DNA of 26,554 nt. It comes from a virus. Location of the stretch: the IMG/VR virus record IMGVR_UViG_3300048589_000219, positions 1 through 26,554 of that record; one strand, written 5' to 3'. The notes under the pieces are model-generated. The model made no database searches. It had not been told where the DNA came from and was given only the letters and a program-made list of their open reading frames with translations. Both the position numbers and the translations under genes were made by a program. Shown here one piece after another: positions 1-26,554 of this stretch (positions are counted from its first letter, which is position 1; every line of letters starts with the position of its first letter).

Positions 1-20
1 AAACTAAAGAAACATTCGGA

Positions 21-44
21 TGAGCGGGGTGTGTACCCCGCTCA
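21..44 (+). terminator. Hairpin, possible terminator of a gene left of the window
   Basis: Two perfectly complementary 10-base arms (21-30 and 35-44, core GAGCGGGG/CCCCGCTC) enclose a GTGT loop and are followed by ATTCTT. The shape fits a rho-independent terminator on the + strand, though the T-tract is weak. It lies just upstream of the only + strand gene, so it could end an upstream transcript. The first possible start codon of the next ORF (GTG at 31) falls in the loop, which argues against using it. Confidence 0.45.
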
Positions 45-66
45 ATTCTTAGTCAGGAAAGAGTGC

Positions 67-1056
67 ATGACGACACGATTCTGGACGCTCGATGAGATTG
101 ACGATGCTCATGCCTTGTCGGACGCCGAGTTCTTTGCTAAGTATCCCGACCGTTCGTTCGACGCTTTGCGTATCAAACGTGGTCGAACAAAACCCTCCGG
201 ATACACACGCTCGTTTGTGAGCGATAAAGTTACCAGTGATTTCAATTGGCGCGATGCAAATAAGGTTATCGCGTCCATGCAGGAACTCAAAACAACTGCA
301 CGCCTCAGTCAAGACACCGCTGACATTCGTATCGACACCGATAAACCCATCTGCGTATTCGGACTGTCTGACACCCACATCCTTTCATGGGGGACCGATC
401 ACACCCTGTTCGAAAAGGTGACAGACGAAATCCTGAACACCGATGGGCTGTATGTCGCCCTTCTCGGTGACTTGGAACAAATGTCGATTAAACTGCGGGG
501 CGTCCTTGAAGTAATGGACAACATGCTGCCACCAGAGTTGCAGCACCGTTATATTGAGTCGTGGCTGGACGAAATCAAGCATAAAGTCCTCTTTGCTACG
601 TGGGATAACCACGCGGTTATGCGTGAAGAAAACGCCTCTGGTTATTCACGCTTTGCCGACATTATGAAGCGGAACGTGGTCTACTTTAACGGGATCGGGC
701 ACCCGGACATTCAGGTAGGCAACCAAGTCTATAAGTTCGCCGTAACACACCGGTTCCGTGGACGATCCATCTATAACCCGTGCCACGGCTCTATGATGTA
801 CCTTGTCCGAGAAGCCTTTGACCGGGAAATCGCTATGGCCGGAGACAGCCATGTGCCGGGACTCCTACAGTTTACCCACGGAGCAAAGACGAAGCTGGCA
901 CTCAATGCAGGTTCCATCCAAACAAACTCAGGGTATGCGAAGCGGTTTTTCTCCCTATCGACACACCCTGAGTTCCCCGGTGTTGTATTGTTCCCCGATG
1001 AGCACCGCTTTGCTCCGGTGTGGAACGTGCAGGACTGGATCAAGCTCCGGGGTTAA
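67..1056 (+). CDS. Calcineurin-like metallophosphoesterase with N-terminal helical/HTH-like region
   Basis: A 329-aa protein with the signature of the calcineurin-like phosphoesterase fold: D102-x-H104 (SDTH), GD at 134-135, DNH at 180-182 in place of the usual GNH, H228 and a final GDSH ending at H262. These residues normally bind two metal ions and hydrolyse phosphoester bonds. The substrate is unknown; phage members are often assigned to DNA processing. Residues 8-45 are a short charged helical segment that may bind DNA, which is inference. ATG 67 is chosen because AGGAAAG lies at the right distance upstream; the frame opens earlier (GTG 31), but that codon sits in a hairpin loop. It is the only + strand gene, and its stop overlaps the stop of the convergent exonuclease gene. 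Confidence 0.85.
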   Translation: MTTRFWTLDEIDDAHALSDAEFFAKYPDRSFDALRIKRGRTKPSGYTRSFVSDKVTSDFNWRDANKVIASMQELKTTARLSQDTADIRIDTDKPICVFGLSDTHILSWGTDHTLFEKVTDEILNTDGLYVALLGDLEQMSIKLRGVLEVMDNMLPPELQHRYIESWLDEIKHKVLFATWDNHAVMREENASGYSRFADIMKRNVVYFNGIGHPDIQVGNQVYKFAVTHRFRGRSIYNPCHGSMMYLVREAFDREIAMAGDSHVPGLLQFTHGAKTKLALNAGSIQTNSGYAKRFFSLSTHPEFPGVVLFPDEHRFAPVWNVQDWIKLRG

Positions 1057-1628
1057 AGGCCAAGCCCTCTGTTCAGCAATGTGCAGAGGGCGTGTGCATT
1101 TCCAAGTGCGTCCTCTGCGGCATTGTGCGTATGGGCTAACGGCCCTCTGAGTCCATCCTGGCGAAAGTCTCGTTTCATGCTTTTCTTGTAGCCCTTATAG
1201 AGACTTGTCAGGCTATCGCAGCTAAATCCGTAGGGATTACGCTGCTGGATATGCTTCTCTTTCATGTAGTGGTGGAAGTACCAACACACGAACATCCAGT
1301 CGAACCCGGCGTTATCCGACACAAACCGGATAGGGCCGTTTTCCTTTAGCGCCACGCTCCATTGCCAGAACAGTTCAATCATATCCCACGGGGCCGGATA
1401 CGACAGCGTTTCGGCACGGGTACGCCCGATTGCTTTCAGCGCACCGGGGTCGTATGATTTGGTAATGGGGTGCATTTGAGCAAGGAAACGCGGTTGGTCT
1501 GCAATGCTCCAAATACCGATACCCTTCACATCCCGGTGAACGACAACGGCTCCAAGTTCAATCAGAGAAAAGTCCCCCGGAATTGGGCCGTCTGCTTCGA
1601 CGTCTACGCAGACGTATTGCATGGTCAT
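1053..1628 (-). CDS. DnaQ/RNase T-like DEDDh 3'-5' exonuclease
   Basis: A 191-aa protein with the DEDDh exonuclease pattern: D9-x-E11 in the first strand (VDVEADGP), D110 in NAGFD, and H168-x4-D173 in HNAAED near the end. These residues bind the two catalytic metals that remove nucleotides from a 3' end. The size fits a stand-alone exonuclease domain. The polymerase encoded upstream already has its own exonuclease domain, so this enzyme may trim DNA or RNA ends rather than proofread. ATG 1628 is preferred because GGGAGG lies 7 nt upstream and the codon forms an ATGA overlap with the dCMP deaminase stop, suggesting coupled translation. Its stop overlaps the stop of the + strand gene. Confidence 0.86.
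   Translation of the reverse strand: MTMQYVCVDVEADGPIPGDFSLIELGAVVVHRDVKGIGIWSIADQPRFLAQMHPITKSYDPGALKAIGRTRAETLSYPAPWDMIELFWQWSVALKENGPIRFVSDNAGFDWMFVCWYFHHYMKEKHIQQRNPYGFSCDSLTSLYKGYKKSMKRDFRQDGLRGPLAHTHNAAEDALGNAHALCTLLNRGLGL
1064..1091. terminator. Hairpin at the convergent gene ends
   Basis: Perfect 8-bp arms GCCCTCTG/CAGAGGGC (1064-1071, 1084-1091) with a 12-nt loop sit inside the last codons of the exonuclease gene, next to the overlapping stops. The position suits a bidirectional terminator, but no T-tract follows on either strand, so it may be chance within coding sequence. Confidence 0.25.
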
Positions 1629-2071
1629 GGTAAATCCTCCCACCAGTCAATGATAACGTTTGCCGCAACAAAGTCGCGGAACACGGACTCTGCAATCGCA
1701 TTGTCCTGCGATGAGTAGTGCTTCCCGAATACGACACGTTCGATCCCGGCATTCAGGATGAGATTTGCACACTCCCTACACGGGAAGTGTGTGGCATACA
1801 GGGTGCCTCCCTGAGCCATTGCCCCGGCTTGTAGAAGCGCATTAGCCTCTGCATGCACGGTACGCTTGCAGCGGCCCGTTTCAGGCTCGATAAGGCATCC
1901 TACCTCATTACAGTGCGGAAGTGCCCGTGGAGCGCCGTTATAGCCCGTAGAAACGATAACGTGGTCACAGGTAATGACGGCTCCCACGGCAAGGCGGGGA
2001 CATGTGCCCCGTTGGGCAACGACTCCGGCCACTTGCATCCAGATCGAATCAAAGGTTGTTCGTTGGGACAT
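1625..2071 (-). CDS. dCMP/CMP deaminase (ComEB-like)
   Basis: A 148-aa zinc-dependent deaminase. The catalytic motif H73-A-E75 (TVHAEANAL) and the zinc-binding PC98xxC101 (PCREC) are intact and have the spacing of the deoxycytidylate deaminase family. The enzyme converts dCMP to dUMP, the precursor of dTMP, and phages carry it to raise the thymidine nucleotide supply. Extra Cys/His residues (C24, H53, C54, C59, H73) resemble the second zinc site of phage dCMP deaminases. ATG 2071 follows AAGGA by 8 nt. The gene overlaps the previous one by 23 bases and the next by ATGA, placing it in the polymerase operon. A uracil-DNA glycosylase domain encoded just upstream makes sense when dUMP pools rise. 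Confidence 0.93.
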   Translation of the reverse strand: MSQRTTFDSIWMQVAGVVAQRGTCPRLAVGAVITCDHVIVSTGYNGAPRALPHCNEVGCLIEPETGRCKRTVHAEANALLQAGAMAQGGTLYATHFPCRECANLILNAGIERVVFGKHYSSQDNAIAESVFRDFVAANVIIDWWEDLP

Positions 2072-2300
2072 TCCATTTTTCCTTTATTTCAGCAAGCTGT
2101 TCTTCAGTGCAGCCGCTTTGCTCTGCAAGCCAGAACAGCAATTCTAGGATCGCGGTACGGTACCCGGCAAGGGCACCGTACTCTTGAAGAAGCTCCGTTC
2201 GCTGCTCGATGGTTCGATATGTCGGTAGCGCCCGTGTCCGACTATTCAGATCGTTAGAGCGCATGATGAAGGTGGACGCCATATCTTCTACAAACTTCAT
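2049..2300 (-). CDS. Hypothetical protein, 83 aa
   Basis: I do not recognise this protein. It is mostly helical in appearance, with a central stretch (YRTIEQRTELLQEYGALAGY) followed by a hydrophobic helix (ILELLFWLAEQ) and an acidic C-terminus. ATG 2300 is chosen because AAAGGA sits immediately before it and just after the polymerase stop; longer versions from TTG 2351 or GTG 2333 would overlap the polymerase gene and lack such a site. It overlaps the start of the dCMP deaminase gene by 23 bases, so it is probably translated in the same operon. Its conserved place between polymerase and deaminase suggests a replication or nucleotide role, but nothing in the sequence proves it. Confidence 0.7.
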   Translation of the reverse strand: MKFVEDMASTFIMRSNDLNSRTRALPTYRTIEQRTELLQEYGALAGYRTAILELLFWLAEQSGCTEEQLAEIKEKWNVPTNNL

Positions 2301-2308
2301 AGCGTCCT

Positions 2309-4858
2309 TTATGGCAATGTGGGTGGTATCCACGGTTTTACATTCCCCCAATTAGTCCCGATCTTGGCGTCAATGTCAAGCACCGCACCAGCCGGATTGT
2401 CAAACGGCCATGTTGTCATAACGCGATGCACAAGGTCCAGTGCTTCTTGCTCCCGCCCCTCACGCACTTCGCACTCGATAGAGTCATGGACAAGGAACAG
2501 CCCGTGCCCAAGGCGGCGGTCTTTCAGTTCCTTGTGAATCTCCATGAAGGATGTGAGATTCAAGTCAGATGCCAAACTCTGTACCGGTGAGTTCACCGAT
2601 TGATTGAGCACGTTCTGACGATTCTCACGCGTTACAAGGTTCCAGCGACGTACCCGCCCGAATGGTGTCCGCGTCTCGCCCTCACTGAGTGCCTTTTTAT
2701 GCTGCTCAAAGTACCACTCTCGGAACTTCGGCGCACCTTTGAAGTAATCGTCAATGAATACCTGTGCTGACTCGATAGTAATACCAAGCCGTTCTGACAG
2801 GCCCATTGCCGACATGCCGTAGAGAATGCCAAAGTTAATGACCTTGGCCGCTTGCCGCTCATCATCGGTGACGTCATCAATGCTCTTTTTGAACATCTTT
2901 GCCGCCATTGCCTTGTGAAAGTCCCCGGACATGACCGCTTCACCGAGCACTTCGTCTTGCGAAAGGAACCACGCGCACCGGATTTCAAGCTGCGAGTAGT
3001 CTGCGGACAGCCACACATGGCCCGGAGAAGGGAGGAACATCCGCTTAATGGAGTCGAACCCCTTGACCGTGGCGCTTCGCGGGATCGTCTGCAACGGCGG
3101 GTTATGCATCGCAAGCCGTCCAGTCACGGCACCACGAATGTCGATGTTCGGATGCACCCGTCCGTCAGACTTGATATGTTGTGCGATACCGCGCACATAC
3201 GTGCTCATCATATGGTTAATCAAGCTAAAGTTCTCTAGCTTTTCAACCAGCGGATGATTCGCATGCTCTGCACGGAACGGTTTCCCCGTACTCAGATTGC
3301 CGGTCTTATCGTCGTACACCGGCTTTAGCTTCAGGTGGTCATAAATCAACGAGATAAGCTGCGGTTGTGATTTTGGGTTGAACGGCTCATCTCGATAGAG
3401 TTGTTTCCACCCTGTGAACTTTCGCTCGACAACCGGCACGAACTGCATCTTTCCATCGACACGCTTTCGCTTTTGCGTGACCACGGTTTCATACACACGC
3501 TCTTTCCGGTCAGGGACCGTCCGCTTCCAACCGAGGGACGCTGCATACTCTGCAAGCTCCCGCTCTGCTGCTTCGACTTTTGGTCCCCATTCCTTTTCTA
3601 GCGTTGCGACGTAGGTTTGATCGACAAGTACCCCGTGTCGCTCAATCTCTGCGAATGTTCGTTGTGCAGGTTCCAGTACATTGCGCACAAGATCAAGTGT
3701 GCCTTCTTCCGCACAGAGGCCGGTAAGAATAGGCTCCACACGGGCTGTGTATACCACATCAAGGCCAGCGTATTTTGCGAGTATGTGACGCGGCACATTC
3801 GCCCACCCTTTCTTCCCGCCAGAAAGATACTGGTGGACTTCATCTTCGTAGTAGGGCGCATTCAACCACTCCCGTGAGAGCGTTTTCAAGCCGACCTTAT
3901 TCTTGTGTTCAGTCAGCCCGAGCGCAAGACACATAGTGTCAATGTCGTTTACCGGCGTCCGGTCAAAATACTCCTGAATCCATTGCCGGTCGAACGACAT
4001 GTTGTGAATTACCCATGTGAACCGCTCATCCTCCATAAGCCACTGAAACATCTGACGCGCACCGTCGTTCTTGAATACGTCTGCTTCGATGACGGCGGCA
4101 CGCTCGGTGTTCCCAATCGCTACCTGAAGCAGTTCAGCATCCAGTACGCTTAGGTCCGACGTCTCCACGTCCAAGGCCAGCTTAAACCCGGCCTTTCCTG
4201 CGAGTAGATCACCGAGGACTGCGAGGGTGCCTTTAAGGTCCGTAACATGCTTGACAGGAATCTTTTCATTCCGATCAGGGAGTACAAGCGTACCGTTGAC
4301 CAACCGGACTGCACGCTTTGTCGAACCAAGCAAATCTTCAAACTTGCCTTCTTCCTTTCCGTGAGCAACAATACCCGGATGGTACGTTGGTAGAATCGGG
4401 GCCGGTACGTCCGGACGATGCTCTACCACACCCTGAAGCTCACCGAGCGAGTACCGTGACTGCATCAGGCTTTTGGTTGCCGTAGTGCCGAGCGACAGAA
4501 CGAGTTTCGGTTGCACGATTTTCAGTTCTTCGATCAGTCGGGGACGACAACACGCAATAGCCGTTGGGGGTGGCGGAATGTCCGAATAGTCGTCTGCTTG
4601 TGATTGGCAGAGGACTGCATTCGTCGTCCACACATCCTTCCGCTGTGTGTTGTTGCGTTCCAGAATCTTGTCCATGACGTCACCGGGGCGTCCTGCAATT
4701 GGCTTGCGTGCCCGAACGTCAAGGTAGTTTGGGTTATCCCCGACGAGAACAAGATCGGCTCCGGGGTTTCCAGAGCCGTGAATCGGATTGAACTTCTTGT
4801 AGAGGGGACAGCTTGTGCATTTTGCGTACTTCAACGCCTGTGCCGTTGGGTTCTCCAT
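2309..4858 (-). CDS. Fusion of family 4-like uracil-DNA glycosylase and DNA polymerase I (family A)
   Basis: An 849-aa protein with three domains. Residues 1-185 resemble a 4Fe-4S uracil-DNA glycosylase: C14xxC17, GDNPNYLDVR at 40-49, C84, C103/C104 and YHPG at 159-162. Residues 225-380 form a DEDD 3'-5' exonuclease with D230-x-E232, D290 and D367. Residues 390-849 are the family A polymerase: motif A D620YSQLE, motif B R668...K672...F676...Y680G and motif C H791DS. All polymerase and proofreading residues appear intact, so it should copy DNA and proofread. SPO1-type phage polymerases also carry an N-terminal UDG-like domain. Whether the glycosylase cuts uracil or only senses it is unknown. 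The TAA of the preceding zinc-ribbon gene directly abuts ATG 4858, which follows GGGGG by 6 nt. Confidence 0.95.
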   Translation of the reverse strand: MENPTAQALKYAKCTSCPLYKKFNPIHGSGNPGADLVLVGDNPNYLDVRARKPIAGRPGDVMDKILERNNTQRKDVWTTNAVLCQSQADDYSDIPPPPTAIACCRPRLIEELKIVQPKLVLSLGTTATKSLMQSRYSLGELQGVVEHRPDVPAPILPTYHPGIVAHGKEEGKFEDLLGSTKRAVRLVNGTLVLPDRNEKIPVKHVTDLKGTLAVLGDLLAGKAGFKLALDVETSDLSVLDAELLQVAIGNTERAAVIEADVFKNDGARQMFQWLMEDERFTWVIHNMSFDRQWIQEYFDRTPVNDIDTMCLALGLTEHKNKVGLKTLSREWLNAPYYEDEVHQYLSGGKKGWANVPRHILAKYAGLDVVYTARVEPILTGLCAEEGTLDLVRNVLEPAQRTFAEIERHGVLVDQTYVATLEKEWGPKVEAAERELAEYAASLGWKRTVPDRKERVYETVVTQKRKRVDGKMQFVPVVERKFTGWKQLYRDEPFNPKSQPQLISLIYDHLKLKPVYDDKTGNLSTGKPFRAEHANHPLVEKLENFSLINHMMSTYVRGIAQHIKSDGRVHPNIDIRGAVTGRLAMHNPPLQTIPRSATVKGFDSIKRMFLPSPGHVWLSADYSQLEIRCAWFLSQDEVLGEAVMSGDFHKAMAAKMFKKSIDDVTDDERQAAKVINFGILYGMSAMGLSERLGITIESAQVFIDDYFKGAPKFREWYFEQHKKALSEGETRTPFGRVRRWNLVTRENRQNVLNQSVNSPVQSLASDLNLTSFMEIHKELKDRRLGHGLFLVHDSIECEVREGREQEALDLVHRVMTTWPFDNPAGAVLDIDAKIGTNWGNVKPWIPPTLP

Positions 4859-5101
4859 TTAATTCCCCCGTGCCGTATACAGCGGCTCACCGAATTGATC
4901 GGTAATCCCCCCGGTGTGAATCTTCACAGCGGTATCACAGGCGGGGCATGGGATGAAGTTCACCGGCTGCTTGCCGTGCTCCTTGTAGGTCAGGATCACG
5001 TCAGTTGCCTCAACCTGCAACACCTTGCTGCATCCGATGCACTTGAAGTGCTTTCCAACCGCCCACGGACTACCCGTATGCGCGTGCCGGATAATTTTCA
5101 T
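4859..5101 (-). CDS. Small zinc-ribbon protein, 80 aa
   Basis: Two CxxC knuckles (C21xxC24 and C52xxC55) 28 residues apart give a typical zinc ribbon that binds one zinc ion, usually to contact nucleic acid or another protein. The flanks show no other domain. ATG 5101 overlaps the stop of the resolvase gene as ATGA, and its own stop touches the polymerase start, so it is translated between the two. The position suggests a small accessory factor of the replisome or resolvase, which is inference only. Confidence 0.8.
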   Translation of the reverse strand: MKIIRHAHTGSPWAVGKHFKCIGCSKVLQVEATDVILTYKEHGKQPVNFIPCPACDTAVKIHTGGITDQFGEPLYTARGN

Positions 5102-5505
5102 TTGGTATCGTCCTCCTTCAGAATGGTCGCTACGAAGTACAGGATGTGAGCATAGGCATCAGCCGCGTGGGAATCGCCCACCACAGCCTTTGCCTTGCTC
5201 ACATACGCTTTTCGGAACTGAGGGGGTTGCACGAACACCCTCAGTCCGAATAGCGTGCAGAAGTGCTCGATGAGGCCGAGCAACTTCAGAGTGTGTATTG
5301 CCGCCTTTGTGCGGTATCCGCCGCCGACGAAGTTCTCGACAAGAACAAGTACGTTTTCCCCGCTCTCCGCTCTGCTACGTGCTGCGTTGAGTGCGGCTCC
5401 GATTTCGGACACATTGCGCGTTTGGACGGCGTGTACGTGTCCGCTCTCTGTATCAAGTTCGGCTATGCCGGTCGTTTCGCCGGGGTCAAAGGCAACAATC
5501 CACAT
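5098..5505 (-). CDS. RuvC-like Holliday junction resolvase (RNase H fold)
   Basis: A 135-aa protein with RuvC/RNase H-fold motifs: FD7PGETTG in the first strand, VLVE57N in the fourth, and a C-terminal DSHAAD116AYAH helix. Acidic residues at these places bind the two metals used to cut branched DNA. The length matches compact phage resolvases, which are shorter than bacterial RuvC. It would resolve recombination or replication intermediates. The gene starts at ATG 5505, 7 nt after the stop of the DUF669-like gene; the upstream GGGGAT could act as ribosome site, but the C-run between makes it weak, so coupling to the upstream gene is likely. Confidence 0.82.
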   Translation of the reverse strand: MWIVAFDPGETTGIAELDTESGHVHAVQTRNVSEIGAALNAARSRAESGENVLVLVENFVGGGYRTKAAIHTLKLLGLIEHFCTLFGLRVFVQPPQFRKAYVSKAKAVVGDSHAADAYAHILYFVATILKEDDTK

Positions 5506-5512
5506 GGGGGGA

Positions 5513-6013
5513 TTATCCCCAACCGAGGGTATTGTCGGATGCCCCTCCCCCTACGGGGAGAATCCGATCAATCTGGTTACGCTTTTCGTACACACGGCCC
5601 GTCTCCGGATCGGTGCGCTGCTCTTGAATCTTCAGACGAACGGTTACGCGTTCACCATGAATCCGTTCAAGCATATCGTCAATGTAGATGATAGCTTCGC
5701 CTTCTTCCGGCTCGTAACCTTCGAACTCATCTCGGTATCCGATGGTGGCTTCACCCTGAAGTTCGTCCCCCGGAATACCCGCTGCGGTCAGAAGTTGCTT
5801 GAACTTCCATGTCGTCGTCGGATGGATGATGTAGGTATCGAACACCGAACCCCCATCTTCCAGCTTGTACCGCACGTTGATCGTCGTTGCGCCCTTGGTT
5901 TTAGCGCCGTTACTGACGTCTCGCTTGAAGCTGAATACAGCGGCGTCATAATCACCGGCTGGCTTAACTTCGAAATTACTGCCTGCGTTCAGGTCTGTTC
6001 GGATAGGTGGCAT
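5513..6013 (-). CDS. DUF669-like phage protein, probable single-strand DNA binding partner of Sak4
   Basis: A 166-aa beta-rich acidic protein. Its pattern (an early PAGDYDAAVFSF, a mid-domain WKFKQLLTAAGIPGDEL, then GEATIGY and VTVRLKIQEQ) resembles the DUF669 family that sits beside Sak4-type recombinases in many Firmicutes phages. A role in binding single-stranded DNA is a common proposal for such genes but not proven. It is the first gene after the strong promoter at 6042-6070 and has an AGGAGG site 5 nt before ATG 6013, so it should be abundantly made, which fits a stoichiometric DNA-binding protein. The assignment rests on pattern and context, not on an invariant motif. Confidence 0.6.
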   Translation of the reverse strand: MPPIRTDLNAGSNFEVKPAGDYDAAVFSFKRDVSNGAKTKGATTINVRYKLEDGGSVFDTYIIHPTTTWKFKQLLTAAGIPGDELQGEATIGYRDEFEGYEPEEGEAIIYIDDMLERIHGERVTVRLKIQEQRTDPETGRVYEKRNQIDRILPVGGGASDNTLGWG

Positions 6014-6041
6014 CTGTTCCTCCTGAGAACGTTACGTATGT

Positions 6042-6070
6042 AGTATACCCGATAGCTGACGACGTGTCAA
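6042..6070 (-). promoter_or_regulatory. Consensus sigma-70/sigma-A promoter (polymerase operon)
   Basis: On the - strand TTGACA (6065-6070), exactly 17 bp, then TATACT (6042-6047). Transcription should begin near 6035, leaving a leader of about 20 nt that carries AGGAGG before ATG 6013. It overlaps nothing coding and sits directly after the stop of the acidic-protein gene. Confidence 0.9.
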
Positions 6071-6071
6071 G

Positions 6072-6347
6072 CTATTCGTAGGGGTCAATATGTTCGGCTC
6101 CGATTTCGTACAACTCATCGTCGTACCAATCGGTATCAGACTCGTAGTCTCCATCGAACGAATCGGGTTGAAGCCCTCCGGACGCTAACATCGTCCCGAC
6201 GTTCTTCAACGCTCCGGCAATCGCTTCGACGGATTGAAAGTCGAACGTTTCGACAGTCCATGACCGGAGTTCGTGTCCTGCTTGGTCGAACTCGGTAATG
6301 TAAACTTCAAGGTTATACATGAGCATAGGAGATTCTTCGTTAGGCAT
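6072..6347 (-). CDS. Acidic hypothetical protein, 91 aa
   Basis: I do not recognise this protein. It is strongly acidic, above all in the last 30 residues (DGDYESDTDWYDDELYEIG), with almost no basic residues there. The N-terminal part (MLMYNLEVYITEFDQAG) looks like beta strands and the middle like a helix. Such charge patterns occur in DNA-mimic proteins, but this is only a suggestion. ATG 6347 follows GGGAGG by 5 nt and overlaps the Sak4-like gene by 8 bases. It is the last gene of its unit: the next promoter starts within a few bases of its stop. Confidence 0.75.
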   Translation of the reverse strand: MPNEESPMLMYNLEVYITEFDQAGHELRSWTVETFDFQSVEAIAGALKNVGTMLASGGLQPDSFDGDYESDTDWYDDELYEIGAEHIDPYE

Positions 6348-7104
6348 CGGTTCCTCCCTTCAGTGCATCAATGACAACTGCAAGCGATGGGTTCTCCATC
6401 TTATCAGGCACACGCTTGACGCTCATCGGTTGTCGTACCTTTGCAGAAAACTTGTTGGTTCCAGCGAGATGCAAGACACGTTGACCGGTCTTTTCGTTCC
6501 ATGTCAGGTAGCCAATGGAGTCAACCGCTGCACCAACGTTGATACTGGAACCCGGTGTGAGCGCGGGTCCAACCTTAACGGTTCCGGTAGCTTCGTCCCT
6601 AGTCTCTCGTTCCAAGGCCGTGAAAATGGTGTTAATCCCTTTGGTGTGGGTGAGCGTACGGAACGCCCGTACCATAGCCAGTAGGCGATCATTCACTTTC
6701 CCCCAATCCTGCTGTGTGACTTGTTCACGCGTCCCCACGACGCTTTTCAGACACATCGTCTGTGCTTCACTGAGTGAGTCAATAATGACCGTCTTGAAGG
6801 TGTTCTCTGTGTCAGACAAAAGCGCATCGTACACACGCTGCAAGTCTGACCATTGCGACGGACGGTACACCATAATGTCAGGCCGGTCGCTGATGGACAT
6901 GGTGCCGCCTTCAAGGTCTACGTACAGCACGTCACGCCCATTCGGTGTGTCCTGTGCCGTCCCACAAAGCGTCGTCTTTCCGGCTCCGGAAACACCGTAC
7001 AGGAGAATGTTGAGTCCCCAAACCTGTCCAACTTCGGACGCTTTGAGTAGGTTCAGGTTGCCGAGTTTCGGCGTGAGAACGGTTTTATCTGTCATACGGT
7101 CCAT
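6340..7104 (-). CDS. Sak4-like RecA-fold ATPase (single-strand annealing/recombinase family)
   Basis: A 254-aa P-loop ATPase: Walker A G37VSGAGKTT, an acidic strand YVDLEGG at 61-67, Walker B TVIIDS at 105-110. The short length and layout fit the AAA_24/Sak4 group of phage recombinases, which promote annealing or strand exchange with a phage SSB-like partner. The DUF669-like gene lies close downstream, a common pairing. ATG 7104 is kept because AAAGGAG precedes it closely; ATG 7095 is the alternative and would lose three residues. The gene abuts the stop of the cytosine methyltransferase gene. Acts on DNA in the cytoplasm during replication or repair. Confidence 0.88.
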   Translation of the reverse strand: MDRMTDKTVLTPKLGNLNLLKASEVGQVWGLNILLYGVSGAGKTTLCGTAQDTPNGRDVLYVDLEGGTMSISDRPDIMVYRPSQWSDLQRVYDALLSDTENTFKTVIIDSLSEAQTMCLKSVVGTREQVTQQDWGKVNDRLLAMVRAFRTLTHTKGINTIFTALERETRDEATGTVKVGPALTPGSSINVGAAVDSIGYLTWNEKTGQRVLHLAGTNKFSAKVRQPMSVKRVPDKMENPSLAVVIDALKGGTDA

Positions 7105-7734
7105 CTACTCCTTTCCCCATTGACTAGCCATTGCGTCGGCAATACCTTGGAACGTGGTGCTTCTAATTTTCCACCGATCTTTAGACGGTGGAGTGTGCCA
7201 TAAACGGTGTTGAACCTGTCGAGGCAAAAGAAGCATTTCTTCTTTAACCACATTTGTCGGGTTTAGCATAGGCAAGTTTTTTAGCCATAGGCATGTACCC
7301 TTCCGCTCTGGATGCCCAAACATCCACGGTTGAATAACCTGTGTTTGGGACTCACCGATAATTTTTCTTGCGTGGTTGTGCATAATGGGATTTTCGACGG
7401 CAATGCGCGAAATAGGTGCGTCTAGAAGTGCTCTGAAAAACAACGCTCCTTCTCGCATCGCTTTCCATCTCGCTTCTCCGTAAATACCTGTTGTTTTTTT
7501 CATATCTCGCGGCTCTCGATAAAGCCATTGAACCCCTGAATTACACAGGTAAGTGCATGGCGGGTGCGCGATCATCATATCCCATCCGTTATCCAATACA
7601 TCCCTCACATCTCCTTGGTAGTGTGGGCCAGGACGATCAGTAGGAAGAAGGTCGCATGACATGGCATCGTGACCATGCGCAAGAAAGGCATCCCGAACAA
7701 CTCCCGAATACTCACACGCTACAAGCACTTTCAA
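7105..7734 (-). CDS. DNA cytosine-C5 methyltransferase-like protein
   Basis: A 209-aa protein with a Rossmann N-terminus (ACEYSGVVRDAF), a P58PC60 motif that places the catalytic cysteine at residue 60, and VENP at 113-116 in the place of the ENV motif. The C-terminus (FQGIADAMASQW) matches the end of many phage cytosine methylases. It probably transfers a methyl group to cytosine in DNA; the protein is shorter than classical C5 methyltransferases and has little room for a target-recognition domain, so specificity may be loose. TTG 7734 is used because AAAGGAG lies 6 nt upstream. The gene looks more AT-rich than its neighbours, a sign of separate acquisition. Confidence 0.75.
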   Translation of the reverse strand: MKVLVACEYSGVVRDAFLAHGHDAMSCDLLPTDRPGPHYQGDVRDVLDNGWDMMIAHPPCTYLCNSGVQWLYREPRDMKKTTGIYGEARWKAMREGALFFRALLDAPISRIAVENPIMHNHARKIIGESQTQVIQPWMFGHPERKGTCLWLKNLPMLNPTNVVKEEMLLLPRQVQHRLWHTPPSKDRWKIRSTTFQGIADAMASQWGKE

Positions 7735-7737
7735 GTC

Positions 7738-8820
7738 TTACTCCTTTCCAAGTGACGTAAAGTAATCCGCATCAACCGCTTGCTCGTCACCGTGACGCTG
7801 CTGGAACGATTGACTTCCGGCATTCTTTGTATACCCAAACTGGATAATCGTATCCACATCTTCCTGATGCTGCATGGCCGAACACAGGTCTTTGACGTGG
7901 CAATCCCACGCACAGGTTGATTGGAAGTTCGGGTACACATGCGTTAGATCAGACATGTCGTGGTACACCGCTTGTAGTTGTCCCACGAACGAGTCGATTT
8001 GCGCCTGTGTAATGGGAATGGTGTAGCGAACATAGAAGGGTGTCGCGGTCCCGCTATCCCGCTCCATGAGCCGTTCCAGAATGTCCTGATATGGGGCAAA
8101 GGCGAGATTGTTTTCGTTGATCGCGGCAACGTACGACATGTAGTCGATGGAATCTGACCACGCCTTCGACAGACCACCCCGCTGCAACCGCTCCGGCTTG
8201 CGAGGAACTTTTCGGCTTACTCCATCGTAGAGAATCCCCGCAATGGGTTGGCCGAACAGTTGACTCGCCGCCCATGCATACGCGGTAAACTGTGGCCGGA
8301 GCACTAGACTGTCGTAGTCAGGCCGACGATCAAACGTCTTGATTTCTCCGACGAACCACTGTCCGTCGCTTCGTTCAATCAAGCGGTCAAGCGTTCCAAT
8401 GAGGAACCCATCGGTTCCGGGGATCGGTACGCGGAAGGTCTGTTCGGCGGCGCGAACGGTAAAGTTCTCTCCAAGCGGATTCTTGGCTCCGTACTTGGTG
8501 AAGTACCGGCGCACCACATCAACCGCCTGATAACCTTGCTGCTTGAACTCTGCTTCTTCATCCGTAGAAGGTTCAGTGCCAGCCGCATTTTTATAGGCAA
8601 CAAAAAATCGGTCCCACTCTTTCCCATACTCTGCACTGACGGCATCATAAGGGTTTTCCCCCGCTGAATGCGCGGCCAGTCCTGCATGAACAAGCGTACC
8701 GATATTGAGCACCGCACGCGGTAGCGCGATACGGCGAAGTGCCTGACGGTTCGGGGAACTAATATCCCACTGACGCCGACACCGAAGGAATTGTGAGACT
8801 TCCGAAATGGAAATATCCAA
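7738..8820 (-). CDS. PD-(D/E)XK nuclease with Cas4/AddB-like iron-sulfur cysteines
   Basis: A 360-aa protein with the PD-(D/E)XK fold of the RecB/Cas4 group: H45 in GTLVHA, D145 in GTLDRL, E159-x-K161 in GEIKTF and Q177 in QFTAY. Four cysteines, C14 near the start (FLRCRRQW) and C303, C307, C313 near the end, have the 1+3 arrangement that holds a 4Fe-4S cluster in AddB and Cas4. It likely degrades DNA ends 5'-3' to feed the Sak4-like recombinase encoded downstream. No ATG is available before the essential C14; TTG 8820 is the start that keeps it, with AAAGG about 10 nt upstream. It is first in the unit driven by the 8870-8898 promoter. Confidence 0.86.
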   Translation of the reverse strand: MDISISEVSQFLRCRRQWDISSPNRQALRRIALPRAVLNIGTLVHAGLAAHSAGENPYDAVSAEYGKEWDRFFVAYKNAAGTEPSTDEEAEFKQQGYQAVDVVRRYFTKYGAKNPLGENFTVRAAEQTFRVPIPGTDGFLIGTLDRLIERSDGQWFVGEIKTFDRRPDYDSLVLRPQFTAYAWAASQLFGQPIAGILYDGVSRKVPRKPERLQRGGLSKAWSDSIDYMSYVAAINENNLAFAPYQDILERLMERDSGTATPFYVRYTIPITQAQIDSFVGQLQAVYHDMSDLTHVYPNFQSTCAWDCHVKDLCSAMQHQEDVDTIIQFGYTKNAGSQSFQQRHGDEQAVDADYFTSLGKE

Positions 8821-8845
8821 GGTACGTTTACCTTTCTTCGCTAGT

Positions 8846-8863
8846 CACGGTACGCTTACCGTG
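8846..8863. promoter_or_regulatory. Inverted repeat in the leader of the nuclease operon
   Basis: Perfect 7-bp arms CACGGTA/TACCGTG separated by CGCT, placed at about the transcription start of the 8870-8898 promoter. It could be an operator or a leader stem-loop. Confidence 0.5.
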
Positions 8864-8869
8864 CTTGTA

Positions 8870-8898
8870 AGTATACACAGGGTACATCCCTGCGTCAA
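8870..8898 (-). promoter_or_regulatory. Consensus promoter (nuclease-Sak4 operon)
   Basis: TTGACG (8893-8898), 17 bp, TATACT (8870-8875) on the - strand. The -35 overlaps the stop codon of the upstream N6/N4 methyltransferase gene. It drives the PD-(D/E)XK, cytosine methyltransferase, Sak4-like and acidic-protein genes. Confidence 0.88.
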
Positions 8899-8904
8899 GG
8901 GATG
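8878..8904. promoter_or_regulatory. Overlapping inverted repeats across the -35 and spacer, operator candidate
   Basis: Two nested palindromes cover the promoter: CAGGG/CCCTG at 8878-8892 inside the spacer, and CATCCCT/AGGGATG (7-bp arms, 6-bp gap) at 8885-8904 across the -35. A repressor bound here would block RNA polymerase; the XRE-type protein at 11905-12300 is one candidate. Confidence 0.55.
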
Positions 8905-9662
8905 ATGCACTTCGTTTCCATGCCCACCAGAGCGAAACGTTGGAGCATCGTATCTATTGCTTGCTTGTTTGCATCAATAGAAAAGGAGTTGCGACTGAGT
9001 TGATGTGCAGCAACGGCTGTCGTACCACTCCCCGCAAAGAAGTCCAATACGGTATCCCCCGGCTGTGATGATGCAGTAATAATACGACGGAGAATACCGA
9101 GCGGTTTCTGCGTTGGATAGCCTGTCTTTTCTCGACCACCCGGACTCACAATCGTATGCCACCATACATCGGTCGGGAGCTTGCCCCGTGCCGCCTTTTC
9201 CGGACCGCATAATCCCGGTGCCATATACGGTTCTCGGTCAACATCCTCGGAGTTGAAGTGATAGGTCTTTTTATTCTTTACGTAAACGAGAATGTTGTCG
9301 TGCTTTGTCGGCCAACGTCGCTTTGTTCGTGCGCCGTAGTCGTACGCCCAAATGATTTCATTTAGGAAGTTTTCTCGACCAAAGATACTGTCTAACAGTA
9401 CCTTGATATAGTGGACTTCTCGGTAATCAAGATGAACGTAGAGCGTTCCGTCGTCTGTCAAAAGACGGTGCGCTTCTCGCAGTCGGGGTTCTATAAACGC
9501 GGGATAGTCCGTGTAACGATCTGTATAGGACAACGGACCGCCACGCTGTTGTGTAATACCTGTGTTGAAGGGAGGATCAATGTAAATAAGCCGAAACGAT
9601 TCATCGTGCATCGGTTTGAGTGCCGACAGATTATCCTCCCAAATAACGGTGTGTGTGGTCAC
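8895..9662 (-). CDS. Site-specific DNA methyltransferase (N6-adenine or N4-cytosine, beta class order)
   Basis: A 255-aa methyltransferase with the catalytic D29PPF motif first and the cofactor-binding D207FFAGSGTT motif near the end, the order of the beta class. DPPF is usual for N6-adenine enzymes, but N4-cytosine enzymes cannot be excluded. The region between (about 105-185) would hold the target-recognition part. No restriction endonuclease gene is next to it, so it probably acts as a solitary methylase that protects or marks the element's DNA. GTG 9662 is chosen because GGGAGG lies 4 nt upstream. It follows the SNF2-type helicase gene by 14 bases and ends inside the next promoter. Confidence 0.92.
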   Translation of the reverse strand: MTTHTVIWEDNLSALKPMHDESFRLIYIDPPFNTGITQQRGGPLSYTDRYTDYPAFIEPRLREAHRLLTDDGTLYVHLDYREVHYIKVLLDSIFGRENFLNEIIWAYDYGARTKRRWPTKHDNILVYVKNKKTYHFNSEDVDREPYMAPGLCGPEKAARGKLPTDVWWHTIVSPGGREKTGYPTQKPLGILRRIITASSQPGDTVLDFFAGSGTTAVAAHQLSRNSFSIDANKQAIDTMLQRFALVGMETKCIIP

Positions 9663-9676
9663 AGTTCCTCCCCCTT

Positions 9677-11065
9677 TTACATGTCTCTCAGACGTTCCAG
9701 CAACGCCTTCTGAATGTTTCGGTTGCGGGTACGGGCTGTCTCGTACACCGCGTTATCAATGGTTCCTTCTGCCATAACGTGTACGACATGCACACGATAG
9801 GCTTGTCCGTACCGACGCGCACGGGCAACGGCTTGATCCAGCGTACCCGGTAGGTAGTCATGCTCCAAGAAGATGACTAGGCGACTATGTTGGAGATTTG
9901 CTCCTTCGGTGAGGGCCGCAAGGGTCGCAACGACAAGACCATTAGGCGAGTCATTCCAAGCATGGAGTCGCTGTTCTCTCGTTGCCGCATCCGTACCCCC
10001 GTCAATCTGAAAGATCGGACGACCGGTGACTGATAGCCGCTTGACCGCAAGATTGCTCGTTCCCCTATACCAACAGAAGATAATGGCAGGTTCGTCCGGA
10101 CGATCCGCAAGAACGTCGATAATGGTATCAATCTTCGGGTTGTCTTTTGTTTCGCCAACGATAACTCCATCCTGCACCACAAATCCAGCCGTGAGTTGTC
10201 GCAACTTGGCAACCAACGCACCACCAGTTTTGATTGCAACGGTATCGTCAAGGTCCGGGTGCTCAATGAACCACTCCTTCTTCGCCACATCATGCGCTCG
10301 TTTCATGGCCGGTGGCAACGGAACATATATACGCTCTGTAACCGGTTCCTCTGTCCATGCAGGACGGACACCGTTGGTGCGGACATGCTCATCAATAACG
10401 GTATCGTAGGTACGACGCAGCATGTACTTATCCAGCATCGCGTTAAAGGCCGGTTCCTTATCCGGTTGAATACCGTGAATCTTCGTCGTCCACGGGTCTT
10501 GCTCGGTAACACACCACTCCCCAACGAACCGCCAATACGATGAAAAGGCACGGCTGTCGATCATTTTCAGCACAGGCCAAATATCGCCGGGGTTGTTGAC
10601 TAACGGTGTCCCGGTGAGGAAGTATTTGTTGGCGCTTTTGATTCGATTGGCATTCGCCGTCCACTGGGATTTTCGCCCCCGGAGACGGTGTGCCTCATCG
10701 AAGATGACGGCACCCCATGTGTACGAAATGAGTTCTGTACGCTTCTTGATCCCGGTGTCCATAAGTGTGTGGTAATTTGTAATTACCCACCCTGTATAGT
10801 CCACGGGAATCGGATCGCCTTTTCTCCCCACAATCTGTACGTCAGCGTCGGGAATCCACCCCGTAATGTCATCCTGCCACTTTCGAAGCAGGTACGATGG
10901 AGCAACCACCAGTTTACGCGTTGTCGGTGCCGCTTCGTATGCGGCTTGAATGGCCGGGTAGGTTTTGCCCATACCCGGCTCATCCCCAAGAATTGCCCGT
11001 TGCTTTGCGGAAAGAAACTCGACTGCCTCTTTCTGATAGTCACGAAGTCGTGACACATCTACCAT
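9677..11065 (-). CDS. SNF2-type superfamily 2 helicase/translocase
   Basis: A 462-aa protein with the helicase motifs of the SNF2 branch of SF2: QxxA-like RDYQKEAV at 8-15, Walker A GDEPGMGKT at 27-35, DEAH at 123-126, TGTP at 151-154, and in the second RecA lobe NLQHS near 390 and QAVARARRYGQ at 411-421 (motif VI). These proteins use ATP to track along duplex DNA, often to remove proteins or remodel forks. The compact form is frequent in phage replication regions. ATG 11065 is used because AAAGGGG lies just upstream; the frame stays open for 24 codons more, but that would overlap the previous gene fully. It overlaps the preceding gene by 7 bases. Confidence 0.93.
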   Translation of the reverse strand: MVDVSRLRDYQKEAVEFLSAKQRAILGDEPGMGKTYPAIQAAYEAAPTTRKLVVAPSYLLRKWQDDITGWIPDADVQIVGRKGDPIPVDYTGWVITNYHTLMDTGIKKRTELISYTWGAVIFDEAHRLRGRKSQWTANANRIKSANKYFLTGTPLVNNPGDIWPVLKMIDSRAFSSYWRFVGEWCVTEQDPWTTKIHGIQPDKEPAFNAMLDKYMLRRTYDTVIDEHVRTNGVRPAWTEEPVTERIYVPLPPAMKRAHDVAKKEWFIEHPDLDDTVAIKTGGALVAKLRQLTAGFVVQDGVIVGETKDNPKIDTIIDVLADRPDEPAIIFCWYRGTSNLAVKRLSVTGRPIFQIDGGTDAATREQRLHAWNDSPNGLVVATLAALTEGANLQHSRLVIFLEHDYLPGTLDQAVARARRYGQAYRVHVVHVMAEGTIDNAVYETARTRNRNIQKALLERLRDM

Positions 11066-11379
11066 TCCAACCCCTTTCGTCGGTGCCACCACCGGTAGAG
11101 TTTCCCGCGCCACCGGTAGTACAACCGCCGATACCACCAGAACGGCTCCACCGGATAGTTCACTCCGCGAATAAGCGCGTTAACAATCGTATCAAACGGA
11201 ACCGTCCGATCAAACTTGACGTATAACACATGCGCGTATTCCGCAAGTGCCACGGCATTCGATACCACATCCGGGTCTGTAATGCCGAGCGCAAGTGCAT
11301 AGTCTAGCACGTCCCGATTTCCCCACTGAGGGCCGGGATCACGATGGTCTAGCCAGTCCTGTAGCGAGATGGTTTTCAT
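11059..11379 (-). CDS. Hypothetical protein with tryptophan/arginine-rich C-terminus, 106 aa
   Basis: I do not recognise this protein. Residues 1-75 look like an ordinary helical domain, while residues 79-106 are dominated by W, Y and R (FWWYRRLYYRWRGKLYRWWH), a very unusual run that could bind membranes or nucleic acid. The gene is well supported: ATG 11379 has GGAGG 4 nt upstream and forms an ATGA overlap with the stop of the preceding gene, and its own stop overlaps the helicase start. The context places it in the same transcript as the SNF2-type helicase, but no function follows from that. Confidence 0.75.
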   Translation of the reverse strand: MKTISLQDWLDHRDPGPQWGNRDVLDYALALGITDPDVVSNAVALAEYAHVLYVKFDRTVPFDTIVNALIRGVNYPVEPFWWYRRLYYRWRGKLYRWWHRRKGLEW

Positions 11380-11780
11380 TCATCCTCCACAAGTCCGAAG
11401 TTCTGCACAATCGCATTTGCGATTTCCTCAAAGCTGTAGTCCGTATCATCCGATAGTTCCAGCACCGATACAAACGTGTAATTGAAGTGCTCATCGGTAT
11501 GCCCCACCGGGAACCGAATGTCTTGCGTCAAGCCTACGGACTGTGCTGCGGCCAGCGGAATCAGCGTGGTTTCATGGTCGCCGCACTGATACCGTACCCC
11601 TCCGGGGTATTCCTTTCGTTCCCATGCGGGAAGTTCCCCAAGCTGGATCAAAAGGTCAACCGCAACGCCAAGCGGATCGTACCCGTGGTCGTTCCGGAGT
11701 TGTCCCCGAATCTGCGGGTACGTTCCGGAACGCAGCGCGGTTACGTACCACTTTAAGAATGAGGTATTAGCTCCACCCAT
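11376..11780 (-). CDS. Hypothetical protein, 134 aa
   Basis: I do not recognise this protein. It appears to be a mixed alpha/beta soluble protein: an N-terminal helix (NTSFLKWYVTALRSG), a central hydrophobic helix (PLGVAVDLLIQLGEL) and an acidic C-terminal end (SDDTDYSFEEIANAIVQNFG). ATG 11780 is selected because GGAG lies 6 nt upstream; the frame is open further, but those codons run through the 44-aa membrane protein gene. It overlaps that small gene by 14 bases in another frame, so translation is probably coupled, and it ends with an ATGA overlap. Confidence 0.75.
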   Translation of the reverse strand: MGGANTSFLKWYVTALRSGTYPQIRGQLRNDHGYDPLGVAVDLLIQLGELPAWERKEYPGGVRYQCGDHETTLIPLAAAQSVGLTQDIRFPVGHTDEHFNYTFVSVLELSDDTDYSFEEIANAIVQNFGLVEDE

Positions 11781-11901
11781 AACTTGCTCCGAGTGCGAGG
11801 AAGAAGCCGATAACAAAGAGGACCAATCCTCCTGCTACAAGCACTATCGCCGCTACAAGCATACCGGCGATGATTTTTCCGATTCGTTCTGCGAGTGACA
11901 T
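11767..11901 (-). CDS. Small single-pass membrane protein, 44 aa
   Basis: A short gene with a strong ribosome site: GCAGGAGG lies 7 nt before ATG 11901, just after the XRE gene stop. The product starts with a charged MSLAERIGK and then has about 28 hydrophobic residues (from IIAG to FFLALG), enough for one membrane helix, ending in ASYGWS. Small proteins of this type in phages include holin-like, superinfection-exclusion and regulatory peptides; the sequence does not decide between them. It overlaps the following gene by 14 bases. Its place next to the regulator gene may mean it is made in the lysogenic state, which is inference. Confidence 0.72.
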   Translation of the reverse strand: MSLAERIGKIIAGMLVAAIVLVAGGLVLFVIGFFLALGASYGWS

Positions 11902-11904
11902 GAA

Positions 11905-12300
11905 TTATCCTCCTGCCTGTCTACTGAGCGCGGAACGCCCGTGCTCTAGTGCTGTGTCAATGAGGGAGTGGATGGTCTTAGCTTCATTGCCACTCAGATT
12001 CGACAGCACATCATCCAAGTCTCCGAGTTTTGGTTCGTGAAGCAAACTTTGTACCCGGATGGGGGAGTATCCTGCGGCAACAAGCATCCAGTCTCGCTGC
12101 TCTGGATCAGCACCGACACCCTTTGCGAGACGAAGTACAATGTCTCGACTTGGATGTTCGCGTAACCCCCGCTCTAGGTAAGAAATATAGGAGTCGTCTA
12201 GTCCTGCTTCTTCAGCAACTTCAACCTGTGACAAGCCTGCTGCCTGACGCAAGCTATACAAAATCTCTGCGAACGCATTGCGCGTACTCGTATCAGCCAT
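11905..12300 (-). CDS. XRE/Cro-CI-type helix-turn-helix regulator
   Basis: A 131-aa protein with a clear HTH_3 domain at residues 10-66: LRQAAGLSQVEVAEEAGLDD (helices 1-3) then SYISYLERGLREHPS, the typical recognition-helix and turn. The C-terminal half (67-131) is helical, probably for dimerisation, and does not show the LexA-type peptidase of large CI repressors. It likely binds operators in the element, for example the inverted repeats near 8846-8904 and 14399-14433, but this is untested. ATG 12300 has AAGGGA upstream; the frame opens earlier (12378), but those codons overlap the zinc-knuckle gene. It overlaps that gene by 8 bases and directly precedes the small membrane protein gene. Confidence 0.9.
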   Translation of the reverse strand: MADTSTRNAFAEILYSLRQAAGLSQVEVAEEAGLDDSYISYLERGLREHPSRDIVLRLAKGVGADPEQRDWMLVAAGYSPIRVQSLLHEPKLGDLDDVLSNLSGNEAKTIHSLIDTALEHGRSALSRQAGG

Positions 12301-12493
12301 GTTGGTCCCTTCGTTTGTCTTTTCCGACGTGCCAGCATCCGCAATAGACACAGGCGTAATGATTAAACGGTCGTCCATGTTTCCGCTCTAGGTCACGAAC
12401 GGCCTTCTTTGCCTCTCGCTCCGTGTAGAACGGGTGCTTACGGTTACATCCCTGATACCGCAACCATTCTTGCGGCGTCATTTGCGCCACCAT
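12293..12493 (-). CDS. Small zinc-finger protein, 66 aa
   Basis: A 66-aa basic protein with C16 near the start and C48xxC51GCWH55 near the end, a layout often seen in small phage proteins where a helix (EREAKKAVRDLERK) lies between the two zinc-binding parts. It probably binds one zinc ion and nucleic acid. ATG 12493 follows AAAGGAT by about 6 nt. The gene sits 2 nt after the preceding stop and overlaps the XRE gene by 8 bases, so it belongs to the integrase-regulator transcript. Confidence 0.78.
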   Translation of the reverse strand: MVAQMTPQEWLRYQGCNRKHPFYTEREAKKAVRDLERKHGRPFNHYACVYCGCWHVGKDKRRDQHG

Positions 12494-12495
12494 TG

Positions 12496-12756
12496 TTACA
12501 TCCTTTCATAGAGTTCGTTGAACTCTGCTTTCTTCATGGTGCCAACGGCTCCGTCGTCGTACTCAACAACCACCATCCCCGGTTTAATGTCGATGGATCG
12601 GTCTGTTCCAGTATCGTACAGAAACGGGTATGGCTCATCGTCAAACGAGTGTACCATCCCACACGCCCACTCTAGGAGTGCTTCTCGGTTATCCCCCGTG
12701 TACTCTAGAGCGCGGACAACCGGAACTTGTTTCAGTACGTACGTACCTTCAATCAC
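12496..12756 (-). CDS. Small phage protein of the VxAxxxTGDN type, 86 aa
   Basis: An 86-aa acidic protein. The order VPVVRALEYTGDNREALLEW, a central FLYDTGTDRSIDIKPGMVVV and a final MKKAEFNELYERM matches a small family common in Gram-positive phages (P-V-V-x-A-x-x-x-T-G-x-N near the start, pGdwVv in the middle, F...Y at the end). The function of that family is not known to me. GTG 12756 is used because AAAGGAG lies 6 nt upstream and the codon overlaps the preceding stop as GTGA. Confidence 0.78.
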   Translation of the reverse strand: MIEGTYVLKQVPVVRALEYTGDNREALLEWACGMVHSFDDEPYPFLYDTGTDRSIDIKPGMVVVEYDDGAVGTMKKAEFNELYERM

Positions 12757-12965
12757 AACGTTCTCCTTTGTGAGCCAAGCTCCACACGACGATAGTTAGT
12801 TAGTTCAAGGTACTGGTTGTCAATCAGTTCCCATAGCGCGGATCGCGCATCTTGCTCATCGACTCCGCGCTGTTCTGCAAACCAGATGAGTTGTGTCACC
12901 GTAAGCGGCGGGTTAGCGCGTTGAACTGCATTGAGAAGAACTTCGTGTTCTGGATAGAAGGTCAT
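12753..12965 (-). CDS. Small winged-helix-like protein, 70 aa
   Basis: A 70-aa protein whose order of helices and short beta ending (LTVTQLIWFAEQRGVDEQDA, then RSALWELIDNQYLELT, then YRRVELG) fits a minimal winged helix-turn-helix. It may be a small DNA-binding regulator, but no family-specific residue confirms this. ATG 12965 overlaps the stop of the preceding gene as ATGA, and its stop overlaps the next start, so it is translated within the string of small genes between integrase and XRE regulator. Confidence 0.7.
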   Translation of the reverse strand: MTFYPEHEVLLNAVQRANPPLTVTQLIWFAEQRGVDEQDARSALWELIDNQYLELTNYRRVELGSQRRTL

Positions 12966-13165
12966 CGGTCGTTTCCAATCCGCTCCTGCTCATGCAGCCA
13001 CATACTATCCAAGTCCCACCCATTGACGAAGATGCGGCACAGGCGCTTCCAACCGAAGCTGTTTCCATATTTCTTGAATACAGCCTCCACGTCCTCTTTC
13101 GTCTGTGCAGCGTCGAACGCTTGGTAAACCGCATGGAACATGTCGTACGTCAGTTTTGTTGCCAC
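12962..13165 (-). CDS. Hypothetical protein, 67 aa
   Basis: I do not recognise this protein. It is helical, with aromatic residues throughout (MFHAVYQAFDAA, KKYGNSFGWKRL, GWDLDSMWL). GTG 13165 is supported by GGGAGAG 6 nt upstream. It lies 3 nt after the stop of the 84-aa gene and overlaps the next by ATGA. Confidence 0.68.
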   Translation of the reverse strand: MATKLTYDMFHAVYQAFDAAQTKEDVEAVFKKYGNSFGWKRLCRIFVNGWDLDSMWLHEQERIGNDR

Positions 13166-13168
13166 GAA

Positions 13169-13423
13169 TCACTCTCCCATCCAGACGTACCATCGCAGGT
13201 ACGCATTCTTCATGTCGTCCGTTGCGTCTGCTGGCATAATCCCGTGATCGGCAAAGACCGTCACTTCGGTTTCATCCGCAATGCACACGGTATAGAGTAC
13301 AGCTGGATCATTGTCTCCGTACATGCGCCGGTTGAGGACGGAAGTGGACAGGACGACCGCCCACTCCCATCGTCCACCGTAATACACCTGTACCGTCTCA
13401 CCGACGTCAAAGACGCGTCCCAT
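13169..13423 (-). CDS. Hypothetical SH3/KOW-like beta protein, 84 aa
   Basis: An 84-aa protein starting FDVGETVQVYYGGRWEWAVVLS, the strand-turn-strand pattern of small SH3-like or KOW barrels, with a mostly beta middle and a short C-terminal helix (DDMKNAYLRWYVW). Function unknown. ATG 13423 is preferred because GGAGGG lies 4 nt upstream and it begins 1 nt after the integrase stop; the longer frame would run into the integrase gene. Confidence 0.7.
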   Translation of the reverse strand: MGRVFDVGETVQVYYGGRWEWAVVLSTSVLNRRMYGDNDPAVLYTVCIADETEVTVFADHGIMPADATDDMKNAYLRWYVWMGE

Positions 13424-13424
13424 C

Positions 13425-14369
13425 CTACCCTCCGAGCGCGGCGTCCATGTGTGCAGCCGCCTGTGTTTTGAGTTCATCGACAACCGCGCCGTAGCGAACG
13501 GTCATGCGGATAGACGTGTGCCCAAGCAACTCCATCAGGGTCTTTTCGCTCACGCCCTTGGAGCGTAGAAGCGTTCCGAACGCGTGCCGGAGTTGGTGTA
13601 GTCCAATCGGGTCAATACCCGCGCTTGTTAGCGCGTCTTGCAGCCCCATGTAGACCGCATGCGGGTCCACAGGCTTGCCAGCTTGCCCTTGAAAGATGTA
13701 CTCCGTCGCGGCTGGCCGAACTCGATTGTGCTCAAACGCGGCGTCGTATAGCTGCCCAAGCGTATCGGCGGCGAGACGTGGTAGCGGTAGTACCCGGCGA
13801 GAAGCCGCCGTCTTAGGCTCTGATACCACAAGTCCGTTTCCGGTGATTCGCTGCACAGCGCGGCTAACTGTAAGAGTTCCTGCACCGAAGTCAATGTCAC
13901 CCCATTGGAGCGCACAAACTTCTCCACGTCGAAGTCCGAGGGAAAGCATGAGGATGTAGATTGGTTCATACTTGGTACCCTCTACCGCGTTCAGCAACGC
14001 CTGTGCATCGGTTGCCGTCGTCGCCTTGATCGTGGTGTTCGGAACACGCGGCATGCTGACACGCTTCGCCACGTTAACCGGAAGTTCGCCGTACTCAACC
14101 GCTTGATCCAAGGCTTGCCGGAGAATAATCTGCGTTAAGCGGATGGTTCCCGCCGACAATCCCTTGTGATGCTGAAGCACCATAATCTGCCCGACGTCGT
14201 TCGGGCGAAGCTCACCGAGTTTCTTGGTTCCGATCACCGGAATGATGTAGCTGCGAATGTGCTGACGGTAGTTTGCAGCCGTTCGCGGACGGAGACTGTG
14301 CGCGTGCAAGTCCATCCATTCGTTCATGTACTGAGCCACCGTCATGTTCTCAGTCATCAGTGCGTCCAA
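13425..14369 (-). CDS. int: Tyrosine recombinase (phage integrase)
   Basis: A 314-aa integrase with an N-terminal SAM-like core-binding domain (about 9-100, TVAQYMNEWM...IGTKKLGELRPNDV) and a complete catalytic domain: R147 in LGLRRGEV, K186 in PKTAASRR, H258-x-x-R261 in LHQLRH, H284 in LLGH and the nucleophile Y293. All catalytic residues are present, so the enzyme should be active in site-specific integration and excision. No arm-binding domain or separate excisionase is evident. TTG 14369 follows a G-rich stretch (GGAGGGGG) by about 9 nt; ATG 14357 is the alternative. It has its own promoter (14431-14459) inside the upstream gene, so it can be controlled separately. I did not find a convincing attachment site. 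Confidence 0.95.
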   Translation of the reverse strand: MDALMTENMTVAQYMNEWMDLHAHSLRPRTAANYRQHIRSYIIPVIGTKKLGELRPNDVGQIMVLQHHKGLSAGTIRLTQIILRQALDQAVEYGELPVNVAKRVSMPRVPNTTIKATTATDAQALLNAVEGTKYEPIYILMLSLGLRRGEVCALQWGDIDFGAGTLTVSRAVQRITGNGLVVSEPKTAASRRVLPLPRLAADTLGQLYDAAFEHNRVRPAATEYIFQGQAGKPVDPHAVYMGLQDALTSAGIDPIGLHQLRHAFGTLLRSKGVSEKTLMELLGHTSIRMTVRYGAVVDELKTQAAAHMDAALGG

Positions 14370-14580
14370 AGTAGAACACCCCCTCCGGTACGATGCTATC
14401 CTGAACCACAGTCAATTCAGGACTACATGTAGTATACACCGTACCCGGAGAAATGACAAGGGCTGTCGGCGGCAATCCGTGGATTTCCTCATAGATTGCC
14501 TCACCGATACGGATGGTTTCGTCCGGAGTTTCTTTTTTCGTCCGTCGCTGAATCATCAGGTAAGGAATTGTCAGGTTCAT
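14350..14580 (-). CDS. Hypothetical protein, 76 aa
   Basis: I do not recognise this protein. It has a basic N-terminal third (PYLMIQRRTKKETPDE), a central helix (TIRIGEAIYEEIHG) and a beta-rich end. ATG 14580 overlaps the stop of the preceding gene as ATGA and has GAGAGGA upstream; the longer frame lacks support. The last third of the gene carries the integrase promoter and two inverted repeats, and the gene overlaps the integrase start by 20 bases, so it has two jobs: coding and regulation. Confidence 0.65.
   Translation of the reverse strand: MNLTIPYLMIQRRTKKETPDETIRIGEAIYEEIHGLPPTALVISPGTVYTTCSPELTVVQDSIVPEGVFYFGRTDD
14399..14433. promoter_or_regulatory. Inverted repeats at the integrase transcription start, operator candidate
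   Basis: TCCTGAA/TTCAGGA arms with a 10-bp centre (14399-14422) are followed at once by the palindrome ACTACATGTAGT (14422-14433), which reaches into the -10 box. They lie at the expected start of integrase transcription (near 14424). They may bind a repressor or the integrase itself. Confidence 0.5.
14431..14459 (-). promoter_or_regulatory. Intragenic promoter of the integrase unit
   Basis: TTGTCA (14454-14459), 17 bp, TATACT (14431-14436) on the - strand, inside the 76-aa gene. Same architecture as the other promoters of the window. The leader to TTG 14369 is about 55 nt. Confidence 0.82.
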
Positions 14581-14921
14581 GTTGCGTCCTCTCCGAACAA
14601 CATGGCTACGAGTCGTGTGCGTTCGTTCTGCACACGCTCCCACTCGTCGCGGCACGGAAAGTCACCCGGAGGGGTTGCCGTACACACGCCGTACGCATGC
14701 TCTGCTTCGTGCAGTACGTCAAGCTGTCGCTCAACACGATCTTTAAATGCAGGATCGTCCAAGGTAGGTAGTGCCTGCAAAAACTCAATATACCCCATAC
14801 GATGCCGGTATGCTGCGGCACGCGTCGTTGGAGTTACCTTTGTATGGTTTATAACAGCGGTAAGTGATTCGATTCGCTTCGTGACATGCTCGGTAATCCG
14901 TTTCTTGGTAAATACGCTCAT
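14577..14921 (-). CDS. Hypothetical helical protein, 114 aa
   Basis: I do not recognise this protein. It seems all-helical with heptad-like charged stretches (AYRHRMGYIEFLQALP, AFKDRVERQLDVLHEAEHAYG, EWERVQNERTRLVAMLFG) and a basic N-terminus (TKKRITEHVTKRIES). ATG 14921 has GGAGGGAG upstream. It follows the RtcB gene after a stable hairpin and overlaps the next gene by ATGA. Confidence 0.75.
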   Translation of the reverse strand: MSVFTKKRITEHVTKRIESLTAVINHTKVTPTTRAAAYRHRMGYIEFLQALPTLDDPAFKDRVERQLDVLHEAEHAYGVCTATPPGDFPCRDEWERVQNERTRLVAMLFGEDAT

Positions 14922-14935
14922 AGCTCCCTCCTAGC

Positions 14936-14957
14936 GAGTAGGGGTTTCCCCCTACTC
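14936..14957 (-). other. GAAA-tetraloop hairpin after the RtcB gene
   Basis: On the - strand, GAGTAGGGG and CCCCTACTC form a perfect 9-bp stem closed by a GAAA loop, overlapping the RtcB stop codon. No T-tract follows, so it is not a standard terminator. A GNRA-capped stem here may protect the upstream mRNA end or slow ribosome entry on the next gene. Confidence 0.55.
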
Positions 14958-16151
14958 TGCCGCCCGTGTTTGTCCCTTGACCGTCATAATCGGTGTATAC
15001 GTGTCGGCCACATACACCAAGTCCTCTTGCAAGGCGATTACCCGGTCAATGTCCTTATATGCGCCCGGTGCCTCATCAACGTATTCCAATCCCGCCTGTG
15101 AGTACGTCCCCGCAAGCGATGCCTGAAACTCGTTAATCGTGATCGAACGCTTTGCTTCACCACGGCTCATGGTCCGTCCCGCGCCGTGTGAGCACGACTC
15201 AAAGCTATCGGTATTTCCCTTACCGATCACCTTGTAGCTCTTGGAACCCATGCTCCCCGGAATCAAGCCGATTTCAGAGAACCGCGCACTGGTCGCACCC
15301 TTTCGGTGCAGCACCATATCGCCGTCCAATTGTGCGTAGTTGTGTGGCGTGTCGTGAATAGTGGACTGACTGAGCACACTGGTGATGCCCCGTTCCTGAA
15401 GCACATCCGCAAATGCTGACAGAACCGCCGTCATCATACGCTCTCGGTTGAGTCGCGCATAATCAATGGCCCATTGCATATCGTGCAGATAGTTCTGTCC
15501 TTCAACCGTTTCCAGCGACAAGTGTGCGAGGTCACGCGGTACACGGGTCTTTGTCTGCGTTACAAATTGCTCTGCCTGCTGGTTGTAGTGGTTGGCGATC
15601 CGAAGCCCGATGTGTCTGGAACCAGAGTGCAGCATGAACCCAATGAAGCCACGGTCGTTTACCTGTGCTTCAATAAAGTGGTTGCCACCACCAAGGGTAC
15701 CGATCTGGTACGCCCCCTTCGTGTCCACAAGTTCTTGCAATTCCCGCGCTCGGAGCGGTTCTAGCTTCAAGTGTCCGAGTGTGTGCGGATACTTGTGCGC
15801 GTTGAATCCCATCGGTACGGCACGCCGTACCTTCGTTGCCCACGCCTGCCAGAAGTCCGCGTTCATCGCCTCACGGTCGAACGGCATGGTCGTTTGCGCG
15901 TGGCGCATACCACACCCAATGTCCACGCCAACCGCGTTCGGGATAACGGCCAACTCGGTCGGCAACACACAGCCGATGGTTACTCCGACGCCAAGGTGAC
16001 AGTCAGGCATAACGGCAATGTGCGGACCAAGAGCCGGATGCCCCGCTGCGGCCATAAGCTGACTCATCGCCTGCGGTTCCATCTCATCCAACGGAAGCCA
16101 GCTACGAATCTCACGCCCGTTTCCACCAAGAAAGGTTGTATAGGTTCCCAT
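14952..16151 (-). CDS. rtcB: RNA ligase RtcB
   Basis: A 399-aa protein with all RtcB signatures: MPDCHLG at 48-54, VGVDIGCG at 74-81 (metal ligands D77 and C80), GTLGGGNHFIE at 151-161, HSGSRH at 175-180, HRKGAT at 282-287, and SHGAGR at 321-326, where H322 is the histidine that is guanylated. The lysine near the end (K392 in MTVKG) fits the GTP site. The enzyme joins RNA 2',3'-cyclic phosphate or 3'-phosphate ends to 5'-hydroxyl ends with GTP and manganese. It is full length with no broken motif. On a mobile element it could mend tRNAs cut by host anticodon nucleases, which is inference. ATG 16151 follows the zinc-ribbon gene by one base; no archease gene is seen. Confidence 0.97.
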   Translation of the reverse strand: MGTYTTFLGGNGREIRSWLPLDEMEPQAMSQLMAAAGHPALGPHIAVMPDCHLGVGVTIGCVLPTELAVIPNAVGVDIGCGMRHAQTTMPFDREAMNADFWQAWATKVRRAVPMGFNAHKYPHTLGHLKLEPLRARELQELVDTKGAYQIGTLGGGNHFIEAQVNDRGFIGFMLHSGSRHIGLRIANHYNQQAEQFVTQTKTRVPRDLAHLSLETVEGQNYLHDMQWAIDYARLNRERMMTAVLSAFADVLQERGITSVLSQSTIHDTPHNYAQLDGDMVLHRKGATSARFSEIGLIPGSMGSKSYKVIGKGNTDSFESCSHGAGRTMSRGEAKRSITINEFQASLAGTYSQAGLEYVDEAPGAYKDIDRVIALQEDLVYVADTYTPIMTVKGQTRAAE

Positions 16152-16152
16152 G

Positions 16153-16521
16153 TTATTTCACGTCCTTGTAGGTGTCTCCGGCCAGAATACCGTAAATCGT
16201 TTTTGGATTTGCGTTGTACTTCTGGCAGAGTTCTTTAACGTACTTCACACTGGACCGTCCAGTGCTGCGAATGTCCCTGATTTCGTCATCGGTAAACCGA
16301 CGATAGAGGCTCCGTTGCCCTTTCTTGAATTGAATACCAAGCTCTCCCAACTTTGCGCGTTGGCGGTCGTGCCAGCAATCAAGGCACCGGAACCCCACCG
16401 TGATGAAGGTTCCACAGTCATAGCAGGTTTTTAAGTGTCCGGTTGGCCGAACGTTCCGTTGCAAGAGGGGACTATCCTCATCAATCGGTTCCTGATCCAG
16501 TGCTGTGACGTTAAAACTCAT
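16153..16521 (-). CDS. Zinc-ribbon plus helix-turn-helix protein, 122 aa
   Basis: Residues 33-49 hold two CxxC knuckles (C33xxC36, C46xxC49) for one zinc ribbon. Residues 75-118 form a homeodomain-like HTH of the type found in phage DNA-binding proteins (FTDDEIRDIRSTGRSS, VKELCQKYNANPKTIYGIL). It should bind DNA as a regulator or as an accessory to a nuclease; no HNH residues are present. ATG 16521 has GGAG 8 nt upstream and overlaps the preceding stop as ATGA. It ends 1 nt before the RtcB gene, so the two are co-expressed. Confidence 0.8.
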   Translation of the reverse strand: MSFNVTALDQEPIDEDSPLLQRNVRPTGHLKTCYDCGTFITVGFRCLDCWHDRQRAKLGELGIQFKKGQRSLYRRFTDDEIRDIRSTGRSSVKYVKELCQKYNANPKTIYGILAGDTYKDVK

Positions 16522-16799
16522 CTCCGTAGCTCCACATCTGACGGGGTAAGTTCCCGCCCTTGTAGTTGCTCAATGGTTTTCACCATTGACCGCTTCACGC
16601 TAAACCCAATGTGCTCACGCACCGTAATCCACGCTCCGTCACGCCGTTTAAACTGCAACCGAACACGGGTCTTACGTGCGTCCTTCCCGTTCTGGTGCTC
16701 GTAGCCGTAGGTTTCAATGTCGAACCGCATCCACGGTCTGTTTTGCACCCACGCTTTTGCCAGCCGGTACTTTGCGTCTCGTTTCTGCTCGTTCGTCAT
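16518..16799 (-). CDS. Hypothetical basic protein, 93 aa
   Basis: I do not recognise this protein. It is rich in R and K, with an N-terminal helix (NEQKRDAKYRLAKAWVQ) and a beta-like middle (TRVRLQFKRRDGAWITVREH), which suggests nucleic-acid contact. ATG 16799 has a strong AGGAGG site 4 nt upstream, and the end overlaps the zinc-ribbon/HTH gene by ATGA. Confidence 0.75.
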   Translation of the reverse strand: MTNEQKRDAKYRLAKAWVQNRPWMRFDIETYGYEHQNGKDARKTRVRLQFKRRDGAWITVREHIGFSVKRSMVKTIEQLQGRELTPSDVELRR

Positions 16800-16807
16800 C
16801 GCGCCTC

Positions 16808-17332
16808 CTAGTCGGCTACTGTCCGTTCAAAGTCATAGTACGCAAGCGGTTTCGCGTACATCATTTGCTCCCACCACACCGGTTTGACGTTCATCATCCG
16901 ATCTTGGAGCGCCTGCCAGTCATCTTGTGTGACCGGTTCAAGGTCATTTACTTTCGGAAATATTTCGTCGCCGCGCTCGGGGTACTGATCCTGAAAGAGC
17001 AACCGCCCTCCGAAGAATTGTCCAACGGTACGCAGGACTGCAACCGTCCCCGGTGTGGAGCGTCCGAAGATACCGCGCCCTCCAAGGTCCATCTCATATG
17101 AGAAGAACAGTGGTTGCTGGACGGTAAGCGTATCGAACTCCCACCGGGTTAGCTCCGGAAAGTTGTGATCCACAAAATGCGTTCGCGCTCCGTGGACACT
17201 GACAAGTCGTTGCTGGTTGCGTAACGGGCCGCGCTCTGGTGGACACCCAAGCGCAATGCCCGTCACGGTCTGTACCCAATGGTACCGCGCCTCAATAGGC
17301 AGATAGAGTTCCGCGCATACGGTCGCTGGCAT
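16808..17332 (-). CDS. Hypothetical protein, 174 aa
   Basis: I do not recognise this protein. It appears soluble and mainly beta in the middle (THFVDHNFPELTRWEFDTLT, PLFFSYEMDLGGRG) with a helix near the end (DDWQALQDRMMNV). No cysteine pairs or known catalytic motif stand out. ATG 17332 overlaps the stop of the peptidase gene (TGATG), so it is probably made by re-initiation from the same mRNA. AGGTG lies just upstream. Confidence 0.75.
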   Translation of the reverse strand: MPATVCAELYLPIEARYHWVQTVTGIALGCPPERGPLRNQQRLVSVHGARTHFVDHNFPELTRWEFDTLTVQQPLFFSYEMDLGGRGIFGRSTPGTVAVLRTVGQFFGGRLLFQDQYPERGDEIFPKVNDLEPVTQDDWQALQDRMMNVKPVWWEQMMYAKPLAYYDFERTVAD

Positions 17333-18588
17333 CAGGCACCTACCCGAATCCGCGCACGCTGCTGCTTTGACGAAGCGACGGATGCAACCGCCGTCCGTGC
17401 GACGGCTCTCGCCTCACCCTCATAGAGTTGGCATACCATGCAGAAGTATTCTTCCTCTGCGGTATCCCACATCATGTTAATGTTGGTGTCGCACAGCGGA
17501 CAAGCCGGATCAATCACCGAACCCATTGCCGTCTCATCGTCGGAACCACCACGCAGGTAGGCCGCAATATCCTCTTTCGTGTATTCCTCAGACTCACCCT
17601 CACCGGTCACTTCGTAGAAGCTGCCGTCTAGGTACGCTTCGGTTGCGGCTCGTTTCTTCTCCATGTAGTCGTCAAACGACTCATAGAGTACGCCGTTAAT
17701 AGTAACGCTTGATCGGCCAGTAGCAACTGCTTTAGTTCCGGCTGTTTCGGTGGACTCGTACTTGTCCCGGCTGTAGTAGGAACCGTACCCGTAGTTGTAG
17801 CTGGAAACGTACCGGCCACGACTTTTCTTGTCGGTATCGGTGTGAAACCATTGCTGATCGGCAAGGTTCTCGCAAATCTCCGTAAAGAGTCCGAGTGTTG
17901 CCGCCACATCCTGAATCGACACCATCTCCTTCGATGAGTGTGCGTTGTAGTACCCACAGGAAACGTTCGCACAGGCAATCGGAAGCCCGTTGTTCTTCAA
18001 CTGGATTACATCGGAGATGGAACCCCAATCGTAGGACTTGTATCCATAAACGGACAGGTACGGTGCAATCGCTTCTTCGAACTCATCTCCGAACAGTTCT
18101 GTTCCCGCTCCTACCCGAATGAAGTCACTGTTCCCGTTGCGGTCCCCTTGGAGCACGAAGGAACAGTCCACGAAGAAGTCCATGTCGGCCTCTCGGGAAC
18201 CGACACACCCGATTTCCTCATCTCGGAAGAACACAGCCTTTGCAGCCGGAAGTGTGTTCAAAAGCGAAAGCGCAAGGAAGATACCTACCTTGTCATCGCC
18301 GCCTACGCCGGTCGTGTCCATGTTCTTCGGGTCAATGGCGAAGATAAGGTCATCGGCAACCACGACCTTATACTGGTTCTTGGCCTTGATCCGGTGTACC
18401 GTGTCCGTGTGGGCCACGATGCACGGGAAGATTGCCGCGTCCCCCTTGGTCGCGTAGATGTTTCCATCCTTCACCACCGTGCGAACGCCCATGTCCGCAC
18501 ACTTGGAGAGAATGAATTGGTTCATGCGTTGGGTATCACGCGAATGGCTCTGAACCCTGAGCGTTTTGAGTAGCAGTCCTGTGTCCAA
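17332..18588 (-). CDS. M20/M42-like zinc metallopeptidase with C-terminal zinc ribbon
   Basis: A 418-aa protein with the co-catalytic metal site of M20/M42 peptidases: H60-x-D62 (AHTDTVH), D98/D99 (GGDDKVG), E124E125 (FRDEEIG), D149 and H217 (NAHSS), in the right order. The DDKVG and DEE segments look most like the PepT tripeptidase group. After the enzyme (about 1-245) comes a linker rich in S, Y and G (250-290) and a zinc ribbon C363xxC366...C383xxC386. It may cleave small peptides; why a phage-like element needs this is unclear. The frame is open to 18849, but the promoter at 18618-18646 lies inside that extension, so translation must begin later: TTG 18588 has AAAGGA 6 nt upstream. Confidence 0.86.
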   Translation of the reverse strand: MDTGLLLKTLRVQSHSRDTQRMNQFILSKCADMGVRTVVKDGNIYATKGDAAIFPCIVAHTDTVHRIKAKNQYKVVVADDLIFAIDPKNMDTTGVGGDDKVGIFLALSLLNTLPAAKAVFFRDEEIGCVGSREADMDFFVDCSFVLQGDRNGNSDFIRVGAGTELFGDEFEEAIAPYLSVYGYKSYDWGSISDVIQLKNNGLPIACANVSCGYYNAHSSKEMVSIQDVAATLGLFTEICENLADQQWFHTDTDKKSRGRYVSSYNYGYGSYYSRDKYESTETAGTKAVATGRSSVTINGVLYESFDDYMEKKRAATEAYLDGSFYEVTGEGESEEYTKEDIAAYLRGGSDDETAMGSVIDPACPLCDTNINMMWDTAEEEYFCMVCQLYEGEARAVARTAVASVASSKQQRARIRVGA

Positions 18589-18617
18589 TGCTTGTCCTTT
18601 CTCCTGACTAGGATTCA

Positions 18618-18646
18618 AGTATACCACGTCCCCCTCGTACGTGCAA
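18618..18646 (-). promoter_or_regulatory. Promoter of the peptidase-RtcB operon
   Basis: TTGCAC (18641-18646), 17 bp, TATACT (18618-18623) on the - strand. The -35 is flanked by an imperfect inverted repeat (CCCCTTG...CGAGGGG). It lies upstream of TTG 18588 and decides the start of the peptidase. Confidence 0.85.
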
Positions 18647-18665
18647 GGGGCTTTGGCAAGTTGTG

Positions 18666-18713
18666 CTCGGGATAACCCACCGGGGTACAGGTTTTTAGAC
18701 CGTCCCCGGCGAG
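18666..18713. other. Structured hairpin in the 175-bp gap before the peptidase operon
   Basis: The gap 18647-18763 holds no gene. In it CCGGGG/CCCCGG (18680-18685, 18704-18709) closes a long stem with a T-rich loop, and CTCG/CGAG (18666-18669, 18710-18713) pairs outside it. It may end the transcript of the upstream zinc-knuckle gene, although no T-run follows on the - strand. Confidence 0.4.
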
Positions 18714-18763
18714 TTGCCCTTCCCGATAGGCTTGGGAACATCACGCCCGTTGCGCGTCCCCGT

Positions 18764-20653
18764 TTAGAATGGTAGGTCAAGCTCATCCTCCACATCAAGC
18801 GGGTCAACATCAGCCGTCCAGCTATGCGTCCACATATTCGTATTCTCATCGAATGCGGGAGTTGATAGCGCCCGGAGATTATTCATCGCCGTGTTGTAAT
18901 CAACCCTATGGACGAACAGCGGCTCACGCGGTTGAATTGTGTACGAGTAGTCCGGTTGGTAGCTGAATACCCCCGGTTCCGCTGAACGGAACGTTATGGT
19001 CGGAGCGGACGGAGACGGGGCATTATCACCCGTCTCCGATGCCTCACGCCGCAAACGCGCACGTTCGGCACGACGTGCTACTGCTTCTCGATTGCTCTGG
19101 CATGTTGGGCATTCGAACGTGTCTCCACGCTGTGTGAACCGGTTCGTGCGCCGTGCTGTGTCTCCACAGTAAGAGCACCGGAGTCCTTGGCATTCGCCGC
19201 ACATCCGCTCGGTGTACTCCTGACGGTAGGAGTGATCGACGTTGAACCGGAGCGTCTGCATGTTCTCGGTGTCTACCCGTGAACATCGCTGGCACGAATG
19301 AAGGTCGTAGCAATCCGCGCAAATCGTCGTCCGATCAGGCGTATGCGGGTTCATCAACACTTGCAGCGCATTGTCCATCGACACGGCGTTGTGGCAGATT
19401 GCACAGGGCTGGTCACGTAGCCACGTCTCGTAGCACGTTCGACAGACTGGACTCGTTTCGCCATTCCGGTAGTAGGACGGGTAATAGAAGTTCAACCGGT
19501 TCCCGTTTCTCTCATAGAGATAGTCATTACAGTTCTGGCATCGGTAGTCATCGACGCACAGACTGCACAACTGCCCCTCCGGGCCGTGTCCACGCATCCG
19601 ATGCTCACAGGCTGTGCAAACGTGCTGCATCCGACAGTCGTAGCACATCCCGTCTCGGAAGTTGTTCCGGTCGCTTTCCGTTCCGCACTCAGAGCATGTC
19701 TGAATGAACGGATACCCGCTTGTACTGGTCAACTCATAAGTTGCGTGTGCCCCACGCTGGTGATTCTTGACACGGATGGTGCCCTCATCCTCATCAATGA
19801 ATAGGTACTTGAACGTGTCGCAGTACGGGTAGCCCCGGCTTGAACCTGTCAGCAAGTCTACCGACAGGAACAACTGCTTACCGAGTTCTCCGGGCACATC
19901 CCACAGGGTTTCTCGTTCGAAGCTGTTCGCGTGCCGGATGATGTATCCCTGTTCAGCGGCCCAATCACGCAGCATGTGAACAACGGTGTCGTTCCCATAC
20001 GCCCGATCCATTGCCCACCCCTGTTCAACCGTATTCCACAGGAGCGCACGGCCAATCAGCAAGTCGCTCTGATCCGTCGCAATGACCATCTTCACCGCGT
20101 CCGGATTATTCACGTAGAAGTCCATGTAAGGTTGGCACTCATCGTACCGCATGCACGACGTTCGCAGCGTACCGGTGCCACTTGGCGCGTAGTGATTCCC
20201 GTCATACCAATGACGGATAGCCTCACCCTCCACAATACGAACCGATTGCCGGTCCTTCAGTACCCGTGCCCGGAGATGGTTGGTGAACTTCTCAAAGTCG
20301 CTGTCGGTCAGCGTCTTTAGTGTCTCCGGTGTCAGTAGCGCACGGGCAACCTTTGCCGGTCGTCCCGCCTGTCGCAGCTTCTTATTCCATTCGATCCCTG
20401 TATCCAACGCCGTCTCAATCCGGGCCGTTGGCAGGTAGGTCAGTTCCCCCTCACCATTAATGGAGATGTAGTCACCAAATGCCTGATGCGTTCGGGCCAG
20501 CGGCTCACTCGTTGAACCGTACCAACTCCGGCGATACATGAGCGCCATAGCTACCCGGTCAGCGTAGTCGTAGATGAGCGTGTCAAGGATGTTTCGGAGT
20601 GACGCGGAGTAGGTAAGAATGTACGGGGTCAGGTCTTTAGCCATGTGCGTCAA
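18764..20653 (-). CDS. Multi-zinc-knuckle protein with CMRY/GRALLW core and SSB-like C-tip (paralogue A)
   Basis: A 629-aa protein of unknown function. Residues 70-285 form a core shared with the 805-aa protein at 24111-26528: TYLP, then GTLRTSCMRYDECQ (161-173), FYVNNPDAVKM, LIGRALLWNT and AMDRAYGND (215-222). Residues 320-518 contain twelve CxxC pairs, enough for about six zinc sites in tandem. The last residues (DVEDELDLPF) copy the acidic, PF-ending tip of bacterial SSB, which docks many DNA repair proteins; this is a resemblance seen here, not a proven contact. TTG 20653 follows AAGGAGG by 3 nt; ATG 20644 is the alternative. It overlaps the 65-aa gene and is last in the unit from the 21218-21246 promoter. 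Confidence 0.82.
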   Translation of the reverse strand: MTHMAKDLTPYILTYSASLRNILDTLIYDYADRVAMALMYRRSWYGSTSEPLARTHQAFGDYISINGEGELTYLPTARIETALDTGIEWNKKLRQAGRPAKVARALLTPETLKTLTDSDFEKFTNHLRARVLKDRQSVRIVEGEAIRHWYDGNHYAPSGTGTLRTSCMRYDECQPYMDFYVNNPDAVKMVIATDQSDLLIGRALLWNTVEQGWAMDRAYGNDTVVHMLRDWAAEQGYIIRHANSFERETLWDVPGELGKQLFLSVDLLTGSSRGYPYCDTFKYLFIDEDEGTIRVKNHQRGAHATYELTSTSGYPFIQTCSECGTESDRNNFRDGMCYDCRMQHVCTACEHRMRGHGPEGQLCSLCVDDYRCQNCNDYLYERNGNRLNFYYPSYYRNGETSPVCRTCYETWLRDQPCAICHNAVSMDNALQVLMNPHTPDRTTICADCYDLHSCQRCSRVDTENMQTLRFNVDHSYRQEYTERMCGECQGLRCSYCGDTARRTNRFTQRGDTFECPTCQSNREAVARRAERARLRREASETGDNAPSPSAPTITFRSAEPGVFSYQPDYSYTIQPREPLFVHRVDYNTAMNNLRALSTPAFDENTNMWTHSWTADVDPLDVEDELDLPF

Positions 20654-20834
20654 GTTCCTCCTTGTCTGCTTGACGAAGCATTCTCACCATAGAGAGTGCT
20701 TCACGGAACGTACTCGCCTTAATGGTGTGGTACCGTTCCTCGTTTTTGTTCCCGCTGCGTCGGTTTTCACGTTCCTCATGTTCGTGCCACGCGATCACCT
20801 GTTTAAGCTGTTCTTCATACCGATCCAGAACCAT
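20637..20834 (-). CDS. Hypothetical charged helical protein, 65 aa
   Basis: I do not recognise this protein. Nearly every residue fits a long charged helix (RYEEQLKQVIAWHEHEEREN, then FREALSMVRMLRQADKEEL), so a coiled coil is likely. ATG 20834 has AGGGG upstream and begins 3 nt after the preceding stop. It overlaps the start of the zinc-knuckle gene, with which it may be co-translated. Confidence 0.7.
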   Translation of the reverse strand: MVLDRYEEQLKQVIAWHEHEERENRRSGNKNEERYHTIKASTFREALSMVRMLRQADKEELDAHG

Positions 20835-20837
20835 CGC

Positions 20838-21173
20838 TTACCCCTGACTCAACCGGTACTCTGCGAACACCATGCCCTTGTGCATCATCGTGTCCCCGGT
20901 TGGCTTGTATCCTGCCGCATTCAGCGCGGCCTCTGCCGCCTTGATGTGGCGATTCGTGGTGGCGCTGTTCCGCTCGGTGTTAAGCCAGAACGCAGAGTTG
21001 TCCGTAAAGTCCATGATGATCGGGAAATGCGGACCATAGCTCTGCAACTCACGGCACTCTCTGCCGTTCGGGTACGTCACCGTGTCAACCTTCATGCTCT
21101 CCAATCGGTAGGCCGGTCGCCGTCCCTCAATGAACGCCGTCGCAATTGCCATTGGAGTCGTGAGGCTTGCCAT
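20838..21173 (-). CDS. Hypothetical protein, 111 aa
   Basis: I do not recognise this protein. It has a beta-rich middle (YRLESMKVDTVTYPNGRECR, FPIIMDFTDNSAFWLN) and a helix followed by a strand at the end (HIKAAEAALNAAGYKP, MVFAEYRLS). ATG 21173 lies downstream of AAGGAG (10 nt, long) and of a near-perfect promoter, so it is the first gene of the unit that ends with the 629-aa zinc-knuckle protein. Confidence 0.75.
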   Translation of the reverse strand: MASLTTPMAIATAFIEGRRPAYRLESMKVDTVTYPNGRECRELQSYGPHFPIIMDFTDNSAFWLNTERNSATTNRHIKAAEAALNAAGYKPTGDTMMHKGMVFAEYRLSQG

Positions 21174-21217
21174 GTGTTTGTGTCTCCTTCCCGGTGTCTT
21201 GTCTCACCGTCAACTAC

Positions 21218-21246
21218 AGTATACGCGATCACGCACTGGCTGTCAA
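21218..21246 (-). promoter_or_regulatory. Consensus promoter of the zinc-knuckle A unit
   Basis: TTGACA (21241-21246), 17 bp, TATACT (21218-21223) on the - strand, in the 79-bp gap between two genes. Transcription should start near 21211 and read the 111-aa, 65-aa and 629-aa genes. Confidence 0.9.
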
Positions 21247-21252
21247 GGGGGT

Positions 21253-21603
21253 TTACTTGACTTCGATCCAGCTTCCGTCGTCCATCACCTGACAGCCGAA
21301 CGACTCCACATAGGAGAAGAAGCTGTCTGTGGGGTACGCGCCCATCCGATAGGCGCGGCGTGCGGCCTCATTGCACGGGCCGTCAACGCGGACGTATACC
21401 CCTTCAGTCAGTCGCCCCTCATCGCACCCCACTTGGTGCATGACCAATGAATCCCTCACCCACGCCTGACCGAGTTCTTCCGCCCACCGCTGGCACTCCA
21501 TGTTGACCGGTGCAGCGGGACGTGCCGCCTGCATGGTCGCATCCGTGTCCGCAAACAGTGATGCCAGCACCAGACCGATACCGAGAATGAATCCCTTTCC
21601 CAT
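21253..21603 (-). CDS. Exported protein with four cysteines, 116 aa
   Basis: The N-terminus (MGKGFILGIGLVLASLFADT) has a short basic start, a hydrophobic core and small residues after it, as expected of a signal peptide cut near residues 18-26. The mature part has four cysteines (C37, C60, C77, C104), which could form two disulfide bonds outside the cytoplasm. The function is unknown; surface or superinfection roles are possible for such phage genes. ATG 21603 comes 4 nt after the stop of the preceding gene, with GGAGG about 12 nt upstream. It is the last gene of the unit started at 21821-21849. Confidence 0.72.
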   Translation of the reverse strand: MGKGFILGIGLVLASLFADTDATMQAARPAAPVNMECQRWAEELGQAWVRDSLVMHQVGCDEGRLTEGVYVRVDGPCNEAARRAYRMGAYPTDSFFSYVESFGCQVMDDGSWIEVK

Positions 21604-21607
21604 GTGT

Positions 21608-21796
21608 TTACTTTCCCTCCTTCGATGCTGGCTCTACGAGTCCGCTCCGTAGCGTCATCGTTATCTTTGCGGACAACTCCACCGCTGCATCTTCGGCATC
21701 CTCCGGCGTGTCCGCCATCTGTCGCCGCACGAATTGATTGAGAAGCACCTGTGCAATTCGATCCTCAATCACGTTCCACTGTCGCTCCGTGTCCAT
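21608..21796 (-). CDS. Hypothetical helical protein, 62 aa
   Basis: I do not recognise this protein. It is an acidic helical protein (WNVIEDRIAQVLLNQFVRRQ, then DTPEDAEDAAVELSAKITMT). ATG 21796 is chosen because GAAGGAGG lies 4 nt upstream and because the promoter at 21821-21849 starts transcription just before it; the longer frame would begin inside the promoter. Confidence 0.75.
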   Translation of the reverse strand: MDTERQWNVIEDRIAQVLLNQFVRRQMADTPEDAEDAAVELSAKITMTLRSGLVEPASKEGK

Positions 21797-21820
21797 CGTG
21801 CCTCCTTCGCTGTTGACTCT

Positions 21821-21849
21821 AGTATACACGACTGTCAGTCAAGTGTCAA
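21821..21849 (-). promoter_or_regulatory. Consensus promoter with tandem TTGAC
   Basis: TTGACA (21844-21849), 17 bp, TATACT (21821-21826) on the - strand. The spacer repeats TTGACT and contains GACTGACAGTC, an 11-bp inverted repeat. It drives the 62-aa and exported-protein genes. Confidence 0.9.
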
Positions 21850-21852
21850 GGG

Positions 21853-22092
21853 CTAGATCGTGCATCCCGCCCGAACACCCCGGCGTGCCCGTGCCTCATC
21901 CTCCCACGGCTTGACCGTTGCCTGTACCTGAGCGGGAGAACGCCACCCACCCTGCTCAACCTTATCCATGATGAGCGATGCAAGATGCCCTGACATATGG
22001 GATGGCCAGAACGTTGCGTGCTCACTATCAAGGTCACTCAGCACGTCGTAGAGAATACCGTCCAACACCGACTCCAACTCATCTCGGTTCAT
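21853..22092 (-). CDS. Hypothetical protein, 79 aa
   Basis: I do not recognise this protein. It is helical with an acidic first half (NRDELESVLDGILYDVLSDLD) and a basic end (EDEARARRGVRAG). ATG 22092 is selected because GGAAGGGAG lies 5 nt upstream; the longer frame overlaps the small membrane-protein gene. It is last in the unit from the 22590-22618 promoter. Confidence 0.72.
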   Translation of the reverse strand: MNRDELESVLDGILYDVLSDLDSEHATFWPSHMSGHLASLIMDKVEQGGWRSPAQVQATVKPWEDEARARRGVRAGCTI

Positions 22093-22105
22093 TGTATCTC
22101 CCTTC

Positions 22106-22228
22106 CTAGAAGAACGCACGGACACACAGGTCCGTAAGCCAGCCGATTATCACTCCAACGTAGAGCACAATACTGGCTTTTCCGAACAGGTACGCGGCCT
22201 GCTCATCCTTCGTAAACTCGGTGTCCAC
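22106..22228 (-). CDS. Small membrane protein, 40 aa
   Basis: A short gene beginning at GTG 22228, which overlaps the stop of the previous gene by one base (TAGTG). TTGGAGG lies about 10 nt upstream. The product has a charged start (MDTEFTKDEQ) and one hydrophobic span (from ASIVLYVGVIIGWL to CVRAFF) long enough to cross the membrane. Function unknown. Coding status rests on the tight packing and the ribosome site. Confidence 0.58.
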   Translation of the reverse strand: MDTEFTKDEQAAYLFGKASIVLYVGVIIGWLTDLCVRAFF

Positions 22229-22359
22229 TAGGCAAAGACCTCCAATAGCACCGCGACAACGGCACCGATGATGACACAGACAAGGAACAGCCCGATTGCT
22301 GTATTGATCTGTTCGGTGTACTCATCCCACTCGTGCAGCGGGTCTTTTTGTTTACTCAC
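22228..22359 (-). CDS. Small single-pass membrane protein, 43 aa
   Basis: GTG 22359 overlaps the stop of the 70-aa gene as GTGA, with AAGGAGG 5 nt upstream. The product has a soluble, charged N-terminus (SKQKDPLHEWDEYTEQ) and a hydrophobic C-terminal helix (about residues 19-43, IGLFLVCVIIGAVVAVLLEV). It resembles tail-anchored small proteins; the role is not known. Confidence 0.65.
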   Translation of the reverse strand: MSKQKDPLHEWDEYTEQINTAIGLFLVCVIIGAVVAVLLEVFA

Positions 22360-22568
22360 TTAGCCTCCTTCGTAAAATACCGCACCGGCTCAATCTCGAT
22401 GAGCGTGCTCACCAAGTCAAGCCGGATACCCGTTCCAAACTTGATGACTCGATCCGCAACGATGCGTTCGATTGCTTCCTCCTTGCTATCGAAGATACCA
22501 AAAAATTCCACTCCACCGCACCCATCGTACGGTTGCGTGTTGTGCTGGTACGCGATCCACTTTTCCAT
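22356..22568 (-). CDS. Hypothetical protein, 70 aa
   Basis: I do not recognise this protein. It begins MEKWIAYQHNTQPYDGCGGVEFFGIFDSKEEA, a strand-turn-helix pattern seen in small phage proteins that relay an environmental or DNA signal, but this is only similarity of shape. ATG 22568 has AAGGAG 5 nt upstream and lies just after the transcription start of the 22590-22618 promoter, which rules out the longer frame. Confidence 0.75.
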   Translation of the reverse strand: MEKWIAYQHNTQPYDGCGGVEFFGIFDSKEEAIERIVADRVIKFGTGIRLDLVSTLIEIEPVRYFTKEAK

Positions 22569-22589
22569 GCGCTCTCCTTGTGTTCCATC

Positions 22590-22618
22590 AGTATAGGCGA
22601 CCATGAGTCAAGAGTCAA
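22590..22618 (-). promoter_or_regulatory. Consensus promoter with tandem TTGACT
   Basis: TTGACT (22613-22618), 17 bp, TATACT (22590-22595) on the - strand, with a second TTGACT in the spacer as at 21844-21849. It is the first promoter after the non-coding region and drives four small genes. Confidence 0.88.
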
Positions 22619-22634
22619 GGCCGCGCCAGAAAAT

Positions 22635-22734
22635 AAAAGCGCGCGCCCGCCGACAGAAAAAATACGCGCGCCCCGTTTTGGCCAAAAAAAAAGCGCGCGC
22701 GCCAAAATCGCCGTAGAAAAAAAGCGCGCGCCCG
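22635..22734. repeat. Four A-tract plus alternating GC repeats
   Basis: The unit AAAA-GCGCGCGCCCG occurs four times with variations (22635-22649, 22657-22675, 22684-22703, 22717-22734). A-tracts at intervals of 22, 27 and 33 bp should bend the DNA, and the GC alternation can adopt left-handed form under supercoiling. No gene lies here. Confidence 0.75.
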
Positions 22735-22810
22735 AAAATGGCGACTTTTTCTAAGGTCACAACGCAAATCGGCGTTGGTGTGGGCGACATTGGTGGATTG
22801 CGTTATGGCA

Positions 22811-22920
22811 TTAGCATATAACCCCTACATATATATATGACGAGACAAATGTCTTATACATATATACGTATATATGTATATACATATAATGCACATATAT
22901 TGATATACACTATATCAACT
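22811..22920. other. AT-rich island with a perfect 26-bp palindrome, possible DNA unwinding element
   Basis: About 110 bp composed largely of AT/TA steps. At 22855-22880 two 13-base arms (TATACATATATAC and its complement) form a perfect palindrome without a spacer. AGAC/GTCT (22844-22854 area) forms a small hairpin beside it. Such easily melted DNA next to direct repeats is typical of replication origins. Confidence 0.6.
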
Positions 22921-23075
22921 ATCATTACTGAAGCAGCTTTCCAATTGCAGGTCCGACTTGGTTGGCCGATCCCATGACGAAGCCCGAATGCAGTCGAAAC
23001 AGATGATTGTTCGATGGGTGTCGAAGAACTTCTATAGGAGTCAACAAACTTCTGACGGATATTCATAAAAACACT

Positions 23076-23114
23076 CTAAGCGAATCGCTATAGAAACCCC
23101 TAAGCGAGTCGCTA
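23076..23114. repeat. Two copies of a palindromic site CTAAGCGARTCGCTA, 24 bp apart
   Basis: CTAAGCGAATCGCTA (23076-23090) and CTAAGCGAGTCGCTA (23100-23114) differ only at the central base. Each contains AGCGA/TCGCT arms, suited to a dimeric protein. The 24-bp period places both sites on nearly the same face of the helix. Confidence 0.7.
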
Positions 23115-23275
23115 CCGGAAAGGTTCACCCGGAAAGATACCCGGAAAGGTATCCCCGGAAAGGTGACGCAGGCGCGTGCTTAGGAGCCTGAATCGGGAAA
23201 GATCGGACGTGCGTACCCGGAAAGATCAGGCGTGCGTGCGTCCGGAAACATACGCGTGCGTACGCGTTCGGAAAC
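23115..23275. repeat. Iteron-like array of CCGGAAAG direct repeats
   Basis: CCGGAAAG is found at 23115, 23129, 23141, 23155 and 23217, with variants at 23194 (CGGGAAAG), 23242 (CCGGAAAC) and 23268 (TCGGAAAC). The first four are 12-14 bp apart. GTGCGT motifs lie between the later copies. All are in the same direction, as expected of iterons bound by an initiator or partition protein. Confidence 0.68.
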
Positions 23276-23316
23276 CACCCGTGCGAGACGGTTATGCCGA
23301 TTTTGTGATATGCGAA

Positions 23317-23345
23317 TTGCCGCGACCGGTCAATTCATTTATGAT
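23317..23345 (+). promoter_or_regulatory. Possible + strand promoter in the non-coding region
   Basis: TTGCCG (23317-23322), 17 bp, TATGAT (23340-23345). It would start a short RNA near 23352 that reaches the hairpin at 23422-23470. A weaker match than the seven - strand promoters. Confidence 0.35.
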
Positions 23346-23367
23346 GTAAAGTAAAGAAGCATTCTTG

Positions 23368-23402
23368 AGTTCTTTGTCAACTTAGTTGTTTAGTTCTTTG
23401 TC
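23368..23402. repeat. Direct repeat AGTTCTTTGTC, two copies 24 bp apart
   Basis: Identical 11-bp copies at 23368-23378 and 23392-23402, with the same 24-bp period as the palindromic pair at 23076-23114. Possible protein-binding sites. Confidence 0.5.
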
Positions 23403-23421
23403 CACAATTACACAAGACGAT

Positions 23422-23470
23422 ACCCCTACGGGGTACGTGTCCTATTTTGGACGTCATACCCCGTAGGGGT
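23422..23470. other. Large hairpin in the non-coding region
   Basis: Fourteen-base arms (ACCCCTACGGGGTA at 23422-23435 and its complement at 23457-23470) enclose a second, imperfect stem (GTCC/GGAC) and a TATTTT loop. Each arm is itself nearly palindromic, so cruciform alternatives exist. It could be a terminator of both directions or a replication structure; no long T-run follows. Confidence 0.6.
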
Positions 23471-24046
23471 TTACCGTACGTTTTGCGGTTTGTTCCGTGT
23501 TTGGAATCGGAGTCCGGACGGGGTTTCGTGTGTCCGGTTTGCTCGGTTGCTCGGAGACTCGGACGGGGTATGCGTCTCGGTTTCGTACCGTGTTCAGTGC
23601 TGGCACTTGGACGCGGTTTCCGTCTCCGTGTCCAGCACCACGGAGACAACCGGAGACGAACGGAGACGGTACGAAACCGGAGACACGACCGAACACACAT
23701 TGCCGCATACCGCGTGCCGTGTGACGCGTTGTGGCGTGTCACGGCATGTACTCCGAGCGTTGCTCGGTTGCTCGGTTTGGCGTCCGATTCTGTACCCGTT
23801 GCGGACGGGGTTTGTACGGGGTTTCGTGCGTGTGCTGGACTCGGACTCCGAAACCACCTATAGCGTGGTATGTCCAGCATCGACGGAGACGCGCCTAGCA
23901 TCGTCCGAGCGGCAATATTTTGACGTTAGCAGTATGTGTACCCTAGTCCGCTCGGTTTCGTGCCGTACGTGGCATCCTAGCGCGTCAATGCTACGGAAAC
24001 CGAAACAATACGCACGGGGTACCGCGTGGCACCGTCTCCGAGACAC
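23471..24046. other. Non-coding stretch with short-word repeats
   Basis: I see no supported gene in this stretch. It is rich in recurring words: CGGAGAC at 23641, 23651 and 23661 (exact 10-bp period) and at 23678; GCTCGGTTGCTCGG twice (near 23539 and 23762); ACGGGGTTTCGTG twice (near 23517 and 23816). A perfect 9-bp hairpin GTCTCCGTG/CACGGAGAC lies at 23622-23647. Open frames exist on both strands, but their products look random and have no ribosome sites. Confidence 0.55.
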
Positions 24047-24050
24047 GAAA

Positions 24051-24072
24051 ACACGGGTACGTGTACCCGTGT
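24051..24072 (-). terminator. Intrinsic terminator of the 805-aa gene
   Basis: On the - strand ACACGGGTAC and GTACCCGTGT form a perfect stem (10-base arms around AC), followed by TTTTCG, about 40 nt after the stop codon at 24111. The best rho-independent terminator of the window; it marks the start of the non-coding region. Confidence 0.75.
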
Positions 24073-24110
24073 CTCCGTGCGGGTATGCGGTTGTCTGGAC
24101 TCGGTACGCG

Positions 24111-26528
24111 TTACCGAGACGCGTTGTTTATGCGTGTCCGGTTGTTTGCGTACGTCACGGGATCAATACCGAGCGGGGTATACCGATACCGATACGCTGG
24201 CATGTACTGCCATTGCTCGGAGTCCGGAGTATTGCCGTTCAGCATGTCACCGAACAACGGGTACCGAGACTCGGACGGGGTTTCGGACACCGTGTCCACA
24301 ATGCATACGTTACCCGTTGCGGGTACCGTAATTCCGTGTCCGAGTGCGGACACGCATCGTCCGGCGTCGTACCCGTGCGGGTACGGCAATTCAAACAAAC
24401 GCGGTTGCCGCTGGCACGCAACGCACTCCGTGTGCCGTGTGTAGTCCGCTCGGTAGGAGTCGTTCACGTCGTGCCACGAACGAAACCGGAGACACACGGT
24501 ACAACGGTTGTCCAGACAATCCGTACACACGGAGTCCGTATCCAAGTTGTCCACAACCGCTTCACACACGCGGCACGTATGCGACTCCGAGCAATCCGAG
24601 CAATACCCGTTCGTTAGGTCGTCTCGGTCGTCCACGACGGTACCGCAATCGTTGCATTGATAACCCGGCAAGCAACGCGGGCAATACCCGTCCGTGTGAT
24701 TGTCTCCGTAGTCAAACCGTCCGCAATGCTGGCACGTCCGCTCGGAGTAGCAATCCGGACAAAGATCGTACCCGTTATCATCGTCCGCATCGTACGACGT
24801 GCCGCACTCCGAGCACTCTAAATACGCGTTGTGCGTTTCGTAATATCCGGACGTGGATTCCAACACGTAGTACATGCCGTCCGGCAAGTAGTGCTCGGAC
24901 GTGGCAAGCGTACCCGTGTCCGGATGCAAGTAACGGAACGTGTCCATATACGGGTATTTGTCAAACCGAGCGTTACGGACGGTAACGGGGCTTGCATCGT
25001 CCGTGTACCCGTGTTCCGTGGCGTAGGTGTTGAAAAGACGCTGTATAACGTCGTTTCCGTAGACACGATCCATGTACGTATCTCCGGAGTCGGTACGCCA
25101 CAGCAACGCACGTCCAAGCAGCTCCCCGTCATCGTTCCGATAAGTCAGCAGCGAAACCGTCTCCGGATTGTCCGTATAAATCCGGAAATAGGACTGGCAC
25201 GACCGATACCGCATGCAGGAATGAGCCAGCGTACCGATACGATGAGACGGTGCGTACCCGTCTTCCAAGTACGCATCTCGGATTGCGTCACCGGTCACAA
25301 TTTCAAACGTTCCAAAAGACCGGGAGGCATACGCGCGAATTGCATTCGTTACGGTTTCGTAGTCTGCATCCGCGAATGCATCCGGAGTGCGTATTAGCAT
25401 CCGGAGAACTTTAGACGGTTTGGCGGTTTGGCGCCCGGTTGCATCATATTCGTAATACTGCACGTCTTTACTGATTTTCGATGACGGCAGATAGGACAAC
25501 CGGTTGCCACTGTCTGCAATGTCGACAAACGACGCTTTACGGATACACGTTTGCGGCATTCGGACGTACGCATGAACCGTATCCGAGACGGATAGCCCAG
25601 ACTCCGTGTCCATTGCCACCACGGACACGGAAACGTTGTGTTGTGTGTCGTACCCGGAGTCCAGCAGTGCCGTTGCCAGTGCATACCCGCTTTCATCGGA
25701 CGAAGTTTCGTACATGAACGCATGCAACGCGGCACGGACGGACTCGGAAAGCGTTGCGGCAGTGTTCGTATTCCGGTTTCCGATTACATCACTACCGTCC
25801 GGAGACACGGACAACGCGGTAACGGTTTGGCGTATAGGGGTACCGTACGTGTCTAAAACACGCTCGGAGACGGGTACGGCAAACAACATACGGTTTGGCG
25901 CGGTAGTTGTCTCATATTCCGAGCGCGCATCGTCCAGCGTGTCCAGACTGTACGCGTACCCGTACGTGTTTCCCGTGTGCCACGTCATAACCACGAACGA
26001 ATGAATCAGGGTACCCGTAGGGATATGGACGGGGTATCCGGTTTCACGGTTAAGACGTTTCGCGGTTTCCGTCAATGCGGCAATGTCCGTCACGGTATTC
26101 GTCTCCGTTTCCGTTTCCGTTTCCGTGCTGGACTCCGAGTCCGTCTCGGAGTCCGTACGCCACAACGTTGCAAGCGTTTCCACAATGTCTGTACGACTGC
26201 ACTCCGTCTCGGTTGTCGTACCGTCCGTGTACCGCGTGTGAATCCGTGCGGACGTCGTGACGTATCCGAGCGTTTCATTGTGTGCGATGGTGTCCAGCGT
26301 GGTTCCGACCACGGACGAACACGTATCGCCGTAACACGTTCCAAGTTCATACGGGGTATCCGCATGCGTGGCGTACAACCGGACGGAGACGTATGCAATC
26401 ACACGGTATCGCCGTTCGCGTGCGTCTCCGTGAACGGAGACGTTAAATGCATCGTCCGTGCCGTACACAACCATTGCATTGTTAATGCGTCGTGCCAGTC
26501 GTGCGGTTTCGCTTTCCGTCCGTGCCAT
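24111..26528 (-). CDS. Multi-zinc-knuckle protein with CMRY/GRALLW core, threonine-rich (paralogue B)
   Basis: An 805-aa protein of unknown function, paralogue of the protein at 18764-20653. Shared core at about 343-535: SYLPSSKI, GTLAHSCMRYRSCQ (432-444), IYTDNPETVSLL, LLGRALLWRTD (470-480), YMDRVYGND (485-493) and YPYMDTFRYL. Residues 572-705 carry ten CxxC pairs. The first 330 residues have no counterpart in paralogue A and include an acidic, threonine-rich low-complexity stretch (TETETETETNT near 136-146). The protein is poor in lysine and rich in T, D, S, Y and R. It lacks the SSB-like tail of paralogue A. ATG 26528 has CGGAG 9 nt upstream. The DNA is crowded with words such as GTCCG, CGGAG and GTACC, unlike the rest of the window. 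A terminator follows the stop. Confidence 0.85.
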   Translation of the reverse strand: MARTESETARLARRINNAMVVYGTDDAFNVSVHGDARERRYRVIAYVSVRLYATHADTPYELGTCYGDTCSSVVGTTLDTIAHNETLGYVTTSARIHTRYTDGTTTETECSRTDIVETLATLWRTDSETDSESSTETETETETNTVTDIAALTETAKRLNRETGYPVHIPTGTLIHSFVVMTWHTGNTYGYAYSLDTLDDARSEYETTTAPNRMLFAVPVSERVLDTYGTPIRQTVTALSVSPDGSDVIGNRNTNTAATLSESVRAALHAFMYETSSDESGYALATALLDSGYDTQHNVSVSVVAMDTESGLSVSDTVHAYVRMPQTCIRKASFVDIADSGNRLSYLPSSKISKDVQYYEYDATGRQTAKPSKVLRMLIRTPDAFADADYETVTNAIRAYASRSFGTFEIVTGDAIRDAYLEDGYAPSHRIGTLAHSCMRYRSCQSYFRIYTDNPETVSLLTYRNDDGELLGRALLWRTDSGDTYMDRVYGNDVIQRLFNTYATEHGYTDDASPVTVRNARFDKYPYMDTFRYLHPDTGTLATSEHYLPDGMYYVLESTSGYYETHNAYLECSECGTSYDADDDNGYDLCPDCYSERTCQHCGRFDYGDNHTDGYCPRCLPGYQCNDCGTVVDDRDDLTNGYCSDCSESHTCRVCEAVVDNLDTDSVCTDCLDNRCTVCLRFRSWHDVNDSYRADYTRHTECVACQRQPRLFELPYPHGYDAGRCVSALGHGITVPATGNVCIVDTVSETPSESRYPLFGDMLNGNTPDSEQWQYMPAYRYRYTPLGIDPVTYANNRTRINNASR

Positions 26529-26554
26529 TGCGTTGCACTCCGTTCCGTTTCGGT

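Follow-up and report, generated by a model that had tools for sequence, protein, structure and literature searches.

The stretch of DNA analyzed here, hereafter the window, comprises the 26,554 nucleotides of viral record IMGVR_UViG_3300048589_000219 and carries two genes for large proteins that share a conserved core, the SCM core. The first, P0001, is a 629-aa protein encoded on the minus strand at 18764..20653 and identified by ORF prediction, blastp and a family HMM; its start codon is TTG, with an ATG three codons further in. The second, P0002, is an 805-aa paralogue on the minus strand at 24111..26528 with an N-terminal region of ~330 aa that has no assignment. The conserved core spans residues 61-311 of P0001 by HMM envelope (19721..20473, minus) and residues 333-559 of P0002 (24852..25532, minus). 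Tandem CxxC motifs are found in both proteins, 12 in the tail of P0001 (19100..19696, minus) and 10 in P0002 (24414..24815, minus). A third minus-strand ORF at 17332..18849 encodes an MH-clan (M20/M28/M42-type) zinc exopeptidase, assigned on the basis of a match to Pfam Peptidase_M42 (E 1.7e-5), its active site and its adjacency to P0001. This ORF and the 3' end of P0001 share 86 bases, the start codon of the peptidase being uncertain, and the peptidase ends in a C-terminal CxxC..CxxC ribbon.

The initial annotation of this DNA had reported the two large ORFs at 18764-20653 and 24111-26528 as paralogues with zinc-knuckle tails. The coordinates are correct, the strand is minus for both, and the paralogy is borne out by full-length blastp (E 1e-47, 31% over 443 aa). 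The cores alone (~230 residues) align at 5e-41 with 34% identity; their Smith-Waterman score is 317, whereas 500 shuffles reached at most 57. The cysteine tails alone align too, with a score of 145 compared with at most 80 in 500 shuffles. The description of the tails holds insofar as they consist of tandem CxxC motifs. However, a zinc knuckle is CCHC by definition, and because the motifs in P0001 and P0002 are CxxC pairs the term is a misnomer. A Pfam search of P0001 at 1e-3 returned no family, the DnaJ/BSD2 cysteine-rich zinc domain (BSD2_CRD) included. Between the two genes lies a region of small ORFs within which the cumulative GC skew of the window turns, near 23 kb. The same region contains short direct repeats at 22632-22742 and 23115-23236, of AAAAAAAGCGCGCGC-type and CCGGAAAGG-type, and is a candidate origin.

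The core residues singled out in the initial annotation are real and near-invariant across 109 distinct cores. In the numbering of the 629-aa protein, Y150, S166, C167, R202, D216 and Y219 are each present in 108/109 cores, the remaining row being a gap. These are accompanied by Y180, W206, P276 and D279 (107 each), M168 and N183 (104 each) and R217 (102), such that the almost invariant set reads S-C-M...Y..N...R...W...D-R-x-Y...P-Y-x-D. As had been anticipated, this core lies outside any characterized family by profile, and its near-invariant polar residues fall in a region modeled with good confidence (pLDDT 88.6). No function emerged when the core, or complete members, were compared with Pfam, NCBIfam and PADLOC, and PHROGs returned five unnamed families that each match 1-6 of 79 members. 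A PDB-chain profile search gave six matches (best E 0.056) that were taken as chance. A search of a limited open-access collection, at the level of titles and abstract openings, brought up no recognizable account of the family. Likewise, the core-peptidase pair is not named in the excerpts available of PMC7824862, which concerns jumbo-phage GNATs, peptidases and zinc-ribbon expansions, or of PMC10770324.

The family is widespread in phages and not peculiar to the element represented by the window. By tblastn, relatives of P0001 are present in 12 phage records and relatives of P0002 in 15; these include Cellulophaga phages and five megaphage records (635-735 kb, two of them with identical length and identical match positions), as well as Thermus phages that match P0002 only. 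The family HMM scores P74-26 gp1 of Thermus and its P23-45_stolb3 counterpart at ~1e-8. When viral contigs were searched with an alignment of seven sequences, 139 relatives were recovered among 205 candidates, 80 of which were kept, and the core HMM matches 133 ORFs in the collected loci at E <= 1e-3, near-copies counted. Six further relatives reside in genome contigs: two in Bacteroidota MAGs, three loci in Cysteiniphilum and one in a proteobacterial MAG. The core is multiplied in very large genomes, with 19, 14, 9 and 8 matches in four megaphage records, the highest number belonging to the 735-kb megaphage. Tandem arrays of 3-5 neighboring core genes were seen on the huge-phage contigs L012, L017, L024, L036 and L052. 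Core relatives were also seen on two plasmid records, NZ_OY725812.1 (Parabacteroides, E 8e-9) and OY726014.1 (Phocaeicola, E 0.01), which are perhaps phage-plasmids.

Two diverged copies in one element had been read initially as distinct partners or an ancient duplication. In a tree of 109 rows, whose deep branches are weak, the 629-aa copy pairs with L023 from another phage (97/95, starred), and the 805-aa copy, together with the near-identical copy in L008, is placed elsewhere with weaker support (85/95 with L082, not starred). Because the tree does not pair P0001 and P0002 as closest relatives, they represent either an old duplication or separate acquisitions. An ancient paralogy is thus compatible with the tree, and a simple duplication within the element is not favored by it.

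How general are the cysteine-rich tails? Among 109 members, a count that includes a few rows clipped at contig ends, 29 extend past the core by fewer than 40 residues, and in 46 the tail contains no CxxC. A zinc tail is therefore not a defining trait of the family. Matches to the DnaJ/BSD2-type cysteine-rich domain (BSD2_CRD) occur in 7 of 73 members scanned, with a best E of 1.2e-7. The protein at L100:592-2022 and other CxxC-free members carry acidic, nearly cysteine-free C-terminal repeats such as WSDYHDDYI, and by eye these resemble zinc-less variants of the CxxC repeat unit. These distributions bear on the idea that the proteins are zinc-dependent DNA- or RNA-binding or transcription factors in which the core is merely structural. 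The CxxC arrays of both window copies would suit such a role, as would the position of the corresponding podovirus gene (described below) upstream of primase. However, 75 of the 109 members are tail-less or have a tail without CxxC, the invariant residues sit in the core, and the partner is a peptidase, so we regard this as a very unlikely account of the family.

The initial annotation had proposed structure prediction and a fold search, and for the P0001 core this led to GNAT-like neighbors over model residues 132-260. The AlphaFold2 model of P0001 residues 1-320, built from a 79-row alignment, has a mean pLDDT of 88.6 and a pTM of 0.80. Foldseek against the PDB gave a best E of 0.01, with nothing below 1e-3; of the 50 matches listed, six (OrfE, ttk003001606) are not placeable from their titles, and the others, judged by their titles or known identities, are GNAT acetyltransferases or the GNAT-like FemX/L-PGS proteins. 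VIA-align placed AAC(3) first with Z 8.0, a value that by the program's own caution may mean merely a common arrangement, and of the 50 rows in its list almost all bear acetyltransferase names, aligned to model residues 132-260. This GNAT-like portion of P0001 corresponds to 19874..20260 (minus) as judged by the structural matches, and its arrangement resembles that of GNAT superfamily members such as AAC(3), RimI, VipF and SpeG. Matches in BFVD (17 below 1e-3) have no informative names. One BFVD row (rank 33, E 0.032) led to PcfJ (PF14284), which shares by eye a conserved C followed by Y; hhalign with three PcfJ sequences gave E 0.8 and 0.37, and the relationship is unsupported.

Does the core use acetyl-CoA as canonical GNATs do? 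GNAT motif A is a [RQ]xxGx[GA] loop that follows beta4. In the model, strand 212-220 (MDRxYGND) is followed by helix 222-234, and we take this to be the place of the acetyl-CoA loop in GNATs. Motif A is found at this position in 1 of the 108 cores that have the segment, and 22 cores contain the pattern at any position. A GNAT-like fold is therefore moderately supported by the model of P0001, whereas canonical membership in the superfamily is not, the loop being missing in 107/108 cores. There is, in addition, no detectable sequence relation to GNATs: when 79 cores were compared with Pfam and NCBIfam (E cut-off 0.1), the families listed, 25 of 26 for Pfam and all 17 for NCBIfam, included no GNAT model. 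These two observations weigh against the view that the core is an acetyl-CoA-dependent, Rac-type GNAT with a CoA loop that is simply divergent. The view draws on the GNAT neighbors of the fold and on Rac of the phiKMV group, which acts on RNAP, and we consider its probability to be low. Rac (LUZ19 gp28, Phikmvvirus) nevertheless provides the nearest functional precedent, as a phage-encoded GNAT tied to a proteolytic step. According to the parts available of PMC7552054, expression of Rac leads to cleavage of RNAP alpha although Rac itself has no protease activity; the effect depends on the predicted acetyl-CoA pocket and, by the authors' inference, on no further phage factor. Compared with the core family by description rather than by sequence, Rac differs in keeping the predicted acetyl-CoA pocket.

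The initial annotation named no functional partner for either protein and overlooked the adjoining metallopeptidase gene, which emerged from clustering of gene neighborhoods. The sample consisted of 83 loci after 22 duplicates or near-duplicates were dropped, with near-copies left in the window and L009 (same phage type), L087/L088 and L006/L030. The commonest neighbor family within 6 kb is the MH-clan metallopeptidase, found at 29/83 loci at a median distance of 0; the next-commonest occurs at 19/83 loci at a median distance of 1292. By HMM, the peptidase is present in 35/83 fetched flanks and absent from 48/83. It lies directly beside the core gene, on the same strand and with no intervening gene, at 24 loci (59/83 lack this arrangement). 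Among these 24 adjacent pairs, 17 are core-first and 7 peptidase-first, and the two ORFs overlap in 21. On a related contig, the sole peptidase in the 22 kb fetched adjoins the 629-aa copy, with none beside the 805-aa copy. Each of the six megaphage and Thermus records that were tested has a gene for a peptidase like the partner. The peptidase active site is intact: H147, D185, E211, E212, D236 and H304, which we take to be the metal ligands and catalytic Glu of an MH-clan exopeptidase, are each kept in 35/36 aligned rows. The adjacent metallopeptidase is thus likely to be a functional partner of the core protein, and it offers the most telling lead to what that protein does. An RtcB RNA ligase gene was also observed in the window at 14952-16151 (minus strand; Pfam E 5.5e-93), and RtcB lies near the SCM module in phi38:1 as well and at 6/83 loci, the window counted.

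A partnership of this kind need not involve two enzymes. The SCM protein could be a non-enzymatic adaptor, a substrate-recognition subunit that presents polypeptides to the peptidase through its core and tails. DnaJ/BSD2-type cysteine-rich domains bind polypeptides in known proteins, and their occurrence in 7/73 members fits this role, as do the overlap of core and peptidase genes in both orders and the presence of a C-terminal zinc-ribbon-like CxxC..CxxC on 20/36 aligned peptidases as well. However, the core's near-invariant residues (Y, S, C, R, W, D and Y) resemble an active site, 29/109 members are tail-less, and many copies are located away from any peptidase gene. On balance, an adaptor role is rather unlikely.

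The same two-gene arrangement is found in podoviruses of the Drulisvirus/Phimunavirus type. The number of phage records with a relative of the peptidase is 240, 382 or 402 according to the query used, mostly from Klebsiella, Pectobacterium and Vibrio, and in the records examined the gene just upstream of the podovirus peptidase encodes a 'hypothetical protein' of 516-713 aa. Relatives of this upstream protein are found in 310 phage records for KP-Rio gp08 (mostly Klebsiella and Vibrio) and in 75 for PPWS1 gp06. The genus tallies for peptidase and upstream gene, compared in total and not record by record, are nearly the same (Klebsiella 229/231, Vibrio 42/42, Escherichia 10/10, Shigella 4/4). 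The SCM gene directly precedes the peptidase in 10/11 podovirus records examined, a biased rate given that the records were chosen from matches to either gene (one of them, phi1_146045, has no Autographiviridae label); in the eleventh the two genes are separated by a small ORF on the opposite strand, and the peptidase annotation is split in two. The order 'hypothetical protein' followed by 'putative peptidase' in PhiM1_09/PhiM1_10 is that of the core module, and the same gene pair appears as KP34p10/KP34p11 in a published table. According to the available parts of PMC4411677 and PMC6115819, both genes are conserved in published comparisons and are early genes in PhiM1-like phages; these parts state neither a function for the upstream gene nor a tie to the peptidase, and the part available of PMC6834552 does not mention the peptidase.

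Are these podovirus proteins members of the same family? In nine aligned podovirus proteins S-C-M, Y, R, R-x-Y-G and P-Y-x-D are invariant and occur in the same order as in the core. PhiM1-type proteins accordingly share the SCM..R.Y..PY[LV]D set, but the D of DRxY is replaced and the divergence is great, with hhalign aligning the Autographi and core profiles over 183 columns at E 0.0026 and a probability of 11%. Single members are harder still to connect: KP-Rio gp08 scores a full-sequence E of 1.3 against the core HMM in a set of 12 proteins, and among 8232 ORFs at E <= 10 the core HMM matches none of KP-Rio gp08, PPWS1 gp06 and Ep4_007, which also go unmatched at E 10 when Pasto is added to the HMM. 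The connection is made by Rhizobium phage Pasto_004, whose gene adjoins a zinc peptidase and which scores 5.5e-11 with the Autographi HMM and 0.0066 with the core HMM. As a single-sequence query, Pasto_004 retrieves KP-Rio gp08 (1.1e-3) and two truncated P0002 copies (7e-4 and 1.2e-3), the full-length P0002 copy not being among the best 15 matches listed. Furthermore, every one of the 22 rows that follow Ep4 and Pasto in the Autographi HMM search of 8232 ORFs (E 0.014-4.4) is a core member, with several near-copies among them; chance ORFs mix in above E 5. Because Pasto_004 bridges both profiles, the early 'hypothetical' proteins of podoviruses, represented in 310 records, probably belong to the core family. 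The GNAT-like fold is unconfirmed for the Drulisvirus branch, since the model of the 557-aa Drulisvirus protein reaches a pLDDT of only 39.7.

Three Gram-positive records were reached through the peptidase. In Enterococcus phage VRE9_2 a peptidase of the same type lies between two hypothetical proteins (L166:2130-3329 and 4449-5456) that belong to one PHROG; these two show SSC/TTC..Y..R motifs by eye, with HMM similarity that is not significant, and are possibly a Gram-positive branch of the module. Brevibacillus phage Jenst gp021 (L106:692-2092) has TSCQ...ARA motifs and a DnaJ-like cysteine-rich tail; its gene lies on the strand opposite to the peptidase, 1.7 kb away. No candidate SCM-type protein was seen in the third, BcoS-136.

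Core copies that lack an adjacent peptidase often differ in their N-termini. Many jumbo-phage copies begin M..Y..F[ILV].E, a motif like the capsid-targeting sequence (CTS) of T4 Alt and internal proteins. The motif is enriched in copies without an adjacent peptidase, occurring in 36/84 such proteins versus 0/24 with one, compared with 30/1316 other genes of at least 100 aa; an earlier, slightly different pattern matched 33/103 core proteins. Both patterns were written after examples had been seen and follow the N-termini of T4 proteins, and the likeness is one of motif pattern, not of alignment to T4 sequences. Weak matches to an S77 prohead protease, all below the Pfam cut-off, were obtained in 7 of 28 records, many of which are fragments; all seven fall among the 16 CTS-group records (4/4 megaphages), with 0/12 in the others. 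For T4 internal proteins and Alt, both the function of the CTS and ejection are described in the portion available of PMC9026906. The core copies differ in being known from genes and not from virions, and the motif is absent in P0001 and P0002. Since many jumbo-phage copies have such a capsid-targeting-like N-terminus, they would probably be packaged and injected.

These features also bear on whether the module could serve a small-molecule or amino-acid pathway, in which a GNAT-like enzyme makes, and the peptidase/deacylase cleaves, an N-acyl amino acid or peptide for salvage or as a modified metabolite. The logic would be that of ArgA/ArgE for the making and cleaving of N-acyl amino acids; MH-clan enzymes include deacylases and dipeptidases, and one phage match is annotated as pepD, an aminoacyl-histidine dipeptidase. 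Nevertheless, the large variable tails, the 19 matches in a single genome and the CTS-like N-terminus suit protein targeting better, and we find such a pathway improbable.

Taken together, the conserved polar residues in a GNAT-like domain, the frequent exopeptidase partner, the protein-binding-type tails of some members and the many paralogues lead us to infer protein modification as the activity. We therefore propose, tentatively and as the explanation we prefer, that the core is the GNAT-like catalytic domain of a phage protein-modifying enzyme that acts early together with the exopeptidase. In this proposal, the catalytic domain would have a GNAT-like but divergent fold and work without the canonical acetyl-CoA loop, and early in infection it would act jointly with the co-expressed MH-clan zinc exopeptidase. 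The exopeptidase may prepare the acceptor terminus, make the donor, or remove or trim the modified residue. The variable tails, whether CxxC arrays, DnaJ-type cysteine-rich domains or acidic repeats, would anchor the enzyme to specific proteins of the host or the phage. The family would have multiplied in jumbo phages, with copies that have the CTS-like N-terminus packaged and injected.

A more specific version names a donor. FemX and L/F-transferases use aminoacyl-tRNA as donor, and a GNAT-fold enzyme with a donor of this kind, or another that is not acetyl-CoA, could tag protein termini, with the exopeptidase making or erasing the tag. Such a system would amount to a two-enzyme takeover, made early in small phages and delivered as injected multi-paralogue effectors in jumbo phages. 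We consider this version unlikely as it stands.

The significance of a protein-modifying role would lie in how common the module is. Many sequenced phages, cultured Drulisvirus and Callevirus phages included, carry the SCM-peptidase pair within their early region, and in the annotated records examined it is labeled 'hypothetical protein' beside 'peptidase'. With these genes united in a single family for which a fold, a partner and a candidate active site can be named, the function becomes directly accessible to tests in laboratory phages. Should the core protein indeed be a protein modifier, the pair would represent a common and overlooked step in host takeover.
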